Source: Anaerobium acetethylicum (GTDB taxonomy: Bacteria; Bacillota; Clostridia; Lachnospirales; Lachnospiraceae). Taken from it: a stretch of 64,000 nucleotides of DNA. The position numbers and the translations under genes were made by a program. The stretch covers positions 1 through 64,000 of the forward strand of contig NZ_FMKA01000017.1 in NCBI RefSeq assembly GCF_900096945.1. The letters run 5' to 3'. This document shows positions 1 to 64,000 of the stretch, piece by piece. Position 1 is the first letter of the stretch. Each line of letters starts with the position of its first letter. The notes beneath the pieces are model-generated. The model saw nothing but the letters and a program-made list of their open reading frames with translations, did not search any database and had not been told where the DNA came from.

Positions 1-145
1 ATAAACGAACAGCATTGCTTTTCCATCCGGTCAAGGGGGGCGTAACAAATCAATACATTACGTGGTGGCAATCCCACGAAAAAAATGATTGACCCAGAAA
101 AATTTTAGATGTAATCATAAAAAGAACGAAATACATAGGAATCAC

Positions 146-189
146 AGGAGCGTTTTAAAACTTTTCGAAGTTTCGGGGTGCTCCTTTTG
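146..189 (+). terminator. probable terminator of an upstream gene
   Basis: The arms AGGAGC and GCTCCT enclose a second stem, AAACTT-TTCG-AAGTTT, and a short T-run follows. It would end a gene lying left of the window. Bases 1-145 show no coding region that I can support. Confidence 0.5.
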
Positions 190-194
190 CATAA

Positions 195-282
195 AAACCT
201 GAGTTCTGTGTGCGCCAAATTGCAGTTCCTGCAATTTGTGTGCATCATATGTGACTATGAAGGACGTAGTCTGGAATAGTTA
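195..282 (+). repeat. interspersed repeat family B, copy 1
   Basis: This carries the family B signature: a CAAATTGC...GCAATTTG hairpin followed by an imperfect palindrome that starts GTGACTATGAAGGACGTAG and ends in an ATAGTT-type sequence. Related copies lie near 2577, 9818 (degenerate), 15362, 41336, 46040 (degenerate), 48296, 52870 (partial) and 63382. It abuts a partial family A element. Confidence 0.8.
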
Positions 283-415
283 TCAACGTCTTCATAAAGC
301 TGCTCATCAATTCATGTTTTGTATCACTGTGTGATAGAGTTCGAATGTGCAAATCGACGAAGTTGAACGTTACAAGAGGGCTTTTGACGCGCTAATCTTC
401 ATAGGACTTGGAATA
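283..415 (+). repeat. interspersed repeat family A, right half (copy 1)
   Basis: Only the right half of family A is present. It begins with CGTCTTCATAAAGCTGCTCA, runs through CATGTTTTGTATCACT and ends near GAGGGCTTTTGACGCGCTAA. Fuller copies lie at 7252, 47908 and 57722. Bases 416-554 hold nothing else that I can identify. Confidence 0.8.
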
Positions 416-554
416 AATTTAGATACGGAACAGACAGGAGAAGCTTTTTTGCGAGAACACAAAATAATTACCCGAAAAATATAATATTTACAAAAAAAGT
501 TTTAAGGATATTTTATACTGATTTCAATCTGATTCGATTATCTGACACTTGAAT

Positions 555-560
555 TATAAT
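555..560 (+). promoter_or_regulatory. -10 element of the methyl-transfer operon
   Basis: A perfect TATAAT lies 22 bases before the aquaporin ATG. The -35 position 17 bases upstream is poor (ATTCGA), so the promoter may need an activator. The PocR-AraC protein encoded nearby is a candidate. Confidence 0.45.
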
Positions 561-582
561 GTAAAAGAAAGAAGGGATATCA

Positions 583-1461
583 ATGAAAAATTACAAGAGG
601 GAGTTCATGGGGGAATTGCTGGGAACATTCATCTTGGTTCTGTTCGGGTGCGGAACAGTGGCTAATTCCATACTGTTCGATTCTTATCAGGGGATCGTGC
701 AGATTGCTCTTATGTGGGGGATTGGAGTAAGTCTGGCTATATACATTACAAGACACTTATCCTGCGCCCATCTGAATCCTGCAGTCACGATTGCGATGGC
801 AGCTAACGGGAGAATGAATATCAGGAAGGTTCCGGCATATCTGGCAGCCCAGTTTTCAGGGGCATTTCTTGCAGGAATTGTATTATATGGCCTGTTTGCA
901 GCAAACATATCAGAATATGAAAGCATAAACGGGATTGTCCGGGGGACACCGGAATCCATGGCTGTAGCAAAGATGTTCGGCGAATACTATCAGTCGGCGG
1001 GAGGTTCTGCAGCAGTCTCGATGCCGATTGCCATGGCAGCAGAAGGACTTGGCACCTTTTTGCTGGTACTCATGATTTTTGGCATGACAGAGGGATGCAA
1101 CCTGGGAAAGCCGGACAATAATCTGGCGCCTCTGTTCATCGGATTGTCCGTAAGTTCCTCAACCTGCCTCGTAGGCCCTTTAACACAGGCGGGACTGAAT
1201 CCGGCCAGGGATGTTGGACCGAGGCTGGCAGCCTGGATTTTTGGATGGGGAAGCGCTGCATTTCCTGACAGCACGGGAGGATTCTTTTTTGTGTATATGC
1301 TGGCACCGGTAATCGGGGCTTTGCTGGCAGGAACATTATTTACAGGGGTACTGCAGAACTTGATGCAGCAGCAGAAAGAAGAGTGCTGCACCGGCAGGGC
1401 AAAGCCAGACCGGGAAGCATGCGGCTGTGGTGACAGAAGTTCCTGCAATGAAAATAATTAA
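583..1461 (+). CDS. MIP-family aquaglyceroporin with Cys-rich C-terminal tail
   Basis: A membrane channel of the GlpF/aquaporin family, about 292 residues with six predicted membrane segments. Both signature loops are visible: AHLNPAVT near residue 63 and GLNPARDVGPR near residue 205. The Asp after the second NPAR is typical of glycerol-conducting members, so small neutral solutes such as glycerol, diols or methanol are plausible cargo. The last 30 residues are hydrophilic and hold five cysteines (ECC, ACGCG, SSC), which is unusual for the family and looks able to bind metal. A GAAGGG ribosome site precedes the ATG. The gene is followed after 15 bases by a CobW GTPase, so it is probably the first gene of the methyl-transfer operon. 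The family is certain; the substrate is inferred. Confidence 0.88.
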   Translation: MKNYKREFMGELLGTFILVLFGCGTVANSILFDSYQGIVQIALMWGIGVSLAIYITRHLSCAHLNPAVTIAMAANGRMNIRKVPAYLAAQFSGAFLAGIVLYGLFAANISEYESINGIVRGTPESMAVAKMFGEYYQSAGGSAAVSMPIAMAAEGLGTFLLVLMIFGMTEGCNLGKPDNNLAPLFIGLSVSSSTCLVGPLTQAGLNPARDVGPRLAAWIFGWGSAAFPDSTGGFFFVYMLAPVIGALLAGTLFTGVLQNLMQQQKEECCTGRAKPDREACGCGDRSSCNENN

Positions 1462-1476
1462 CAGGAGGGTATATCG

Positions 1477-2571
1477 ATGAAAGCAAGAATAATTTTAGCA
1501 GGCGGCTTTTTAGGCGCGGGAAAGACAACGCTGCTGCGGAGAATGGCAGAGAAGTTTTTGGAAAACGGGAAAACAGCCGGACTCATTACAAATGACCAGG
1601 CATCCGGACTGGTAGACACAGCTTACCTGAAAAAAGCGGGAAGTGTTACGGAGGAAGTAAGCGGGAGCTGCTTCTGCTGCAACTTTCATGGGCTGACAGC
1701 TGCGATTGATAAAATGATGCAGGATGACCAGGTGGATGTGATTGTCGCAGAGCCGGTAGGAAGCTGCACGGATCTGTCTGCCACGATTCTGCAGCCGTTA
1801 AAAGAAAAGTACAAAGATAATCTTGAGATTTCCCCGCTAAATGTTCTTGTAGACCCGGCACGCCTTCGGGCTATCCTGGATGGTGAAACTTCAGGATTGC
1901 ACAAAAGTGCGGCATATATTGTCCGCAAACAGCTGGAAGAAGCGGACTGCATTGTCATAAATAAGATCGATTTGCTGACCGAGGCGGAGGTGGAAATGCT
2001 GAAGGGACGCACAGCAAAGGAATGGCCACAGGCAAAAGTATATGCCATCAGCGCACAGACAGGTGAAAATATGGAAGAATGGCTCGACTATGTTATGAAT
2101 GCCACGGAGGCAGGAACGCATCTGGCCAGGGTAGATTATGACGTCTATGCGGAAGGTGAAGCGGTACTTGGATGGCTGAATGCTGCCATTATGATGGAGA
2201 GCAAAGATGCAGATTGGAAAGAGTTTGGAGAAAAATTGCTGCATGTGCTCAGCAGCCGTTTTGATGGAATGAATGCGGCAGTCGGACATGTGAAATTAAT
2301 GATAGAAGAGGATGGCAGTTTTATCGTTGGCAACCTGACAGGAAGAAAAGATACATTGAAGATCAGAGGCAAATCGGACAGAAGAAATAAGGTCAGCCTG
2401 ACCCTGAATGCCCGTGTCGAAATGACGCCTGGAAAACTGGAAGAGATCGTTCTGGAAGAACTGAAAAATGTCTGCGGCGATGATATCAGATACGACGTAC
2501 AGGCCCTGAAATGTTTACAGCCGGGGCGTCCGAATCCAACATACCGTTATGATACGGTAGTGAATTTCTAA
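1477..2571 (+). CDS. CobW/COG0523-family metal-chaperone GTPase (first copy)
   Basis: A P-loop GTPase of the G3E family. The Walker A motif GGFLGAGKTT lies at residues 9-18, the family metal-binding cysteine motif SCFCC near residue 66, and the guanine-specificity motif NKID near residue 161. A C-terminal domain of about 150 residues follows, in the CobW_C position. Such proteins deliver or handle metals (Co, Zn and others) for metalloenzymes. Located between a channel and a Zn/corrinoid-type methyltransferase, this one could supply zinc or serve the corrinoid. AGGAGG lies 8 bases before the ATG. At 364 residues it is longer than the second copy at 4137, and the two differ clearly, so they are not recent duplicates. 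Confidence 0.85.
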   Translation: MKARIILAGGFLGAGKTTLLRRMAEKFLENGKTAGLITNDQASGLVDTAYLKKAGSVTEEVSGSCFCCNFHGLTAAIDKMMQDDQVDVIVAEPVGSCTDLSATILQPLKEKYKDNLEISPLNVLVDPARLRAILDGETSGLHKSAAYIVRKQLEEADCIVINKIDLLTEAEVEMLKGRTAKEWPQAKVYAISAQTGENMEEWLDYVMNATEAGTHLARVDYDVYAEGEAVLGWLNAAIMMESKDADWKEFGEKLLHVLSSRFDGMNAAVGHVKLMIEEDGSFIVGNLTGRKDTLKIRGKSDRRNKVSLTLNARVEMTPGKLEEIVLEELKNVCGDDIRYDVQALKCLQPGRPNPTYRYDTVVNF

Positions 2572-2576
2572 AAATC

Positions 2577-2626
2577 TGTGACTATTCAGGACTACGTCCT
2601 TCATAGTCACGGGGCTGCTGAACAGT
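2577..2626 (-). repeat. repeat family B, short copy
   Basis: This contains only the family B palindrome, reading GTGACTATTCAGGACTACGT and onward, followed by a GAACAGTTAC end. It sits inside the 177-base gap between the first CobW gene and the UroD-thioredoxin gene, and may act as an intraoperonic hairpin. Confidence 0.75.
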
Positions 2627-2748
2627 TACAAAAATTTTACCAATAATCCAACTTAAGTTTTAGATTGGATCAAGGCAATATACTATCATGAATGCAGAAG
2701 AACACAGAAAATGAAAGAACAATATAAAATCAAAGGAGAGACAGGAAG

Positions 2749-4113
2749 ATGACAAATAAGGAAATATTAATCAAAACTTTAAAACATGAGGAGACAAGCC
2801 AGGTGCCATGGGTGCCTTTTGCAGGAGCACATGCAGGAAAACTGGTCGGATACAGTGCGGCTGAGGTCCTTCAGGATGGCGACAAATTATTTGAGGCTCT
2901 TATGGAGGTAAATAAATTGTACAAGCCTTTTGGACAGCCGGTTATGTTTGATCTGCAGATTGAGGCTGAATGCCTGGGCTGCGATCTGGTATGGGCTGAA
3001 GACGGTCCTCCGTCTGTATCAAAACATCCGCTGGAAGGGCAGGAAGAAATCGAGATTCCCTGCGAGTGCACGATTCCGAAAAAAGAAGACGGCCGTATTC
3101 CGATGGTTCTGGATGTCATGAAAAGGATGAAAGAGGCTGTGGGCGATACGACTGCACTGTATGGCCTGATCTGCGGACCATTTACCCTGGCGACCCATCT
3201 GCGCGGCAACGATATCTTTATGGATATGTACGATGATGAAGATGCAGTCATTGAGTTCCTGGAATACTGCAACAAAATCGCAATGAAGATGGCCGAATAT
3301 TACGTGGAGGCAGGGATGGATGTCATTGCAGTGGTAGATCCCCTGATTTCCCAGATTTCATCAGCACATTTTGAACTGTTTATGAGCAGGCCATTCAGTG
3401 ATCTGTTCGCCAGAATCAAGGAATTGGGTGCTTTTTCTTCCTTCTTCGTATGTGGAGATGCTACCAGGAATATCGAGGTAATGTGCAAGACCGAACCGGA
3501 TTCAATTTCAATTGACGAGAACGTAAACCTTCTGGCTGCAAAGGAAATCACGGACAGATATAATGTCGTAATCGGTGGAAATATTCCGCTGACAACGGTA
3601 ATGCTTCATGGAACACAGCAGGATAATATGAAATTCGTTGTTGACTTACTTGACAGCATGAAAGACAAGAAAAACTTTATACTGGCACCGGGCTGCGATA
3701 TGCCATTCGCTGTGCCTGTTGAAAATACGATAGGGGCTGTACAGGCCGTTACGGAAACCGAATCAGTCCGTGAAATACTGAAAAACTATGTGGCTGTGAG
3801 CGAGGATATCGAAGTGGAAATTCCGGACTATGCGAATCTGAAGAAGCCGCTCGTGGAGGTATTCACACTGGATTCAGCTACCTGCGCGGCATGCCAGTAT
3901 ATGATGGGAGCAGCAAATGAAGCAAAAGAAAACTTTGGCGATGCCATTGACATGACAGAATATAAATTTACCATAAAGGAAAACATTGCCCGCTGCAAGA
4001 AAATGGGAGTTCCGAACCTGCCATCCATGTACATCAACGGGGAGCTGAAATTCCGCTCACTGGTACCAGCAAAAGAGGAACTGGAAGCGGCAATCACGGC
4101 TGCAATGAAATAG
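2749..4113 (+). CDS. UroD/MtaA-family methyltransferase fused to a thioredoxin-like domain
   Basis: Residues 1-345 form a uroporphyrinogen-decarboxylase-type TIM barrel, the fold of MtaA/MtbA/CmuA methyltransferases that move methyl groups between corrinoid proteins and thiols or pterins. Residues 365-454 look like a thioredoxin/glutaredoxin-type domain with a CAAC motif (Cys379, Cys382) and a cis-Pro-like GVPNLPSMYINGE segment. In MtaA-type enzymes zinc is held by H-x-C-G plus a later Cys. Here Cys235 and Cys316 are present, but the His position is Phe233. AAAGGAGAG lies upstream of the ATG. CobW genes flank it, and the corrinoid protein is 2.5 kb downstream. No MtaB- or MttB-type substrate methyltransferase is visible, so this protein may fill that role. 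Heme synthesis is unlikely given the zinc-type cysteines and the context. Confidence 0.8.
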   Translation: MTNKEILIKTLKHEETSQVPWVPFAGAHAGKLVGYSAAEVLQDGDKLFEALMEVNKLYKPFGQPVMFDLQIEAECLGCDLVWAEDGPPSVSKHPLEGQEEIEIPCECTIPKKEDGRIPMVLDVMKRMKEAVGDTTALYGLICGPFTLATHLRGNDIFMDMYDDEDAVIEFLEYCNKIAMKMAEYYVEAGMDVIAVVDPLISQISSAHFELFMSRPFSDLFARIKELGAFSSFFVCGDATRNIEVMCKTEPDSISIDENVNLLAAKEITDRYNVVIGGNIPLTTVMLHGTQQDNMKFVVDLLDSMKDKKNFILAPGCDMPFAVPVENTIGAVQAVTETESVREILKNYVAVSEDIEVEIPDYANLKKPLVEVFTLDSATCAACQYMMGAANEAKENFGDAIDMTEYKFTIKENIARCKKMGVPNLPSMYINGELKFRSLVPAKEELEAAITAAMK

Positions 4114-4136
4114 AACAAAAAATGAAAGGAAGATAT

Positions 4137-5054
4137 ATGATAAAACTGTATCTGATTACCGGCTTCTTAGGAGCCGGTAAGACCACATTCCTGAAAAATT
4201 TCATAAAGATGTTTTCTGATCACAGGCTTCAGATCATTGTCAACGAATTTGGGAAGGAAGGCGTCGACGGGCAGCTGCTAAAGGACGTAGGAGCCTCGTT
4301 GAATGAGATAAACAACGGCTCCATCTTCTGTTCCTGCCGCCTGGACAGATTCGAGGAAGTGCTTGTGAAGGCGATTGAAGATAAGCCTGGAATGATAGTG
4401 ATCGAGGCATCGGGCCTGTCTGATCCTACCAACATAAAGAAAATCTTAGGCCAGAAGGATAAGTTTTCGGATATCGAATATATGGGAAGCATCTGCCTTG
4501 TGGATGCACGGCAGTTTCCCAAAGTATATCAGACTGCAACAGTGGTCAAAAAGCAGATAGCCGTCAGCGATATCATACTGCTGAATAAAACGGATCTGGC
4601 AGATCGGGACAGGATCAGAGAGATATATGAAATAATCGGTAACCACAGACCGGATATTCCGATTTTTGAAACGGAATATGGAGAAATAAAAAAGGAATGG
4701 ATGGACCAGATCAGGACGATCAGCGGCGCTTCTGAAAAGGCAGAAATGCAGCAGAGGGATATTACCTTAAGAAGTTATGTGATTGAAATCAATCCATCGT
4801 TTACCCTTTATAACTTTCAGAAATTCATAGAAATGTTCATCGAAGATACCTATCGGATCAAAGGATTCGTGAACCTGGAGGGCAGGATATATCTGGTTGA
4901 CTGCGTCGGGAACATGTTCAAGGCAGAGCCCTATGAAGGGGAGGCCTCCAGCGTCAACAAGGTTGTGGTGTTGTCAGGAAGCGGTCTGCCAACCCGGAAA
5001 AGCATTAAAGAAGCGATAAAATGGTATCCGGAGGACATAAAGGAGTTTTGTTAG
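4137..5054 (+). CDS. CobW/COG0523-family GTPase (second copy)
   Basis: A G3E GTPase of about 305 residues. Walker A TGFLGAGKTT lies at residues 8-17, the cysteine motif SIFCSC near residue 63, and NKTDL near residue 143. The C-terminal region (residues 200-305) resembles the CobW C-terminal domain. The ORF track begins 15 bases earlier, but GAAAGGAAG lies at the right distance only for the ATG at 4137, giving MIKLYLITGFLG. It starts 23 bases after the UroD-thioredoxin gene and ends the rightward operon before a strong bidirectional terminator. A role in metal loading of the neighbouring methyltransferase or corrinoid protein is inferred. Confidence 0.85.
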   Translation: MIKLYLITGFLGAGKTTFLKNFIKMFSDHRLQIIVNEFGKEGVDGQLLKDVGASLNEINNGSIFCSCRLDRFEEVLVKAIEDKPGMIVIEASGLSDPTNIKKILGQKDKFSDIEYMGSICLVDARQFPKVYQTATVVKKQIAVSDIILLNKTDLADRDRIREIYEIIGNHRPDIPIFETEYGEIKKEWMDQIRTISGASEKAEMQQRDITLRSYVIEINPSFTLYNFQKFIEMFIEDTYRIKGFVNLEGRIYLVDCVGNMFKAEPYEGEASSVNKVVVLSGSGLPTRKSIKEAIKWYPEDIKEFC

Positions 5055-5083
5055 CCTGCAGATCTGTCGTTTCGTTTATAAAA

Positions 5084-5134
5084 AACTGCCCCTCGTAAGT
5101 CAGATTGATATGTCTGACTTATGGGGGGCAGTTC
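5084..5134. terminator. bidirectional terminator between convergent operons
   Basis: The arms AACTGCCCCTCGTAAGTCAGA and TCTGACTTATGGGGGGCAGTT form a long stem with an 8-base loop. A-runs lie on the left and T-runs on the right, so it can stop both the CobW transcript (+) and the AraC transcript (-). Confidence 0.85.
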
Positions 5135-5153
5135 TGTATTAGTTCTTTTTTTG

Positions 5154-6404
5154 TTATCGGTACTGCTTCGGCGTCAGCCCCGTATATTTTTTAAAGACTT
5201 TGGAAAAGTAGCTCTGGTCTTCAAAGCCTGTGGCGACCGCAATATCAATGATGGAGTAATCCGTATTGGACAGCAGCCGCTTGCTTTCCTCTATACGCAC
5301 CATATTCAGGTATTCCTTAAAAGAAGAGCCGGAGGACTGCTTGAATATAGTGGAAAAATATGCTGGATTCAGATGCACATGGGAAGCGACATCCTCCAGA
5401 GTGACATTTGAGGCGTAATTTTTGGAAATATACTGTATCGCTCTTTTGATCAGCTCGTTATTCTTTGTGGGAATGTAGTTGAACATGGATTCCACGAATA
5501 CCTCGACGGTTTCCTGAAGTTTATAGCAGAGTATTTCCAGATCGGTAATCTGCTGGAGGTTTTTTAAAAACTGGTTGTTGATCTTCAAAATGCTGTCTGT
5601 AGCAGCGCCGCCTTCTATTGCGGCCCGGGACAGCAGGGCGGAGAGTTCGAGGGCGCGGGATTTTACAATCTCAAGCTTGTTTCCCTCAGAGAACAGCACA
5701 TACCCGAGCAGGTCGTTGAGGATTCCTTTTGCGGCGGAAATGTCACCGGATTTCACTTTGTAAATCAGTTCTTTTTCTTTTTCGTAAGGGTAGGAAGAGT
5801 TTGAATTCACATCCTGGGATTTGTACATCTGGATCGACTCGTTTATCTTTGACTGCTGGTGGAGCTTTCCCTGATTAATGATCAGCTGCTGCTTTCCATC
5901 GGTGATCAGATTTGCAAACAGAAAATAAAGCAGCCGGCTGATCTGCGTCACCTTTTTTGGAGGGATGATTTTGATGCTGCTGCTTTCATCATACAGATCC
6001 AGCAGGTCGTTTGTAGACAGCTTGTATTTTCTGTCGATGTCCTGTATCAGGAGCGAATCAGGACTTTCCATCAGAAACGGTCCTGCCAGGATAGAACCGA
6101 GGAAAGCACCGTTGTTGATCAGGGGGAAGACGATATGATTCAGATTCGCATGGCAGGAGAAGATATAGCTCTCCCCCAGATCGACCGCCTTTTTGCTTGC
6201 GTTGATATGCATTTTTTCACAAGAGTCATTTTTGGGCAGATGCTTCGTGAAGGTGGTGCAAAAGTTAGCGGCCGGTCCGCAGGACAACAAGATGGAGCCC
6301 TGGTCGTCGATTACCTGGAGGGGTATATCCAGACATGTCTGGAAAGATTCTATCATTTCTTTTAATTGGTTTTTTTCTACGATGGTATACAAATATGGCT
6401 GCAT
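5154..6404 (-). CDS. PocR-domain AraC-family transcription regulator
   Basis: A 416-residue regulator. Residues 1-165 match the PocR sensory domain, including a cysteine-containing stretch (KNDSCEKMH, IFSCHAN) and the segment FPLINNGAFLGSILAGPF. PocR domains occur in regulators of propanediol, methanol and other corrinoid-dependent pathways and are thought to bind small ligands or B12-related cues. The C-terminal 100 residues are a double helix-turn-helix AraC domain (LEDVASHVHLNPAYFSTIFK, then IIDIAVATGFEDQSYFSKVFKKYTGLTPKQYR). AGGAGG precedes the start. It is read away from the corrinoid-protein gene and toward the CobW operon, and probably activates both. The 176-base divergent gap (6405-6580) holds a TATAAT at 6519-6524 for the corrinoid protein. 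Confidence 0.85.
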   Translation of the reverse strand: MQPYLYTIVEKNQLKEMIESFQTCLDIPLQVIDDQGSILLSCGPAANFCTTFTKHLPKNDSCEKMHINASKKAVDLGESYIFSCHANLNHIVFPLINNGAFLGSILAGPFLMESPDSLLIQDIDRKYKLSTNDLLDLYDESSSIKIIPPKKVTQISRLLYFLFANLITDGKQQLIINQGKLHQQSKINESIQMYKSQDVNSNSSYPYEKEKELIYKVKSGDISAAKGILNDLLGYVLFSEGNKLEIVKSRALELSALLSRAAIEGGAATDSILKINNQFLKNLQQITDLEILCYKLQETVEVFVESMFNYIPTKNNELIKRAIQYISKNYASNVTLEDVASHVHLNPAYFSTIFKQSSGSSFKEYLNMVRIEESKRLLSNTDYSIIDIAVATGFEDQSYFSKVFKKYTGLTPKQYR

Positions 6405-6580
6405 CCTGGTGGGGACCTCCTTTTACTCTGGTGTCATATTATTGTGATTATATCACGAAAATTACAAAAAAAATACAAGCTTTCTAAAGAAATTACACAA
6501 AATAAGATAGCCGTATATTATAATGAGTATATGATTTTTAACAACAAAACATAAAAAAGAAAGTCTTATAGGGAGGAAAT

Positions 6581-7240
6581 ATGATGACAATCATAGAAGA
6601 AATTTCAGAATATCTGCAGAAGGGTAAAGCAAAAAATGTGAAGACACTTGTGCAGCAGGCAATCGACGAGGGAGCAGACCCAAAACAGATTTTAAATGAG
6701 GGCCTTTTGGGCGGAATGATGATCATTGGAGAAAAATTCAAAAAGAATGAGGTTTTCGTACCGGAAGTACTGGTGGCAGCCAGAGCCATGAATGCGGGCC
6801 TTACGATTCTTGAACCAAAACTGGTCGAAATTGGAAACCAGGCTGTAGGAAAAGCAGTAATCGGAACCGTAAAAGGAGATCTGCATGATATCGGAAAGAA
6901 CCTGGTCACCATGATGTTAAAAGGTGCCGGATTTGAAATATATGATATTGGCGTTGATGTAGAAGCGGATGCTTTTATTGAGAAGGCAGAAGAGGTTGGA
7001 GCAGATGTCATATGCATGTCAGCGCTTCTGACGACGACTATGCCAAACATGAAAACGGTAATCGACGCACTGAACGATAAGGGAGTAAGAGAGAAGTATA
7101 TCGTTATGGTAGGCGGAGCTCCTGTAAATGAAAATTTTGCAGAACAGATTGGAGCGGATTATTATACACCTGATGCAACGACTGCAGCAGAAGTCGCGAA
7201 AAAGGCTGTCGAATCAAAAAATGCCATGCAGACAGCATAA
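6581..7240 (+). CDS. corrinoid (B12-binding) methyl-carrier protein
   Basis: A 219-residue cytosolic protein of the MtaC/MttC/MtbC class. Residues 1-90 form the helical cap domain and 91-215 the Rossmann-like B12-binding domain. The cobalt-ligating motif D-x-H-x-x-G is seen as GDLHDIGKN near residues 105-113, with SALLTTTM and VGGAPVN as the other cofactor contacts. It carries the methyl group between a substrate methyltransferase and an acceptor methyltransferase. GGGAGG precedes the start. The first two codons are both ATG and the second (6584) has better spacing. The reductive activator follows after a repeat element. Confidence 0.92.
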   Translation: MMTIIEEISEYLQKGKAKNVKTLVQQAIDEGADPKQILNEGLLGGMMIIGEKFKKNEVFVPEVLVAARAMNAGLTILEPKLVEIGNQAVGKAVIGTVKGDLHDIGKNLVTMMLKGAGFEIYDIGVDVEADAFIEKAEEVGADVICMSALLTTTMPNMKTVIDALNDKGVREKYIVMVGGAPVNENFAEQIGADYYTPDATTAAEVAKKAVESKNAMQTA

Positions 7241-7251
7241 ACAGATTAAAT

Positions 7252-7466
7252 AGGACGTGATGCAAAACATGTTCATTCGCAGCGCGCTCTCGCTTAGATG
7301 AAGACGTAGTGGTACATAGGGCCGCAGAACACGCGGCCCAAATACCAACGTCTTCATAAAGCTGCTCATTGAATCATGTTTTGCATCACTGCGTTGTAGA
7401 GGGCGAATGTGAAAATTGACGAGGGCGAATGTTACAAAATGCTTTTGATATGCTAAGATTTACAGG
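7252..7466 (+). repeat. interspersed repeat family A, copy 2
   Basis: A full family A element between the corrinoid protein and its activator. The left arm starts with ACGTGATGCAAAACATG and the right arm ends with CATGTTTTGCATCAC, so the unit can fold into one long hairpin. A central GGGCCGC...GCGGCCC stem is well formed in this copy. It fills most of the 314-base gap; I see no promoter of note besides it. Confidence 0.85.
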
Positions 7467-7554
7467 AAAATATTAGGGTTTTATGTAAAATAAGAATGTT
7501 CCACATACTAGCATATTTGCGAATTAGGGGGAATCGGGTACCGGGAGGAAAGAT

Positions 7555-9798
7555 ATGGAGAAATGTGGGCAGGTTCAGAAAAGCGAAAATTCCAAAATGA
7601 ATAATTTTGAAAACCATAAATTAATATCGGACTTTAACATAAAGATCAACAGGGATACTGTCATGCATATTATGGACTGCCGCAAGGACAGCCCCGTCTA
7701 TGAGGAAGTGCTCCAGGAGTATGAGGAATTGGAAAAGGAAATCAGTGCACTGATCGAACCGGCGGCTATCATCAAATTTGGAAGGCTTGAGGCAGAGGTT
7801 AAGCTCGAAGGGCTGGAGAACGGTGCACCGGTGGTGTATGTTCTGGCGACTGCAGGCCTGGATATTTCTGAGCTGAGCAGCAGATATTTTGCAGAAGGCG
7901 ATTACCTGCGGGGAATGCTTGCCGATGCTATGGCAGATGACTATCTGTTCCAGACCGATAGTGAGGTCCAGAAGATAATCAGGGAGGAATGCAGGCTGCG
8001 AAGGCTTGGCATCCGCCAGAGATTTGAAGCGCCCGGGACAATGCCGATGGAGATGCAGAAAGCAATACTGGATGAGACTGAAGCATATGAAAGGCTGAAG
8101 ATAGACATTACGACGGGCTATATGTTCACAGCAGTAAAAACGACAGGCTACCTGCTGGAAGTGACGGAAGATGAGAATGATTTTCATGCAGATCAGAACT
8201 GTGAAGCATGCGAGGCCGTTGGATGCAAGAGAAGAAAAGTAGCAGAGACAGGCGTGAAGGTCACGAGCGGAGACAGCGTATACGAGATAGGATGCAAGGA
8301 AAAGGAAAGCCTGCTTGAGGCGATGGTCAGGAACGGTATATTTGTAAGCGCAGTCTGCGGAGGAAACGGAAAGTGCGGAAAATGCAGTATACAGGTTATA
8401 GAAGGAGAGCTGGAAATCACCGCTGCAGACAGGGAGGTTTTTGGACAAGAGGAGCTGGCCGCCGGCTTCCGGCTGTCATGCAGAGCATATCCGAAAGCCG
8501 GCTGTTCGATCAAGCTGGCTGCCGGAAATGAATCGGATTTTGAGATACTTTCAGATTATCGGAACGAAGATGATGAGAAAAGCAAAGCAGGAGAAGACAG
8601 CTATCTGATCGGGATTGACATTGGGACAACAACGATAGCCATCACTCTTGTGGGAGCGGAATCAAAAAGAACAGTAAAGACATTCACGATAGTTAATAAG
8701 CAGAGGGCATACGGTGCGGATGTGATTTCAAGAATCCAGTCTTCCAATGAAGGGAAGATGGAGGAACTGAGGGACAGCGTCCGGGAAAGCCTGAACCTGG
8801 GAATCCGGGAAATCGTGGAGAGCACGCGGATTGCAAAATCATCCATAAAGAAAATCGCCGTGTCTGGAAATACGACAATGCAGCACCTGCTGCTTGGGTA
8901 TTCCTGCGAGACGCTGGGCGTATTTCCATTTACCCCTGTAGATGTCGGCCTGACGGAGAAACCGTTTCTGGAAATCATGGGAAATGACTACCTGCAGTCG
9001 CCGGTGGTCCTGCTTCCGGGCATATCGACGTTTGTCGGGAGCGATATCGTGAGCGGACTGCTTCTATGCGATTTTGACAGGAAGAAGGAAATCAGCATGC
9101 TGATCGACCTTGGCACAAACTGCGAAATGGCAATCGGAAACAGCGAGAGGATCCTGGTATGCTCAACCGCAGCCGGGCCGGCTTTTGAGGGCGGAAACAT
9201 CCAGAACGGCACCGGAAGTATTCCAGGAGCAATCAGCAGCGTTTCCATTGAAGACGGCAAAGCCATTTATGAAACAATAGCAGGGAAGCAGCCGGTCGGG
9301 ATATGCGGGACCGGGGCAATCGAGACCGTTGCAGAACTGCTGAGGGCGGACCTGATTGATGAAACTGGTCGCCTGGACGAAGCATATTTTGAAGAGGGAT
9401 ATGAACTGGCCAGGAATCCCGAAGGCAGGAGTATAGTATTCACGCAGAAGGATATCAGAGAAATCCAGCTGGCAAAATCTGCGGTGAGGGCAGGAATCGA
9501 GACGCTGGCTGAACGATATGGCACAGAACTGGATGCAATCGCAAGCGTATATATTGCGGGAGGATTCGGATTCAAGGTGGATATCAGTAAGGCGGTCTAT
9601 ATAGGACTGCTGCCTGAAGAATTTTCGGGGAAGATAGAAACGGTCGGAAATAGTTCGCTTGGCGGAGCTGTCAGGTATCTGACAGAGGACGGTGCAGACA
9701 AGAGAGTGGAAAAAATAGTGGAAGCATCCGAAGAGATCAATCTTTCGGGAGATAAGTTTTTTAACGAACGCTATATGGAGTACATGTATTTTGAGTGA
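7555..9798 (+). CDS. reductive activator of corrinoid proteins (RACE, DUF4445/ASKHA) with N-terminal extension
   Basis: This returns accidentally oxidised Co(II) corrinoid to Co(I) using ATP and an electron donor. From about residue 250 a [2Fe-2S] plant-ferredoxin-type domain is visible (CGGNGKCGKC, with a further Cys in LSCRAYP). From about residue 345 follows the ASKHA ATPase-like domain (GIDIGTTTIAITLVG, SGNTTMQHLLLG, DLGTNCEMAIG, CGTGAIETVAELL). Stand-alone RACE proteins are about 600-640 residues. This one is 747, with about 245 extra N-terminal residues that resemble the B12-dependent methionine synthase activation-type fold and end in CEACEAVGCKRRK. GGGAGG lies 8 bases before the ATG. 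It should serve the corrinoid protein encoded upstream. Confidence 0.88.
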   Translation: MEKCGQVQKSENSKMNNFENHKLISDFNIKINRDTVMHIMDCRKDSPVYEEVLQEYEELEKEISALIEPAAIIKFGRLEAEVKLEGLENGAPVVYVLATAGLDISELSSRYFAEGDYLRGMLADAMADDYLFQTDSEVQKIIREECRLRRLGIRQRFEAPGTMPMEMQKAILDETEAYERLKIDITTGYMFTAVKTTGYLLEVTEDENDFHADQNCEACEAVGCKRRKVAETGVKVTSGDSVYEIGCKEKESLLEAMVRNGIFVSAVCGGNGKCGKCSIQVIEGELEITAADREVFGQEELAAGFRLSCRAYPKAGCSIKLAAGNESDFEILSDYRNEDDEKSKAGEDSYLIGIDIGTTTIAITLVGAESKRTVKTFTIVNKQRAYGADVISRIQSSNEGKMEELRDSVRESLNLGIREIVESTRIAKSSIKKIAVSGNTTMQHLLLGYSCETLGVFPFTPVDVGLTEKPFLEIMGNDYLQSPVVLLPGISTFVGSDIVSGLLLCDFDRKKEISMLIDLGTNCEMAIGNSERILVCSTAAGPAFEGGNIQNGTGSIPGAISSVSIEDGKAIYETIAGKQPVGICGTGAIETVAELLRADLIDETGRLDEAYFEEGYELARNPEGRSIVFTQKDIREIQLAKSAVRAGIETLAERYGTELDAIASVYIAGGFGFKVDISKAVYIGLLPEEFSGKIETVGNSSLGGAVRYLTEDGADKRVEKIVEASEEINLSGDKFFNERYMEYMYFE

Positions 9799-9817
9799 AG
9801 AAGCTATATTCGCACTT

Positions 9818-9850
9818 TGTGACTATGAAGTACATGGATCTGAATAGTTG
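9818..9850 (+). repeat. degenerate family B repeat
   Basis: A weak copy of the family B palindrome: TTGTGACTATGAAGTACATG, then CTGAATAGTTG. The rest of the 9799-10060 gap shows no terminator-grade hairpin or clear promoter. Confidence 0.45.
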
Positions 9851-10060
9851 TCGATATTCTGAAAAAACAGATAAAAATCAAAAGAAATTACAAGTGAATT
9901 TTTTAGTTCGCTTCGAATTCATTTTCCTGGTACGAATCCCTCAATCTGGTTTATAATAGGTAAAGATGCGGTAATGCGAAACAGTAATCAAAGCAGTAGC
10001 AGGTTCTAATGGACAGGCGGCCGCTGATTCGCAGATTGAGAATTTGGAAGGAGATATAGA

Positions 10061-10729
10061 ATGTTAAAAGCTGTCATATTTGATATGGACGGGGTTCTGA
10101 TCAACACGGAGCCTCTGCATTTTGAGGTCTGGAAACGGGTATTCCAGAACAGAGGCATAGAGGTGTCCTATGAAGTCTATAAAGATTGCATCGGTTCGAC
10201 TGCAAAGTATCTGCTTGAACTAATCAGGAAGAATTATGGAGTGGATTTCGGGGATGATGATGATATCCGCAGGGAAGCAGCGCAGATGAAGGAAAGCATC
10301 GTGAAGGAACGGGGATTTCCTGAAATCAGCGGAGTAAAAGAGATGCTCGAAAGGCTGGATTCAGCAGGCTTCCAGATGGCAGTCGCTTCTTCGTCCGCAG
10401 AGAAATATATTCAGGAAGCGATGAAGACCCTGGGGATAGAGTCCTTCTTCCGGGTGCTGTGCAGCGGCGAAAATGTCAAAAATCCCAAACCGGCGCCTGA
10501 TGTGTTCCTGAAGGCAGCCAGTGAAATGAATCTGCGGCCTGAAGAATGTCTGGTGATAGAAGACTCGACCAACGGATGCCTGGCGGCGAAAAATGCCGGC
10601 ATGAAATGCATCGGATTCCGCAACCCGGATTCCGGGAATCAGGATCTTTCGACTGCGGCCCTGACGATAGATAAATGGGAAGAACTGGATGATGAACTGA
10701 TTGGCAGGCTTCTTCACATGGACGAATGA
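10061..10729 (+). CDS. HAD-superfamily phosphatase, beta-phosphoglucomutase-like
   Basis: A 222-residue HAD subfamily IA hydrolase. Motif I is DMDGVLINTEP at residues 8-18, motif II the Ser in VASSSAEKY near residue 107, the motif III Lys lies in KNPKPAPDVF near residue 140, and motif IV is IEDSTNGCLAAKNAG near residue 165. A helical cap lies between motifs I and II. The family includes beta-phosphoglucomutase and sugar or polyol phosphate phosphatases, and the exact substrate cannot be read from sequence. AAGGAGATATAGA precedes the ATG. It appears monocistronic, with a strong terminator 25 bases downstream. Confidence 0.85.
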   Translation: MLKAVIFDMDGVLINTEPLHFEVWKRVFQNRGIEVSYEVYKDCIGSTAKYLLELIRKNYGVDFGDDDDIRREAAQMKESIVKERGFPEISGVKEMLERLDSAGFQMAVASSSAEKYIQEAMKTLGIESFFRVLCSGENVKNPKPAPDVFLKAASEMNLRPEECLVIEDSTNGCLAAKNAGMKCIGFRNPDSGNQDLSTAALTIDKWEELDDELIGRLLHMDE

Positions 10730-10753
10730 TGGTTTAAATATTTTTATAGACTA

Positions 10754-10787
10754 ACAGAACAGCCCCCAGACCTGGGGGCTGTTCTGT
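10754..10787. terminator. terminator after the HAD phosphatase gene
   Basis: An almost uninterrupted hairpin, ACAGAACAGCCCCCAG with its complement around a 2-base loop. It lies between a + and a - strand gene and can serve both directions, though the flanking T-run is short. Confidence 0.8.
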
Positions 10788-10855
10788 GCAAAAAATCAAA
10801 AATAGCTACTTCATTCCTGATGGTTTTAGTCCCAGATAGTCTAAAAGCGATGATT

Positions 10856-11740
10856 CTAAAAATTTAGAGTAGTTGACCTATATTTCAGGTATTCTATAAA
10901 CCTGGCCACTGCCAAAGAAATTGTCTTTCTATCCCGCATGGCCAGGCCAATATTTCTATAGGCAGGTACATCCAGTTCTTTTGCCACAATGTTGTAAGGA
11001 ATCCTTTTAAGAATCAGTTCCGGTAGTATGCTGATGCCCAGGCCGCTCTCCACCATGGACATGATTGCATAATCGTCCCATGTTGTAAAACGAACCTTTG
11101 GAGTAAGATGGTTCCGTTCAAAAATTTCTGAAATTTCTGCTTTTGCACCTTTTTCCAGCAGCATGAACGGTTCCATGCATAATTCTTTCACAGGCACTTT
11201 CTCGCAGCCTGCTAATGGATGATCTTTCGGAAAAATCGCCATGAGCCGGTCCTGTTCTAAAAATATCGTCTCCAGATCGGGCTGAGTCGGCAATCGCAGA
11301 AATCCACAGTCGACTCTTCCCTCAGAGATCCAGTTTTCAATTTCTGTATAATCGCCCAACAGAAGTTCATATTCAATATTCGGATAGTCCTTCTGGAATT
11401 CTTTGATGATATGCGGCAGCCAATGGGTCGCCACACTCGAAAAAGTCCCAATGCGGATAAGGCCGGACTGGAGACCATTTAATTCATCTACCTGCATCTG
11501 CAGTTTCTGATAGTCTTCACATACCCTTTTTGCATAGGGAAGCAGTCTGACGCCATCGGATGTCAGGCGTACTCCGGCGCGGCTTCTTTCCAGCAGGGAA
11601 ATGTTCCATTCCTTCTCCAGATCCTGTATCATCCGGCTGATGCCAGACTGTGAGTAAGCCAGGGCTTCTGCCGCTTTTGTAAAACTGCCATACTCTGCTG
11701 TTTTGACAAAAGCCATATGTTTTTGAATATTCATATCCAT
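10856..11740 (-). CDS. LysR-family transcription regulator
   Basis: A 294-residue regulator. The winged helix-turn-helix lies at residues 1-60 (FTKAAEALAYSQSGISRMIQDLE), followed by a periplasmic-binding-like effector domain (IRIGTFSSVATHWLPHII and onward). The ORF track starts 7 codons earlier, but AGGGGG sits 9 bases before the ATG at 11740, giving MDMNIQKHMAF. It is read divergently from the EamA transporter gene, the usual arrangement in which LysR controls its neighbour. The effector is unknown. Confidence 0.88.
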   Translation of the reverse strand: MDMNIQKHMAFVKTAEYGSFTKAAEALAYSQSGISRMIQDLEKEWNISLLERSRAGVRLTSDGVRLLPYAKRVCEDYQKLQMQVDELNGLQSGLIRIGTFSSVATHWLPHIIKEFQKDYPNIEYELLLGDYTEIENWISEGRVDCGFLRLPTQPDLETIFLEQDRLMAIFPKDHPLAGCEKVPVKELCMEPFMLLEKGAKAEISEIFERNHLTPKVRFTTWDDYAIMSMVESGLGISILPELILKRIPYNIVAKELDVPAYRNIGLAMRDRKTISLAVARFIEYLKYRSTTLNF

Positions 11741-11858
11741 AATTACTGCCCCCTTTTGCATCTGATTTTGTAATGATTAACATGATAAAAATTCGTTTTT
11801 GTAATCTTTTCCTTTATGATACACTATGGTTGAAAATAATTCAATGAAGGAAGGAGAT

Positions 11859-11921
11859 ATGGAAGTAACCATGGAAGTAACCATGGAAGTAACCATGTTT
11901 CCTGGAAAGGTGGATTTTTGA
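11859..11921 (+). CDS. 20-residue leader ORF built from a 12-base tandem repeat, coupled to EamA
   Basis: Too short for the ORF track. AAGGAGAT lies directly upstream of an ATG that opens MEVTMEVTMEVTMFPGKVDF and stops at TGA. The first 36 bases are three exact copies of ATGGAAGTAACC. The stop overlaps the TTG start of the EamA gene (TTGA), a classic arrangement for translational coupling. The GGAAAGG ribosome site for EamA lies inside the leader. A change in repeat number would keep the frame but alter leader length. Function as a coupling leader is inferred; expression is unproven. Confidence 0.55.
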   Translation: MEVTMEVTMEVTMFPGKVDF

Positions 11922-12817
11922 AAAACGCATATTTTAAGTACCTGTCTGCGTTACTGTTGTTCGGCTCCAATGGTATTGTGGCAAGTTTTATCTCTCTTGA
12001 CAGCTATGAAATTGTTCTATTGCGGACACTAATCGGAAGCTTGCTGCTGCTTGTCGTATTCCTGTTTCAAAAGAACAGATTTACTTGTTTGAAGCAGAAA
12101 AAGGCTTTGCTTTTCCTGCTTATTTCCGGGATGGCAATGGGTGCCAGCTGGATGTTCCTATATGAAGCTTACCATCAGATTGGGGTAAGTTTTGCTTCTC
12201 TGGCATACTATTGTGGTCCTGTGATCGTCATGGTTCTTTCGCCTGTTGTTTTTAATGAAAAATTTGCATGGCCGAAGTTAGCAGGTTTTTTGTGCGTGCT
12301 GGCAGGTATCGTTCTTGTGAATGGGCAGGCTATGCAGGCTGGGGGCAGAAGTCTTGGTTTGATCTGTGGTGCCCTGTCAGCATTCATGTATGCTGTTATG
12401 GTTATTTTCAATAAAAAGGCGACAAGGATAACCGGACTCGAGAATGCTTTACTTCAGCTATCATTCGGTTTTCTGATCGTGGCTGTATTTGTAGGCATCA
12501 AACAAGGTTTTGTGATCCATGCTGCCTCTTCAGACTGGATTCCGATCTTGATTCTGGGCTTTATAAACACCGGCATCGGATGCTATTTTTACTTTTCTTC
12601 TATTGGGTCGTTACCAGTACATACCGTAGCAATCTGTGGCTATCTGGAACCGCTGTCCGCTGTTATTTTTTCTGCGATATTTTTACAGGAAAGGCTGCTG
12701 ACAATTCAGATTCTGGGAGCCGTAATGATTCTCGGCGGTGCTATATTTGGGGCCAACTATAAAAACATTGACATGGAGTTAACTCCAGGTATTACAATCA
12801 AAGGGAAAAGAAGATGA
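11918..12817 (+). CDS. EamA-family (DMT superfamily) transporter
   Basis: A 299-residue inner-membrane protein with ten predicted helices in two EamA repeats (about residues 5-140 and 148-285). The family exports metabolites such as amino acids or nucleotide-like compounds, and no substrate can be assigned. The start is TTG, 8 bases after GGAAAGG, and overlaps the stop codon of the upstream leader ORF. It is divergent from the LysR gene, its likely regulator, with a TATGAT -10-like sequence near 11813. An aldo-keto reductase follows and could be co-transcribed. Confidence 0.85.
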   Translation: MKNAYFKYLSALLLFGSNGIVASFISLDSYEIVLLRTLIGSLLLLVVFLFQKNRFTCLKQKKALLFLLISGMAMGASWMFLYEAYHQIGVSFASLAYYCGPVIVMVLSPVVFNEKFAWPKLAGFLCVLAGIVLVNGQAMQAGGRSLGLICGALSAFMYAVMVIFNKKATRITGLENALLQLSFGFLIVAVFVGIKQGFVIHAASSDWIPILILGFINTGIGCYFYFSSIGSLPVHTVAICGYLEPLSAVIFSAIFLQERLLTIQILGAVMILGGAIFGANYKNIDMELTPGITIKGKRR

Positions 12818-12946
12818 CCCGGGATATATCAGCTTTTAAGGAAGCTGGCAAACTGGGTTGTAATCAAAAGGAATGGCAATTCATGGATCTCCTGTAGACA
12901 AAACAGAAGCAGATGTGAAAAACTGGAATATGAAAGGATGATAGAA

Positions 12947-13906
12947 ATGGAATATGCAAAATTAGGTAATTCTGGAATTGAAGTGTCACGATTGTGCGTG
13001 GGCTGTATGAGTTTTGGTGACCCGGCAAGCAAAATGCATGCATGGACACTGAATCCGTCTGAAAGCGAAGCAATCATAAAGCACGCATTGGAGCTTGGTA
13101 TAAACTTCTTCGATACGGCAAACTGCTATTCGGCAGGAACCAGCGAGGAGTATTTAGGAAAAGCGATCAGGAATAACGTTTCCCGTGACAAAGCGGTGAT
13201 TGCCACAAAGGTATACTTCAATGAAGGCAATCTTTCAAAAGAGGCGATTTCAAGAGAACTTGACGGTTCTCTGAAACGATTGGGAACAGACTATGTGGAT
13301 CTGTTGATTATTCACCGGTTTGACTATCATACGCCGGTTGAGGAAACGATGGAGGCTCTGCATAAGGCAGTGCAGTCGGGAAAGGTCCGAGCAATCGGCG
13401 CATCTGCCATGTACGGATATCAGTTTGCAAAACTTCAAGATGCTGCGGAGAAGAACGGATGGACGAAATTCGTATCTATGCAGAACCACTATAATCTTCT
13501 GTATCGTGAGGATGAAAGGGAATTGATTCCGATCTGCAAGGAGCAGGGCGTTGCATTAACACCATACAGCCCCCTTGCTGCGGGAAGATTGGCCAGACCA
13601 TGGTCAGCTGATACCCTGCGCAGTCAGACAGATGTCACAGCGGCTGGAAAATATGACAGCACCAAAGACTCTGATATGGGAATTGTAAACAGGGTATCTG
13701 AGCTGTCAGAAAAACACAATTGCACGATGACGCAGATTGCGTTGGCATGGCAGTTTGCGAAAGGCGTCACTTCACCGCTCATTGGGGCCACAAAAGCGAA
13801 GTATTTTGATGATGCGGCCGGCAGTTTTGATATAGCCCTGAGCAATGAGGATATGGAATACCTGGAAGAGTTGTATGTTCCACATAAAATTGTGGGAGCT
13901 TTATAG
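12947..13906 (+). CDS. aldo-keto reductase (AKR)
   Basis: A 319-residue NAD(P)H-dependent oxidoreductase with a TIM-barrel AKR fold. Visible elements are the catalytic Asp/Tyr segment NFFDTANCYSAGTSEEYLGKA, the Lys segment AVIATKVYF, the His segment LLIIHRFD, and the cofactor-binding TSPLIGATKAKYFDDAAGS. The sequence resembles YdjG/YajO-type bacterial AKRs. The ORF track starts at 12938, but AAAGG spacing favours the ATG at 12947 (MEYAKLGNSG). A flavodoxin-like reductase follows closely, so the two may form a small redox operon. The physiological substrate is unknown. Confidence 0.88.
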   Translation: MEYAKLGNSGIEVSRLCVGCMSFGDPASKMHAWTLNPSESEAIIKHALELGINFFDTANCYSAGTSEEYLGKAIRNNVSRDKAVIATKVYFNEGNLSKEAISRELDGSLKRLGTDYVDLLIIHRFDYHTPVEETMEALHKAVQSGKVRAIGASAMYGYQFAKLQDAAEKNGWTKFVSMQNHYNLLYREDERELIPICKEQGVALTPYSPLAAGRLARPWSADTLRSQTDVTAAGKYDSTKDSDMGIVNRVSELSEKHNCTMTQIALAWQFAKGVTSPLIGATKAKYFDDAAGSFDIALSNEDMEYLEELYVPHKIVGAL

Positions 13907-13941
13907 GCAGAGTGAATAAAACAAGAAAGATGGAGAATATC

Positions 13942-14481
13942 ATGAGTAAAAAAGTATTAATTATCTCTTCCAGCCCAAGAAAAGGCGGAAATTCAGATAT
14001 ATTGTGTGATGAATTTGCAAAAGGGGCGGCAGAAAGCGGCAGCCATGTAGAAAAAATATTTCTTGGCAGCCAGAAGATTGGCTATTGCCTTGGCTGTGGT
14101 GTCTGCAACACGACCTCGAAATGTGTGCAGAAAGACGACATGACAGCATTGTTGGAAAAAATGGTATCAGCTGATGTCATCTTGCTGGCAACGCCGGTAT
14201 ATTTCTACACCATGTCGGCACAGATGAAAACATTTATTGACAGAACTGTTCCAAGGTACACAGAGATCACCGGCAAAGAATTTTACTATATCGTTGCAGC
14301 CGCAGATACGGAAGTATCCTCCATGGAGAAAACAATCGAGAGCTTCCGTGGCTTTACGATCGACTGCCTGGAAGGGACTGTTGAAAAGGGAATCATCTAT
14401 GGCGTGGGTGCATGGAATAAAGGTGAAATCAACAGCACACCGGCTATAAAAGAGGCGTATGAAATGGGAAAAGCTGTGTAA
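13942..14481 (+). CDS. NADPH-dependent FMN reductase-like flavoprotein
   Basis: A 179-residue flavodoxin-fold protein. FMN-phosphate loop SSSPRKGGNSD is at residues 8-18, a cysteine cluster YCLGCGVCNTTSKCVQKDD follows near residue 40, and the TPVYFYTMSAQMKTFIDR stretch lies near residue 80. This matches the iron-sulfur-flavoprotein or NAD(P)H-dependent reductase families; the C-x2-C-x5-C spacing could hold a cluster. The GTG start in the ORF track (13912) is replaced by the ATG at 13942, which follows GATGGAGAATATC. It ends before a strong terminator. Confidence 0.82.
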   Translation: MSKKVLIISSSPRKGGNSDILCDEFAKGAAESGSHVEKIFLGSQKIGYCLGCGVCNTTSKCVQKDDMTALLEKMVSADVILLATPVYFYTMSAQMKTFIDRTVPRYTEITGKEFYYIVAAADTEVSSMEKTIESFRGFTIDCLEGTVEKGIIYGVGAWNKGEINSTPAIKEAYEMGKAV

Positions 14482-14517
14482 AGAAGAAACTATTATGAAG
14501 AGAAATTGAAACATGTA

Positions 14518-14544
14518 GAACCTCCCAGGATTTCTGGGAGGTTC
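14518..14544 (+). terminator. rho-independent terminator
   Basis: GAACCTCCCAG and CTGGGAGGTTC form an 11-bp perfect stem with a 5-base loop and a short TTTC tail, placed 36 bases after the flavoprotein gene. Confidence 0.85.
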
Positions 14545-14554
14545 TTTCGGTGAC

Positions 14555-14748
14555 CTTGAAAGCCGACTGTATAGTCAAAGTAACATGGTGCATGTGGAGA
14601 TTCAGAAGCAGGAAGTGGATTCATATTGTTTAGAGCAGTGGGAATATAGGAATATAGAATAGAAGTTGATTTTATTAGTATGATTTTTGACCTTTCAGCA
14701 TCCATGCTTAATTCGAAGAAGAGAAAAGGTCAAAATTATACACTTTTT
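14555..14748 (+). repeat. 194-base duplicate of the MATE-gene 3' region (partner at 32835-33028)
   Basis: The block matches 32835-33028 almost base for base. It includes the last codons of the MATE gene, the following intergenic DNA and a GTATGATTTTTGACCTTT dyad. The two copies are direct repeats 18 kb apart and could recombine to delete the regulon between them. Confidence 0.88.
14556..14633 (+). pseudogene. remnant of a MATE transporter gene (C-terminal tail only)
   Basis: In frame this reads LKADCIVKVTWCMWRF and RSRKWIHIV then TAG, matching the last 25 residues of the MATE protein encoded at 31573-32913 with three substitutions. No upstream MATE coding sequence remains, so it is a dead fragment. 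Confidence 0.85.
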
Positions 14749-14798
14749 ATGGTAGTATAATAAAATAAAAACGGACGTATGTTGCAGGAGGTATCATT

Positions 14799-14903
14799 AT
14801 GCTAGACAGCAATTATGCAATCACTTTTAGCCTGACAGAAAGTCAGAATAAAATAGTCCGAAACCATTGGAGCGGTTTTCTGCTTGCAGTTTTTTTTGCC
14901 TGA
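14799..14903 (+). pseudogene. deletion-fusion remnant of the HTH-VOC gene and the membrane-protein gene
   Basis: A GCAGGAGG ribosome site and a TATAAT (14756-14761) precede an ATG opening MLDSNYAITFSLTESQ, matching the first 24 residues of the protein encoded at 40373. After codon 24 the sequence jumps to LLAVFFA and stops. That stretch and the DNA after it (TGAGCCTCTGGG) resemble bases 42482-42516 in the membrane-protein gene. The equivalent of about 2 kb has been deleted. A 34-residue peptide could still be made, but I regard the locus as a scar. Confidence 0.8.
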
Positions 14904-14984
14904 GCCTCTGGGTTCCTTTTTCTATTTATAAAGCCATAAAAACAGCCCATCTATGTCATTTTTCTCATCACTAATAATTCGGAT

Positions 14985-15242
14985 TTATGATTTAAAAATT
15001 CTGTTAATATTTTTCCAACTGCAATATTGCTCAATATTTTTTAATAATTCATCCGTTTTATCAGCATGTATGATTAGCTCAACATTGGAAGCGTTATGCA
15101 GGGTAATTACTCCGAGTAAAGATTTTGCATCCACGTAATAGCTGCCACAATGCAAATCACATTCATAATCATATTTATTCAAGATATTTACGAACATTAC
15201 TATTTCCTTTAAATCCCCTAATTCAACTGATACTTTCGTCAT
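14985..15242 (-). CDS. HPr-like protein lacking the phosphorylatable histidine
   Basis: An 85-residue protein resembling the HPr domain of the phosphotransferase system. The Ser-46-region motif is clear (DAKSLLGVITL), as is the C-terminal helix (DKTDELLKNIEQYC). The N-terminal segment that normally carries the catalytic His (GIHARPA) is absent and replaced by VELGDLKEIVMFVN, so it cannot pass phosphate by the normal route. It may be regulatory, like Crh. The ATG at 15242 follows GAAAG; the ORF track uses a GTG three codons earlier. It stands alone between the scar region and the CMD gene. Confidence 0.65.
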   Translation of the reverse strand: MTKVSVELGDLKEIVMFVNILNKYDYECDLHCGSYYVDAKSLLGVITLHNASNVELIIHADKTDELLKNIEQYCSWKNINRIFKS

Positions 15243-15361
15243 ATAATTCACTTTCTTTTATGATTTTAAATTTTCTTTTAAATTTAGAATATTCATCTGG
15301 CTATCATTCAATTTTATTGTAATCGTGAAACCCAGGAAATTATTCGGGACAGTATTTATAT

Positions 15362-15479
15362 AGTCACCGAGGATGCACACAAATTGCAAAATCAGCAATT
15401 TGGTGCATTCAAAACTCAGATTTCTATGCAATAGAAGCACAAAAACACCTCGCAACACGGGACTATTGAATAGTTACTG
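15362..15479 (-). repeat. repeat family B, minus-strand copy
   Basis: It contains CACACAAATTGC...GCAATTTGGTGCA, AAAACACCTCGC and a terminal ATAGTTACTG-like end, reading as the complement of the 41336 copy. It fills the 275-base gap between the HPr-like and CMD genes. Spurious ORFs here derive from the repeat. Confidence 0.75.
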
Positions 15480-15517
15480 ATATTATTCTTTTTGTAAGCA
15501 TTGTGTAAGGCTTGCTG

Positions 15518-15913
15518 CTAATTTTCTTCCAGATCCACCGGCTCAAACATATCAAGTGTTTCCAGGGCAGGTAGCAGCTTGCTGACGCCGCAGGTGAAGA
15601 AAATCATACGGATTACTTCAAATATTTCATCCATTGTAGCCCCGTTTTCAAGAGCCAGTTGAGCATGAACTTTCATTGTGGTATCTGTTCCGGTTGCCAT
15701 GCCGATAGCCATAACGATTAATTCACGGTATTTCTTTGGAATAGAAATATCGCTTTTGTTGCAGTTTATATATTGCTGTAAAAAAGCATTTACAAGGTTT
15801 GGATCATTTCCCATTACCCGGTGGGAATCAAGCAGAGAACCACCTCGGGCAATCTTTAAATCTTCAAGAATTTTTTGGGAACGAGCCAGCTTTTCAAAAT
15901 TCATCTGTTTCAT
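15518..15913 (-). CDS. carboxymuconolactone decarboxylase (CMD/AhpD)-family protein
   Basis: A 131-residue all-helical CMD-family protein. The conserved block YRELIVMAIGMATGTDTTMKVHAQLALENGATMDEIFEVIRM is present, followed by FFTCGVSK. Family members act as peroxidase partners, lactone decarboxylases or uncharacterised enzymes. The AhpD CxxC pair is not present, only single cysteines, so peroxidase activity is doubtful. The ORF track start is too long; GGAGG lies before the ATG at 15913 (MKQMNFEKLA). It starts 13 bases after the OadA-like gene and shares its operon and regulator. Confidence 0.8.
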   Translation of the reverse strand: MKQMNFEKLARSQKILEDLKIARGGSLLDSHRVMGNDPNLVNAFLQQYINCNKSDISIPKKYRELIVMAIGMATGTDTTMKVHAQLALENGATMDEIFEVIRMIFFTCGVSKLLPALETLDMFEPVDLEEN

Positions 15914-15926
15914 AAGGACTCCTCCA

Positions 15927-17327
15927 TTAATTAGTTTGATACTTTGTGCGTAAAAAATCCAATGCATAACTCGGAAACATTGCATAAGTCAGAATATCCT
16001 CGTCGGATTTTGCAAGTGCGCCAAGTTCATTTTTTGCAGTTTCAAATCCAGGTTCCAGCATATCGGCAGGTTTGTTCATGTTTGGCTTGTCGCTGCCAAG
16101 TGCTTTTTCTAAAAGTTCCGAAGATATAGGACCTGGGGGCATTCCATACATGCCGCGGCAGTAATCTCTCAGCTCCTTACTCATTAAGGAGTAGCGCTTG
16201 CCGGTTATTACATTGGTTGTAGCCTGAGCACCGCATATCTGGCTTGATGGAGTGGCAAGGGGAGGATATCCCATGTCGGCACGTACCTGGGTGACCTCTT
16301 TCAGGATTTCCGGAAGCCTGTCATACAAGTTCATGGCGGTCAACTGACTTTCTAAACTTGAGAGCATTCCGCCTGGAACTTGATGTTCTAAGCAGTCGAC
16401 ATCGACACCGATCAATTTAGTCTCATACTCTGCATATTTCTTTCGTAAAATTAGAAAATCATCATTGATGGACTTAAAATGTCCAAGCTCGATTCCAGGA
16501 TCACGGCTTGTGCCTTTTAAAGCAGACAGGAAGCTTTCGATTGGAGGATGAGCCGGTCCCATGGACATTGAAGAGACGCACACGTCTATTCCGTCCACTC
16601 CAGCCCGAATTGCCTCCCAGTAAGCCATTTCGGCCATTCCGCCAGTACAGTGGCAGTGGAGATGAACTGGAATCTTCAATTTTGCCTTTAAAGCAGAAAT
16701 CAATTCATATGCAGCCTGTGGTGTCATTAAACCTGCCATATCTTCAACATGCATAAGGGAAGCCCCCAGTTTTTCCTGCTCTAACGCATTCTGAACAAAT
16801 ATATCGGTAGTATGGAAGGGACTGATATTATACTGAACAGAACCTTCGATTTTTTTTCCAGCCTTCTTTACTGCCTTAAAAGCAGATTCACAATTTCTCA
16901 AATCCTGTAATGCATCAAAAATTAAAAATATATCAATACCGGCCTCAGCGGCCTTTTCTACAAATTTTTCTACAATATCGTCTGGATAAGCTTTATAACC
17001 TACTAAATTTTGTGCGCGAAGAACCATCTTTAGCGGGGTCTTCTTGACATATTTCTTGAATTCTCTAATCCTATCCCAGGGATCTTCTTTTAAAAATCTG
17101 ACTGCAACATCAAAAGTTGCACCACCCCACATTTCAATACTATCATATCCGACCTGATCCATGCGGGTCAGAAGCGGAGCCATATCGGCAGTGGTCATAC
17201 GGGTTGCCAGTAAAGACTGCTGTCCGTCACGAAATTCAACACTGTTGAATTTCAAAGGGGTGCCGGCATTTATAAAGTCTGCTGCACCGATTCCATCGGG
17301 ATATTTTGTTCTTTTTGTCCAAAACAA
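15927..17327 (-). CDS. OadA/PycB-like carboxyltransferase-fold enzyme with altered active site
   Basis: A 466-residue protein aligning along its whole length with the carboxyltransferase domain of oxaloacetate decarboxylase alpha and pyruvate carboxylase (WGGATFDVAVRFLKEDPW, LRAQNLVGY, VPGGMLSSLESQL). Metal ligands Asp34 and the HLHCH pair (222-226) are kept. The Lys that is carbamylated and binds metal in the family motif IKDM(A/S)G is Glu195 here (VEDMAG). No biotin-carrier domain is attached and no oadB/oadG is nearby. A biotin carboxyl transfer role is therefore doubtful; a metal-dependent C-C lyase, aldolase or decarboxylase is more likely. The start is TTG after AAAGGA. A near-perfect promoter and an operator shared with the 18.9 and 31.3 kb promoters precede it. 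Confidence 0.78.
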   Translation of the reverse strand: MFWTKRTKYPDGIGAADFINAGTPLKFNSVEFRDGQQSLLATRMTTADMAPLLTRMDQVGYDSIEMWGGATFDVAVRFLKEDPWDRIREFKKYVKKTPLKMVLRAQNLVGYKAYPDDIVEKFVEKAAEAGIDIFLIFDALQDLRNCESAFKAVKKAGKKIEGSVQYNISPFHTTDIFVQNALEQEKLGASLMHVEDMAGLMTPQAAYELISALKAKLKIPVHLHCHCTGGMAEMAYWEAIRAGVDGIDVCVSSMSMGPAHPPIESFLSALKGTSRDPGIELGHFKSINDDFLILRKKYAEYETKLIGVDVDCLEHQVPGGMLSSLESQLTAMNLYDRLPEILKEVTQVRADMGYPPLATPSSQICGAQATTNVITGKRYSLMSKELRDYCRGMYGMPPGPISSELLEKALGSDKPNMNKPADMLEPGFETAKNELGALAKSDEDILTYAMFPSYALDFLRTKYQTN

Positions 17328-17405
17328 AATACTTCATTCCTTTCATTTTCATTTCTATATAGCAGAAATCCAAACTGGGAAGGAAATGGTTTCTGTATAA
17401 GATGC

Positions 17406-17427
17406 AACGTTATACTAAATCGTAATA
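17406..17427. promoter_or_regulatory. operator O1 of the LacI regulon
   Basis: Reads AACGTTATACTAAATCGTAA. It shares 13 identical bases (AACGTTATACTAA) plus a CG two bases later with sites at 18903 and 31311. It lies immediately downstream of the -10 of the OadA-like gene, the position expected for repression. The likely binder is the LacI protein encoded at 17591-18604. Confidence 0.8.
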
Positions 17428-17430
17428 CCT

Positions 17431-17459
17431 ACTATACAAAAGAATGGTTGCTTTGTCAA
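17431..17459 (-). promoter_or_regulatory. promoter of the OadA-like/CMD operon
   Basis: On the minus strand TTGACA and TATAGT are separated by exactly 17 bases, close to the sigma-A consensus. The operator follows 3 bases downstream. Confidence 0.85.
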
Positions 17460-17517
17460 GATAAAAGAAATAGTGTAAGGGAAACAGCTCATAGGACATG
17501 CTCCTCCTCGCGGAGCG

Positions 17518-17586
17518 TTTTTAATGTATAGGAAATTCGAGGAATTTCCTATACATTAAAAAAAGAGTCTGCCTAGGCAGACTCTG
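17518..17586 (-). terminator. double hairpin terminator after the LacI gene
   Basis: Two stems: AGAGTCTGCC/GGCAGACTCT at 17565-17586, and AATGTATAGGAAATT/AATTTCCTATACATT at 17521-17560, with A/T runs on both sides. They end the minus-strand LacI transcript and insulate the OadA-like promoter. Confidence 0.85.
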
Positions 17587-17590
17587 GCAT

Positions 17591-18604
17591 CTACAGGGTA
17601 AAACTTTCCCGAAGGATTACTTCGGCATCTACCATGTGATGGATGGGACTAATATGATTGCTTTCTAATATTTTTTTTACGGTATCAATAACCAAATGGC
17701 CGATCTTGGCATTTGGCATTTCTATTACACTTAGAGAAGGGATACAAAATGCTGTGGTTTCCGTTTCTAACATTCCAATTGTAAGAATCTCGATATCCTC
17801 TGGAATGCGCAAATGATGTTTATGGAAGGTATGTAAAGCGCCGATTGCCATGGAATCAGAATCAAAAAAGACTGCCTTTGGAGCATTCGAAAGGCTGCAG
17901 ATTTCTTCGGCTGCCTGAGCGCCACCGGTGACAGTACCTGGTCCTTTGATGATATGTTCGGAAGACACATTGATGCCGACCTGGGAACATGCGTATAGAA
18001 AAGCCTGTGTACGAAGGCCAGTTGCTACGTAAGACTGACTCGAAGAGACAACCATTACTTCGGAATACCCTTTTTTACGGAATAGATCAGCTACCTGAAA
18101 TCCGATTTTTTGGTGATCTGTCCGGACTGTGGAGAACTGTTCAGACTCTCGGTTAATCAGAATGATGGGCATATTAGGCTTCAAAGATTCCAGATATGCA
18201 ATGTCACGATTGGAAGCAGCACCGATAATTGCAATGTTATAGCTGTTATTGATGATAGAGGAAGCGTCGCGCTCTAAGAAATCGTTCTCGTATGCCTGGA
18301 CGATGAATTCGCAAAGGAAATTCTGTGTCTTTATTTCCTTCTGCAGCGCATTCAAAAAGGAGGCAAGGATTGAATTACGGTCGTCAAGCGGCCAGAAAAA
18401 TGCAATTGTCGGCTTTGATGCATCCTGGGAGCGGAGCCTCCTGGCGCTGAGGTTTGGCTGATAAGATAAGTCTTTCATAACGGCAAATACCCGTTCCTGA
18501 GTCTGGGCAGAAATCCCTCTTTCTTTGGACTTGCCGCTGATAATAATTGAGACTGTAGTGGGAGAAACCCCTGCTAGTTTTGCTACATCCTTAATGGTTG
18601 CCAT
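17591..18604 (-). CDS. LacI-family repressor of the 2-hydroxy acid regulon
   Basis: A 337-residue regulator. The LacI helix-turn-helix is at residues 1-25 (MATIKDVAKLAGVSPTTVS), the hinge region around 45-60, and a periplasmic-binding-like sensor domain follows (PTIAFFWPLDDRN, then GAASNRD, then VFFDSDSMAIGALHTF). It lies between the two promoters it probably controls, that of the OadA-like operon on the left and of the PFOR operon on the right. Each promoter carries the AACGTTATACTAA operator just after the -10. Its own start is preceded by A/T-rich DNA with no copy of the operator. The effector is probably the imported hydroxy acid or a CoA/phosphate intermediate (inference). Confidence 0.9.
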   Translation of the reverse strand: MATIKDVAKLAGVSPTTVSIIISGKSKERGISAQTQERVFAVMKDLSYQPNLSARRLRSQDASKPTIAFFWPLDDRNSILASFLNALQKEIKTQNFLCEFIVQAYENDFLERDASSIINNSYNIAIIGAASNRDIAYLESLKPNMPIILINRESEQFSTVRTDHQKIGFQVADLFRKKGYSEVMVVSSSQSYVATGLRTQAFLYACSQVGINVSSEHIIKGPGTVTGGAQAAEEICSLSNAPKAVFFDSDSMAIGALHTFHKHHLRIPEDIEILTIGMLETETTAFCIPSLSVIEMPNAKIGHLVIDTVKKILESNHISPIHHMVDAEVILRESFTL

Positions 18605-18863
18605 TTATAAATACACCTGCTTTTCATTTTCAAATTTTCATTCGTTTTCTTTACATAATGGGGGCTACCGAGCCCCGCATCCTTCATGGCCATAAATGAC
18701 AATGGAACAGTTAAACTTAATTTATCATAAAGAATATAAGTCAAAGTGTCAAGCAAAGAATAGGAAACCAAATCCGGGTAAAAGTTTTTAAGTAAATATA
18801 TACAAAATAAATAAAAAAAATACTTAAAAACTGCCAAAATTAATCATCACGTCAAATAAAATG

Positions 18864-18938
18864 TTGACAATGGAATAAAAATAAATTATGGTTATACACA
18901 TGAACGTTATACTAACACGTTAAACTAACACGTTAAAC
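18864..18938 (+). promoter_or_regulatory. promoter and operator O2 of the PFOR operon
   Basis: TTGACA (18864) and TATGGT (18887) are spaced by 17 bases. From 18903 follow AACGTTATACTAACACGTT and a second overlapping copy of ACTAACACGTTAA, giving a duplicated half-site. The operator covers the expected transcription start. The rest of the 353-base gap 18605-18957 is A/T-rich with no other feature seen. Confidence 0.85.
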
Positions 18939-18957
18939 CGAAGAATACCAAATAAAT

Positions 18958-21900
18958 ATGAGCAAATTTGATGATCTTAACTGGGAAGAAGGAGCATCAA
19001 TCGAAGGAAGGATGAAAAGCAAAATGAGCAAAATGATAAAGAGGGCAATGGATGGCAACGAAGCGGCAGCTTATGCTTCTTATGCATTTACGGAGGTAGC
19101 TGCCATTTATCCAATTACACCATCTTCACCGATGGCCGAGCTGGTAGATAAATGGTCGGCAAATGGGATGAAAAATATTTTTGGACAGCAGGTAAAATTA
19201 GTCGAAATGCAGTCGGAATGTGGAGCGGTCTCTGCGGTACATGGTGCTTTGGATGGAGGCGTACTTGCAACGTCCTATACGGCATCACAGGGTCTGATGC
19301 TGATGATTCCGACTATGTACCGTATTGCAGGACAGTTAAAGCCGGGCGTTATCCATGTGGCATCCAGAAATGTGGCAACACATGCAATCTCGATATCTGC
19401 TGAGCATTCTGATGTTATGGCGTGCCGTCAGACAGGTTATGCATTAATGGCATCCTCAAGTGTGCAGGAAGCAATGGATTTAGGTGCAGTTTCCCATCTG
19501 GCAGCAATAAAAGGGCATGTGCCATTTTTACATTTCTTTGATGGATTCAGGACTTCCCATGAAGTGCAGAAGGTGGATTGTCTCGATTATGATGATCTGG
19601 CGAAAATGGTAGACCAGAATGAATTAAAAAAATTCAGGGAGAATGCATTGAATCCGGAACATCCGGTACTTCGTACTACGGGTCAGTATTCTGATACGTA
19701 TTTCCAGAGCCGCGAGGCATGTAATTCCTATTATGATGCATTGCCGGATATCGTGGCAGAGTATATGGATCAGATTAATGAAGTGACCGGACGCAGCTAT
19801 AAGCCGTTCAACTATTACGGTGCGGCGGATGCAGAGTATGTAATAGTCGGAATGGGTTCATCAACGGGCTGTGTACAGGAAAGCATTGACTATTTATTAG
19901 AAAAAGGCGAAAAAGTAGGATACATGGAAGTTCATCTGTATCGTCCATTCTCTGCAAAATATTTCTTAAGCCAGTTACCGGATACAGTCAAAAAAATGAC
20001 TGTGGCGGACAGAACGAAAGAACCAGGTGCAGTTGGCGAACCTCTGTATGAAGATGTATGCTCTGTTATTCTGGAATCCGAAAGAGCGATTGATGTACTT
20101 GCCTGCAGATACGGTCTTGCAAGCAAAGAGTTTACACCGGCCCTGGTTATTGCCATGTACGAAAACATGAAGCAGGACACACCAAAGAATCACTATACAA
20201 TCGGTATCAATGATGACGTGACCGGATTATCCCTTCCTTATGGGAAAGAAGTAGATACAGTTCCTGAGGGAACCATAAGCTGCAAGTTCTGGGGACTTGG
20301 ATCGGATGGTACAGTTGGTGCAAATAAAAATACCATCAAGATTATCGGTGACCACACGGATATGAACGTTCAGGCATACTTTGAATATGATGGGAAAAAA
20401 TCAGGCGGTGTTACCCGTTCTCATCTGCGATTTGGCAAAAAGCCGATCCGCTCCACTTATCTGGTAAACCGGGCAGACTTTATCGCTTGCCATAATAAAT
20501 CTTATCTGGAGCGATATGATATTCTGGCTGATGCCAAAGAAGGCGCCAATGTCCTAATTACCTGCGACTGGAAAGAGGAAGAGCTTGAAAAACACCTGAC
20601 GGCGGAATTCAGGAAAGCGGCAGCTGAAAAGAAAATCCATCTTCATATTATCGATTCGACTGCAATCGCAAAAGAATTAGGCTTAGGAAGCAGAACAAAC
20701 ACGATCCTGCAGGCTGCATTCTTTAAAATCACAAATATCATTCCAATTGAAGAAGCAGCAGATTACATGAAGAAAGCAATTTATAAGTCATACGGCAAAA
20801 AAGGCGAAAAAATCGTCAATATGAATTATGCAGCAGTTGATAAGGGTATTGAGATGGTAAGAGAAGTAACTGTTCCTGCTGAATGGGCGGATTTGAAACT
20901 CGAGCCAGTTTCTATAGATGAATCATTGCCAAAGTGGATCAAGAATATACAGATTCCAGTAAATGCAATGAAAGGCGATTCCATCCCCGTAAGTGCATTC
21001 ATGGATCTTCCGGATGGCACGATGCCGCAGGGGACCTCAAAATATGAGAAACGCGGCATTGCTGACAACGTTCCAGTATGGGATAGCAGCAAATGCATTC
21101 AATGTAACCAGTGTGCTTACGTGTGCCCACATGCAGCAATTCGTCCTTTCTTATTAGATAAAGAAGAGGCATCAAAAGCTCCGGCTGAATTCGTGACGGT
21201 ACAGGCTGCCGGAAAAGGCATGGAAACATATCAGTACAGAATACAGACAGCAGTGCTTGACTGTACAGGATGTGGAAGCTGCGCAAAGGTATGTCCTTCA
21301 AAAGATAAAGCTCTTACCATGAAACCGTTGGATGAGAACAGGCATGAAGAAGCAAACTGGGAATATGCAGCAGCATTATCGAAAAAGGAAAATCCGATGA
21401 GTGTTTCTACTGTAAAAGGCAGCCAGTTTGAACAGCCCCTGCTGGAATTCCCGGGAGCATGCCCAGGATGTGGCGAGACACCGTATGCAAAACTCCTGAC
21501 CCAATTATACGGAGACCGTATGTATGTGGCAACAGCAACCGGATGCTCCCAGGTATGGGCAACAAGCTTCCCGTCATTCCCATATACAACAAACGAAAAT
21601 GGTAAAGGTCCTGCAGTAGGCGGTTCTCTATTCGAAAACAATGCAGAGTATGGTATGGGCATCTGGCTTTCAGTAGAGCAGCAGAGAGAAAAATTATTAG
21701 GAAAGGCAGAGGCTCTTGTAAAAATAACCACCAACGAAGAGTTAAAGAAAGCAGCATCAGCATGGATGGAAAGCTACAATGATGGAGCTGTGACGAAGGA
21801 AGCAAGCGAAGCCTTCAAAGCAGTTTTACTGAATTATGAGCCGGCAGAAGAAGATGCTCCAGTCATGGTATTCACCGATGGTACGCAGGAGGAACGCAGA

Positions 21901-22620
21901 TGCTGCGAGTCAGTGGCGGTAGAAGAAGCTTCACTCATAGCAGAAATCAGGGAAAATGCAGAGTATCTGACCAAGAAATCCGTATGGCTGTTTGGCGGAG
22001 ACGGCTGGGCCTACGATATCGGATATGGCGGACTTGATCATGTTTTAGCAAGCGGTGCAAACGTGAATGTCATGGTATTCGATACGGAAATTTATTCCAA
22101 TACAGGCGGTCAGGCTTCAAAATCAACTCCTACAGGGGCAGTTGCACAGTTCGCGGCGGCAGGCAAAAGAAGCAAGAAAAAAGACCTTGGAATGATGGCT
22201 ATGAGTTATGGCGATGTTTATGTAGCCCAGGTTGCGATGGGAGCCAGCCAGTCACAGTTCTTAAAAGCGGTACAGGAGGCAGAAAGCTATGACGGGCCAT
22301 CTCTGATCATCGCATATGCACCATGCATCAGCCATGGCTTACGCTGTGGAATGGAAGATGTACAGGGAGAAATAAAACGTGCAGTCGAAGTAGGATACTG
22401 GCAGATGTACAGGCATAATCCAATGCTTGCTGAAGAAGGAAAAAATCCATTTATTCTTGATTCCAAAGAACCAACGGGAGATTTTCAGGAATTTCTTCGC
22501 GGTGAAGTCCGTTTTTCTTCTCTTGAGAGAACATTCCCTGATGTTGCTGAAACATTATTTAAGCAGACGGAAAAAGAGGCGAAAGCCAGATATGCAAAAT
22601 ATAAAGCGCTAGCACAATAA
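18958..22620 (+). CDS. nifJ: pyruvate (2-oxoacid):ferredoxin oxidoreductase, single-chain NifJ type
   Basis: Oxidatively decarboxylates a 2-oxoacid to acyl-CoA and CO2 and reduces ferredoxin. The domain order is standard: N-terminal PFOR domain (AIYPITPSSPMAE), middle domains, two [4Fe-4S] motifs (CIQCNQCAYVCP and CTGCGSCAKVCP near residues 710 and 765), and the TPP domain with CPGCGE (near 837) and GGDGWAYDIGYGGLDHV. At 1220 residues it is slightly long. An extra 22 N-terminal residues precede the usual start, and the ATG at 19024 (after GAAGGAAGG) is a reasonable alternative start. Being first in an operon with Ptb, Buk and an IPMDH-like enzyme suggests that its substrate here may be 2-oxobutyrate or a branched 2-oxoacid as well as pyruvate. 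Confidence 0.92.
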   Translation: MSKFDDLNWEEGASIEGRMKSKMSKMIKRAMDGNEAAAYASYAFTEVAAIYPITPSSPMAELVDKWSANGMKNIFGQQVKLVEMQSECGAVSAVHGALDGGVLATSYTASQGLMLMIPTMYRIAGQLKPGVIHVASRNVATHAISISAEHSDVMACRQTGYALMASSSVQEAMDLGAVSHLAAIKGHVPFLHFFDGFRTSHEVQKVDCLDYDDLAKMVDQNELKKFRENALNPEHPVLRTTGQYSDTYFQSREACNSYYDALPDIVAEYMDQINEVTGRSYKPFNYYGAADAEYVIVGMGSSTGCVQESIDYLLEKGEKVGYMEVHLYRPFSAKYFLSQLPDTVKKMTVADRTKEPGAVGEPLYEDVCSVILESERAIDVLACRYGLASKEFTPALVIAMYENMKQDTPKNHYTIGINDDVTGLSLPYGKEVDTVPEGTISCKFWGLGSDGTVGANKNTIKIIGDHTDMNVQAYFEYDGKKSGGVTRSHLRFGKKPIRSTYLVNRADFIACHNKSYLERYDILADAKEGANVLITCDWKEEELEKHLTAEFRKAAAEKKIHLHIIDSTAIAKELGLGSRTNTILQAAFFKITNIIPIEEAADYMKKAIYKSYGKKGEKIVNMNYAAVDKGIEMVREVTVPAEWADLKLEPVSIDESLPKWIKNIQIPVNAMKGDSIPVSAFMDLPDGTMPQGTSKYEKRGIADNVPVWDSSKCIQCNQCAYVCPHAAIRPFLLDKEEASKAPAEFVTVQAAGKGMETYQYRIQTAVLDCTGCGSCAKVCPSKDKALTMKPLDENRHEEANWEYAAALSKKENPMSVSTVKGSQFEQPLLEFPGACPGCGETPYAKLLTQLYGDRMYVATATGCSQVWATSFPSFPYTTNENGKGPAVGGSLFENNAEYGMGIWLSVEQQREKLLGKAEALVKITTNEELKKAASAWMESYNDGAVTKEASEAFKAVLLNYEPAEEDAPVMVFTDGTQEERRCCESVAVEEASLIAEIRENAEYLTKKSVWLFGGDGWAYDIGYGGLDHVLASGANVNVMVFDTEIYSNTGGQASKSTPTGAVAQFAAAGKRSKKKDLGMMAMSYGDVYVAQVAMGASQSQFLKAVQEAESYDGPSLIIAYAPCISHGLRCGMEDVQGEIKRAVEVGYWQMYRHNPMLAEEGKNPFILDSKEPTGDFQEFLRGEVRFSSLERTFPDVAETLFKQTEKEAKARYAKYKALAQ

Positions 22621-22630
22621 GGAGAAGAAT

Positions 22631-23752
22631 ATGAGCACATTTATTGAAAGGATTTTGGGGAAAGAAGCAGGTTCCGTTGCTACGATTATGGCAGATTATG
22701 TGGTAATCAATGATGGTATTTCAAATGCTGCAGTGGATGAGATATCTGCTGTGGGAAATCAGGAGAAAGTATGGGTCATCCATGATCATGATGTACCGAC
22801 CGGAAGTACCGAGGCAGCTGGTATTTTAAGAAAGAATCTGGAATTTGCAACAAGGAATGGCTGTCATTATGTGCAGGCACAGGGAGTGGGATACCAGTAC
22901 ATGCTGAATGACATCATCAAGCCGGGAGAAATCATAATTGGCGGTGGAACCCATGGTAGTATCTTTGGTGCGAAAAAAGCATTGGGAATCAATGTAAGCA
23001 TTCCGGAACTAGCCCGCATCGCAGAGACAGGACGCTACAGTGTGATCGTGCCAGAGACTGTATCGGTTACTTTAACAGGAAATCTGCAGGAATCTGTCAG
23101 TGTGATGGATGCTGCAATGGATTTCCTTACAAAAGCCTCAGACGTAAAAGGAAAAGTAATTGAATTCGGCTGCCCGTCACTTGATGATCATCAGAAAGCA
23201 GTTCTCTGCAGCATGGCTTGTATGACAGGAGCTTACGCAGCAGTGATTGTTGAAGAACAATCTGAACAGGCAGTCGTCCTTGATCTGACAAACGTAAAGC
23301 CTATGATCATGATGCCCTGTGCCAGCCGTTCAGAACAGGACCAGGCAAAAATCGCTGAAAAATCGGTACTGGAAGGAACTGAACTTCAGGCTGGGCAGAT
23401 TGGAGGCTATACCGGAGGCACCATAGAAGAGTTGAGAACGGCAGCCGGGCTTATCAAAGATAAAAAGCTTGCCCGAGGATTCCGGTTAAGCATTTGTCCT
23501 GCAACCAGCAAAGACTACATACAGGCAATGGAAGAAGGAATTATCACAAAGTTTATTGATTATGGCGCACAGATTCAGGCACCGGGGGATCACAGCGTTG
23601 TAACGCAGGGAGCAGGAGCGATGGGCCATAATGAGAAACTTTTAACAACTGGTCTTTATACGTTTGCGGGCGCAATGGGTTGTGAAGATGCTGAAGTATA
23701 TACAGCTTCCGTTAATTCTGTAATTGCGGCGTCATATACAAAACTAATTTAA
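22631..23752 (+). CDS. aconitase/LeuC-family protein lacking the Fe-S cluster cysteines
   Basis: A 373-residue relative of the isopropylmalate dehydratase large subunit. The segment GFRLSICPATSKDYIQAMEEGIITKF lines up with GLRFIVCPATNKVFKDAIEAGYIRTF of the next gene. The cluster ligands are gone: the GSCTNG motif is IGGYTGG here, and the CGLCCG motif is replaced by HSVVTQGAGAMG. The DSHTTT motif became GGTHGSI. HDHDVPT is kept from the substrate-binding DH-x-x-P. It cannot be a normal [4Fe-4S] hydro-lyase. It could be a cluster-free isomerase or a partner subunit of the LeuD-LeuC fusion encoded 12 bases downstream. AGGAG precedes the ATG, and it follows PFOR by 10 bases. Confidence 0.75.
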   Translation: MSTFIERILGKEAGSVATIMADYVVINDGISNAAVDEISAVGNQEKVWVIHDHDVPTGSTEAAGILRKNLEFATRNGCHYVQAQGVGYQYMLNDIIKPGEIIIGGGTHGSIFGAKKALGINVSIPELARIAETGRYSVIVPETVSVTLTGNLQESVSVMDAAMDFLTKASDVKGKVIEFGCPSLDDHQKAVLCSMACMTGAYAAVIVEEQSEQAVVLDLTNVKPMIMMPCASRSEQDQAKIAEKSVLEGTELQAGQIGGYTGGTIEELRTAAGLIKDKKLARGFRLSICPATSKDYIQAMEEGIITKFIDYGAQIQAPGDHSVVTQGAGAMGHNEKLLTTGLYTFAGAMGCEDAEVYTASVNSVIAASYTKLI

Positions 23753-23764
23753 GGAGGCGCTGAC

Positions 23765-25567
23765 ATGGATAAGAAATTCAGTGGTAAAATATGGAAGTTT
23801 GGAAATGACATTGATACGGATACTATAATACCAGGCAGACGCGGGACGATCCCGACGATTGAAGAGATGAAGCAATATGCTTTTGAATTATTGAAGCCGG
23901 AATTCGGTTCAACGGTTCAGGCAGGAGATATCCTTGTTGCAGGTACTAATTTTGGCTGTGGATCCAGCCGTGAGCAGGCGGCAACTGTGCTTTCGGCAAA
24001 TGGAGTACGCTGTATTATTGCAAAGAGTTTTGCAAGGATTTTTTTCCGCAACGCATTTAATAGTGGAATTCTTCTGCTCCAGTGTGATGGCATACAGGAC
24101 GTCTGCGACGGCGGAGATATCGTCACTGTTGATATTGATGCAAAAACAGTCAGTGTAAATGGAAAGACATTTCCAGTCGGCGAGGTTCCTGAAAACCTGT
24201 TTAATATAGTAGCAAACGGCGGTCTGATTGAAGACACCAAAAAGCGAATAGCGGAAGGAATCAAGAAATTAGAAATCACGCCGCTGACTGATAAAGAACG
24301 CCGTAAGAGCGGATATACCCTTGTGGAGAAAATACTGAAGAACAATGCAGGAAAGCATCATGTTGAACCAGGAGATATCGTGATTACAAAACCAGACATG
24401 TTTATGGTCCATGACATCTATACCACGTATCTTTTAGATACCATGAAGAAGATCGGAGCAGATAAAATCGATGATCCGGATAAAGTGACGATCGTATGGG
24501 ATCACTGCATGCCGACTGCCGTAGCAAAGAATGACTACGATCATTATCATGCCGGCTTGGAGCTTGCAAAGCTATACGGTATCAAGAAACTGCATATCGG
24601 TGAAGGCATCTGTCACAGTATCATGCATGAAAAGAAATATGCAAGACCGGGAGAAGTTGCAACAGCAACTGACAGCCATACGACAACTTACGGCGGAGCG
24701 GGAAATTTCTGCTCAGGAATTGGCACGGCAGAGATGGCCGCTGCTCTGATTACCGGAGAACTTTGGTTTAAAGTTCCGAGTGCCATTAAAATCGTGCTAA
24801 ACGGACATCTGAAGGAAGGCGTTTTATCAAAAGATATTATCCTGAAGATTCTGGGCGATATAAAGGCAGATGGAGGACAATATAAATCTCTTGAATTCAC
24901 AGGAACTGCAGCACATGAAATGAGCATGATGGCACGTTTCACAATGGCAAATATGGCTTTAGAAGCGGGCGCAAAATGCGGATTGTTTGAAGCAGATGAA
25001 AAGACAGCCGAATATTATGGAATGTCTCTTTCTGAAATTGACTGGGTCCGTATGGATGACGATGCAAAATATGAAAAAGTACTGACCTACAATGTCGATG
25101 AATTAGAACCACAGTTATCATGTCCTCAGGGCGTCGACAATGTTCATCCGATCCATGAAATTCTTGGGACCAAGATTGATGAAGTATACTTAGGCAGCTG
25201 TACAAATGGAAGTTTAGAGGATCTGGCAATTGCAGCAAAAATGATGGAAGGTAAAAAAGTGGCATATGGCCTCCGTTTCATTGTGTGTCCTGCAACGAAT
25301 AAGGTGTTTAAGGATGCAATTGAGGCTGGCTATATCAGGACCTTCATAGAAGCTGGTGGAGTAGTCGTCCATCCGTGCTGCGGACTTTGCTGCGGCATGC
25401 CATACGGCTTAATGACAGATGATGAAAGGATCCTGTCTACGGCAAACCGAAACTTCATTGGACGCCAGGGCACAAAGAAGACCCTCAGCTACCTTTCAAG
25501 TCCTGCAGTGGCAGCTGCAACAGCAATCGCAGGGGTCGTCACAGACCCACGAACCATGATAAACTAA
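23765..25567 (+). CDS. LeuD-LeuC fusion hydro-lyase (3-isopropylmalate dehydratase-like)
   Basis: A 600-residue fusion in small-then-large order. Residues 1-165 are the LeuD swivel domain (NDIDTDTIIPGR, GTNFGCGSSREQA). Residues 190-600 are the LeuC catalytic part, with DHCMPT, ATDSHTTTYGGAGNF and the three cluster cysteines in GSCTNG (Cys479) and CCGLCCG (Cys539, Cys542). It should isomerise a 2-hydroxy acid through an unsaturated intermediate, as in isopropylmalate, citramalate/methylmalate, maleate or dimethylmaleate chemistry. Mitochondrial-type aconitase has the opposite order, though AcnB also places the swivel domain first. It is co-operonic with an IPMDH-like dehydrogenase. A biosynthetic leucine role is unlikely because no leuA is present and the neighbours are fermentative. 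Confidence 0.88.
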   Translation: MDKKFSGKIWKFGNDIDTDTIIPGRRGTIPTIEEMKQYAFELLKPEFGSTVQAGDILVAGTNFGCGSSREQAATVLSANGVRCIIAKSFARIFFRNAFNSGILLLQCDGIQDVCDGGDIVTVDIDAKTVSVNGKTFPVGEVPENLFNIVANGGLIEDTKKRIAEGIKKLEITPLTDKERRKSGYTLVEKILKNNAGKHHVEPGDIVITKPDMFMVHDIYTTYLLDTMKKIGADKIDDPDKVTIVWDHCMPTAVAKNDYDHYHAGLELAKLYGIKKLHIGEGICHSIMHEKKYARPGEVATATDSHTTTYGGAGNFCSGIGTAEMAAALITGELWFKVPSAIKIVLNGHLKEGVLSKDIILKILGDIKADGGQYKSLEFTGTAAHEMSMMARFTMANMALEAGAKCGLFEADEKTAEYYGMSLSEIDWVRMDDDAKYEKVLTYNVDELEPQLSCPQGVDNVHPIHEILGTKIDEVYLGSCTNGSLEDLAIAAKMMEGKKVAYGLRFIVCPATNKVFKDAIEAGYIRTFIEAGGVVVHPCCGLCCGMPYGLMTDDERILSTANRNFIGRQGTKKTLSYLSSPAVAAATAIAGVVTDPRTMIN

Positions 25568-25582
25568 AGGAAGGCAGAAGAG

Positions 25583-26479
25583 ATGATAAAAAGTTTTGAT
25601 GAGTTAAAAGAGACCCTCAGAAAGATGCCTGAAAAACGTAAAGTAGCGGTAGCGCCTGCACAGGATGCACATACCCTGGAGGCAATCGTGAATGCTGCAA
25701 GAGACGGCATGGTAACTCCGGTCCTGATTGGCAGAGAACCAGAGATCAGAGCGATCCTGGAAGAGTTAGGAGCTTCTCAGGAAGAGATGCAGATTATCCA
25801 TATCGAAGATAAAACTGCATGTGTGCAGAAAGCAGCTGATATGGTGAAATCCGGAGAAGTAGATTGCATTATGAAGGGGAAGATTGAAACAGGAGACCTG
25901 ATGAAGGTATTGGTCAATAAAGAGACCGGTATCCGCAAGAACAGCACCATGAGCCTGCTGGCCTTTATGGAAAGCCCCAATTACCATAAGGTATTTGCAA
26001 TAACAGATGTAGGTCTTCTGGTATATCCGACTAAGGAGCAGAAGAGGGCAGCAATAGAGAACGCTGTTTCCGCATTTCATGCGCTGGGAGTGGAAGAGCC
26101 CAAAGTAGCCATTGTTGCAGCTATAGAAAAAATGAATCCGAAAATGAAAGAAACGGTAGACGCAGCCGAAATCAAGGCGGAAGGCGTGGAGGGCTGCATC
26201 ATCGAAGGTCCGATCAGCTATGACCTCGCAATGGATCCGGAATCAGCACCCCTCAAAGGGTACGAAAGCCCTGTAGCAGGCGATGCGGACATACTGGTAA
26301 TGCCGGATATCATAAGCGGAAACGTAGCAGCAAAAACAATCACCACCATCGGCGGGGGACGTACCGGCGGAGTTGTGCTCGGAGCGCAGGTACCTGTCTT
26401 GCTGGTATCACGTTCAGCAAGTGCAGATGATAAATATATGTCAATCGTGCTGGCAGCACTAATAGGCAAAAACAATTAG
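25583..26479 (+). CDS. ptb: phosphate acyl (butyryl)transferase
   Basis: A 298-residue enzyme converting acyl-CoA and phosphate to acyl phosphate and CoA. Family segments are visible: IMKGKIETGDLMKVLVNKETGIR, FAITDVGLLVYPT, EGPISYDLAMDPESA and TIGGGRTGGVVLGAQVPVLLVSRSA. The length and sequence match Ptb rather than Pta. Ptb enzymes accept C3-C5 straight and branched acyl-CoA. It pairs with the butyrate-kinase gene 1.4 kb downstream in the same operon, together yielding ATP from the acyl-CoA made by PFOR. Nothing odd is seen in the active-site regions. Confidence 0.9.
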   Translation: MIKSFDELKETLRKMPEKRKVAVAPAQDAHTLEAIVNAARDGMVTPVLIGREPEIRAILEELGASQEEMQIIHIEDKTACVQKAADMVKSGEVDCIMKGKIETGDLMKVLVNKETGIRKNSTMSLLAFMESPNYHKVFAITDVGLLVYPTKEQKRAAIENAVSAFHALGVEEPKVAIVAAIEKMNPKMKETVDAAEIKAEGVEGCIIEGPISYDLAMDPESAPLKGYESPVAGDADILVMPDIISGNVAAKTITTIGGGRTGGVVLGAQVPVLLVSRSASADDKYMSIVLAALIGKNN

Positions 26480-26493
26480 GAGGAATTACGAGA

Positions 26494-27828
26494 ATGAGTA
26501 AAAAAATCAATTTCAATGTATGCGGATTATCTTTCAAAATTTTCATTCCATTTTTTATAGTAGTTATGATCACAACCTATATGGGATTCATGCCCACGGT
26601 AAAAATCTTCTCAAATGAAGCCGGGGAATATATAGCATCCAATTATATCGGTACCATTGCGTTTTTGATGGCAGTGGGAGGTCTGTTTTTCTGGCTTGGC
26701 AATACGATTCCTATTTTCAATAATTATTTAGGCGGAGCATGTCTGTTGCCATTATTAGGAACATCATTTATGAATTTCATGGGCTGGATTCCGGAGGAAC
26801 TGGTGAATGGTACTGCTGTCTTAATGGGTGGCGGTTTCCAGGATGCCTATATTGCAATGCTGCTAGTAGGATCTATTCTGATCATGGACAGAAAGCTTCT
26901 TCTGGGAGCGACTGCCAGATATATGCCTGTCATTATTGGCAGCCAGGTCTTTGCACTGGGTGCGTGTGCATTGGGTGGATTGATTACTGGAACAAGCGTA
27001 TTTGAAGCTTTATTTTATGTTGGTGCACCTATTATGTCCGGGGGTTCAGGCGGTGCTATGGTTACCCTTCCATCTTTATACAGCGACATTACAGGTACAG
27101 ATATGACTGGCATGGCAGGACAATTCCTTTCCTATGCATCCATATCAAACGTGATAGCGGTTATGATGGCAGCCATTTTCGGAGGCATTACTTCTAAAAT
27201 GAAAGGCGTAAACGGAAACGGTGATATCCTGGTATCTAAGACTGAAAAGGTTATTGAAGAAGGCGAAAAACGTCCGGCAACATCAGGCGACTATGCAGCA
27301 CTTGGTTCGGGAATATTTATGAGCTTCTGTTTTTATCTGGGTGGAAATATTTTAGGCAATCTGCCTGGGTTAAGCGTAATCCCGGGATTGGCCTGGACCA
27401 TTATTCTTGGCATCATCGTAAAGAGCACGGGACTTATGCCTGACAAGATTGCAGATAATACTGTATACTCCATGAATTTTGCTTTAAGAGCGCTTCTTCC
27501 TATGCTGATTGCAGGCATTGGCATCAAATCTTTGAATTTCTCTGCAATAGGAGCCTTCTTTACGGTTGGAGCATTTGTGATTATTTTTCTGGGAGTGTTT
27601 GGAGCATTTCTCGGAGCAGCGGTTTTTGCTAAGTTATTCGGCCTGTGGCCATATGAAGCGGGTGTTACTGCAGGCTTATGCTGCTGTAATATCGGCGGAA
27701 GCGGCGATATTGCAGTACTTTCGGCAGCTAACCGTATGAACCTGTTGGCGTTTGCTTCTATTTCAACACGAATCGGTGGAGCACTGATGGTCATCTGGAT
27801 CGGATTGTTATATCCATTGTTTATGTAA
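26494..27828 (+). CDS. 2-hydroxycarboxylate transporter (2HCT/CitS family)
   Basis: A 444-residue inner-membrane carrier with 11 or so predicted helices. The two family reentrant-loop signatures are visible as MSGGSGGAMVTLPS near residue 188 and CCNIGGSGDIAVLSAANRMNL near residue 395. The family (CitS, MaeN, CimH, CitP, MleP) carries citrate, malate, lactate or citramalate-like 2-hydroxy acids with Na+ or H+, or in exchange for a product. This gene gives the best clue that the operon substrate is a 2-hydroxy di- or tricarboxylate. AGGAGG precedes the ATG. A hairpin follows before the kinase gene. Confidence 0.88.
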   Translation: MSKKINFNVCGLSFKIFIPFFIVVMITTYMGFMPTVKIFSNEAGEYIASNYIGTIAFLMAVGGLFFWLGNTIPIFNNYLGGACLLPLLGTSFMNFMGWIPEELVNGTAVLMGGGFQDAYIAMLLVGSILIMDRKLLLGATARYMPVIIGSQVFALGACALGGLITGTSVFEALFYVGAPIMSGGSGGAMVTLPSLYSDITGTDMTGMAGQFLSYASISNVIAVMMAAIFGGITSKMKGVNGNGDILVSKTEKVIEEGEKRPATSGDYAALGSGIFMSFCFYLGGNILGNLPGLSVIPGLAWTIILGIIVKSTGLMPDKIADNTVYSMNFALRALLPMLIAGIGIKSLNFSAIGAFFTVGAFVIIFLGVFGAFLGAAVFAKLFGLWPYEAGVTAGLCCCNIGGSGDIAVLSAANRMNLLAFASISTRIGGALMVIWIGLLYPLFM

Positions 27829-27856
27829 TAAATTAGTAACTATTTAGATATCCGGG

Positions 27857-27884
27857 CATGGCGGCTTATATTGCCATGCCTTCT
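27857..27884 (+). promoter_or_regulatory. intraoperonic hairpin before butyrate kinase
   Basis: GGCATGGC and GCCATGCC form an 8-bp stem around a 10-base loop, with no clean T-run after it. It may stabilise the upstream mRNA or partly stop transcription between the transporter and kinase genes. Confidence 0.55.
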
Positions 27885-27909
27885 TTGACCTAAAAGGGAG
27901 GAAAAAATC

Positions 27910-29016
27910 ATGAATTCATATAAAGTATTTACAATCAATCCTGGCTCTACTTCAACAAAAATCGCAATGTTTGAAGGAGATAAGACGGTTTTTTCAAAGA
28001 ATGTGTCCCATGACGCAGAGCGGTTAAAAGAGTTCAAAGAAATCAGCGACCAGTTTGATTATAGAAAAGAAACAATTCTGGAAGAACTGAAAAAAGAAAA
28101 TCTGACTTTAGATGGCGTAGATGCTTTTTCGGCACGCGGCGGCGGACTTGTAAACATCGAAGGTGGTGTTTATCAGATCGGTGAAAAATTGCTGGAGCAT
28201 GCAAGAGCCGGTTTTACGGTAAAACATCCAGCCACCTTAGGGGCACAGCTGGCAGATGCATTTGCAAAAGAATATGGCGGACAGTCGTTTGTCGTAAACC
28301 CACCGGATGTAGATGAGTTCATTGATGTTGCAAGAGTGACAGGGCTAAAGGGAGTATATCGTGAAAGCAGGATACATGCCCTGAACCAGAAAGAAATCGG
28401 GATCCGCTATGGACTAAAGGCTGGCAAAAAATATGAAGACTTAAATCTGATCATCTGCCATATCGGCGGCGGAATCTCGGTTACTGCACACCGTCAGGGA
28501 AAGATGATAGATTCCAATGATATTGCGAATGGCGATGGACCTATGGCGCCGACACGATGCGGACAGCTTCCGGTAAAGGATGTAATTACCATGTGCTTTT
28601 CCGGAAAATTCACAGAGAGGGAACTGCGTGACAAAGTGACAAAAACAGGCGGCTTTGTTGATCATTTAAATACGTCGGATGCCAGGGAAGTTGAGGCAGC
28701 GATGAATAATGGAGATCCTTATGCAAAACTGGTATACGATGCAATGGTTTATCAGATTGGAAAAACAGCAGGTTCCATGGCGGCAGCGCTTCGCGGAAAG
28801 GTAGATGCGATTATCCTGACAGGGGGCATTTCTCATGATAAATATGTAACAGGAAAGCTGAGAGATATGCTTGCTTTTATTGCTCCGATGGAAGTCATGC
28901 CTGGAGAATTTGAGATGGAGGCACTGGCTGCCGGGGCGGTACGTGTTTTATCAGGTGCAGAAGAAGCAAAAAATTATACCGGTGAACCAGTATGGTCTGG
29001 TTTTTCGATAGAATAA
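27910..29016 (+). CDS. buk: butyrate kinase
   Basis: A 368-residue acetokinase-family (ASKHA) enzyme making acid and ATP from acyl phosphate and ADP. The motifs are FTINPGSTSTKIAMFEG at the N-terminus, NPPDVDEFIDVARVTGL (the Buk-type substrate loop), CHIGGGISVTAHRQGKMIDSNDIANGDGPMAPTR and ILTGGISHDKY. The sequence is Buk-like rather than AckA-like, supporting C3-C5 acids as product. AAAGGGAGG lies upstream. It gives the substrate-level ATP step of the operon. Confidence 0.92.
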   Translation: MNSYKVFTINPGSTSTKIAMFEGDKTVFSKNVSHDAERLKEFKEISDQFDYRKETILEELKKENLTLDGVDAFSARGGGLVNIEGGVYQIGEKLLEHARAGFTVKHPATLGAQLADAFAKEYGGQSFVVNPPDVDEFIDVARVTGLKGVYRESRIHALNQKEIGIRYGLKAGKKYEDLNLIICHIGGGISVTAHRQGKMIDSNDIANGDGPMAPTRCGQLPVKDVITMCFSGKFTERELRDKVTKTGGFVDHLNTSDAREVEAAMNNGDPYAKLVYDAMVYQIGKTAGSMAAALRGKVDAIILTGGISHDKYVTGKLRDMLAFIAPMEVMPGEFEMEALAAGAVRVLSGAEEAKNYTGEPVWSGFSIE

Positions 29017-29030
29017 AGGGTGGAAATTGC

Positions 29031-29738
29031 ATGAATATAAAAAATAGAAAGTTTATAATAAGAATCCTTTTTTATATGATCGGGCTGCTCTGCCTGGCAT
29101 TCGGTGTTGCTTTTTCAATCAATTCCAAGTTGGGAGTTTCCCCTGTCAATTCATTGCCTTACATAATCAGTCTGATTACAGGTAACGAGGTCGGGATATG
29201 CGTGATTGCACTTTTCTCGTTTTACATTCTTATACAAATTGTGATATTGAGGAAGGAATTTAAGTGGATTAACCTGACCCAGTTAGTCTTTTCAACAATA
29301 TTTGGGTATTTCGTGAACTTTGCCAAGTCTGTCCTGGGAGATTTCACTATCCCGACCTATGCAGGGCAGTTATGCATGCTGGTAATCAGCATTTTGCTGG
29401 TTGCTTTAGGGGTATGCCTGTATGTAGATGTGAAACTGGTAAATATGCCCATGGAAGGGATGACTGCTGCCATAAATGTGAAAATATTCAGGAAACTGCC
29501 CTTTCATGATGTAAAAGTAATCATGGACTGTACCGTTGTGGTCATCGGCATTATGCTTTCCTTGATGTTTTTGGGAGGGATTGAGGGAATCCGTGAAGGA
29601 ACCGTTATTTGTGCGCTGCTGGTTGGTAAAATCATGAAGCCTATGCAGAAAGTCATCGTACCCATGATAGAAATAACCTGTTTCCAAAAGGCAAACAGTG
29701 TGCTTCACACCCATGAAACCGGCACGGCAATGTCATAA
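29031..29738 (+). CDS. YczE/YyaS-type integral membrane protein
   Basis: A 235-residue protein with five or so predicted transmembrane helices, similar to the YczE/YitT-type membrane family (GLLCLAFGVAFSINSKLGVSPVNSLPYIIS). Function is not established for the family. The ORF track start is 13 codons upstream inside the buk 3' end; AAAGGGTGG favours the ATG at 29031. Its place inside the operon suggests a transport or product-release role (inference). The C-terminal tail is polar and contains HTHETGTAMS. Confidence 0.7.
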   Translation: MNIKNRKFIIRILFYMIGLLCLAFGVAFSINSKLGVSPVNSLPYIISLITGNEVGICVIALFSFYILIQIVILRKEFKWINLTQLVFSTIFGYFVNFAKSVLGDFTIPTYAGQLCMLVISILLVALGVCLYVDVKLVNMPMEGMTAAINVKIFRKLPFHDVKVIMDCTVVVIGIMLSLMFLGGIEGIREGTVICALLVGKIMKPMQKVIVPMIEITCFQKANSVLHTHETGTAMS

Positions 29739-29786
29739 TTACGTATACTTATGACATTGCATATAGAACAACAGGAGGGAAAAAGG

Positions 29787-30158
29787 ATGGATCTATATGT
29801 GACAAAAATGTCGAGATCAATCATGCCTGCTATGACAAACAGAAATAGTACCTTATTCGGCGGGAAATTATTGAGCTGGATGGATGAAATAGCAGGGATT
29901 ACTGCCGCAAGGTACGCAAACTCCAAGGTTGCTACAGTAGCAATTGAAACTGTGCTGTTTATGAAACCTATCTGCGGGGGGGATTTTATTGATGTTGAAG
30001 GCAGGATACTATCTGTCGGAAAGACATCGCTGCGTGTGATGATAGAAGTAAGCGTGGATAAAGGCAATGGCAGGCGGGAAAATGCAGCCGAAGCCGTATT
30101 TGTCTATGTTGCATTAGATGAAAGTGGAAAACCGAAGAAAGTAGTGGAGGAAATATGA
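29787..30158 (+). CDS. hotdog-fold acyl-CoA thioesterase (YciA-like)
   Basis: A 123-residue hotdog protein. The family block NSTLFGGKLLSWMDEIAGITAARYA, with the N-x-x-G-x-x-x-G...D arrangement, is clear, followed by VFMKPI-like and VEGRILSVGKTSLRV strands. It hydrolyses acyl-CoA. Inside a Ptb/Buk operon it may be a safety valve that frees CoA when kinase flux is limiting. AGGAGGG precedes the ATG at 29787, 12 codons inside the ORF-track start. The stop overlaps the ATG of the dehydrogenase gene (ATGA), indicating translational coupling. Confidence 0.85.
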   Translation: MDLYVTKMSRSIMPAMTNRNSTLFGGKLLSWMDEIAGITAARYANSKVATVAIETVLFMKPICGGDFIDVEGRILSVGKTSLRVMIEVSVDKGNGRRENAAEAVFVYVALDESGKPKKVVEEI

Positions 30159-31237
30159 TTTTAAATATAGCTGTCATCAAAGGAGATGGTGTCGGTCCGG
30201 AAATGATGGAATCGGCACTTGAGATCCTTAAATCAGTATGCAGGCAATTTGAACATCAGTTGAATCTATATCCGGTGATGGCTTCCGGAGAAGCGATTGA
30301 TGCCGTTGGGAATCCGATGCCGGAGGAGTCATTGAAAATATGTATGGAGGCGTCAGCAGTGCTGTTGGGCAATACAGGACTTTCGAAATATCGGAATTCG
30401 CCACAGGAGAAGCGTCCTGAATTTGCACTTATGCGCTTAAGAAAAGAAATGGAAACAACAACGAATATCCGGCCGGTGTGCATTTATCCTGTTTTATCGG
30501 AACTATCGCCTTTGAAAGAACGTATCGTTCAGCAAGGTGTGGATTTTGTGTTTGTCAGAGACATTGCTGGCGGCGTATTCTGCTCGGATAAGGTGAAATC
30601 AGAAGGCGAATTTGGCAAAGAAGCTTATGAATATGAATACTATAATGAAAAAATCATTACGGATACGGCAGCCATCGCATTTGAACTTGCAGGCAGAAGA
30701 AAGAATAAAGTGACCAATCTGGATAAATCAAATGTGTTGGGGAGTTCCAAGCTATGGAGAACCACTGTGCAAGAGGTGGGAAAGCACTATCCGGAAATTG
30801 AGCTGACTCACTGCTATATCGATACGGCAGCCATGAAAATCATAGAAAGTCCAAAAGAGTTTGATGTTATAGTGACCTCCAATCTGTTTGGAGATATCAT
30901 AGCAGATGAAGGAACCCAGATAACAGGGACACCGTACCTGTATGCCTCGGCAGAAGTTGCGAAAAATGGAAAAGGAATTTATACGCCCAATCAGCTTCAC
31001 CATCCGGATGAAACCATGATCGGGCAGCAAATCGTGAATCCTATCGGCATGATAGCAGCTGCGGCAATGATGCTCCGCCATAGCTTTGGGTTGGAGAAAG
31101 AGGCAGCTGCCATAGAAAATGCCATCAGAAAAGCCATTGAGCAGGGCTATCGGACAAAGGATATTGCAAAAGAAGGGGAGCAGTGGCTTTCTACAAAGCA
31201 GATGGGAGAGAAAATCACAGGTCTTCTGGCTTATTAG
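30155..31237 (+). CDS. isopropylmalate/D-malate dehydrogenase-like oxidative decarboxylase
   Basis: A 360-residue beta-hydroxyacid oxidative decarboxylase. The family elements are VIKGDGVGPEMM, GEAIDAVGNPMPEESL, the substrate helix ALMRLRKEME, NIRP, KSNVLGSSKLWR, and the metal Asp segment SNLFGDIIADEG, which in LeuB usually reads NMFGDILSDE. NAD+-dependent oxidation plus decarboxylation of a 3-alkylmalate, D-malate or tartrate-type acid gives a 2-oxoacid for PFOR. The departures from LeuB and the catabolic operon argue for a substrate other than isopropylmalate. It overlaps the thioesterase gene by 4 bases and is the last gene of the operon. Confidence 0.85.
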   Translation: MILNIAVIKGDGVGPEMMESALEILKSVCRQFEHQLNLYPVMASGEAIDAVGNPMPEESLKICMEASAVLLGNTGLSKYRNSPQEKRPEFALMRLRKEMETTTNIRPVCIYPVLSELSPLKERIVQQGVDFVFVRDIAGGVFCSDKVKSEGEFGKEAYEYEYYNEKIITDTAAIAFELAGRRKNKVTNLDKSNVLGSSKLWRTTVQEVGKHYPEIELTHCYIDTAAMKIIESPKEFDVIVTSNLFGDIIADEGTQITGTPYLYASAEVAKNGKGIYTPNQLHHPDETMIGQQIVNPIGMIAAAAMMLRHSFGLEKEAAAIENAIRKAIEQGYRTKDIAKEGEQWLSTKQMGEKITGLLAY

Positions 31238-31270
31238 ACAGTGAGATGTAATGAAGAAGAAGTTTGGAAG

Positions 31271-31331
31271 TTGACAATATCACGAAAATAAGTTATCCTA
31301 TAAAAGGAGTAACGTTATACTAAAACGATAT
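31271..31331 (+). promoter_or_regulatory. promoter and operator O3 upstream of the MATE gene
   Basis: TTGACA (31271) and TATCCT (31294) are spaced by 17 bases. The operator AACGTTATACTAAAACGATA starts at 31311, just after the -10, the same geometry as at 17.4 and 18.9 kb. It places the downstream MATE transporter in the LacI regulon. Confidence 0.8.
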
Positions 31332-31387
31332 ACAAGATAGCGGTCGTATATTATTAGATCTCCGATAATTGTAACCAATTTCTGCCC

Positions 31388-31427
31388 AAGAAAGCATGGG
31401 ACTGCGGATGCAGCCTCATGCTTTCTT
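31388..31427 (+). promoter_or_regulatory. strong leader hairpin between operator O3 and MATE
   Basis: AAGAAAGCATG and CATGCTTTCTT form an 11-bp perfect stem, and the loop contains a second CTGC/GCAG stem. No T-run follows. It lies in the presumed 5' leader of the MATE mRNA and may be a regulatory or stabilising structure. Confidence 0.6.
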
Positions 31428-31572
31428 ACATTATAGTAAATTGCTCATTTCCTATAACGCAGACCTCCCGTGGGATGTGCGGTCGGACTTATGGAATATG
31501 TTTGACAAGATATCAATGTGCCAGCACACTAGATTAATGAAAATGAAAGTAATAATGGAGAGGGAACTGGAA

Positions 31573-32913
31573 ATGTCCAATATGAAAAAAAGCTTTTATC
31601 TGAAAATGCTGTCTATAGCATTTCCGGTCATTTGCCAAAGCATCATAACAATAGGAATCAATATGATTGGCACCATTATGCTGGGGCATTTTGGGGAAGA
31701 ACAGCTGTCTGCTGCGTCATTGGCGAATCAGTATATATCCGTATTTTATATCCTGAGCCTCGGAATAGGCTCAGGGGCAGCGGTGCTGACTGCACAGTTT
31801 TTCGGAAAGAACAATTTGATAAGTTTCCGTAAAACGGCTACTTTGATGTATAGATTTGAAATGTGCATGATTCTGCTGTTTTCTGCCGTTTCAGGATTTT
31901 TCCCGGAAAAAGTCATGGGATTTCTAACACGTGATGCAGAGATTATTGGATATGGTGCGGAGTATCTCAGGATATCAGCCTTTTCCTATTTCTTTTTCGG
32001 GATAGCATTGACTACAACTTTTATGTTGAGGAATGTGGGCAAGGTATACATTCCGCTTATAAGTTCAGCAGGAGCATTTTTTATCAATATATTTTTCAGC
32101 TGGGTATTTATTTTTGGCCGATTGGGAATGGAAAGAATGGAGATCAGGGGGGCGGCTCTGGGGACCCTGATTGCCAGAATTTTTGAATTCGCCGTTATAG
32201 CAGGGAGCTTTATCATCAGGGAAAAGAGAATCGGATACAGGATCAGACATTTCTTTCAGCCCTGCAAAGAAGTCGTAAAACAGTATGTGAGATATTGCAT
32301 GCCGGTATTTTTCAGTGATTTTCTTCTTGCAGCCGGGAATATGCTGGTCGTTGTAGTGATCGGACATGTAGGAACTTTATTTGTCTCTGCCTATGCTATC
32401 GCTTCTGTGGCTGTACAGCTCTATAATGTCTTTACTTCTGGATTATACAGCTCGAGCAGTATCATGATAGGGGTTGCGGTTGGGCAGGAAAAGGTGGAAG
32501 AGGCATTTGCGCAGGGAAAGGAATTTTTGAAGATCAGTCTGATTGCCAGTATTGCAGCATGTTTCCTGCTCAATATCATTTCTGAGCCTTTCATAGGTCT
32601 TTATAATGTCAGTCCGGAAACAGTAAAAGCAACGGGAGAACTGATGAGGGCAGTGAGCTTCATCGTTATATTCCAGATTATCGAGGAGGTCATGACAAAA
32701 GGAGTATTAAGAGGCGGAGGCGATACCAGGTTTCTGATGGTGGCGGATGTACTGTTCTTATGGATATTATCAGTACCTTTGGGGTGTTTAGCGGCATTCT
32801 GGTTCCGTTGGCCGCCTGCAGCCATATATATCTGCTTGAAATCCGACTGTATAGTCAAGGTAATATGGTGCATATGGAGATTCAGAAGCAGGAAGTGGAT
32901 TCATATTGTTTAG
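31573..32913 (+). CDS. MATE-family efflux transporter
   Basis: A 446-residue membrane protein with twelve predicted helices and the MATE signatures (SIAFPVICQSIITIGINMIGTIMLGHFGEEQLSA, LRNVGKVYIPLISSAGA, TKGVLRGGGDTRFLMVAD). It exports cationic compounds, or in some clades metabolites, using Na+ or H+. The ORF track start (31396) is 59 codons too early: GGAGAGGG lies before the ATG at 31573, and the extra residues come from leader DNA. It lies behind operator O3, so it may export a product or a toxic analogue of the hydroxy-acid pathway (inference). Its last codons are duplicated at 14556. Confidence 0.88.
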   Translation: MSNMKKSFYLKMLSIAFPVICQSIITIGINMIGTIMLGHFGEEQLSAASLANQYISVFYILSLGIGSGAAVLTAQFFGKNNLISFRKTATLMYRFEMCMILLFSAVSGFFPEKVMGFLTRDAEIIGYGAEYLRISAFSYFFFGIALTTTFMLRNVGKVYIPLISSAGAFFINIFFSWVFIFGRLGMERMEIRGAALGTLIARIFEFAVIAGSFIIREKRIGYRIRHFFQPCKEVVKQYVRYCMPVFFSDFLLAAGNMLVVVVIGHVGTLFVSAYAIASVAVQLYNVFTSGLYSSSSIMIGVAVGQEKVEEAFAQGKEFLKISLIASIAACFLLNIISEPFIGLYNVSPETVKATGELMRAVSFIVIFQIIEEVMTKGVLRGGGDTRFLMVADVLFLWILSVPLGCLAAFWFRWPPAAIYICLKSDCIVKVIWCIWRFRSRKWIHIV

Positions 32914-33028
32914 AGCAGTGGTAATATAGGAATAATGGAATAGAAGTTGCTTTTATGAGTATGATTTTTGACCTTTCAGCATCGATCCTTAATTCGAATA
33001 TGAGAAAAGGTCAAAATCATACACTTTT
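32835..33028 (+). repeat. 194-base repeat with terminator dyad (partner at 14555-14748)
   Basis: It covers the MATE gene end and the following spacer. Within it GTATGATTTTTGACCTTT (32959) and AAAGGTCAAAATCATAC (33006) form a 17-bp stem with a one-base bulge, followed by ACTTTTTT. This is probably the MATE terminator. Confidence 0.85.
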
Positions 33029-33115
33029 TTAACCGTTAAGGATGCAGACGTTGAATGTATATACTGTTAGAATGTAAACAAACACAAAAGAATACCCAAA
33101 AAGAAGGAGAGCAAC

Positions 33116-34087
33116 ATGAAAATATTAGGTATATCATTCGGCAAAAAGAATGCAAATACAGACATTATGGTAAAGGAAGCACTGTTTGGTGCTAAAGAAG
33201 GAGCACCAGATGCAGAAATAAAATTTATCAATACAAACAAACTGACAATTGACCGCTGTACAGGATGTGGTGCATGTTCAAAAAATCTTGAAAAGGGCAA
33301 TGACAATGACTGTATCGTAAAAGACGATATGCAGATGCTGGAAAATGCTATCCGTGAAGCAGATTGTCTGATTGTGGGTGCTCCTGTTTATGTGCTGCAG
33401 CCGGTAGGCCAGTTTAAGAATATGGTGGATCGTTTCTCATGCAGACACGATGTATCTGCAATCAACTGGGTGCTGGATAAGAGAAGAAATGGGGAAGCGC
33501 CTGGAGATCCGGATGCATTTCCACAGGAACGTCTGAAAAAGCGTTATGTTTCCTATATTTCTGTTGGCGGAGCCATAACTCAGAACTGGGTATCCATGGG
33601 TACGGCAACTATGCATCTGTTTGGTTTTCCTGCAATGATGAAAGTGATCGGAAATTATGATGCACACAATATGGGTACTACTGGAAACCCTATTTTAGAC
33701 GAAAAACTAATGTCCGAAATTCATGAGATGGGTAAACAGACTTCAGAAGCATATGGAAAAGCTGATCATGAGATTGAATGGTTTGGTCCGGTTGGAACCT
33801 GTCCGGTTTGTCATCAGAACCTGATTACTTTAAATGGAACAACAACCGTTGAATGTCCAATCTGTGGTATCGAAGGAAAACTTTCAGTAGATGGAGAGCG
33901 CGTAAATGTAGAATTCTCTGAGAAGCAGCAGGCAAGAGCAAGGGGAACCTTCGCTGGACTTCGTGAGCACACAACAGAAATCCAGGGATTTGGAGCAATC
34001 TGTGCACCTAAGATTATGGCAAACAAAGAAATGCTGGATGCGAAGATGGAAGTATACAAAAATTTCGAGAAATATATAGCAGAGTAA
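33116..34087 (+). CDS. flavodoxin-fold reductase with Cys cluster and rubredoxin-like zinc knuckle
   Basis: A 323-residue protein. Residues 1-200 are an NADPH-dependent FMN reductase/iron-sulfur flavoprotein domain: a modified FMN loop ISFGKKNANTD, then CTGCGACSKNLEKGNDNDC (cluster-type cysteines), then GAPVYVLQPVGQFKNMVDRFS. Residues 225-260 carry two CxxC pairs, CPVCHQ and CPICG, forming a rubredoxin-like or zinc-ribbon module. A helical tail ends in IAE. Similar proteins are reductases of unknown substrates in anaerobes. AAGGAGAG precedes the ATG. It is flanked by the 194-base repeat and a terminator, so it looks monocistronic. Confidence 0.78.
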   Translation: MKILGISFGKKNANTDIMVKEALFGAKEGAPDAEIKFINTNKLTIDRCTGCGACSKNLEKGNDNDCIVKDDMQMLENAIREADCLIVGAPVYVLQPVGQFKNMVDRFSCRHDVSAINWVLDKRRNGEAPGDPDAFPQERLKKRYVSYISVGGAITQNWVSMGTATMHLFGFPAMMKVIGNYDAHNMGTTGNPILDEKLMSEIHEMGKQTSEAYGKADHEIEWFGPVGTCPVCHQNLITLNGTTTVECPICGIEGKLSVDGERVNVEFSEKQQARARGTFAGLREHTTEIQGFGAICAPKIMANKEMLDAKMEVYKNFEKYIAE

Positions 34088-34179
34088 GTGAATGATGAGA
34101 AAGGCAGGTCGGGTGTTCTGGCAATCTGGCTTCGAGCTTACGGTATTTGATCTACCTGCATCAATCAGCCCTCAGCACG

Positions 34180-34229
34180 ACAAAGTGTCTTTACCCTCAA
34201 GATTGAGGACGAAGACACTTTGTTTTTTA
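34180..34229 (+). terminator. rho-independent terminator
   Basis: ACAAAGTGTCTT and AAGACACTTTGT form a 12-bp stem enclosing CCTCAA/TTGAGG, followed by TTTTTT. It ends the flavoprotein gene. Confidence 0.9.
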
Positions 34230-34349
34230 TAATATGTTAAAAAGCAACAAAAATATGGCTGACAAATTATCTATAATAGCAATTGTAACAAACCAGATAA
34301 TTTGTTATAGTTAATGCAACTTAAAAAGTTATATTTTTTTTGCAAGTTT

Positions 34350-34363
34350 TGAAAACGTTTTCA
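34350..34363. promoter_or_regulatory. LacI-type operator (or cre) before the sulfatase-locus regulator
   Basis: The perfect palindrome TGAAAACGTTTTCA lies just upstream of the regulator start codon. The same core recurs before the sulfatase gene. It fits self-control by the LacI protein, but it also matches the CcpA cre consensus. Confidence 0.75.
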
Positions 34364-34378
34364 GAAAGGCGGGACAGC

Positions 34379-35413
34379 ATGGCAGCATCTATTCATGACG
34401 TGGCAAAGAGAGCCGGTGTCTCTATTGCAACAGTATCAAGGATTATCAATAGCAGCGCGACAGTCAGCGATAACAAAGCCGCGGCTGTCAGGGAAGCGAT
34501 GGAATATTTCAATTATGAACCGAATCAGTTCGGACGGGGTCTTGTAAAGCAGACCTCTCACATGATAGGAGTCTATTTCCCGCATTCGACAGGATCCATC
34601 TTCGACTCAGACTACAACCTGGAGCTCCTGAAAGGAATGGAGCAGGTTCTTTCCAGGCATAATTACAGCCTCGTATTGATTAGTGAAAATGACGAATATG
34701 AAAAAAAGAAGATGGCAAAACCGAAATTCCTGGAATATGTCAGCCAGAAAAGGGTAGATGGTCTGCTGATCAGCGGGCTGACTCAAAAATCATCTGCTGA
34801 GGAAGCGTTCAAGCAGCTTTTGGAAGAAGAATATCCTATGATATATATCGGAAAGAGATTCCATAAAAAAGGGTACAATGTATATGCACAGTATGAAGTC
34901 TACATGTACAAGATGGTGGAAACCCTTTACCAGAAAAATCACAGGGATATTCTGATCCATATATGGTATATGCATAAGGAGCTGTTCAAAAACGTAGCCG
35001 ACCGGATTAGGGAACACATGCCGGAGGTCAGGATTCAGCTGATTATCTCTGATTCGACAGGAGCATCTGACAGGAAGTACTGGGTCGAGAACCTAAAGAA
35101 ATATGTTCAGGAAGAAAAATATACTGCGGTCTGCATTTCAGGAATGGAGAGCATCGGTATCCTTTTAAGCGCAAGTGCAGAGCTGGAACTTCATATTCCG
35201 GATGACCTGTCGGTTATTGCGGTTGAGCATAAGAAGGGTCAGGGTCAGCGTTCGTATCCGGCAATCGATGCATTCTATGTTCCTGTATTCGAGATGGGAG
35301 CCGGTGCAGCAGACTTGCTCATTGGATGTGTAGAGGGACAGGAAATTTCGGATCATTCCATGGAATTTGAGACCGTATACATTGAGAGAGAGTCAATCAA
35401 AGACAGGAACTAA
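34379..35413 (+). CDS. LacI-family regulator of the sulfatase locus
   Basis: A 344-residue repressor. The helix-turn-helix reads MAASIHDVAKRAGVSIATVSRIINSS, followed by hinge residues NYEPNQFGRGLVKQTS and a sugar-binding-type sensor domain. The ORF track starts 13 codons upstream, but that stretch contains the operator itself, and AAAGGCGGG lies before the ATG at 34379. The matching palindromes here and at 35471 suggest that it represses itself and the sulfatase-symporter genes. The sensor domain contains VDGLLISGLTQKS. The inducer is probably a sulfated or desulfated sugar (inference). Confidence 0.9.
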   Translation: MAASIHDVAKRAGVSIATVSRIINSSATVSDNKAAAVREAMEYFNYEPNQFGRGLVKQTSHMIGVYFPHSTGSIFDSDYNLELLKGMEQVLSRHNYSLVLISENDEYEKKKMAKPKFLEYVSQKRVDGLLISGLTQKSSAEEAFKQLLEEEYPMIYIGKRFHKKGYNVYAQYEVYMYKMVETLYQKNHRDILIHIWYMHKELFKNVADRIREHMPEVRIQLIISDSTGASDRKYWVENLKKYVQEEKYTAVCISGMESIGILLSASAELELHIPDDLSVIAVEHKKGQGQRSYPAIDAFYVPVFEMGAGAADLLIGCVEGQEISDHSMEFETVYIERESIKDRN

Positions 35414-35432
35414 AGCAGAAAAAAAATAACAA

Positions 35433-35456
35433 CAAGGGTCTGCATGGCAAACCCTT
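35433..35456 (+). terminator. weak hairpin after the LacI gene
   Basis: AAGGGT and ACCCTT form a short stem followed by TTGTTT. It may only partly stop transcription before the sulfatase promoter region. Confidence 0.4.
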
Positions 35457-35470
35457 TGTTTACACATAAA

Positions 35471-35488
35471 TTTGAAAACGTTTTCAAA
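35471..35488. promoter_or_regulatory. LacI-type operator (or cre) before the sulfatase gene
   Basis: TTTGAAAACGTTTTCAAA is an 18-base perfect palindrome 33 bases before the sulfatase ATG. It shares the TGAAAACGTTTTCA core with the site at 34350. Confidence 0.8.
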
Positions 35489-35520
35489 AGCGCAAAGACG
35501 ATAAGAAAGGAATCAGAAAT

Positions 35521-37287
35521 ATGAAAGCAATAATGGTAATGTATGACTCTTTAAACCGAAAGATGCTGGAACCTTATGGATGTGACTGGGTAAAGACCCC
35601 GAATTTCACAAGGCTGGCTGAAAAGTCAGTAACGTTCGACTGCAATTATGTTGGAAGTATGCCGTGCATGCCCGCAAGAAGGGAACTCCACACGGGAAGA
35701 TATAATTTCCTCCACAGGAGCTGGGGGCCAATGGAGCCATTTGATGATTCGATGCCGGAGATGCTCAAGATGAACGGCATTTATACCCATCTGGTTTCAG
35801 ATCACCAGCACTACTGGGAAGATGGGGGATGTACCTATCACAGCAGATACAACACCTGGGAGTGTACGAGAGGCCAGGAAGGAGATACATGGAAAGCCCT
35901 GCCCGAACTGATTGAAGCTTCCCATAGAAAAGGCGGACTTTCGATTTTTGATAAGATGCATAAGCATGACGCAGTAAACCGCAAGTATATTGACGCAGAA
36001 GAAAAGATGCCACAGGCAGTAACCTTTCAGGCAGGACTTGAATTTCTTGAAAAGAATCACGAGGCAGATGACTGGTTCCTGCAGATTGAAACCTTTGACC
36101 CCCATGAGCCATTCTTCACCCAGGAGGAATATAAAAAGCTGTATCCTCATGAATATGACGGCCTCATGAAGGACTGGCCGCCTTACTATTTCGTGACGGA
36201 AGGAGAGGAATCGGTACGACATATGAGATTTGAATATGCAGCGCTGATAACCATGTGCGACAGATACCTTGGTAAGGTGCTGGATTTTATGGATGAGCAT
36301 GACATGTGGAAGGATACGATGCTTATTGTCAACACGGACCATGGCTATCTTCTCGGTGAGCACGGGTGGTGGAGCAAGACGGTAATGCCTACCTACGATG
36401 AAATCGCAAGAACGCCCCTGTTCATATATGATCCGAGGAGCAAAGTCAGAGGCGAACGCCGTGGCATGCTGACCCAGACGATTGATCTTCCGGCGACCGT
36501 TCTCGAGTATTTCAATCTTCCGATTCCGAAAGACATGCAGGGAAAATCGCTCAGGAAGGCGATAGAAGAAAGCGAACCGGTCCGCGACTATGCCCTTTTC
36601 GGGTATCATGAAGGACATACCAATATCACGGACGGAAGATGGGTCTATATGAGAGCGCCGAAAAGTGGAGATGGGCAGCCAATTTATGAATACACCCTGA
36701 TGCCCACTCATATGCGCAGCATGTTCCAGCCATCCGAGCTTCAGGATATCCAGCTGCAGGAACCGTTTGCATTTACGAAGGGCTGCAGGACAATGAAGAT
36801 AAAAGCAGCCGCCGGCATGACGGATCCGGCAAACTATGGTACCAGGCTGTATGATCTGCAGAATGATCCGATGCAGAAACATCCGGTTTATGATATAGAA
36901 AAAGAGACTGAAATGGCCAATCTGATGATACGTGCAATGGGGGAGAATGAATGCCCGCAGGAACGTTTTGCAAAGTTTGGATTTCCGGAAGGAAGAGAGG
37001 TCACAAAACAGGAGGTGGAAGATTCAAACAGAGAGGCGAAAGAAATGCGCATGCCGATAGGTCTTGAGCAGTGCAGCTGGACAGAAGGCGCAGTCAATAT
37101 GTACCATACGCTGCATAAATTCCTGATGCCGGAGAAATCGGAGGAGGTAGTCAGGATGCTGAGAGAAGTGGCAGAAGGAGGAAAAATTGATGAGGCGGAC
37201 ATGATAGAGCTTATAAAGATAGTCGTTCCGGAACAGTCAAGGGAAATGGTCATGTATTTTACACTTTTGAATAGCAGGACAGAATAG
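35521..37287 (+). CDS. Cys-type sulfatase
   Basis: A 588-residue type I sulfatase that removes sulfate esters from a carbohydrate or aryl substrate. The signature C-x-P-x-R is seen as CMPARRELHTGR near residue 49. The first Cys must be oxidised to formylglycine by the anaerobic maturase encoded 3.4 kb downstream. Metal ligands appear in VMYDSLNRKMLEPYG at the N-terminus and in NTDHGYLLGEHGWW near residue 265. The C-terminal part has LYDLQNDPMQ and an unusual helical extension of about 130 residues. No signal peptide is visible, so it probably acts in the cytoplasm on imported sugars, consistent with the GPH symporter next door. The glycan is unknown. Confidence 0.9.
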   Translation: MKAIMVMYDSLNRKMLEPYGCDWVKTPNFTRLAEKSVTFDCNYVGSMPCMPARRELHTGRYNFLHRSWGPMEPFDDSMPEMLKMNGIYTHLVSDHQHYWEDGGCTYHSRYNTWECTRGQEGDTWKALPELIEASHRKGGLSIFDKMHKHDAVNRKYIDAEEKMPQAVTFQAGLEFLEKNHEADDWFLQIETFDPHEPFFTQEEYKKLYPHEYDGLMKDWPPYYFVTEGEESVRHMRFEYAALITMCDRYLGKVLDFMDEHDMWKDTMLIVNTDHGYLLGEHGWWSKTVMPTYDEIARTPLFIYDPRSKVRGERRGMLTQTIDLPATVLEYFNLPIPKDMQGKSLRKAIEESEPVRDYALFGYHEGHTNITDGRWVYMRAPKSGDGQPIYEYTLMPTHMRSMFQPSELQDIQLQEPFAFTKGCRTMKIKAAAGMTDPANYGTRLYDLQNDPMQKHPVYDIEKETEMANLMIRAMGENECPQERFAKFGFPEGREVTKQEVEDSNREAKEMRMPIGLEQCSWTEGAVNMYHTLHKFLMPEKSEEVVRMLREVAEGGKIDEADMIELIKIVVPEQSREMVMYFTLLNSRTE

Positions 37288-37288
37288 G

Positions 37289-37495
37289 CGGCGCTATGAG
37301 TCTGACGAATTATATGATTTGAAGAATGATCCAAATGAAACAGATAACCGGATAAATGATCCGTTCTACAGAGAGGTCCTTCTGGATATGAAGGAACGTC
37401 TGCTGGAACACTATCAGGATACCTGTGATGTAGTACCGTTCCAGAAGGATATGCGGGCGGAGAAGAATTTTCTGACCCGATTAATGAACAATTAA
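37289..37495 (+). pseudogene. C-terminal remnant of a second sulfatase
   Basis: In a frame offset from the intact sulfatase, this reads RRYESDELYDLKNDPNETDN, then INDPFYREVLLDMKERLLEH, and ends in a stop at 37493-37495. The LYDL-NDP-E pattern and the following helix are typical of sulfatase C-termini. It is not the frameshifted end of the intact gene, because that gene has its own LYDLQNDP further upstream. It is best read as the tail of a neighbouring sulfatase gene lost by deletion. Confidence 0.8.
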
Positions 37496-37509
37496 AGGAG
37501 AAAAATATT

Positions 37510-38877
37510 ATGAACAGTAAATACGCAAAAGCTTCGTTTTTAGATGTTTTCAAATATTCATTCGGTGGTTTAGGATCCAATCTTGCATTTATACTTACCA
37601 TGTCTTATTTGACATTTTTCTATACTGATATCTTTGGAATCGATTCGATGGTTGTGGCAGGTCTGATGCTGATAGCGCGCCTGATTGACGCGTTTACTGA
37701 TCCGCTAATGGGGATGATTGGGGATCACACCAGAAGCAAGTTGGGAAAATACCGCCCATGGATCATTATCGGAGCACCGCTGCTAGGAGTACTGGTATTC
37801 ATGCTGTTTACGGCTCCGGAACTGTCTCCTAACATGAAAATCGTATATGTGTATGCTGTCTATATTACATATTCACTGGCATCAACGATTGTAAATATCC
37901 CATATCATTCACTGACACCTGTGATTTCAAAGGATCCATACCAAAGAACGGTAATCGTTTCCTGGAAGCAGGGCATGGGGACTGTTGCGCAGTTTGTCAT
38001 TACAATCATGGCACTGCCATTAGTTGAGCTGTTTGGAGGGGGAAAACAAGGCTGGGCAATGTATGGCGTTCTTATAGGTGTGGTAACGACTGTTTCCTTC
38101 TGGATCTGTGCATGGGGCGGAAAGAAATATGATGTGGTAGACATGGATGTTCCGCAGCAATCCTTCAGCCTGAAGGATGATTTGAAGCTTATCTTTGGAA
38201 ACAAGCCGATGGTCATGCTCATGATTGCATTTGGAACCGATGTGCTTGCAAACGCATCCTATAGCGCAGCAAATATGTATTATTTCAAATATGTGTTAAA
38301 TCGTATGGACCTGGTTCCGAAAGTGGCTTCAGCAATTCTGTTTGCAGGAATTATAACGCTCCCAATATTACCTGTTCTTGCTAAGTGGCTCGGGAAAAAA
38401 AGGCTTTACTGGCTGGGAAGTTTATTTTCAATCATTCCCCTGGCGGTTATGTGGTTCAGGCCGACTGCTCCTGTTATGGTGTTGATGAGCATGATGGCTG
38501 CATTTGGATTTATCTCAAGGATTCCGGCAAATCTTGGCTGGGCGATGCTTCCTGAATGTGTGGATTATGCGGAGTGGAAATATGGCGCACGTGGAGATGG
38601 CCTGATATCATCATCCCTCACATTTATGAATAAATTGGGAATGGCATTTGGAGGTGCAATGGTAAGTTTTGCCCTTGCAAAAGTTGGTTTTGTTCCGAAT
38701 GTCGCGCAGACGGATGCCGTAAACAATATGATCGTATTCCTTAGGTTTGGAATGCCGGTACTCGGATATGTTGCTTCACTGATTTCCATGTACTTCTATG
38801 AAATCACAAATGAAAAGTATAGTCAGATCCGGAGTGAACTGGATTTGAGAAACATGCAGAAGGAAGCGGCTATATAA
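37510..38877 (+). CDS. GPH-family sugar:cation symporter (MelB/GusB-like)
   Basis: A 455-residue major-facilitator protein with twelve predicted helices. Family segments are TDPLMGMIGDHTRSKLGKYRPWIIIGAPL in the first half and WAMLPECVDYAEWKYGARGDGLISSSLTFMNKLG in the second. Members take up oligosaccharides, glucuronides or other glycosides with Na+ or H+. AAAGGAG lies before the ATG. It follows the sulfatase and its remnant, so it probably imports the sulfated sugar that the sulfatase then processes inside the cell. Confidence 0.9.
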   Translation: MNSKYAKASFLDVFKYSFGGLGSNLAFILTMSYLTFFYTDIFGIDSMVVAGLMLIARLIDAFTDPLMGMIGDHTRSKLGKYRPWIIIGAPLLGVLVFMLFTAPELSPNMKIVYVYAVYITYSLASTIVNIPYHSLTPVISKDPYQRTVIVSWKQGMGTVAQFVITIMALPLVELFGGGKQGWAMYGVLIGVVTTVSFWICAWGGKKYDVVDMDVPQQSFSLKDDLKLIFGNKPMVMLMIAFGTDVLANASYSAANMYYFKYVLNRMDLVPKVASAILFAGIITLPILPVLAKWLGKKRLYWLGSLFSIIPLAVMWFRPTAPVMVLMSMMAAFGFISRIPANLGWAMLPECVDYAEWKYGARGDGLISSSLTFMNKLGMAFGGAMVSFALAKVGFVPNVAQTDAVNNMIVFLRFGMPVLGYVASLISMYFYEITNEKYSQIRSELDLRNMQKEAAI

Positions 38878-38959
38878 GGAAAGCGCATTGTTATCCCTTG
38901 CAAAGAAAACATTATTTTGATATGGTATATAAAAATGAGTTTCAGAAAGGATCACAAAA

Positions 38960-40087
38960 ATGCCGCCAATCCATGTATTAATAAAACCTTCATCTGGAAA
39001 CTGCAACCTGCGCTGCGAATACTGCTTCTATTACGATACCATGGCAAAACGGGAGCAGCCTTCATATGGATTTATGACAGAGCAGACGCTGGAAGCGGTG
39101 ATCAGAGAGGTGCTGGCTTTCGCCGAGGGCGAGTGCACCATCGCCTACCAGGGTGGGGAGCCCACACTCCGCGGGCTTGATTTCTTTAAGAAATCGATCG
39201 AGCTTCAGAAAAAACACAATGTAAACAAGGTCAGAATAAATAATGCGCTTCAGACGAATGGATACAGCATAGACAGGGAATGGGCGGAATTCTTTACAGA
39301 GCATAAGTTCCTCATAGGGGTTTCCATAGACGGAGTTCCGAAGGTCCATGACAGGTACCGTAAAAACGCCAAAGGGGAAGGCAGCTTCCACCAGGTGATC
39401 AAGACGGTGGACCTGTTCAGAAGTACAGGAGTGGAGTTCAACATACTGTCAGTGGTAAACGGAAAATCGGCGCGCCAGATTGAGCGAAACTATCAGTTCT
39501 TTAAAAAGAACGGGCTGGACTATCTGCAGTTCATCGCATGTCTGGATCCCCTGGGAGAGGAGCCGGGAAAACGGGAGTATTCCCTGACGCCTGAGGCTTA
39601 CGGCCACTTTCTGATCAGCCTTTTTGATTTGTGGTACGAGGATCTGAAGCGGGGAGAACAGCCCTATATCCGGCAGTTTGAAAACTATATCGCCATGCTG
39701 CTGGGCCATGCGCCCGAATCCTGCGACATGAGAGGCGTGTGCGGGAACCAGTATGTGGTAGAGGCGGACGGATCTGTGTATCCATGTGATTTCTATGTGC
39801 TGGATGATAAGAGGCTCGGCAATTTCAATGACAATACTGTCGTGGAGATTGACGAAGCAAGGAAGAAGATCCGGTTTGTCGAAGAATCCATGGAACACAG
39901 TGAAACCTGCAGGCAGTGCAGATATTATGCCTTGTGCCGTGGTGGATGCAGGAGGAACAGGCAGCCACAGGAACCCCATGAACAGTATTTTTGTGAATCA
40001 TTCAGGATGTTCTTCGATGCCTGTCTGCCAAGGATGCTGGAAATTGCAGACAGGATAAAACAGGGAAGCAGGGGTCAGAATGAATGA
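38960..40087 (+). CDS. anaerobic sulfatase-maturating enzyme (radical SAM)
   Basis: A 375-residue radical-SAM enzyme that converts the sulfatase active-site Cys to formylglycine without oxygen. The SAM cluster motif is CNLRCEYC near residue 14, and the SPASM-region cysteines include CDMRGVCG, YPCDFYVLDD and CRQCRYYALCRGGCRRNRQP, which bind auxiliary clusters. It matches the anSME family in length and order. GAAAGGATCAC precedes the ATG. Its partner is the CMPAR-type sulfatase in the same locus. A terminator follows. Confidence 0.93.
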   Translation: MPPIHVLIKPSSGNCNLRCEYCFYYDTMAKREQPSYGFMTEQTLEAVIREVLAFAEGECTIAYQGGEPTLRGLDFFKKSIELQKKHNVNKVRINNALQTNGYSIDREWAEFFTEHKFLIGVSIDGVPKVHDRYRKNAKGEGSFHQVIKTVDLFRSTGVEFNILSVVNGKSARQIERNYQFFKKNGLDYLQFIACLDPLGEEPGKREYSLTPEAYGHFLISLFDLWYEDLKRGEQPYIRQFENYIAMLLGHAPESCDMRGVCGNQYVVEADGSVYPCDFYVLDDKRLGNFNDNTVVEIDEARKKIRFVEESMEHSETCRQCRYYALCRGGCRRNRQPQEPHEQYFCESFRMFFDACLPRMLEIADRIKQGSRGQNE

Positions 40088-40160
40088 TCAGGTGGTGATT
40101 CCCAGAGAAATCGCCAGGTAATCATGCATCCGATAGCAGCATAATTTCAATAATAGTAAA

Positions 40161-40195
40161 AGAGGGCAAAGACGAATAACTTTGCTCTTTTTTTC
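40161..40195 (+). terminator. rho-independent terminator after anSME
   Basis: AGAGGGCAAAG and CTTTGCTCT form a stem with an 8-base loop followed by TTTTTTTC. Confidence 0.88.
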
Positions 40196-40329
40196 GTTTG
40201 ATGTTAAAAACCAATAGTTGATTTGTGACCTGCATTTCATGGAATGATGACATCAAATAAATTTCAGGCGTTATGCGGCGCCGCATTCTTCTTTGCCGAT
40301 ATTTACGTGATAGGAAGTTTGTATGGTAG

Positions 40330-40335
40330 TATAAT
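40330..40335 (+). promoter_or_regulatory. -10 element of the HTH-VOC gene
   Basis: TATAAT lies 38 bases before the start codon. The same promoter block (GTATGGTAGTATAAT) is kept in the dead copy at 14756. A good -35 is not obvious. Confidence 0.5.
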
Positions 40336-40372
40336 AGAATAAAAACGGTCGTATTTTACAGGAGGTATTATT

Positions 40373-41335
40373 ATGCTGGACAGCAATTATGCAATTACTT
40401 TTGGCCTGACAGAAAGTCAGAAAACAATAGTCCGAACCCATTTGAAGGAAATGGAATGCGGGCTGGTTGAAGCAGCGGATTATGAGGAACTGATGGATGC
40501 GGACTATTTTATGTCTATTGTCAGCAGGAATGCGCTGGATGAGGAAGCATGCAGGAAACTGACGGCGTTCTATACGGAGTTGGATGGAAATCTGACAGAA
40601 CGGATCATGATTGCCGGTCAGCCCGATCGTCTTTCAGAGGCTTCCCGAGCCATTGTCTTTCGGGATTTTGAAGAGCTGGAACCTGAACTTGGAAAAATAC
40701 TGGAGAAAGCCCATAAGAAAGCGAAAAAAGAGGAGAATACAATCAGCAATCTGTCCGATGCATTCACGATTCTAAGAGAAATCAGGCGTCATCCGGGAAT
40801 TACGGCAGAGGAACTCTCGGGGAAAATCCACCGCAATCATGCCGCTGTCAGACGTTTTGTCGAGGTCCTGCGAGTGATGGGTGAAGAGATTGCCTACGAC
40901 TGGGAGAAAAAAGGTTTTCGCTGCACTGTAAATGCCGCAAGGATGAAGATCAATCATGTCGCACTGTATGTGAAGGACCTGGAGGGCATGAAGGAGTTCT
41001 ATCGGAAATATTTTGGTGCGTCAGCAAACGAAAAGTATCACAACAAAAAGACAGGGCTGGAGACGTATTTTTTAACTTTTTCTGGTGAAGGACGCCTGGA
41101 AATCATGACCAGGCCCGGACTGTGCGGCGATGGAAATAAAGAGATGCAGTATGGTTATGCCCATCTGGCTTTCAACGCAGGCAGCAGGCAGCAGGTGGAT
41201 GAGCTGACTGAACAGCTTAGGAAAGACGGATATACGGTGCTTAGCGGTCCGAGGACGACTGGGGACGGATATTATGAAAGCTGCGTTCTGGATGGAGAGG
41301 GCAATCAGATAGAAATCGTGGAATGTAACTGTTAA
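40373..41335 (+). CDS. HTH-glyoxalase (VOC) fusion protein
   Basis: A 320-residue protein. Residues 1-120 are helical and unrecognised. Residues 125-185 look like a winged helix-turn-helix (AFTILREIRRHPGITAEELSGKIHRNHAAVRRFVEVLRVMGE). Residues 190-320 form a vicinal-oxygen-chelate domain of the glyoxalase/fosfomycin-resistance type (MKINHVALYVKDLEGMKEFYRKYFGA, LEIMTRPG, YGYAHLAFNAGS, VLDGEGNQIEIVE). The order suggests a DNA-binding regulator that senses a small electrophile or metal-bound ligand, or an enzyme with its own regulator. ACAGGAGG precedes the ATG. A dead copy of its 5' end sits at 14799. Confidence 0.75.
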   Translation: MLDSNYAITFGLTESQKTIVRTHLKEMECGLVEAADYEELMDADYFMSIVSRNALDEEACRKLTAFYTELDGNLTERIMIAGQPDRLSEASRAIVFRDFEELEPELGKILEKAHKKAKKEENTISNLSDAFTILREIRRHPGITAEELSGKIHRNHAAVRRFVEVLRVMGEEIAYDWEKKGFRCTVNAARMKINHVALYVKDLEGMKEFYRKYFGASANEKYHNKKTGLETYFLTFSGEGRLEIMTRPGLCGDGNKEMQYGYAHLAFNAGSRQQVDELTEQLRKDGYTVLSGPRTTGDGYYESCVLDGEGNQIEIVECNC

Positions 41336-41468
41336 GAACCCCTGTCTCGCAAGGTGTTTTTATGCTGAATTTGCATGAAAACCCGAGACATGCGTGCGCC
41401 AAATTGCTGATTTTGCAATTTGTGTGCTTCATCTGTGACTATGAGGGACGTAGTCCTGAATAGTTACC
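41336..41468 (+). repeat. repeat family B, long copy
   Basis: A near-complete element: an arm starting GAACCCCTGTCTCGCAAGG, the CAAATTGCTGATTTTGCAATTTG hairpin, and the GTGACTATGAGGGACGTAGT palindrome ending ATAGTTAC. It immediately follows the HTH-VOC stop and probably serves as its terminator. Confidence 0.85.
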
Positions 41469-41567
41469 GTGGAATAACAGACAGAAGCTGGTACCTGCAT
41501 TTGAATGGCATTTCTAATCAGGTTCCTATAGTATAGAAGTTCATATAGGAGGAAGGAGCAAAACGGT

Positions 41568-42158
41568 ATGGAAAGTACAATTACAAGAGCAGAAGCGTTA
41601 GAACTTCTGAAGAAATACAACAAGGAGGCATTTCATTTACTGCATGCGCTGACGGTTGAAGGCGTCATGAAGTGGTATGCGGAGGAACTCGGATATGGGG
41701 AAGAGGCGGAATACTGGGGAACCGTAGGGCTTCTTCATGATATCGATTTCGAACTGTATCCTGAGGAGCATTGCAAAAAGGCTCCGGACCTGTTGAAGGA
41801 AGGGAATGTCAGTGATGAGATGATCTATTCGATATGCAGCCATGGACACGGAATCTGTGTTGATATGGAACCGAAGCACCAGATGGAAAAAGTTCTTTTT
41901 GCAGCAGACGAGCTTACCGGTCTGATCGGGGCGGCGGCAAGGATGCGGCCTTCAAAGAGTGTGATGGACATGGAGACATCAAGCCTCAAAAAGAAATTCA
42001 AGGATAAAAAATTTGCAGCCGGATGCTCCAGGGACATTATCCGGGACGGCGCACAGATGCTGGGATGGGAACTTGACGAACTTCTTGAAAAAACCATACT
42101 TGCAATGCGGTTCTGCGAGGAAACGGTAAACGAAGAGATGGCAGGAATGGAAGAATAA
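41568..42158 (+). CDS. HD-domain hydrolase-like protein
   Basis: A 196-residue protein with the HD motif in VGLLHDIDFELYPEEH near residues 62-76 and a preceding His (HLLHALTVEG). HD proteins are metal-dependent phosphohydrolases; this one resembles the small stand-alone HDIG-type proteins of Clostridia. The second half (ADELTGLIGAAARMRPSKSVMDME) is typical of the family, and the exact substrate is unknown. AGGAGGAAGG lies upstream. It is followed by a membrane-protein gene. Confidence 0.75.
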   Translation: MESTITRAEALELLKKYNKEAFHLLHALTVEGVMKWYAEELGYGEEAEYWGTVGLLHDIDFELYPEEHCKKAPDLLKEGNVSDEMIYSICSHGHGICVDMEPKHQMEKVLFAADELTGLIGAAARMRPSKSVMDMETSSLKKKFKDKKFAAGCSRDIIRDGAQMLGWELDELLEKTILAMRFCEETVNEEMAGMEE

Positions 42159-42208
42159 GAATACGGATGATGTCCCGGTGAAGATGAAAAGTAAAAGGGG
42201 GGAGACCT

Positions 42209-42823
42209 ATGAGGCAAAGAAAGATTCGGCTGTTTCTGTATCCTCTGTTTATAATGGTTTGCGGAGCAGTTTTCTTCTTGCTTGGCGGATCTGTTTCGGG
42301 CGTTATTTACTACATGGTCAGCAGGACGGCATTCTGGAGAGGGCCGGCGGGAATGACAGAATCTATTTACTTTGGTGTTGGATTCCTTATATTCCTTCCG
42401 GCAGGAATCATAGGAACCCTGCTGCTAGACCTGGTCATTAGAAAGAAATATCCATATGAAGTTTCAAAAGTCGCGGATGTGTTGCTTGCAGTTTTGTTCA
42501 GTCTGAGCCTCTGGGGGTATGGTTTTATGGAAGGCAGTGCTTTGTGGCTTTACTTCTTCTGGCTTTCCGGAGGGATTCTATATGCTCTGGCTTTGAAGCA
42601 GGTCTGGGCAGGAGTCATTTATATGACAGTAGTCGCTATTCTTACAGTTGTCGGTCTGCCCATTACTGAAAATGCTTTGATTGTTAGGTTCCGGAACGAA
42701 CAATGGGAAATCTATTACCGGATCGTGATGCCGGTATTGGTTTCGGCTGTGATGGGAGGAGCGGCTGGCTTCGGAAGAGGCGTGGTTTATGGTATCTTTT
42801 ATGATCCATCGTCCCATACATAA
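42209..42823 (+). CDS. uncharacterised integral membrane protein
   Basis: I do not recognise this gene. It encodes 204 residues with five or six predicted membrane segments (for example LFLYPLFIMVCGAVFFLLGG and SESIYFGVGFLIFLPAGI). AAAAGGGGGGAG precedes the ATG. A fragment resembling its middle (LLAVLF...) survives fused to the dead HTH-VOC copy at 14.9 kb, which shows that the two genes once travelled together. Confidence 0.65.
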   Translation: MRQRKIRLFLYPLFIMVCGAVFFLLGGSVSGVIYYMVSRTAFWRGPAGMTESIYFGVGFLIFLPAGIIGTLLLDLVIRKKYPYEVSKVADVLLAVLFSLSLWGYGFMEGSALWLYFFWLSGGILYALALKQVWAGVIYMTVVAILTVVGLPITENALIVRFRNEQWEIYYRIVMPVLVSAVMGGAAGFGRGVVYGIFYDPSSHT

Positions 42824-42919
42824 GAAGGCATGCTGATTTTGCATGAAAGCCCTGAACAACAGACGATATTGACTTATCGATGAATAATGGATACAATATA
42901 AACCAGGAGGGCTTATAGG

Positions 42920-43531
42920 ATGAAGGCAATCGACAGAACTCAAACGAAGGATTATATAGCGAACCTTATAAAGAAAGAAATACTGCACAATCGCCTTAAA
43001 GACGGGGAGGAACTGGTTCAGGAGACAGTGGCGGCAGAGCTGGGCGTTTCCAGAATGCCCATCAGGGAAGCATTTCAGACCCTTGAATTGGAAGGATTTC
43101 TGCAGAGAATGCCCAACCGTCATATGGTTGTCAGAGGCGTGACCCCAAAAGGCATCCAGGAGATTTTCAGGCTGATTGAACATATGCATGCAGGATTTGT
43201 GCAGGAGATGTTTCGCCTGGAGCAGGATTTCGGGCAGGAATTTTCAAAGATTTTCGAAGAATATAAGAACAACAGGTGCGATGAAATCAGGCTTTTGAAC
43301 TATTTCAGCGAGGTGCTGGATAATCTGTATATGCAGCTTCTTCATGAAAAATTACTGGATGGATATGTTGTTTTTGTATTAGAAGATCTTGGAATGTCGA
43401 AATCGAAAGAAATTGACATATGGACTGAGGTTGAAAGTGCGATCAGACTTAAGGATCAGAACAGACTGAATGAATTATTCCATGCGTATTTTACCGGTCT
43501 GGCAAATGCGATGATAGAAAAGGTGATATAG
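42920..43531 (+). CDS. GntR-family regulator (FadR-like), first copy
   Basis: A 203-residue regulator with an N-terminal winged helix (DGEELVQETVAAELGVSRMPIREAFQTLELEGFLQRMPNRHMVV) and a helical C-terminal domain that is shorter and more divergent than usual. AGGAGG precedes the ATG. It lies 4 bases before a second GntR gene, so the two are made together and may form a hetero- or paired regulatory unit for the tartrate genes. Metal-binding residues of the FCD domain are not evident here. Confidence 0.82.
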   Translation: MKAIDRTQTKDYIANLIKKEILHNRLKDGEELVQETVAAELGVSRMPIREAFQTLELEGFLQRMPNRHMVVRGVTPKGIQEIFRLIEHMHAGFVQEMFRLEQDFGQEFSKIFEEYKNNRCDEIRLLNYFSEVLDNLYMQLLHEKLLDGYVVFVLEDLGMSKSKEIDIWTEVESAIRLKDQNRLNELFHAYFTGLANAMIEKVI

Positions 43532-43535
43532 AAAA

Positions 43536-44183
43536 ATGCTGAATTTAAATAAAATTCAATTACTACCGGCAAGGGAGCAGGTTTCTTCGACCCTGCGAAA
43601 AGCGATACTGGCAAGGGAATTGCAAGAGGGAACAATCATTACGCTTGAAGAGATATCAAATCAGCTGGGAGTATCCATAACTCCGGTCAGAGAAGCGTTT
43701 CAGATGCTTGCAAGAGACGGACTCTTGAAGTTAAGGCCAAACAAAGGCGCTATTGTACTCGGAATGAATGAAAAATCAATCAGGGAACATTACGAAGCCC
43801 GTGCAATCCTGGAAAGTGCAATTGCATATAAGGTCTGTAAAAGCGGTGCTGATCTGACCACGATGCTTGAAGCATATCATAATGCGAAGACGGCATTGCA
43901 GGAAAATGAATATAGCGAATATTCAAAATACAACCAGGCTTTCCATCTTGAGTTATGGAGAGCGGGTGGAAATGACAAGATAACCTCCATGCTGTCAGCT
44001 ATGTGGAGCGGTTTATCGATGGGAAGCAATATAAAAGAAGAGGAATATGCCCAGATAAGCATCAAAGAGCATGATGGAATTGTTGAAGCTCTGGTTGCCA
44101 GAGATGCGGAAAAAGCGAAGGATCTTATGTATGAGCATATTATGAGAAGCATGGAGAATATGCTGACGCATTATAAAGAATAG
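43536..44183 (+). CDS. GntR-family regulator with FCD domain, second copy
   Basis: A 215-residue FadR-subfamily regulator. The winged helix reads ITLEEISNQLGVSITPVREAFQMLARDGLLKLRPNKGAIV. The FCD effector domain keeps the pattern EARAILESAIAYKV, NQAFHLELWRAGGN and SIKEHDGIVEALVARDAEKA, whose Asp/His residues typically bind a metal that holds a carboxylate ligand. This suits a sensor of tartrate or a related dicarboxylate. It sits upstream of ttdAB, separated by a terminator hairpin and a new promoter. Confidence 0.87.
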   Translation: MLNLNKIQLLPAREQVSSTLRKAILARELQEGTIITLEEISNQLGVSITPVREAFQMLARDGLLKLRPNKGAIVLGMNEKSIREHYEARAILESAIAYKVCKSGADLTTMLEAYHNAKTALQENEYSEYSKYNQAFHLELWRAGGNDKITSMLSAMWSGLSMGSNIKEEEYAQISIKEHDGIVEALVARDAEKAKDLMYEHIMRSMENMLTHYKE

Positions 44184-44198
44184 AAATAACTGTACAAT

Positions 44199-44229
44199 CA
44201 AAAGGAATCAGCGCAGCTGATTCCTTTTG
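44199..44229 (+). terminator. hairpin after the GntR pair
   Basis: CAAAAGGAATCAGC and GCTGATTCCTTTTG form a 14-bp perfect stem with a 3-base loop. No T-run follows on the + strand, so termination may be partial. Confidence 0.65.
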
Positions 44230-44334
44230 TGGTGTTGGGAATACTTTCTCTGAGTACCATGGCAAGGGAAAGAGCTGAAATGATTTGGATAGTATTGCAC
44301 AAAAATTCGGATTTACATTTGTGGATTTGTACCA

Positions 44335-44363
44335 TTGTTACTATGCAGATGTTAATATATAAT
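44335..44363 (+). promoter_or_regulatory. promoter of the tartrate operon
   Basis: TTGTTA and TATAAT with 17-base spacing. Downstream, TTGGATACAAAAT near 44380 is a possible GntR/FadR site. The leader to ttdA is about 130 bases. Nothing else is seen in the 319-base gap 44184-44502. Confidence 0.65.
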
Positions 44364-44502
44364 AAATCTATCATCATATTGGATACAAAATCAAATATAA
44401 ATAATAAGTTACAAGGAATCGCATCACAAGTCGGATAGATTCTGTAAAAGAACGTCCAGATACAAGCAGAAAATGATGAACTATTTTTAAGGAGGAAAAG
44501 AA

Positions 44503-45402
44503 ATGGAAAACAAAGATGCATTAGATCTGCTTACAGGTCAAATTGCAAAATTCGTCGGACTGGTAGGGAAAAGACTTCCAGATGATGTAACAGCAAAGTT
44601 AAAAGAACTTAGCGAAGGCGAAGAGATGCCAATGGCAAAAATGATTTATGAATCTATGGAGAAAAATCAGAGAGCTGCGGAAGAATTAAACAGGCCATCA
44701 TGCCAGGATACAGGCCTGATACAGATGTTTGTGAGGGTAGGAACAAAATTCCCTTATATTGATTCCCTTAAGCCGGTTTTAAAGGATGCGGTATTCATTG
44801 CAACCAAAGAAGCGCCGCTGCGTCATAATACTGTAGAGACTTTTGATGAAGTAAACACAGGAACCAATGTGGGAACAGACTCCCCATGGTTATACTGGGA
44901 TATTATTCCGAATAGTGATAAACTTGAATTAGACGTATACATGGCCGGAGGCGGATGCTCTCTCCCCGGACAGGGAAAAACATTAATGCCAGGTGAAGGA
45001 TATGAAGGAGTAGTAAAAGTCGTTCTTGACCTGATGACTTCATATGGATTAAATGCATGTCCTCCACTGCTGGTTGGTGTTGGAATAGGAACATCGATTG
45101 ACTCAGCAGCGTTTATGGCTAAAAAAGCTTTGATGCGTCCGGTAGGAAGCCATAATTCTAACCCAAAAGCAGCAGATTTAGAAGATGAACTTACGAAAGC
45201 GATTGATTCAATCGGACTTGGACCCCAGGGATTAAGAGGAACAAAGTCGGTTATGGGTGTTAATATTGTCAATTCAGCACGCCACCCATCCGTTATATCA
45301 TGTGCAGTAAATATTGGCTGTTGGTCACACCGCCGGGGCACGATTACATTCAACAGCGATTTAAGTTATGAATCAAGTACTCACAAGGGGGTCGAACTAT
45401 GA
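44503..45402 (+). CDS. ttdA: L(+)-tartrate dehydratase, alpha subunit
   Basis: A 299-residue catalytic subunit of a class I Fe-S hydro-lyase. It follows E. coli TtdA closely through LNRPxCQDTG, [45 protein letters not shown] and [19 protein letters not shown]. Cys in CQDTG, GGGC and IGCW are candidate cluster ligands. With TtdB it dehydrates L-tartrate to oxaloacetate; fumarate hydratase is the alternative activity. AAGGAGG precedes the ATG. The stop overlaps the ttdB start by 4 bases. The two GntR regulators upstream and the organic-acid carrier downstream support tartrate catabolism. Confidence 0.87.
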
Positions 45403-46013
45403 AAAAAATATTAACAACACCAATTTCAGATGAAGACTTAAAAGATATTAAGATTGGCGATGTCATTTACCTGAATGGACATATTGTGACCTGTAGGGAT
45501 GTTGCCCATAGAAGACTTATCGAACTCAATCGTGAACTTCCCGTAGATATTAAGGGTGGAGCGATTTTCCACGCCGGTCCTATCGTGCGCAAGGTTGAAG
45601 GAGAAGAGGACAAATTCGAAATGGTTTCAATCGGTCCGACAACAAGTATGAGAATGGAAAAATTTGAAAAAGAGTTTATCGAACAGACAGGAGTAAAACT
45701 GATTGTCGGTAAAGGAGGCATGGGAGCGAATACGGAAGCCGGATGCAAAGAAAATAAAGCAATCCATTGTGTATTCCCCGCCGGATGTGCAGTACTCGCA
45801 GCTACCTGTGTAGAGGAAATCGAAGATGCCCAGTGGAGAGATCTTGGAATGCCTGAAACACTCTGGGTCTGCAGGGTTAAAGAATTCGGACCGCTTATCG
45901 TATCTATCGATGCCGAAGGAAACAATATATTCGAACAGAATAAGGTTGAATTCAACAAGCGCAAGGATGCCGCTTTAGAAGGACTTTATCCGAAGGTAAA
46001 ATATATTAAGTAA
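45399..46013 (+). CDS. ttdB: L(+)-tartrate dehydratase, beta subunit
   Basis: A 204-residue partner of TtdA, homologous to the C-terminal swivel domain of class I fumarases. Recognisable parts are [11 protein letters not shown]-like and [41 protein letters not shown] and [11 protein letters not shown]. It begins on the ATGA overlap with ttdA, which indicates coupled translation and a 1:1 complex. A degenerate family B repeat follows before the transporter gene. Confidence 0.87.
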
Positions 46014-46039
46014 CATATTGATTGAAAGTCGGAATAGCT

Positions 46040-46106
46040 ATAAACCATTAACTGTTCAGCTGACAAGCTATAACTGTGAAGGACGCAGGACTGAATAATT
46101 ACAAAA
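46040..46106 (+). repeat. degenerate family B repeat
   Basis: Contains AACTGTTCAGCTGACAAGC, then ACTGTGAAGGACGCAGGACT and AATAATTAC, a decayed family B palindrome between ttdB and the transporter gene. Confidence 0.55.
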
Positions 46107-46128
46107 ACCATATGAATTAGGAGAAGTT

Positions 46129-47493
46129 ATGTTGACATTTTTAGCATTAGCCATGATTCTTACATTTATTATTTTGCTCTCTAAGAAAAAGTTATCGGTT
46201 TTCACTGCATTGACCTTAGTACCATTATTTTATGGCCTTATAGCCGTCACCTTGAATGGCGGAACAGTTATAGAGCTTTTTGACTGGATTACGCAGGGTA
46301 TTTTCTTCAAGCAGAATTTAGAAACCGGTAAGGTATCATGGGGAGTTATTTCACCTGGTATTACGATCTTATTTTCAATTTTATACTTTGACCTGATGCT
46401 GAATGTAGGTCTGTTTGACCCTATTGCGGAATTCTTTATTAAAAAGGCAAAAGGGGATCCGTTAAAGGTTACTTTGTCAACAGTTATGGTTGCCAGTGTT
46501 GTTGCCCTCAATGGCGATACAACGACGACAATTATCATCTGTCTGGCCGCATTTTTAAACCTGTACAAGCAGTTAAAGCTTAAATTAAGTTACCTTGCAA
46601 TTATCATTGTAGGACCGATCGGCATCTGGAATCAGCTGCCATGGGGCGGTCCGACAATTGCCTGCTCTACTGCCATGGGTGTAGAGCTGAACGAACTTTT
46701 TGCCGCACTGCTTCCGGGCCTCCTTGTTGCACAGGTTGTTGTTATAGTGGTTGCCGGTTATCTTGGAATGAAGGAACGTAAGAGGCTGGGTTACAAGGCA
46801 GGAGATGACGGAGAAGTATCGGAAGAAAGCATACAGCAGATGCTTTCAGCGATCAGGGAGAAAGACCCTGAGCTAAAACGTCCTAAATTGTATGCATTCA
46901 ACCTGATTCTTACATTAGGAGCTATTTTCATCCTGATCAAAGGCTATGTTCACGGCTCGGTAGTATTCATGCTGGCTTCAGCAATTGCATTAGTGATCAA
47001 TTACCGTTCTGTAAAAGAATGCAACGAGCGCCTTGAGGCATTGGCTTCAGACGTACTGCCTACCGCATTGGCGACACTTGGTGCGGGCGTATTCTCAGGA
47101 GTCTTGTCAGGCAGCGGTATGGCCGCATCGCTGGCAAACACCATTGCAAACATTATTCCAACATCACTGGGTTCGCACATGGCTCCAATCTATGCTTTGA
47201 TTGCAGCACCGGCAATATGCTTCCTGCCACAAGACGCTTTCTACTTTGGAATTGCTTCCGTAATCAAGGATGTTATGGGGCAGTTCGGAATTACGCCGAT
47301 ACAAGCAGCGGTAGCATCAATGGCTGGACAGTCTTTCAGATTAATCAGTCCGGTAATACCGGCATTATACCTGCTGTGTGGGGAAACAGAGCAGAACTTT
47401 GTAGGATTCCAGAAAGAGTACACGAAATATTTCTGGGTTGTGCTAGTGACCTATATGATTGTATTTGGTATAACGGGAGCAATACCATATTAA
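46129..47493 (+). CDS. CitMHS-family organic acid transporter
   Basis: A 454-residue membrane carrier with about twelve predicted helices. Family segments are STVMVASVVALNGDTTTTIIICLAAFL near residue 120, PWGGPTIACSTAMG near residue 180, and GAGVFSGVLSGSGMAASLANTIANIIP near residue 320. CitMHS proteins take up metal-complexed citrate and related acids with H+. In this operon tartrate or a metal-tartrate complex is the probable cargo. AGGAG precedes the ATG. A hairpin (AATGCCTTGACA...TGTCAGGGCATT) follows the stop and doubles as part of the next promoter. Confidence 0.85.
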   Translation: MLTFLALAMILTFIILLSKKKLSVFTALTLVPLFYGLIAVTLNGGTVIELFDWITQGIFFKQNLETGKVSWGVISPGITILFSILYFDLMLNVGLFDPIAEFFIKKAKGDPLKVTLSTVMVASVVALNGDTTTTIIICLAAFLNLYKQLKLKLSYLAIIIVGPIGIWNQLPWGGPTIACSTAMGVELNELFAALLPGLLVAQVVVIVVAGYLGMKERKRLGYKAGDDGEVSEESIQQMLSAIREKDPELKRPKLYAFNLILTLGAIFILIKGYVHGSVVFMLASAIALVINYRSVKECNERLEALASDVLPTALATLGAGVFSGVLSGSGMAASLANTIANIIPTSLGSHMAPIYALIAAPAICFLPQDAFYFGIASVIKDVMGQFGITPIQAAVASMAGQSFRLISPVIPALYLLCGETEQNFVGFQKEYTKYFWVVLVTYMIVFGITGAIPY

Positions 47494-47516
47494 ATAAAAA
47501 TATTTCAAGTAATGCC

Positions 47517-47545
47517 TTGACAATTATGTCAGGGCATTATATTAT
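47517..47545 (+). promoter_or_regulatory. strong promoter before the Cys-rich small ORF, overlapping a terminator hairpin
   Basis: TTGACA and TATTAT with 17-base spacing. The -35 lies inside the AATGCC...GGCATT hairpin that closes the tartrate operon. Confidence 0.7.
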
Positions 47546-47594
47546 ATTAAAAACATAGTTAACATACTAAAAAAGTATGAAAAGGAGAAGGACC

Positions 47595-47762
47595 ATGAAA
47601 GCAAACAGAGCAGATTATAGAAAACAAATTATATCAAATAGTAATAGCGTGGCATCAAAATTAAATAGCTGCTGTATGTGTATGTGCTGTAAACAAATGA
47701 ATATATTTGTAAGCGGGCAGATGCTTTGTTTTCGTGGAGATAAGATGGGGGCATTCCTCTAA
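47595..47762 (+). CDS. Cys-rich small protein or leader peptide
   Basis: A 55-residue ORF beginning MKANRADYRKQ after a very strong site (AAAGGAGAAGG); the ORF track starts 6 codons earlier. The central run SCCMCMCCK packs five cysteines into nine residues, with another Cys later. I do not recognise a family. Its own strong promoter lies upstream and a factor-independent terminator 50 bases downstream, followed by an ABC importer gene. That layout recalls a leader peptide that senses cysteine supply, but a small metal-binding protein is equally possible. Confidence 0.5.
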   Translation: MKANRADYRKQIISNSNSVASKLNSCCMCMCCKQMNIFVSGQMLCFRGDKMGAFL

Positions 47763-47811
47763 TAATAAATCTTATTATACCAGACTGGAAATCGATACAG
47801 TGAAAACAGGA

Positions 47812-47840
47812 ACAGGTGCTTGCGGGCATCTGTTTTTTTT
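47812..47840 (+). terminator. terminator or attenuator downstream of the Cys-rich ORF
   Basis: ACAGGTGC and GCATCTGT pair (one G-T) around a 6-base loop and are followed by TTTTTTT. It separates the small ORF from the ABC importer genes. Confidence 0.8.
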
Positions 47841-47907
47841 GTGATACCAGGGTCAAAAGCCCATTTACATAATGGTATTCGCCAATTTGCACAAGTTTTC
47901 AACAATG

Positions 47908-48117
47908 AGGACGTGATGCAAAACATGTTCATTCGCAGCGCGCTCTCGCTTAGATGAAGACGTAGTGGTACGTAGGGCCGCAAAATACGCAGCCCAAATA
48001 CCAACGTTTTCATATCATAGGAAAATTCGCCCTATGATATAAAAACCCTCCGGGGGATGTGCAAATAGACGAAGTCGAACATTACAAGAGGGCTTTTGAC
48101 TCGCTAATCTATATAGG
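47908..48117 (+). repeat. interspersed repeat family A, copy 3
   Basis: The left arm is intact (ACGTGATGCAAAACATGTTC). The right arm is replaced after CCAACGTTTTCATA by an ATCATAGGAAAATTCGCCC/GGGCGAATTTTCCTATGAT-like hairpin region, then rejoins the family at GACGAAGTCGAACATTACAA. No gene is supported in 47763-48478; the ORF at 48059 is a translation of the repeat and its flank. Confidence 0.8.
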
Positions 48118-48295
48118 AAATTACACGAATTTCCCATATATCAAAAATATTCCGCAAGGAGGCGCATGGCGCGCAAGAAGAATACAAATTCAGGAGGTGG
48201 AAATCGTGAATCAGGTCACTTATATAAAGAAAAATTGGGAAAGCAAGCGATGTTTGGTTTAATAGATCACATGCATCAGGAAATGATACGAATCA

Positions 48296-48440
48296 AGTAA
48301 CTATTCAGGACTACGTCCTTAGTATTCACAGATGAAGCACACAAATTGCAAAATCAGCAATTTGGTGCATGTGCATCTCAGGCTTTTATGTAAATTCAGC
48401 ATAAAAACACCTCACGAGACAAAGGTTCTGAACAGTTACC
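48296..48440 (-). repeat. repeat family B, long minus-strand copy
   Basis: It begins GTAACTATTCAGGACTACGT, contains CAAATTGC...GCAATTTG and ends GAACAGTTACC. It generates the false first 49 residues of the ABC binding-protein ORF, which closely match a spurious ORF over the 41.3 kb copy. Confidence 0.85.
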
Positions 48441-48478
48441 GAACTAATACAACAAACAGGATAAAGAGGAGAAAAGTT

Positions 48479-49390
48479 ATGAAGAATAGAAAAATATATA
48501 CAGCAGTTGCAGCAGCGTTAACATTGAGCATCGGGGCATTGACAGGATGTGGAGCAGGAGAGACGAAAGCAGTTGAAAAGACGGAAACGCAGACAGCGGA
48601 AAAAACAGAAACAGAAGTTGGAACGACAGCCTCTTCCGATGAGGTGGAAAAAATATATGTAGCACATACCCAGACATATGTTCCGTATGATTTTGTAAAT
48701 GAAAAAGGAGAGTCAGACGGCTATGAAGTACAGGTGCTGAAAGCGATTGATGAAGCGCTGCCTCAATATGAATTCGAATTTGTACCGACGACAGATGATG
48801 ATCTGCTGATTGGAGTTGAATCTGGGAAATACAATATCGGTGTAAAGGGAGCATGGTTCACAGAAGAACGCGCCAGTAAATTTAAATTTCCGGAAAACTA
48901 TATTGGCGCCAGCAGTATCGGCATCGTATACAGGACAGAAAATGCGGACGAAATTACGGATTTTGAATCCTTTGCAGAATTCAGCGGAAAGCTGGTTCCG
49001 ATTGCGCCGCAGAATGCCCAGTATGCAATTGTTGAAAAATACAATGAGGCTCATCCTGACAACCAGGTGGAGCTGGAAGCTGCGGATTCCTTTGATGTTT
49101 CGGATGCCTATTTATGGGTCCTGGAAGGAAGATATGATGCCTTCTTTAATATTAAGACTTCATTCGAAACAAATGTAGTTGCTGAAGATGGCCAATATCA
49201 TCAGTATGCGGACCAGCTTTCCTACAGCGTGTACCAGGCAATCCCGACTTATCCGCTATTTAATTTAGAAGATGAAGAGCTGGCGGCCGCCTATGACAAA
49301 GCCTTTGAACAGCTGAAGGCAGACGGCACGATCGAGGAGCTGGAACTTCAATATTTCGGGGAAGACTTGTTCCAATATATTGCAGAATAA
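48479..49390 (+). CDS. amino-acid ABC transporter substrate-binding lipoprotein
   Basis: A 303-residue extracellular binding protein. The signal peptide MKNRKIYTAVAAALTLSIGA ends in lipobox LTGC, so it is anchored by lipid at Cys. A Glu/Thr-rich linker follows, then the family 3 solute-binding fold (VAHTQTYVPYDFVNEKGESDGYEVQVLKAIDEAL, GKYNIGVKGAWFTEERASKF). It resembles cystine-type binding proteins (TcyJ/TcyK group). The ORF track start at 48332 lies inside a repeat; the true ATG at 48479 follows GAGGAG. A methyltransferase gene, two permease genes and an ATPase gene follow. Confidence 0.87.
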   Translation: MKNRKIYTAVAAALTLSIGALTGCGAGETKAVEKTETQTAEKTETEVGTTASSDEVEKIYVAHTQTYVPYDFVNEKGESDGYEVQVLKAIDEALPQYEFEFVPTTDDDLLIGVESGKYNIGVKGAWFTEERASKFKFPENYIGASSIGIVYRTENADEITDFESFAEFSGKLVPIAPQNAQYAIVEKYNEAHPDNQVELEAADSFDVSDAYLWVLEGRYDAFFNIKTSFETNVVAEDGQYHQYADQLSYSVYQAIPTYPLFNLEDEELAAAYDKAFEQLKADGTIEELELQYFGEDLFQYIAE

Positions 49391-49479
49391 GGAGTGGAGC
49401 GCCAAAATAAGGTAACTGTTTATAACCATGAAGGACCACACAGCAAGCGTGATGATTACAGAAAAGAGAGGTAATGAAG

Positions 49480-50484
49480 ATGTCAAAAAGAGATTTGGTA
49501 TTTAATGCATTTAACAATAAAGAGGTAGAAAGAATCCCGGTCGGGTTCTGGTTTCATTTCGCAGATGAGGATGAATTCTCACAGGGCCTGGAAAATCCGG
49601 AAATTGTAGAAAAAAATATAGCAGGGCACCAGAAGTATTTTGATGAGTTTGAACCGGATTTTTTAAAGCTGATGAGTGACGGCTTTTTTGGATACCCGGG
49701 CCAAGAGATCATAGAAGCCGGTTCGGCAGAGGATCTGCGCCGTGTCAGGGCAGTTGGAGAGGATCATCCGTGGATAACAGGACAGGTGGAACTGGTCAGG
49801 GAACTGACCCGTCGGTTCGGCAGTGAAGTGGCAGCCTTTTATAATATTTTCTCTCCGGTTACATTTTTCCAGATTATCAGGGGGGAGGATGCTGAAAAAT
49901 CAGTAGCAGACTTCTATCATGAAGATCCGGAAGCGCTGGCGTTTGTGTTGAATGAGATCGGAAAGGATATTAAGGTTCTGGCCAGAAAAGTCATAGAGGA
50001 AGCCGGGGCGGACGGAATCTATTTCAGCGTTAAAAATATCCAGGATGAAACAATCTCCAGGGAAGAGTATTTGCAATATGTCGGACCGAGTGATCTGGCA
50101 GTGCTTGAGGAAGCTAACAGAGTCAGCCAGAACAACATCCTCCATATCTGCGGATATGAAGGCGCAAGAAATGATCTCACAACCTATGCAGATTATGAGG
50201 CGAAAGCGGTGAACTGGGCGGTAAACGTAGAAGGAGTGGGAATTTCAGAAGGAAGAGAACTGTTTCCAGGAAAGGCTGTTATCGGAGGGTTTGCAAACTC
50301 GCCAGGATCGCTGATCCATAAGGGAAGCAGGGCGCAAATTGAGAGCTTTACTGAAGAGCTGATCAATGAGGCAGGCAGGACCGGTTTTATTATTGGAGCA
50401 GACTGCACAATCCCAGGCGATACAGATCTGGAACATCTGAAATGGATCAGGGATAAGGCAGAGGAAGTGTCAAAACAGGCATAA
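49480..50484 (+). CDS. UroD/MtaA-family methyltransferase embedded in an ABC importer operon
   Basis: A 334-residue TIM-barrel protein of the MtaA/CmuA/UroD family. The zinc ligands are complete: HICG (His222, Cys224) and GADCT further on. Such enzymes move methyl groups between corrinoid proteins and thiols or other acceptors. Spacing of AGAGAGG favours the ATG at 49480, two codons inside the ORF-track start. It lies between the binding-protein gene and the two permease genes of an amino-acid importer. This points to demethylation of an imported methylated amino acid (S-methyl or N-methyl), an inference from context. It lacks the thioredoxin-like domain of the 2749 protein. Confidence 0.82.
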   Translation: MSKRDLVFNAFNNKEVERIPVGFWFHFADEDEFSQGLENPEIVEKNIAGHQKYFDEFEPDFLKLMSDGFFGYPGQEIIEAGSAEDLRRVRAVGEDHPWITGQVELVRELTRRFGSEVAAFYNIFSPVTFFQIIRGEDAEKSVADFYHEDPEALAFVLNEIGKDIKVLARKVIEEAGADGIYFSVKNIQDETISREEYLQYVGPSDLAVLEEANRVSQNNILHICGYEGARNDLTTYADYEAKAVNWAVNVEGVGISEGRELFPGKAVIGGFANSPGSLIHKGSRAQIESFTEELINEAGRTGFIIGADCTIPGDTDLEHLKWIRDKAEEVSKQA

Positions 50485-50539
50485 CAGGCATAAGAGATAA
50501 GGATAAGAGATCCATGAAAAGGAAAGGAGATGCGAATAA

Positions 50540-51250
50540 ATGACAAGACCCTTTGAACCAAGTTTTATCATAGAGGTGATACCCCAGCTCCTTCCTTTTC
50601 TGGGGACAACCCTTGCAATTGTAACCGGGACTGTGCTTTTTGGCAGTATGTTCGGATTTATACTTGCCAGAGCCAAGATAAGAGGAAGAAAAATCAGTAA
50701 ATTGCTGGCAGATCTCTATACTGCTATCATCCGTGCCACGCCATCAATCGTGCTGCTGTTTGTTGTATTCTATGGCCTGCCGGAACTGCTTCTTGGCACA
50801 ATCGGGATCAACAGCAACGGATACAATAAAGTGTTTTTTGTCCTGATTGCATTTTCGCTGCAGTTTGCGGCTGTTATGTCAGAAGTAATGCGTTCTGCAT
50901 ATGGATCGGTAGACAAGGGGCAGTATGAGGCTGCAGTCAGCATAGGATTATCGGAAAGGCAGGCATTTATCCGGATCGTATTGCCGCAGTGTATCGTGGT
51001 GGCGCTGCCAAATTTCGCGAATTCCCTGATCGGACTTCTAAAGGAGGGGGCATTGGCCTATACGATCGGTCTGACAGATATTATGGGGAAAGGGATTCTG
51101 ATCATCGGAAATAATTATGGAGCATATGCTTTGGAAACATACATTGCATTGACAGCAATCTACTGGGGAATCACATTGTTGATCGAAAAAAGCTTTCATT
51201 TGACGGAAAATCATCTGTCCAGAGGAAATAAGGGCATATCGGCCAGTTAG
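50540..51250 (+). CDS. amino-acid ABC transporter permease (first)
   Basis: A 236-residue HisM/GlnP-type permease with five predicted helices. The ATPase-contact loop is visible: EAAVSIGLSERQAFIRIVLPQCIVVALPNFANSLIGLLKEGAL. AAAGGAG precedes the ATG. It pairs with the second permease, 10 bases downstream, to form the membrane channel. Confidence 0.9.
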   Translation: MTRPFEPSFIIEVIPQLLPFLGTTLAIVTGTVLFGSMFGFILARAKIRGRKISKLLADLYTAIIRATPSIVLLFVVFYGLPELLLGTIGINSNGYNKVFFVLIAFSLQFAAVMSEVMRSAYGSVDKGQYEAAVSIGLSERQAFIRIVLPQCIVVALPNFANSLIGLLKEGALAYTIGLTDIMGKGILIIGNNYGAYALETYIALTAIYWGITLLIEKSFHLTENHLSRGNKGISAS

Positions 51251-51260
51251 GAGGAAGGAA

Positions 51261-51971
51261 ATGACATTAAATACGGAATTTATGCTGGAGACATTCTTCA
51301 TTGCGCTCAAAGGGATACCGGTAACGCTCAGTTTGGCAGCCATTTCCCTTCTGCTGGCATCACCAGCCGCCTTTTTTATGGCGATCGCCAGGATCAATCG
51401 CATAAAAGGATTGCAGAAAGCGGTGACTGTCTATGTTTCTTTTGTGAGAGGCACGCCGATGATATTGCAGATACTTGTCATATACAGCCTTTTGCCGAGC
51501 CTCCTGAACCAGCTATTTATGAATCTGAATCTGAAAATCAATGTGTTTGATGTAAATCCGATTCTGTATGCCTATATCGTGTTTACGCTGAACACGGCGG
51601 CGGCGCTGTCCGAAGTATTTCGTTCAGCCCTTCAGACAGTGAGCATTGGCCAGCTGGAAGCGGCACAGTCCATTGGACTATCAACATATAAGGCATATAC
51701 CAGAATTGTGATTCCACAGGCATTGGTAGTTGCACTGCCTAATTTAGGAAACGTAACCGTAAATTTGATAAAAGGCACTTCCCTGGCATTTATGATGACA
51801 GTGAAGGATATAACTGCACTGGCAAAAATTGAAGCTTCCTACGGCTATAACTATATTGAGGCATATATCGTTATTTTCTTCATCTATATCATACTCTGCT
51901 CAGGGGTGCAGCTTGCATTCAGGCTGCTGGAGAAATATCTGGGAGGTTATAGAAAGCCGGCTGCCGGCTGA
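51261..51971 (+). CDS. amino-acid ABC transporter permease (second)
   Basis: A 236-residue permease of the same type. The contact loop reads [51 protein letters not shown] precedes the ATG. A two-permease arrangement with one binding protein matches TcyJKLMN-like cystine importers. Confidence 0.9.
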
Positions 51972-52024
51972 AACCCATGAAGTGGTCAGGCATATCAGCC
52001 AGAAAGAAAGGAGAGCCCATCTAT

Positions 52025-52777
52025 ATGTTAGAGCTTAAAAATGTCCATAAGTCGTTTGGCAGAAACGAGGTGCTGAAAGGCGTAGATATAAGTGTTGAAA
52101 AAGGGGATGTGGTTGTCATACTGGGCCCGAGCGGATCGGGGAAAACAACCCTCCTGCGTTCTATTAACTTTTTGGAAAAAGCAGATAAAGGAACCATTGT
52201 GTTTGGCGATATCGAAGCAAAACTGGAAAACGCTTCGAAGCATGACATAAGGGCAATCCGTAAAAAGTCAGCATTTGTATTCCAGAACTATAACCTGTTC
52301 CATAACAGGACAGCACTTCAAAACGTAACGGAGGGGCTGATTGTTGCAAGGAAAGTACCGAAGGCGGAGGCGGTTGAAAAGGCAAGAAAGGCATTGGATA
52401 AAGTGGGGCTGTCAGACAGATATGACTATTATCCGTCACAGTTATCCGGCGGTCAGCAGCAGCGCGTGGGCATTGCAAGGGCAATCGCAGTAAATCCGGA
52501 TGTGATTCTGTTTGATGAACCGACTTCAGCACTGGATCCGGAATTGATAGGAGAAGTGCTGAACGTGATGAAGGAACTTGCAAAGGAAGGGACAACGATG
52601 ATCGTCGTCACACATGAAATGACGTTTGCGCAGGAGGTAGCGAATAAAGTGATTTTTATGGATGGCGGTGTGGTAGTGGAAGAAGGGCCGCCTGGGGAAA
52701 TATTCACCCGGCCAAAAGAGGAACGGACGAAGCAGTTCTTAAGAAGAATCATCAATGATTTTGACTATGTAATATGA
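52025..52777 (+). CDS. amino-acid ABC transporter ATPase
   Basis: A 250-residue ATP-binding subunit. Walker [11 protein letters not shown]-loop FQNYNLFHN, signature [16 protein letters not shown], Walker [13 protein letters not shown] and the H-loop VTHEM are all present. The ORF track start at 51977 is 16 codons too long; AAAGGAGAG lies before the ATG at 52025 ([12 protein letters not shown]). It closes the importer operon, with a strong terminator 36 bases on. Confidence 0.93.
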
Positions 52778-52812
52778 CGGGTGAAAGTCCCGAATATGTG
52801 ATCCGGGAAAAG

Positions 52813-52860
52813 ACGCACCGCAAGACAGCATTTAAGGCTGTTCTGCAGTGCGTTCTTTTT
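52813..52860 (+). terminator. terminator of the importer operon
   Basis: ACGCAC...GTGCGT with further inner pairing (GCAGA-type bases around GACAGC/GCTGTT), followed by TTCTTTTTTT. A partial family B repeat follows at about 52870-52962. Confidence 0.85.
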
Positions 52861-52970
52861 TTGCAGTCCAGCCTCTGAAAGCCATTTTGCGCATGCAGAA
52901 CTTGGGCTTTCATGCAGAACCAGCATAAAACATTTCACGAAACAGTGGTTCTGAACAGTTAATAAAATAC

Positions 52971-52999
52971 TTGACGGTCATAATATACGGTGATAATAT
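52971..52999 (+). promoter_or_regulatory. promoter of the marR-ABC exporter operon
   Basis: TTGACG and TAATAT with 17-base spacing. Between it and the GTG start lies AACAGTGTTAAATATTAAC, which contains a GTTAAATATTAAC palindrome suited to a MarR dimer. Confidence 0.7.
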
Positions 53000-53052
53000 A
53001 GGTAACATAGTAATTAGATAACAGTGTTAAATATTAACAAGGGGGTGTATTT

Positions 53053-53532
53053 GTGAATGAACAGCATAAGAAATTATTTGAAACCTTCGGTCTCTTCCGC
53101 AAATTGAGTTTTGCATCGATTCTGCCAGATCTCTCCCATGGCGAGTATATGACTCTGCTGGTTGTGGGAGGCTGCGATAAGAATGGCCGGCACAAGGGAA
53201 TTAAGGTTTCAACTCTTGCCAAGAGGCTTAACGTCTCGTCACCTGCGGTCTCAAGGACCATCAAAGGACTCGAAGACAGGAATTTCCTGGTCAGAACCGT
53301 AGACAGGGAGGACAGAAGGCATACCTATGTAGAGCTTACTGATGAGGGAAGGCGGGTGCTGGGCGAAGCTGAGAAGCTGTTCAGCGAATTTTCATCTTCG
53401 GTTTTGGAAAAGATGGGAACAGATGACATGGAAAGGCTCAACAGCTACCTGCTGAAGCTTTATGAGGTATCAAAAGAAGAAATTCTGCTTCGAAAATATA
53501 AGAACGGGAAGGAAAAAGAAAAAAATGAGTAA
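53053..53532 (+). CDS. MarR-family regulator
   Basis: A 159-residue winged-helix regulator. The DNA-binding region reads VSTLAKRLNVSSPAVSRTIKGLEDRNFLVRTVDREDRRHTYVELTDEGR. It starts with GTG after AGGGGGTG. It overlaps the first ABC gene by 8 bases, the usual plan for a drug-responsive repressor that controls itself and an exporter. Confidence 0.9.
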   Translation: MNEQHKKLFETFGLFRKLSFASILPDLSHGEYMTLLVVGGCDKNGRHKGIKVSTLAKRLNVSSPAVSRTIKGLEDRNFLVRTVDREDRRHTYVELTDEGRRVLGEAEKLFSEFSSSVLEKMGTDDMERLNSYLLKLYEVSKEEILLRKYKNGKEKEKNE

Positions 53533-55852
53533 AATTTTTAAGAATATGCTCCCTTACTGGAAATCAGTCATCATTGTTTTTGTATTTCTGCTGATCCAGG
53601 CAGGGTGCGATCTGGCGCTGCCGCAGTATACATCGAATATCATTGATATCGGTATCCAGAACAGCGGCGTGGAGCATGTGGTACCGGAAGCCATTACGGC
53701 AGATGAATTTGAAATGGCAAAGCTTTTCATGACGGAGGAGGAAATCTCCACATGGGAAGGAATCTATGAGAAGGACGGAGACATATACCGTCTGAACGAA
53801 GAAGACGAAAAGAGGCTGGACGAGCTGGATGAAGAGCTGTCAACGGCCCTGATCCTGGACTATCAGATGTCTGCGGTTGATGAGGCCTCATTCAAAAAAA
53901 TGATGGCAAAGCAGATGGGCGTGGACGAATCGGCGCTGGCAGATATGACCATTGAAGAGATCGGCGCACAGATGGGAATGACGCTTGAAACCTTCACGCG
54001 TGAACAAGAGGATGAAGACGGGAATACCGTTGAGGTAACCTGCGTGGATATGCGCCAGATTTTCAAAGCCATGACGGAATATGGACAGATGTCAAAGGAT
54101 GATGTCCTTGCCATGAGGGAAACCATGGAAAAAACATTTGAAACCATGGGAGAACAGCTTGTGACTTCCATGGGAGTTGCCTTTGCAGTTCAGAACAACA
54201 AGGAGGCCGGGATCGATATGGATGCTGTCCAGACCACCTACTTATGGACAGCAGGACTGAAAATGATAGCGCTTGCGCTTCTTATGGGTCTTACTACGGT
54301 GATTGTCGGATACTTTGCTGCAAAGGTAGGCGCAGGTATCGGCCGTGATCTTCGCGGGAATATCTTTAAAAAGGTAGTTGGCTTCTCAAATACGGAAATG
54401 GACCAGTTCTCGACAGCATCCCTGATCACCAGAAGCACCAACGATGTGCAGCAGGTCCAGATGGTATCGACCATGATGCTCAGGATGATTGCCTATGCAC
54501 CGATCTTGGGTATCGGCGGCATCATCAAAGTCATCCAGACCGGAGCCGGCATGGGATGGGTCATCGGGCTTGCAGTGCTTGTGCTTCTCGGACTCGTCGG
54601 AATACTGATGGTTATTGCTATGCCGAAGTTCAAGCTGATGCAGAAGATGGTGGATGCAGTGAATCTTGTATCACGTGAGATTTTAACAGGTCTTTCCGTC
54701 ATACGTGCATTTGGCCGCGAAAAGAAGGAAGAAGAGCGGTTTGATCTTTCGAACAGGGACCTGACAAAGACAATGCTCTTTACGAACCGCGTAATGACCT
54801 TTATGATGCCGAGCATGATGATGATCATGTATGGCCTGACTATTATGATCGTGTGGGTAGGCGCCCACAGGATAGATTCCGGCGTTATGCAGGTAGGTGC
54901 CATGACTGCATTTATCACTTATGCGATGATGATTGTAATGTCATTCCTGATGCTTACTGTCATGTCCATCATGCTTCCGCGTGCGGCAGTTGCTTCAGAC
55001 CGTATCGATGAGGTTATTCGTAAAGAGTTTACGATTCAGGATGACAGCAATCCGGAGAAGGTTACCGAACATAAAGGCGTTATCAGGTTTGAACATGTCA
55101 ATTTCCGTTACCCTGGAGCCGAAGAGGATGTTCTGGAGAATATTGATTTTACAGCAGAACCGGGAAAAACGACTGCTATAATCGGAAGCACAGGATGCGG
55201 GAAGACGACCCTGGTCAATCTGATTCCGAGATTGTACGATGTCACATCCGGGTCCATTAAGCTGGATGGCAAAGATATCCGCAAGATCACCATGGAAGAA
55301 CTTAGACGAGAGATCGGATATGTTCCGCAGAAGGGTATGCTTTTTTCAGGAACCATCGCATCGAATCTGAGATTCGGCAATAAAGATGCGACGGATGAAG
55401 AAATCAGAGCGGCGGCGGAAATTGCCCAGGCATCCGATTTCATTGAGGAAAAGGAAGGAAAATATGACAGCGAAATAGCCCAGGGCGGAACGAATGTATC
55501 CGGGGGACAGAAGCAGCGTCTTGCCATCGCCCGTGCAATTGCAAAAAATCCAAAAATATTTATTTTTGATGACAGTTTTTCAGCGCTGGATTTGAAAACG
55601 GATGCTGCCCTTAGAAAAGCATTGGGTGAAAAGGTGAAAGACAGCACTGTCATTATTGTTGCCCAGCGTATCAGCACGATTCTGCATGCGGACCAGATCC
55701 TGGTTCTGGATGACGGAAAGATTGCAGGCAGGGGAACCCACGAAGAGCTGATGGACAGCTGCGAGGTATATCAGCAGATTGCAAAATCACAGCTTTCGGC
55801 AAAAGAATTAGGTTTATCAGAAAGCGGAAAGGAGGAAACTGTAAATGAGTAA
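53525..55852 (+). CDS. ABC exporter half-transporter with long extracellular insertion
   Basis: A 775-residue half-transporter. After the first helix (WKSVIIVFVFLLIQAGCDLALPQ) there is an insertion of about 165 mostly acidic residues before the second helix (LKMIALALLMGLTTVIVGYF). Usual members have a short loop there. The ATPase domain has Walker A GSTGCGKTT, signature VSGGQKQRLAIARAIA and Walker B IFIFDDSFSALD. The Walker B ends in Asp where Glu is normal, so this is the degenerate nucleotide site of a heterodimer. The ORF track start is replaced by the ATG at 53525, after GGAAGG. Confidence 0.88.
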   Translation: MSKIFKNMLPYWKSVIIVFVFLLIQAGCDLALPQYTSNIIDIGIQNSGVEHVVPEAITADEFEMAKLFMTEEEISTWEGIYEKDGDIYRLNEEDEKRLDELDEELSTALILDYQMSAVDEASFKKMMAKQMGVDESALADMTIEEIGAQMGMTLETFTREQEDEDGNTVEVTCVDMRQIFKAMTEYGQMSKDDVLAMRETMEKTFETMGEQLVTSMGVAFAVQNNKEAGIDMDAVQTTYLWTAGLKMIALALLMGLTTVIVGYFAAKVGAGIGRDLRGNIFKKVVGFSNTEMDQFSTASLITRSTNDVQQVQMVSTMMLRMIAYAPILGIGGIIKVIQTGAGMGWVIGLAVLVLLGLVGILMVIAMPKFKLMQKMVDAVNLVSREILTGLSVIRAFGREKKEEERFDLSNRDLTKTMLFTNRVMTFMMPSMMMIMYGLTIMIVWVGAHRIDSGVMQVGAMTAFITYAMMIVMSFLMLTVMSIMLPRAAVASDRIDEVIRKEFTIQDDSNPEKVTEHKGVIRFEHVNFRYPGAEEDVLENIDFTAEPGKTTAIIGSTGCGKTTLVNLIPRLYDVTSGSIKLDGKDIRKITMEELRREIGYVPQKGMLFSGTIASNLRFGNKDATDEEIRAAAEIAQASDFIEEKEGKYDSEIAQGGTNVSGGQKQRLAIARAIAKNPKIFIFDDSFSALDLKTDAALRKALGEKVKDSTVIIVAQRISTILHADQILVLDDGKIAGRGTHEELMDSCEVYQQIAKSQLSAKELGLSESGKEETVNE

Positions 55853-57722
55853 CGGAAATGGAGAAAAATTCGATAAGCAGCCAAAAAGCCGAGGAATGGG
55901 AAGGCCTGGCGGCGGACACGGCCCCGGCGGAATGATGGGGCCGGTAGAGAAGGCAAAGGATTTTAAAGGATCTATCAGGAAGCTGTCTGTATATATAGGA
56001 AGATATAAGATCGCAATCTTTATCGTCATGATATTTGCGGTGGTCTCCACAGTGTTCAGCGTTATCGGGCCGAAGGTTCTGGGAAATGCGACAACAGCCC
56101 TGTCGACAGGTCTTGGTGAAAAAATTGCAGGAACGGGCGGAATCGATTTTTCCTATATTGGAAAAATCCTTCTTATCGTGCTGGGGCTCTATGGATTCAG
56201 TGCGGTATTCAGCTTTATCCAGGGATGGATCATGACCGGAATTACCCAGAAGATATGCTACCGTCTCCGTAAGGAGATAGCGGAAAAAATCAACCGCATG
56301 CCCATGCAGTATTTTGAAAGCCGCACCTACGGCGAGGTCTTATCACGGATAACCAATGATGTGGATACACTGGGGCAGGGGTTGAACCAGAGCGTTACCC
56401 AGATTATCACATCGACTGCGACAATGATCGGTGTGCTGGTTATGATGTTGAGCATTTCGCCTCTGATGACCCTGATTGCAATCATTATTCTGCCTATTTC
56501 AGCAGGGCTGCTGGCTTTTGTCATGAAAAAATCGCAGAAATTCTTTAAAACACAGCAGGAATATCTCGGACATATCAATGGACAGGTAGAGGAGGTTTAT
56601 GGCGGGCATCTGGTCATAAAGGCATACAGCAAAGAGAAGGAAACTGTCGAAACGTTTGAGAAGACCAACGACGTATTATATGATTCGGCATGGAAATCCC
56701 AGTTCATATCCGGCATGATGCACCCGATCATGATGTTCGTCGGAAACCTGGGATATGCAGCGGTTGCCCTTGCGGGCGGACTCCTTGCAATCAGGGGCAC
56801 GATTACGGTCGGTGACATACAGGCGTTTATCCAGTATGTGAAGAACTTCACGCAGCCGATCCAGCAGATTGCCCAGGTAATGAACCAGGTTCAGTCCATG
56901 GCGGCGGCGTCAGAACGTGTATTTGAGTTCCTGGGAGAAAAAGAGGAAGAGCAGATTGTTGAAAATCCTGTTCATCTGGAAAGCATCGCGGGGGCAGTCG
57001 AGTTCAGCAATGTTCATTTCGGATACAAGGAAGATCAGATCATCATTAAAGATTTCAGTGCTTCCATAAAACCTGGACAGAAGGTTGCAATCGTAGGACC
57101 TACCGGAGCAGGAAAGACGACAATGGTCAAGCTTCTGATGCGCTTCTATGATGTGAACAGCGGTTCTATTTCCCTTGACGGACACAACATCAAGGATTTC
57201 AACCGGCGTGAACTGAGAGAAGCCTTCGGGATGGTTCTTCAGGAGACATGGCTGTTTAAAGGCTCGATCATGGAGAATATCCGTTACGGACGACTGGATG
57301 CGACGGATGAAGAAGTCATTGCAGCCGCAAAGGCCGCTCACGCACACCACTTTATCAAGACCCTGCCGGGCGGATATGACATGGAACTGAATGAGGATGC
57401 AAGCAACGTATCCCAGGGCCAGAAGCAGCTGCTCACCATTGCAAGAGCGATTCTTGCAGATAACAGGGTAATGATTCTGGATGAAGCGACCTCTTCTGTA
57501 GATACCAGGACGGAGATCCTGATCCAGAAGGCGATGGACAACCTCATGAAGGGACGTACGAGCTTTATCATTGCCCACAGGCTTTCCACGATCCGCAATG
57601 CCGATATGATTCTTGTCATGAAGGACGGCGATATCATTGAGCAGGGAAATCATGAGGAGCTTCTTGCAAAGAACGGGTTCTACGCAGATCTCTATAATTC
57701 CCAGTTTGAGCAGGCGTCATGA
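55845..57722 (+). CDS. ABC exporter half-transporter, partner subunit
   Basis: A 625-residue half-transporter. A Gly/Pro-rich N-terminus (GMGRPGGGHGPGGMMGPV) precedes six helices. The ATPase domain shows Walker A GPTGAGKTT and Walker B VMILDEATSSVD with the catalytic Glu. Its signature is VSQGQKQLLTIARAIL instead of VSGGQ, the usual mark of the noncanonical site in such heterodimers. It overlaps the first subunit gene by 8 bases. The pair probably exports a hydrophobic drug, peptide or lipid. Confidence 0.9.
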   Translation: MSNGNGEKFDKQPKSRGMGRPGGGHGPGGMMGPVEKAKDFKGSIRKLSVYIGRYKIAIFIVMIFAVVSTVFSVIGPKVLGNATTALSTGLGEKIAGTGGIDFSYIGKILLIVLGLYGFSAVFSFIQGWIMTGITQKICYRLRKEIAEKINRMPMQYFESRTYGEVLSRITNDVDTLGQGLNQSVTQIITSTATMIGVLVMMLSISPLMTLIAIIILPISAGLLAFVMKKSQKFFKTQQEYLGHINGQVEEVYGGHLVIKAYSKEKETVETFEKTNDVLYDSAWKSQFISGMMHPIMMFVGNLGYAAVALAGGLLAIRGTITVGDIQAFIQYVKNFTQPIQQIAQVMNQVQSMAAASERVFEFLGEKEEEQIVENPVHLESIAGAVEFSNVHFGYKEDQIIIKDFSASIKPGQKVAIVGPTGAGKTTMVKLLMRFYDVNSGSISLDGHNIKDFNRRELREAFGMVLQETWLFKGSIMENIRYGRLDATDEEVIAAAKAAHAHHFIKTLPGGYDMELNEDASNVSQGQKQLLTIARAILADNRVMILDEATSSVDTRTEILIQKAMDNLMKGRTSFIIAHRLSTIRNADMILVMKDGDIIEQGNHEELLAKNGFYADLYNSQFEQAS

Positions 57723-57953
57723 GGACGTGATGCGGACGTGATGCGGACGTGATGCAAAACATGTTCATTCGCAGCGCGCTCTCGCTTAGATGAAGACGTA
57801 GTGGTACGTAAGGACGCAAAGTACGCGTCCTAAGTACCAACGTCTTCATAAAGCTGCTCATTGAATCATGTTTTGCATCACTGCGTATTGGATGGCGAAT
57901 ATGCAAATTGACGAAGTCGAACGTTAACAAGAGGGCTTTTGACCTACTAATTA
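57722..57953 (+). repeat. repeat family A, copy 4, with 11-base tandem start
   Basis: The element starts in the last base of the exporter gene. Its first bases are three exact copies of GGACGTGATGC (57723-57755). The left arm GTGATGCAAAACATGTTC and right arm CATGTTTTGCATCAC can form a hairpin of about 140 bases. Confidence 0.88.
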
Positions 57954-57956
57954 TAA

Positions 57957-58021
57957 GGGCTGTTGCAAAATGACTGATTTTTAGTCAAAACTAACTTAAT
58001 TTGTTAGTTTGCAACAGCCCC
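57957..58021. repeat. 65-base palindromic element, bidirectional terminator or mini-element
   Basis: The ends GGGCTGTTGCAAA and TTTGCAACAGCCC are perfect inverted repeats. Inside are two further stems, TGACT/AGTCA and ACTAAC/GTTAGT, giving a cross-shaped fold. It lies between convergent genes. Similar GGGCTGTTGCAAA ends are known from insertion sequences, so a tiny non-autonomous element is possible. Confidence 0.7.
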
Positions 58022-58032
58022 TTACGCCGTCC

Positions 58033-58884
58033 TCAGCGTGCGAGCTTCCTGTATTTCAAGGGTGAAGTGCCGGTATATTTCTTGAAGACCTTCTCGAAAT
58101 AGGTGATGCTGTCATATCCCAGCTCCTGTGAAATTTCTGTCATGTTTAGGGAACTGCCCGTCAGAAGCTGTCGGGCCTTTTTGATGCGGTGGATATTAAT
58201 ATACTCGTTTACGGTATAGCCGGTAACTTCACGGAATATGCGGCTCAGATAGCTTTTGCTTACATAGAAGCGGCTGGCCAGGGTGTTCAGGGAATCCGCT
58301 TCGGCACAGTTTTCGACTATATAGGAGGCGACCTCGGCGACCTTTTTGTGTTTCGGAGTACTGGCCAGGACGGCAGCAGGGCCTGACTCGTTCTGTGCGC
58401 TGTAGCGCATGGCATAGATCAGGAGCCCGGAGAGCTTTGCCATGGCTGCGAAACGGAAGCCCTCCTGTTTTTCACGGAGTTCAGAAGCGATGTCCAGAAG
58501 AAGGCTTTCGACCTCTTTTTGTCCCACTGTATCTAGCGCCAGCACCCCCCCGTGTTTTGAAAAGAAATGTCTGATATCCAGGTCGCCGTAATAGGAGAAG
58601 AAGGAGGCAAAGGGATCCTCGTCAAAGGTGAGAAGCATCCTGTCGTGATAGGGATTGCCGGCAAGGCCTGTCTTATGTACCTGACCCCGGTCGATGAAGA
58701 CCAGGGATCCTTTTTTTATCAGATAGGTCTGCTGCCCGATAAAATAGTAGCGCTCGCCTTCCAGCAGATAGTAGATTTCATATGCGTCGTGCATATGCCT
58801 GGAAGCCATGCTGAACTCGTAATCCCTGACGAGACGCTCGATGGAGATTCCGCTTTCGGCTTCCATGAAAATGATTTTTTCCAT
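58033..58884 (-). CDS. AraC-family regulator with cupin sensor (first of pectin cluster)
   Basis: A 283-residue regulator. The N-terminal cupin-type sensor includes HMHDAYEIYYLLEGERYYFIGQQTYLIKKGSLVFID. The C-terminal double helix-turn-helix reads LASRFYVSKSYLSRIFREVTGYTVNEY and ISQELGYDSITYFEKVFKKYTGTSPLKYRKL. AGAAAGG precedes the start. It is divergent from the GH4 gene and probably activates it through a palindrome in the shared upstream region. Confidence 0.88.
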   Translation of the reverse strand: MEKIIFMEAESGISIERLVRDYEFSMASRHMHDAYEIYYLLEGERYYFIGQQTYLIKKGSLVFIDRGQVHKTGLAGNPYHDRMLLTFDEDPFASFFSYYGDLDIRHFFSKHGGVLALDTVGQKEVESLLLDIASELREKQEGFRFAAMAKLSGLLIYAMRYSAQNESGPAAVLASTPKHKKVAEVASYIVENCAEADSLNTLASRFYVSKSYLSRIFREVTGYTVNEYINIHRIKKARQLLTGSSLNMTEISQELGYDSITYFEKVFKKYTGTSPLKYRKLAR

Positions 58885-58943
58885 GAAATGAATCCTTTCT
58901 GGTTTGCTATAATCAGTTAGCTGTTCTTCAGAGCCAATGTTCG

Positions 58944-58968
58944 TTCACTTTCATCTTGTTGAAGTGAA
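58944..58968. promoter_or_regulatory. operator-like palindrome between araC and GH4
   Basis: TTCACTT and AAGTGAA are inverted repeats with an 11-base spacer, in the divergent control region. An AraC dimer or other regulator could bind here. Confidence 0.5.
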
Positions 58969-59081
58969 AAAAGTCAATATAGTTTGAAAATACCCTTAAC
59001 AAAGTAAAATATTATAAGAATATGATACAGCATTTTATTATAATGTCTAGTATAAAATATAAAACAAAGGGGTATCAGCTA

Positions 59082-60482
59082 ATGAAATGTATAAATGGAA
59101 AGGTAACGGATCTGAAAATCGCATATATCGGAGGAGGTTCCAGGGGATGGGCATGGACATTCATGGCAGATCTGGCAATGGAACAGAATCTTGGAGGGAC
59201 GATCAGTCTCTATGATATCGATGAGGCGGCAGCAGAAAACAACAGGATTATCGGAAACCGCTTAAGCGCAAGGGAAGATGCTGCAGGGAAATGGGAATAT
59301 GAGACTGCAGGGAATCTGGAGGCAGCCCTGACTGGCGCAGATTTTGTCATCATTTCAATCATGCCTGGGACATTTGACGAAATGCAGTCTGATGTGCATC
59401 TGCCGGAGAGGCTTGGAATCTACCAGTCCGTGGGAGATACGGCGGGACCGGGAGGAATCATCAGGGCTATGAGGACGATTCCAATGATGGCTGAAATTGC
59501 CGAAGGGGTGAAACGCTACGCACCCAGGGCGTGGGTCATCAATTATACGAATCCCATGACAATCTGCGTGAAGACCCTGTACCACGTTTTTCCGGAAATC
59601 AAGGCTTTCGGATGCTGCCACGAGGTTTTCGGGACACAGAAAGTATTGAAGGGGATTGCGGAAAGTGCCCTTGGAGTGGAAAATATTCCGAGAAAAGAGA
59701 TTGAAGTAAATGTCCTGGGAATCAACCATTTCACCTGGTTTGACAGCGCTTCCTGGAAGGGAATGGATCTTTTCCCGATTTATAAGGATTATGTGGAAGA
59801 GCATTTTCTGGATGGATACGAGGAGAAGGACAAGAACTGGGCAAATTCAACCTTCGAATGTGCTCACAGGGTGAAGTTCGATCTTTTCCGCAGATACGGC
59901 CTGATTGCGGCGGCGGGAGACCGTCATCTTGCCGAGTTCCTGCCCGGGGACATCTATCTCAGGGATCCGGAAACAGTAAAAGCGTGGAAGTTCGGCCTTA
60001 CGACTGTTGACTGGAGGAAAAAAGAGCTGGGGGAAAGGCTTGCGAGAAGCGGACGTCTTGTACGGAGTGAGGAGGAAATGCAGCTGAAACCATCCGATGA
60101 AGAGGGGGTTCTGCTGATCAAAGCCCTGTGCGGATTAGGACGGGTAGTCAGCAACGTCAATATTCCAAATGCAGCAGGTCAGATTGCGAATCTTCCAAAA
60201 ACAGCAGTCGTGGAGACCAATGCGGTTTTTGAAAAGGATGCCGTCAGACCAGTGTTTGCCGGGAAAATACCAGAAGATATTCTTGAACTGATCAGGCCAC
60301 ATGTGGAAAATCATGAAGTTGTGCTGAAGGCTGCAATGGAATGTGAGAGAAATCTCGTAGTAGAGGCATTCCTGAATGATCCGCTGGTGAAAGGAAAATG
60401 CACGGACAAGGAAGCCGGAGAGCTTGTGGATGACATGATCGCCAATACGGCAGGATACCTGCCTGAAGGCTGGAGGAAGTAA
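59082..60482 (+). CDS. GH4 alpha-galacturonidase (LplD-like)
   Basis: A 466-residue NAD+- and Mn2+-dependent glycosidase. The Rossmann motif KIAYIGGGSRGWAWTFMADL is N-terminal. The metal and catalytic region shows VINYTNPMTICVKTLYHVFP and GCCHEVFGTQ, followed by VLGINHFTWF and AAGDRHLAEFLPG. These segments parallel Bacillus LplD, an alpha-galacturonidase, more closely than 6-phospho-glucosidase members. It should release galacturonate from pectin oligomers in the cytoplasm. The ATG at 59082 follows AAAGGGG; the ORF track start is 20 codons too long. The neighbouring kduI and kduD support a uronate pathway. Confidence 0.82.
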   Translation: MKCINGKVTDLKIAYIGGGSRGWAWTFMADLAMEQNLGGTISLYDIDEAAAENNRIIGNRLSAREDAAGKWEYETAGNLEAALTGADFVIISIMPGTFDEMQSDVHLPERLGIYQSVGDTAGPGGIIRAMRTIPMMAEIAEGVKRYAPRAWVINYTNPMTICVKTLYHVFPEIKAFGCCHEVFGTQKVLKGIAESALGVENIPRKEIEVNVLGINHFTWFDSASWKGMDLFPIYKDYVEEHFLDGYEEKDKNWANSTFECAHRVKFDLFRRYGLIAAAGDRHLAEFLPGDIYLRDPETVKAWKFGLTTVDWRKKELGERLARSGRLVRSEEEMQLKPSDEEGVLLIKALCGLGRVVSNVNIPNAAGQIANLPKTAVVETNAVFEKDAVRPVFAGKIPEDILELIRPHVENHEVVLKAAMECERNLVVEAFLNDPLVKGKCTDKEAGELVDDMIANTAGYLPEGWRK

Positions 60483-60494
60483 AAAAAAGGAAAA

Positions 60495-60573
60495 AAAGGA
60501 ACCAGGTACCGGTGAAGCGTGGTACCAGGTACCTTTTTTTTGTGAGTTCCTTTTTTTGATGGTACCAGGTACC
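60495..60573. terminator. GGTACC-rich terminator array between convergent genes
   Basis: GGTACC occurs five times. AACCAGGTACC pairs with GGTACCAGGTACC, ahead of TTTTTTTT. A second perfect palindrome, ATGGTACCAGGTACCAT, follows. It ends both GH4 (+) and araC (-). Confidence 0.75.
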
Positions 60574-60579
60574 ATTTTC

Positions 60580-61440
60580 TTATGTAGCGCTGTATTTCCC
60601 ATATTTCTTAGGTGATATCCCGACGGCCTTGGTGAAGGATTTCAGAAAATTGCTGTAGTCGTTGAATCCGCACTTTTCGTATACCTCGGAGACGCTGTTT
60701 CCGGTGGCCAGAAGGGATTTTGCAATGCTGATTCTCCGGGCAGTCAGGTATTTGTTGATGGTGGTGCCGGTCTCAGCCTTGAAAATCCTGCATATGTAGG
60801 ATTCGCTCAGGTAGAATTCCCTGGAAAGCCGTTCAATGGTTACATTCTGGTCAATGTTCTGGTTGATGTATTCAAGAATTTTCCCAACCTGATGATTGTA
60901 CTGGTAGTTGGAGATTGTGACCTCGCTGCGGCAGTTCTGATAAAAGAGGGTATTCAGCATGATCATAAGTTCCGTAAATGCAGCCTGTTCCGTCAGATCG
61001 CTCCCGTAGCCTGAAGTTCCGGTTATCTTATGGAGAAAATAGAGGAATCTTTTCTGCTGCTCGTCGTTCAGATCGACCCTGTGCCCTGCCTCCGGGCTCC
61101 TGTGGGTAAAACAGTATCCGAGATCCGTAGAGTCTGAGGAGAGTTTCTTCAGGAACTCCGGGTGTATGGAGATGACGATGCGTTCGTGGACCATCTGGTC
61201 GATCTGGGAAAGATAGTGGCTCTCATACTGGTTGATGAAAAAAAGACTTCCGGGCTGAATTGCATAGAACTTGTTATCTATCAAAAACTGCTTTCCACCT
61301 GAAATGGAATAGTAAATTTCATAGCAGTCATGGATATGCATGTTCATGGTCTTTTCTTCATTATAAAGGTGAGCGATTGCAAAACGCTGCTTTTCGTTGC
61401 ATTCTGCAATGGCTGCTTTGCAGGAAGTGAATTCGTTCAT
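60580..61440 (-). CDS. AraC-family regulator with cupin sensor (second of pectin cluster)
   Basis: A 286-residue regulator. The cupin region has MNMHIHDCYEIYYSISGGKQFLIDNKFYAIQPGSLFFIN. The helix-turn-helix pair is LSREFYLSESYICRIFKAETGTTINKYL and VSEVYEKCGFNDYSNFLKSFTKAVGISPKKYG. AAAGGAG precedes the ATG at 61440, five codons inside the ORF-track start. It is divergent from kduI and probably controls kduID. It is clearly related to the regulator at 58033 but too different to be a recent copy. Confidence 0.88.
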   Translation of the reverse strand: MNEFTSCKAAIAECNEKQRFAIAHLYNEEKTMNMHIHDCYEIYYSISGGKQFLIDNKFYAIQPGSLFFINQYESHYLSQIDQMVHERIVISIHPEFLKKLSSDSTDLGYCFTHRSPEAGHRVDLNDEQQKRFLYFLHKITGTSGYGSDLTEQAAFTELMIMLNTLFYQNCRSEVTISNYQYNHQVGKILEYINQNIDQNVTIERLSREFYLSESYICRIFKAETGTTINKYLTARRISIAKSLLATGNSVSEVYEKCGFNDYSNFLKSFTKAVGISPKKYGKYSAT

Positions 61441-61592
61441 AAAGACTCCTTTCAAAAGAGAAGCTGGTATAATATAATTATATATGCCTTGTTCAGTATT
61501 TGCAAGTTTTAGGCTTTGAAAAGCAAAGAAAAATAAAATACAGTATGATATACTTAGTCCATAGTAAAAAACAAGGAAAGGAAGTATTAAAA

Positions 61593-62420
61593 ATGGAAAT
61601 CAGAACAGCATCATCACCAAGAGACGTAAAACATTACACGACAGACAGACTGAGAGAAGAATTCCTGATTCAGGATCTTTTTACACCCGGGGAAATCAAG
61701 ACCGTATATAGCCACATTGACAGAATCATCACAGGAGCGGCAGTTCCTGTAGAACCTATGATATTGACAGCAGGGGATGAAATACGTGCGGATTATTTCC
61801 TTCAGAGAAGAGAAATGGGAATCATCAATATCGGCGGAAAAGGAACGGTAACTGTTGACGGAACCGTATACGAGCTCGAAAGAAAAGACGGCCTCTATAT
61901 CGGAATGGGAGCAAAGGATATCGTTTTTGCAAGTGCAGACGGAAGCAATCCTGCAAAATTCTACTTCAACAGCGCACCTGCCCACATGACTTATCCAACA
62001 GTATTCATCAAACCTGAAAACTGCGTGCAGGTCGAACTTGGGTCACTGGAAGAATCAAACCACAGAGTAATCACAAAATACATCCTTCCGGGACAGGTTG
62101 AAAGCTGCCAGCTCGTTATGGGAATGACAAGCCTCAAGCCGGGAAGCGTATGGAACACCATGCCTTGCCACACCCATGACAGAAGAATGGAAGTATACCT
62201 CTATTTTGACATGACAGATGATTCACTGGTATTCCACTACATGGGAGAACCTTCAGAGACAAGGCACATCGTTATGAGAAACGAAGAAGCGGTTATTTCA
62301 CCAAGCTGGTCCATACATTCCGGTTCAGGTACAAGAGCATATACCTTTATCTGGGGAATGGTTGGAGAAAATCAGGCATTTGATGATATGGACGGCGCTT
62401 CCATGGCAGAGATCAGATAG
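61593..62420 (+). CDS. kduI: 5-keto-4-deoxyuronate isomerase
   Basis: A 275-residue cupin-fold, zinc-dependent isomerase. It converts 5-keto-4-deoxyuronate (from unsaturated uronates of pectin or glycosaminoglycans) to 2,5-diketo-3-deoxygluconate. Family segments are REEFLIQDLFTPGEI, RREMGIINIGGKGTV, LPGQVESCQLVMGMTSLKPGSVWNTMPCHTHDRRMEVYLYF and SPSWSIHSGSGTRAYTFIWGM, which include the metal His and Glu residues. AAGGAAAGGAAG precedes the ATG at 61593; the ORF-track start is 31 codons early. It lies upstream of kduD in one operon. Confidence 0.95.
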   Translation: MEIRTASSPRDVKHYTTDRLREEFLIQDLFTPGEIKTVYSHIDRIITGAAVPVEPMILTAGDEIRADYFLQRREMGIINIGGKGTVTVDGTVYELERKDGLYIGMGAKDIVFASADGSNPAKFYFNSAPAHMTYPTVFIKPENCVQVELGSLEESNHRVITKYILPGQVESCQLVMGMTSLKPGSVWNTMPCHTHDRRMEVYLYFDMTDDSLVFHYMGEPSETRHIVMRNEEAVISPSWSIHSGSGTRAYTFIWGMVGENQAFDDMDGASMAEIR

Positions 62421-62487
62421 TAAGAAATATACAGAACAGAAAATATAGTTACAGGAAACCAACAATCAGAATCAGGAGGATAAATTT

Positions 62488-63276
62488 ATGGGTATCATGA
62501 ATAATTTTTCATTAGAAGGCAAAATAGCCTTAGTAACAGGCGCATCATACGGAATCGGCTTTTCGATTGCAAGCGGCTATGCTGAAGCAGGAGCAACAGT
62601 AGTATTCAACGACATCAATCAGGATCTTGTCGACAAAGGAATCAAGGCTTACGAAGAAGCAGGAATCAAAGCACACGGATATGTCTGTGACGTGACAAAT
62701 GAAGACCAGGTTAATGAAATGATTGCAAAAATAGAAAAAGAAGTTGGCGTAATCGACATTCTTGTCAACAATGCAGGCATCATCAAGAGAATCCCGATGA
62801 CTGAAATGACTGCAGCTGAATTCAGACAGGTAATCGACATCGATCTGAACGGACCTTTCATCATGGCAAAGGCAGTTATTCCGAGCATGATCAAAAAAGG
62901 CCATGGAAAAATCATCAATATCTGTTCCATGATGAGTGAATTAGGACGTGAGACTGTATCTGCTTATGCAGCTGCAAAAGGCGGGCTTAAGATGCTTACA
63001 AAGAATATCGCTTCAGAATATGGCGAATTCAATATCCAGTGCAACGGCTTAGGACCTGGCTACATTGCAACTCCTCAGACTGCACCATTAAGGGAAGAAG
63101 GACATCCGTTCAACAGCTTCATCATTGCAAAGACACCTGCAGCTAGATGGGGAGATCCTGAAGATTTAATGGGACCTGCTGTATTCCTTGCATCAGATGC
63201 ATCCGATTTCGTGAACGGACATATTTTATACGTGGACGGCGGAATCCTTGCTTACATCGGAAAACAGCCTAAATAA
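62488..63276 (+). CDS. kduD: 2-dehydro-3-deoxy-D-gluconate 5-dehydrogenase
   Basis: A 262-residue short-chain dehydrogenase. The cofactor motif TGASYGIGFSIASGYAEAG, the NNAGII segment, catalytic Ser in ICSMMSELGRE and the Y-x-x-x-K in SAYAAAKGGLKML are all present. It reduces the diketo product of KduI to 2-keto-3-deoxygluconate. AGGAGG precedes the ATG. Base composition and codon use (A-rich) match kduI, and both differ from the flanking genes, suggesting high expression. Confidence 0.93.
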   Translation: MGIMNNFSLEGKIALVTGASYGIGFSIASGYAEAGATVVFNDINQDLVDKGIKAYEEAGIKAHGYVCDVTNEDQVNEMIAKIEKEVGVIDILVNNAGIIKRIPMTEMTAAEFRQVIDIDLNGPFIMAKAVIPSMIKKGHGKIINICSMMSELGRETVSAYAAAKGGLKMLTKNIASEYGEFNIQCNGLGPGYIATPQTAPLREEGHPFNSFIIAKTPAARWGDPEDLMGPAVFLASDASDFVNGHILYVDGGILAYIGKQPK

Positions 63277-63381
63277 TCAATTTTATTCCAAAAAGAAATC
63301 ACAAGTTATTATTTCATATCGAATCCTATTTCAGGCAGACAAATCCCATGAGGTTTGTCTGCCTTTGTGAATAAGAAGAAC

Positions 63382-63471
63382 ACAGGACTGAATCATGCGT
63401 GCGCTAAATTGCTGATTTTGCAATTTGTGTGCATCATATGTGACGATGAAGGACATAGTACTGAATAGTCA
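63382..63471 (+). repeat. repeat family B copy
   Basis: The hairpin CAAATTGCTGATTTTGCAATTTG-like core (first base changed to T) is followed by GTGACGATGAAGGACATAGT and ATAGTCAC. It separates kduD from the GH43-like gene. A short hairpin, GGCAGACAAAT...GTTTGTCTGCC, at 63331-63364 probably ends kduD. Confidence 0.75.
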
Positions 63472-63505
63472 CTTAAAATCCATACATACAGGGAGGATAT
63501 CAACT

Positions 63506-64000
63506 ATGATAAAAACAGAAGATATAAGAATCAGAGATCCATTTGTACTTGCAGTTGAAGAGGAGCAGGCCTACTACCTGTTCGGGACTACGGATGAAAA
63601 CGTATGGGAAGGTAAAGGTACGGGCTTTGATGTCTATAAGAGCCGCGATCTGATCAACTGGGAGGGGCCATCTGCGGCATTCAGACCAGGGAAAGACTTC
63701 TGGGCCGACGAGAATTTCTGGGCTCCAGAAGTGCATTTCTATAAGGGGACATACTATATGCTGGCCAGCTTCAAGAAGAATGGGATACCGAGAGGGACGC
63801 AGATCCTTTCCAGCAGAAAGCCGGAAGGCCCATATCAGCCATACACGGAAGGCGTCATAACGCCTGAAGGGTGGGAATGCCTGGACGGAACGCTGCATAT
63901 TGGCAAAGAGGGGGAGCCCTGGCTGATCTTTTCGCGGGAATGGACCCAGGTCGGCGACGGGGAAATCTATGGCGTAAGGCTTTCGGAAAATCTGAAGGCC
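63506..64000 (+). CDS. glycoside hydrolase family 43-like enzyme (partial, 3' end outside window)
   Basis: Missing from the forward ORF track because it runs off the window; 165 codons are visible. GGGAGG lies 9 bases before the ATG. The start IRIRDPFVLAVEEEQAYYLFG, with the catalytic-base Asp in RDP, and then DFWADENFWAPEVHFYKGTYYMLAS are typical of the five-bladed beta-propeller of GH43 and related arabinosidases/xylosidases. LDGTLHI and EPWLIFSREW fit blade three. No signal peptide is visible, so it is probably cytoplasmic. It fits the pectin cluster as a side-chain-trimming enzyme. Confidence 0.8.
   Translation, partial: MIKTEDIRIRDPFVLAVEEEQAYYLFGTTDENVWEGKGTGFDVYKSRDLINWEGPSAAFRPGKDFWADENFWAPEVHFYKGTYYMLASFKKNGIPRGTQILSSRKPEGPYQPYTEGVITPEGWECLDGTLHIGKEGEPWLIFSREWTQVGDGEIYGVRLSENLKA

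Follow-up and report, generated by a model that had tools for sequence, protein, structure and literature searches.

How does a protein built like the carboxyltransferase of biotin-dependent enzymes work when the carbamylated lysine of its metal site is replaced by a glutamate and no biotin partner is encoded close by? This question is raised by a gene of Anaerobium acetethylicum located in the window, the stretch of 64,000 nucleotides analysed here, the product of which is referred to as OadA-E. An earlier note on this DNA had placed the gene at positions 15927-17327, which is correct; it is encoded on the minus strand, and the plus strand is full of stop codons in this region. The gene and the codons of its metal site are the following:

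15927..17327, minus strand: OadA-E, an OadA/PycB-type carboxyltransferase-domain protein of 466 amino acids with Glu195 in place of the carbamyl-lysine and without a biotin domain
17226..17228, minus strand: Asp34, a metal ligand kept according to the alignment
16749..16751, minus strand: His193 (codon CAT), likewise specific to the clade and located on the beta strand of Glu195; Cys or Ala in lysine-bearing (K-type) homologues
16743..16745, minus strand: Glu195 (codon GAA); Lys in all K-type homologues
16650..16658, minus strand: His224-Cys-His226, the metal-ligand pair kept according to the alignment

The start codon is TTG, and several orthologs begin with TTG, GTG or ATG at the same MFW. 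A family scan revealed matches to the Pfam families HMGL-like and PYC_OADA, and no models beyond carboxyltransferase and HMGL-like were found. Over the whole carboxyltransferase and PYC_OADA region, OadA-E shares 42-44% identity with the structurally characterised PycB, OadA and transcarboxylase 5S. Its AlphaFold model (pLDDT 89) reaches TM scores of 0.91 to 2NX9, 0.91 to 1RQH and 0.92 to 5KS8, and the range against 5KS8, 2NX9 and 1RQB is 0.90-0.92, which shows the carboxyltransferase TIM barrel plus the PYC_OADA domain. With 585.8 bits, the protein stays below the cut-off of the oadA equivalog model TIGR01108 (756.5), and with 616.6 bits it passes that of the PycB domain model NF006761 (402). 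Its fold and most of its residues place OadA-E in the pyruvate carboxyltransferase superfamily.

In the alignment, Glu195 takes the place of the KDM lysine in 1RQB (K184 of 5S), 2NX9 and 5KS8, so the exchange of lysine for glutamate at the metal site, which the earlier note had read from the sequence, is real. Asp34 and the HLHCH motif with the ligands H224 and H226 are present, as had also been stated; the change of RDAHQ to RDGQQ in OadA-E had gone unmentioned. Three further changes, R135L, Q161E and C193H, are linked to the glutamate, and all of them lie on or beside barrel strands of the predicted model. The residues R33, D34, Q37, D73, R104, Y111, H226 and T359 are invariant in the glutamate-bearing (E-type) and K-type groups alike, and H224 is kept in every E-type protein but one. 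In the pyruvate carboxylase of L. lactis, the cation is coordinated by R533, D534, carboxylated K703, H732 and H734, while R606 holds pyruvate or oxaloacetate and the biotin side contains T867 and S870 (PMC9581989). The alignment assigns R33, D34, E195, H224, H226, R104, T359 and S362 of OadA-E to these positions; the substrate site is therefore retained, and so is the biotin contact, since T359 and S362, whose equivalents contact biotin in pyruvate carboxylase, are both kept. Judged from the sequence, Glu195 would bind the metal. Its side chain falls short of carbamyl-lysine by about three bonds, so that a direct contact would require a shifted metal or the help of H193. The phosphotriesterase homology protein of E. 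coli is a precedent for a glutamate replacing a carbamylated lysine at a metal site; a literature search found no paper on carbamyl-lysine mutants of pyruvate carboxylase.

Relatives were gathered by a scan of 84,980 species genomes plus whole-genome searches. All 27 members of the clade form one group in the tree, with a support of 100/100 and a single K-to-E change. Residue 195 is Glu in 26 of the 27 and Ala in the remaining one (L050), and it is Lys in all 39 proteins outside the clade. A one-strain variant or a sequencing error is ruled out by this clade-wide occurrence, and the alignment that the earlier note had called for gave a clear answer: the glutamate does define a clade of its own, which is tied to an operon of LacI, OadA-E and CMD facing PFOR, with a common operator. 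Clade sequences are approximately 48-84% identical to the window protein and are found in Enterocloster/Hungatella-type Lachnospiraceae, Acidaminococcaceae and other Bacillota, bacteria of the gut and rumen type. A fragment from Sedimentibacter (L016) stops before residue 195, and its N-terminal part looks like a clade member. The distribution is patchy: two of the 397 genomes sampled from the family of A. acetethylicum contain OadA-E, and it is rare class-wide, where an exact motif scan detected it in one of 391 genomes.

The surroundings of the gene in the window are as follows:

15518..15913, minus strand: CMD/AhpD-like protein of the carboxymuconolactone decarboxylase family, lacking the CxxC of AhpD; partner gene a short distance downstream of OadA-E
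17406..17418, minus strand: operator-like site TTAGTATAACGTT upstream of OadA-E
17591..18604, minus strand: LacI-family regulator, a conserved neighbour
18903..18915, minus strand: operator-like site TTAGTATAACGTT upstream of PFOR
18958..22620, plus strand: PFOR (pyruvate:ferredoxin oxidoreductase), divergent operon
22631..23752, plus strand: aconitase/LeuC-like protein, Fe-S cysteines lost
23765..25567, plus strand: fused LeuD-LeuC (LeuDC; aconitase/isopropylmalate isomerase family), Fe-S cysteines present
25583..26479, plus strand: Ptb, phosphate butyryl/acetyltransferase
26494..27828, plus strand: 2-hydroxycarboxylate (2HCT, CitS-like) transporter
27910..29016, plus strand: Buk, butyrate kinase
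30155..31237, plus strand: isopropylmalate-dehydrogenase (IPMDH) family protein, accessory; several related operons lack it

This gene order recurs at almost every main-clade locus, with CMD, OadA-E and LacI on one strand and PFOR, the aconitase-like protein, LeuDC, Ptb, the 2HCT transporter and Buk on the opposite one. An AhpD-type peroxidase role for CMD was rejected on account of the missing CxxC. Copies of TTAGTATAACGTT occur at 17406, 18903 and 31311, whereas 0.01 copies would be expected; the third, also perfect (31311-31323), precedes a MATE efflux gene (31396). A palindromic form of the site is found in OadA-E and PFOR promoters across families and is about 200-fold enriched in those windows, a value that serves as a guide only, since the pattern was built from the same promoters, half-sites were counted twice and some loci share a genome. 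Because both promoters carry this operator-like site, OadA-E and the PFOR operon very likely belong to one regulon. A description of the OadA-E/PFOR gene set was not found in the open-licence literature. The window further encodes an HPr-like protein of 88 amino acids just downstream of CMD (14985-15251), a RACo-type corrinoid activation protein (7555-9798) and, following a second LacI regulator, a sulfatase, a GPH-type sugar transporter and an anaerobic sulfatase-maturating enzyme one after the other (35521-40087).

Some loci deviate from the common pattern. A clade paralog at L050:4426-5829 has Ala195 (ADMAG) and Ser224 and is probably without a metal site; its operon encodes Buk, YczE, a thioesterase, IPMDH and an MBL-fold protein. 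In the clade member at L072:2146-3519, Gln replaces the metal ligand His224 (IEDTAG, HLQCH), and the operon consists of LeuC, LeuD, OadA-E, CMD and a transporter. In the Enterocloster-type metagenome-assembled genome G782 (L048, L049, L050, L096, L097), five genes of OadA type occur along with several paralogous PFOR/LeuCD/Ptb/Buk/2HCT operons, which gives the impression of a fit to different acids. The protein encoded at 22631-23752 has lost its Fe-S cysteines in the operons of Lachnospiraceae and Acidaminococcaceae (GGYTGG, GDHSVVTQG), and the cysteines are kept in the related operons L136, L171, L172, L174 and L175. It could be argued that the whole clade has given up lyase chemistry and that OadA-E now serves in binding or regulation, as a scaffold or as a companion of CMD: the loss of both Glu and His at L050 and the Gln at L072 indicate that the metal site tolerates change, and cluster residues are missing from the adjacent aconitase-like protein as well. 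However, the other active-site residues are invariant across sequences of about 48-84% identity, which argues for catalysis in most members, and we regard a loss of chemistry as highly improbable.

If OadA-E is catalytic, the next question is whether it depends on biotin. In agreement with the absence of a nearby biotin domain reported by the earlier note, no biotin-attachment motif is present near the end of any open reading frame of less than 900 amino acids in the window. The same motif search, near the ends of open reading frames below 900 amino acids, found no biotin carrier in the 28 clade loci; the sole match, AAMKL in L048, is a chance occurrence in a cysteine-synthase-like reading frame and not a biotin domain. 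Among K-type enzymes, the motif is present in 11 of 11 long proteins, and an EAMKM carrier is located next door at two of four short loci (L099 and L051) and was not seen near L052 and L061. The absence of a nearby partner is suggestive of biotin independence. OadA-E could still act as a separate carboxyltransferase subunit, borrowing its biotin carrier from an oxaloacetate decarboxylase complex encoded elsewhere. The genome of A. acetethylicum does hold a complete K-type complex at L099 with oadA, oadB and an EAMKM biotin carrier, many K-type alpha subunits likewise lack a fused biotin domain, and D73, R104, Y111, T359 and S362 are retained in OadA-E. Against such borrowing, none of the clade loci has a biotin partner, the LacI-type operator links OadA-E to a different operon, and the lysine kept by all K-type enzymes is lost. 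Biotin dependence in trans is thus quite unlikely in our view, and OadA-E probably works independently of biotin. Judged by the carbamyl-lysine and the biotin partner, it is neither OadA nor PycB.

Clues to the reaction come from the pathway. The operon ends in PFOR (a VorB-type oxidoreductase in L137) and Ptb/Buk (a CoA-transferase in L136), that is, in the oxidation of a 2-oxo acid followed by ATP formation from an acyl phosphate (Ptb and Buk) or by the CoA-transferase; the 2-oxo acid is consequently made upstream. The VorB-type enzyme of L137 means that the product there need not be pyruvate. IPMDH was considered as the source of this acid and rejected as not belonging to the core, because it is missing from L136-L138 and L171-L174. 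The 2-oxo acid must therefore arise otherwise, and OadA-E is the obvious candidate.

In some related operons, OadA-E is partly replaced by RraA-family genes. L171-L174 carry such a gene with an intact GxVRD motif and neither OadA-E nor CMD within the fetched stretch, and some of the fetched stretches end at contig ends. At L060, L072 and L138, an RraA-family gene lies near OadA-E, and these three loci with both genes weaken the idea of a strict swap. RraA-type HMG/CHA aldolases also decarboxylate oxaloacetate via pyruvate enolate (PMC5065237). The RraA proteins of the operons score below the curated aldolase cut-offs; by analogy, their genes support an enolate-forming lyase chemistry that OadA-E may share.

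Another set of clues concerns the substrate. An aconitase-family hydro-lyase is encoded in nearly every clade operon with enough flank, the transporter belongs to the CitS/2HCT family, the pyruvate/oxaloacetate site is kept in OadA-E, and the A. acetethylicum genome lacks the citF citrate lyase gene. All four observations would fit a citrate- or citramalate-type lyase (or synthase), in which a tertiary 2-hydroxy acid from the aconitase-family enzyme would be split to acetate and a 2-oxo acid, the latter serving as the electrophile on the metal, as in DRE-TIM enzymes. However, an ordinary citrate lyase was found in nine of the 12 genomes tested. Moreover, we know of no CoA site or acetate-activating group in the OadA-type fold, and the substrate loop of the LeuD part of LeuDC reads GRRGT, which we take to be unlike the YLRT/YLVY motifs of known enzymes. 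A lyase or synthase of this type is unlikely, and the citramalate lyase idea of the earlier note found no specific support. A citrate-fermentation island working with an ordinary citrate lyase was also considered; the own genome is without citF and most relatives have it, so that presence or absence decides nothing.

In Acidaminococcaceae, the clusters L073, L074, L075 and L076 consist of genes for a PrpF/OMA-tautomerase-like protein, a YbhJ-type hydratase, a MatC transporter, a lactonase and OadA-E. Sister clusters of this type without OadA-E (L177, L178, L180) carry MmgE/PrpD and IPMDH-like genes. Based on the PrpF-like protein, the hydratase, MatC and the lactonase, the Acidaminococcaceae version is possibly a trans-aconitate pathway; since sister clusters without OadA-E exist, this idea could not fix the reaction of OadA-E.

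We prefer a biotin-free lyase: biotin partners are missing from all clade loci, and in some related operons a gene of the RraA family of aldolases/oxaloacetate decarboxylases takes the place of OadA-E. The earlier guess of a biotin-free lyase, aldolase or decarboxylase remains the best reading on these two grounds, with the kept biotin contacts T359 and S362 speaking against it. In our view, it is about as likely as not that OadA-E uses the pyruvate-carboxyltransferase fold to cleave carbon-carbon bonds as a metal-dependent lyase that needs no biotin. In such an enzyme, the metal (D34, E195, H224, H226 and possibly H193) together with R33, Q37, R104 and T359 would position the pyruvyl end of the substrate, as in OadA. 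Breakage of the C3-C4 bond would yield pyruvate enolate, either through aldol cleavage of a 4-hydroxy-2-oxo acid or through loss of CO2 from oxaloacetate or a similar beta-oxo acid, and the enolate would be protonated with no carboxyl group handed to biotin. The enzyme would act in a LacI-controlled fermentation, in which a hydroxy- or oxo-carboxylate is taken up and rearranged by the LeuDC hydro-lyase; OadA-E, presumably assisted by CMD, would cleave the product, PFOR would oxidise the 2-oxo acid, and Ptb and Buk would make ATP.

How does such an enzyme compare with known systems? With OadA (V. cholerae 2NX9), PycB (5KS8) and transcarboxylase 5S (1RQB), OadA-E shares the fold, the Asp/His/His ligands and the pyruvate contacts; it differs by Glu in place of carbamyl-lysine, by R135L, Q161E and C193H, and by the lack of a biotin carrier at clade loci. 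The HMG/CHA aldolase-oxaloacetate decarboxylases of the RraA family (LigK/ProA) have pyruvate-enolate chemistry as the proposed common step. Their fold, however, is unrelated and the likeness is one of role only: the GxxRD metal motif resides in the separate RraA genes, whereas OadA-E is a TIM-barrel carboxyltransferase protein. DRE-TIM metallolyases such as 4-hydroxy-2-oxovalerate aldolase, citramalate and homocitrate synthase and HMG-CoA lyase have the same HMGL-like TIM barrel and Asp/His/His site, but OadA-E resembles OadA much more closely and has the C-terminal PYC_OADA domain in full. If oxaloacetate is the substrate, the soluble metal-dependent oxaloacetate decarboxylases (Cg1458/FAHD1, malic-enzyme type and ICL-superfamily type) would be functional analogues with different folds. 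The CitF, CitE and ACP subunits that define citrate lyase (CitDEF) are not matched by OadA-E, and citF is absent from the own genome. A 2020 review of the pyruvate/oxaloacetate node distinguishes four dedicated types of oxaloacetate decarboxylase, none of which is a biotin-free OadA (PMC8100219).

OadA-E genes score best against the models for the oxaloacetate decarboxylase alpha subunit and pyruvate carboxylase subunit B and are thus likely to be named accordingly, which would credit gut bacteria with a biotin-dependent reaction that they possibly do not run. Should the glutamate enzyme prove active without biotin, it would illustrate how the exchange of one ligand, with a few linked substitutions, can convert a biotin-dependent carboxyltransferase into a lyase that stands alone. 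The fuller proposal, held slightly less firmly than the lyase assignment itself, is that a branch of the carboxyltransferases may have turned into biotin-free pyruvate-enolate lyases by replacing the carbamylated lysine with an encoded glutamate, and that it may provide the carbon-carbon-cleaving step of an undescribed LacI-regulated fermentation of tri- or dicarboxylates in gut anaerobes (2HCT transporter, LeuDC, OadA-E with CMD, PFOR, Ptb/Buk). If true, Enterocloster/Hungatella-type Lachnospiraceae and Acidaminococcaceae would possess a fermentation of organic acids that has not been described before.

Follow-up and report, generated by a model that had tools for sequence, protein, structure and literature searches.

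An apparently undescribed, cluster-free LeuC-type protein in a putative 2-hydroxy acid fermentation operon of Anaerobium acetethylicum

Each catalytically active protein of the aconitase superfamily that PMC8184944 lists needs an Fe-S cluster. What, then, is the role of an aconitase-type protein that carries none of the cluster ligands and is encoded directly in front of a paralogue with a complete set? The question is raised by a gene of Anaerobium acetethylicum, here termed X, which lies in a 64,000-nucleotide stretch of contig NZ_FMKA01000017.1 (positions 1 to 64,000, forward strand; the whole stretch is referred to as the window). A first-pass annotation had proposed that X was retained for a new role, either as a cluster-free isomerase or as a partner subunit without catalytic function. 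We find that X represents a branch of the aconitase superfamily that is real, conserved, free of the cluster and apparently undescribed, and the fermentation operon that holds it is probably undescribed as well; a literature search found no description of the X protein or its operon.

The locus and its putative pathway

In the window, genes for a CMD-like protein, an OadA-like protein and a LacI-family regulator on the minus strand are followed on the plus strand by PFOR, X, LeuD-LeuC, Ptb, a 2HCT carrier, Buk, YczE-like, YciA-like and LeuB-like genes. The main features are:

15518..15985, minus strand: carboxymuconolactone decarboxylase-like protein (CMD-like), conserved in the cluster (relatives' loci)
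15927..17327, minus strand: oxaloacetate decarboxylase alpha-like protein (OadA-like) without the biotin domain, conserved in the cluster (profiles, relatives' loci)
17407 (before OadA) and 31312 (before a MATE gene): single ACGTTAWAC copies (pattern search)
17591..18604, minus strand: LacI-family regulator of the locus (profile, relatives' loci)
18904..18938, plus strand: three tandem ACGTTAWAC operator-like repeats with a 13-bp period, upstream of PFOR-X-LeuDC (pattern search)
18958..22620, plus strand: 2-oxoacid oxidoreductase of the pyruvate:ferredoxin oxidoreductase type (PFOR; TIGR02176, 1775 bits)
22631..23752, plus strand: X, cluster-free homologue of the aconitase/LeuC large subunit, 373 aa, domains 1-3 only (ORF, profiles, alignment, fold)
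23765..25567, plus strand: LeuDC, a fusion of LeuD and LeuC in which every cluster and catalytic motif is present, presumed to be a functional isomerase, 12 bp past X (profiles, alignment)
25583..26479, plus strand: phosphate butyryltransferase-like protein (Ptb; profile matches)
26494..27828, plus strand: 2-hydroxycarboxylate transporter (2HCT/CitS family; profile matches)
27910..29016, plus strand: butyrate kinase-like protein (Buk; TIGR02707 above cut-off)
30155..31237, plus strand: LeuB-like dehydrogenase whose active-site Tyr and cofactor loop are altered (profile, sequence comparison)

As judged from these gene families, the operon probably ferments a 2-hydroxy or 2-alkylmalate-type acid. 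A 2-hydroxy acid would be taken up by the 2HCT carrier, isomerised by LeuDC and oxidised by the LeuB-like enzyme, whereupon PFOR would turn the resulting 2-oxoacid into acyl-CoA and the Ptb/Buk pair would harvest ATP by substrate-level phosphorylation. Candidate substrates considered were malate, citrate, citramalate and 2-isopropylmalate. Among proteins with a solved structure, isopropylmalate (IPM)/citramalate isomerase is the closest to LeuDC, and no charged specificity residue is seen in the LeuB-like enzyme when it is read against the corresponding IPMDH and HICDH residues, which together would favour a 2-alkylmalate. Biosynthetic-type LeuC/LeuD and LeuB genes are present elsewhere in the genome, and the operon copies are therefore dedicated paralogues.

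Related loci, referred to as L038, L039, L040 and L072, add detail to this picture. In the LeuB-like dehydrogenases of the window (30155-31237), L039 (L039:16447-17547) and L072 (L072:9582-10679), the catalytic IPM-dehydrogenase Tyr is missing, GGIYF having changed to GGVF, GGVL or GGMF, and the HGSAPDIAG cofactor loop has given way to a sequence that begins YTPNQLH, so that the operon holds a second leucine-pathway paralogue with a rebuilt active site. In the LeuD part of the fusion (window 23765-25567), the specificity segment, usually YLxx, is RGTI in all three copies, suggesting that its substrate may be unusual. The OadA-like protein (15927-17327) is conserved with the cluster at 82-83% and has no linked biotin carrier.

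The locus is conserved in L039 and rearranged in L072, where the order is PFOR, LeuB-like, X, LeuDC, Ptb, Buk, YczE, 2HCT and acetate kinase. Despite this shuffling, the gap between X and LeuDC is 12-14 bp in all three intact loci that show the junction (window, L039, L072). In L040, LeuDC directly follows X and is broken by an apparent frameshift, and the L038 contig stops after X. All three genomes found with a LeuDC at least 80% identical also contain X. In L038, two PF00756 esterases and an SSF symporter (L038:4600-8098) replace PFOR between LacI and X, which hints at an ester as the possible source of the substrate.

The ACGTTAWAC pattern was observed four times, against 0.03 matches expected, and in L038 the same repeat lies directly upstream of X (at 8302-8354, with X at 8469). 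Since operator-like repeats precede both PFOR-X-LeuDC and the L038 copy of X, X is part of the regulon and under its control. The OadA-like/CMD pair and the MATE exporter also seem to belong to the small LacI regulon that these predicted repeats define. Cluster-free aconitases can themselves bind RNA (PMC4150767, AcnB), and X might thus be an RNA-binding regulator like the apo-aconitases IRP1 and AcnB; however, X has neither domain 4 nor a HEAT domain and its locus is already under a LacI protein, and we consider this the least probable of the readings discussed here.

Fold and active site of X

The X gene was described as intact, and its reading frame is indeed unbroken over exactly 22631-23752 (plus strand, 373 aa), with an AGGAG ribosome site before the ATG and a codon usage resembling that of the neighbouring PFOR gene. 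Pfam PF00330 (Aconitase) matches X with E=2.4e-23 (83 bits, cut-off 28.7), and TIGR02086 matches it over its full length with E=1.3e-50, at 172 bits and far under the curated cut-off of 410, while TIGR01343 gives 158 bits (cut-off 386). Every NCBIfam cut-off for LeuC/HacA large-subunit models lies above the score of X, which places it outside the subfamily as so defined, and PF04412, searched for AcnX membership, gave no match at E<=1. Sequence matches in the PDB are 4kp2 and 4nqy. Structure prediction of X alone, which the first-pass annotation had proposed as a check, yielded an aconitase fold: an AlphaFold model based on a seven-row alignment reached pLDDT 77 and pTM 0.76, the pLDDT having risen from 58 with four sequences alone once LeuDC was added. 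A scan of viral contigs for LeuC, meant to deepen this alignment, returned none. In Foldseek, the model matches MJ1003 and MJ0499 of M. jannaschii with TM 0.83-0.84 (TMq 0.83/0.84 to 4kp2/4kp1), and over IPMI, HACN, AcnB and mitochondrial aconitase TMq is 0.76-0.84. X is unambiguously a member of the aconitase superfamily and has its three-domain fold; a chance similarity to aconitases is ruled out by the profile and fold matches.

For the active site, X was aligned to 29 Cys-bearing relatives (LeuDC and 28 others), in which the three cluster Cys are invariant. Residues are given in mitochondrial aconitase numbering, placed on X by the standard motifs and by PMC8184944. All three cluster cysteines are replaced in X (C358 by Y260, C421 by D320 and C424 by V323), bearing out the original claim that no Fe-S ligand is left. 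Further replacements are H147 by Y88, D165 by G106, S166 by T107, N258 by S194, E262 by M198, N446 by L342, R447 by Y343 and R452 by A348. Besides the three Cys, 8 of the 11 other mapped active-site residues are thus lost, 11 of 14 in all, among them the carboxylate-binding pair R447/R452; only D100-H101 and H167 are kept. The segments concerned, all placed by alignment, are:

22784..22789, plus strand: codons of D52-H53, equivalent to aconitase D100-H101 and retained in all five X proteins
22952..22954, plus strand: codon of H108, equivalent to H167 and retained, within GTHG (formerly DSHT)
23402..23419, plus strand: G258-G263 (GGYTGG), formerly the GSCTNG loop, with Y260 at the C358 position
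23588..23599, plus strand: D320-H-S-V323, formerly the C421-x-x-C424 site
23654..23680, plus strand: L342-Y343 to M349-G350 (LYTFAGAMG), formerly the NRNFxGRxG loop, with N446, R447 and R452 replaced

The changes of GSCTNG to a GGYTGG-type sequence and of DSHT to GTHG had been read correctly by eye, whereas the AGAMG taken as the counterpart of CGLCCG lies about 8 residues beyond the true one, GDHSV. The three cluster Cys of LeuC/HacA hydro-lyases are therefore missing and their other catalytic or substrate residues are reduced to 3 of 11 in the window protein; dehydration at a cluster in its classical form is excluded for X.

X is not free of Cys: C193, C197, C230 and C289 are invariant across the five X proteins, which makes it conceivable that a displaced metal centre, either an Fe-S cluster or a metal ion, is held by these residues or by H53, H108, D320 and H321. 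C193 and C197 lie on the helix that bears N258/E262 in aconitase, the aconitase equivalent of C193 is C257, listed as one of the ligands of a linear cluster form of the mitochondrial enzyme (PMC8184944), and the L072 copy keeps a Cys at the C358 position. However, the window copy has no Cys at 358, 421, 424 or the H147 position used by AcnX, the known ligand positions of the superfamily have not gained a Cys by displacement, and many ordinary LeuC relatives likewise have Cys at the C193 position, as LeuDC does at that of C289, so that these two are not new ligands. We consider a displaced centre improbable.

Relatives, selection and ancestry

Three X orthologues (L038, L039 and L040, 63-65% identical) were found when 85,462 species genomes were searched with a profile built from two sequences; because both peptide patterns of this search are close-range, more distant members may be missed. 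A fifth X (L072, 51% identical) comes from a genome in the same genus as L039. All four are from metagenome-type assemblies, and the Synergistaceae label of L040 probably reflects binning. Further relatives were sought: wide genome samples yielded only two genomes besides the window's own, viral contigs yielded none, and plasmids gave only distant matches, the ten best listed being 24-27% identical and either annotated as ordinary isomerases or aconitase-family proteins or unannotated. Lachnospiraceae hits with 30-33% identity were rejected as members, as the top ones inspected, most of them encoded in D-C-D-C tandems, are ordinary LeuC-type proteins that all keep the Cys.

The C421/C424 pair is missing in all five X proteins, and L038, L039 and L040 also lack all three Cys; L072, the most divergent, has the Cys at the C358 position (GGCNGG) without the other two. 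D52, H53, H108, D320, H321 and Y343 are invariant, whereas pocket positions 88, 106, 194, 198, 260 and 348 differ in L072, where the H147 equivalent is L. Within 4 residues of the old active-site positions, 41 of 79 residues are invariant, compared with 135 of 373 overall (p=0.001, five X, phylogeny ignored), and six of the eight sites that are fixed in both X and LeuC yet different lie near the old active site (p=0.0015, few sequences). Codon differences between orthologues fall mostly at third bases, with dN ~0.18-0.30 and dS saturated or nearly so.

Could X be a decaying duplicate kept by linkage? Identity among copies is 51-65% for X and 81-85% for LeuDC; X also evolves faster than PFOR and Buk and is, except for LeuB, the fastest-evolving metabolic gene of the operon. 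Relatives show no decay of the gene; instead, five intact frames under purifying selection share replacement residues, with a good ribosome site, PFOR-like codon usage and, in L038, LacI operators of X's own. Decay is therefore very unlikely, and X as a pseudogene is ruled out by its five intact, selected orthologues. Because relatives share the changes, D320, H321 and Y343 are invariant and invariance is enriched at the old site, the pattern, as read from these alignments, is one of selection for a rebuilt site rather than of decay.

Many Lachnospiraceae carry a tandem LeuD-LeuC-LeuD-LeuC unit (D1-C1-D2-C2; L059-L067), with GSCNNG in C1 and GSCTNG in C2; these tandems have no LeuB or PFOR relative nearby. 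A maximum-likelihood tree has a branch (100/96) that sets X together with C1 apart from the rest; LeuDC clusters with C2. Alternatives that join X to LeuDC and C2 (p-AU 0.034) or to LeuC (0.015) are disfavoured, and a union with LeuDC alone is not rejected (p-AU 0.15). The pair probably arose from such a tandem by loss of D1, fusion of D2 with C2 and loss of the cluster in C1, an ancestry that is a lead, since the X branch is very long.

This origin from a unit with two large subunits fits a model in which X is a non-catalytic partner, or pseudo-subunit, of LeuDC, in a mixed complex derived from D1-C1-D2-C2 where it would stabilise, regulate or load LeuDC. The strict adjacency to LeuDC although neighbours move, the loss of most mapped active-site residues, the lack of an own domain 4 and an evolution faster than that of the operon's enzymes all agree with it. 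On the other hand, invariance peaks around the former active site, where a pure scaffold usually drifts, and the retained Asp-His pair with the new invariant Asp-His resembles chemistry or ligand binding. We regard a partner role as quite possible and a close second choice.

Possible function of X and known systems

The proposed retention for a new role is supported by the conserved new residues, the lack of decay and the lack of Cys at known ligand positions, and neither isomerase nor partner subunit is singled out. Our first choice, a tentative one, is that X is a LeuC-type large subunit which has been neofunctionalised and works as a cluster-free acid-base enzyme (tautomerase or isomerase). 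X would act on an intermediate adjoining the LeuDC step, a 2-oxo or unsaturated dicarboxylate, by simple proton transfer in place of Lewis-acid dehydration at a cluster, relying on the retained D52-H53 and H108 as well as the newly gained D320-H321, perhaps with one metal ion at the centre, and without a small-subunit partner gene of its own; the operon contains no free LeuD, and the one domain 4 that it encodes belongs to the LeuD-LeuC fusion of the gene after X. That X is functional is argued by five intact orthologues from separate genomes under purifying selection, the adjacency to LeuDC, the L038 operators and the presence of X in all three LeuDC genomes. Enrichment of invariance around the old active site, and retention of D100-H101 and H167 while the ligands, R447/R452, D165 and E262 were lost, speak for an enzyme. 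So does the oxaloacetate keto-enol tautomerase activity of bovine aconitase, which PMC10825186 reports as assigned to inactive aconitase by Belikova 1989. This side activity has its optimum at pH 9 and is >95% lower at pH 7 (PMC10825186); the alkaline optimum, together with a pocket in X unlike that of aconitase, counts against an enzyme, as do the pocket positions changed in L072 and the fact that the listed operon forms a complete pathway even without X. The faster evolution of X than of LeuDC, PFOR and Buk is compatible with a scaffold and an enzyme alike.

It is possible, though we advance this with more reserve, that X founds a family of cluster-free aconitase-superfamily enzymes in which the Lewis-acid iron-sulfur site was remodelled to a conserved Asp/His/Tyr pocket for proton transfer on a pathway intermediate, serving an undescribed 2-hydroxy or 2-alkylmalate fermentation built from leucine-pathway paralogues and PFOR-Ptb-Buk. 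A conserved, co-regulated member without a cluster would show the aconitase fold put to cofactor-free or partner use. The operon resembles a route, so far unrecognised, by which herbivore and gut Lachnospiraceae gain ATP from 2-hydroxy acids; X and the altered LeuB-like enzyme make this putative route directly testable.

Among known systems, X shares its whole-chain fold and domain order 1-2-3 with the large subunits of isopropylmalate/citramalate isomerase and homoaconitase (LeuC/HacA; MJ0499, MJ1003), and keeps their D100-H101, H167 and glycine/proline framework; unlike them, it is ~45 residues shorter and has lost the cluster ligands, D165, H147, E262, N258, R447 and R452, and it has no LeuD of its own. 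AcnX types I and II are, like X, superfamily members with an altered cluster site, but AcnX still binds [2Fe-2S] or [3Fe-4S] through Cys at the H147, C421 and C358/C424 positions (PMC8184944). None of these Cys is found in the window X (Y88, D320), which is ~14% identical to AcnX and far closer to LeuC; membership of AcnX is ruled out by the absence of Cys at the H147 and C421 equivalents. IRP1/IRP2 and apo-AcnB combine an aconitase fold with a function that needs no cluster, as proposed for X. They keep the cluster Cys and domain 4, both of which X lacks. The bovine tautomerase, a side activity at alkaline pH rather than a dedicated protein, applies to X by analogy only, and with that proviso inactive aconitase (Belikova 1989) provides a model for proton transfer by X without an active cluster.
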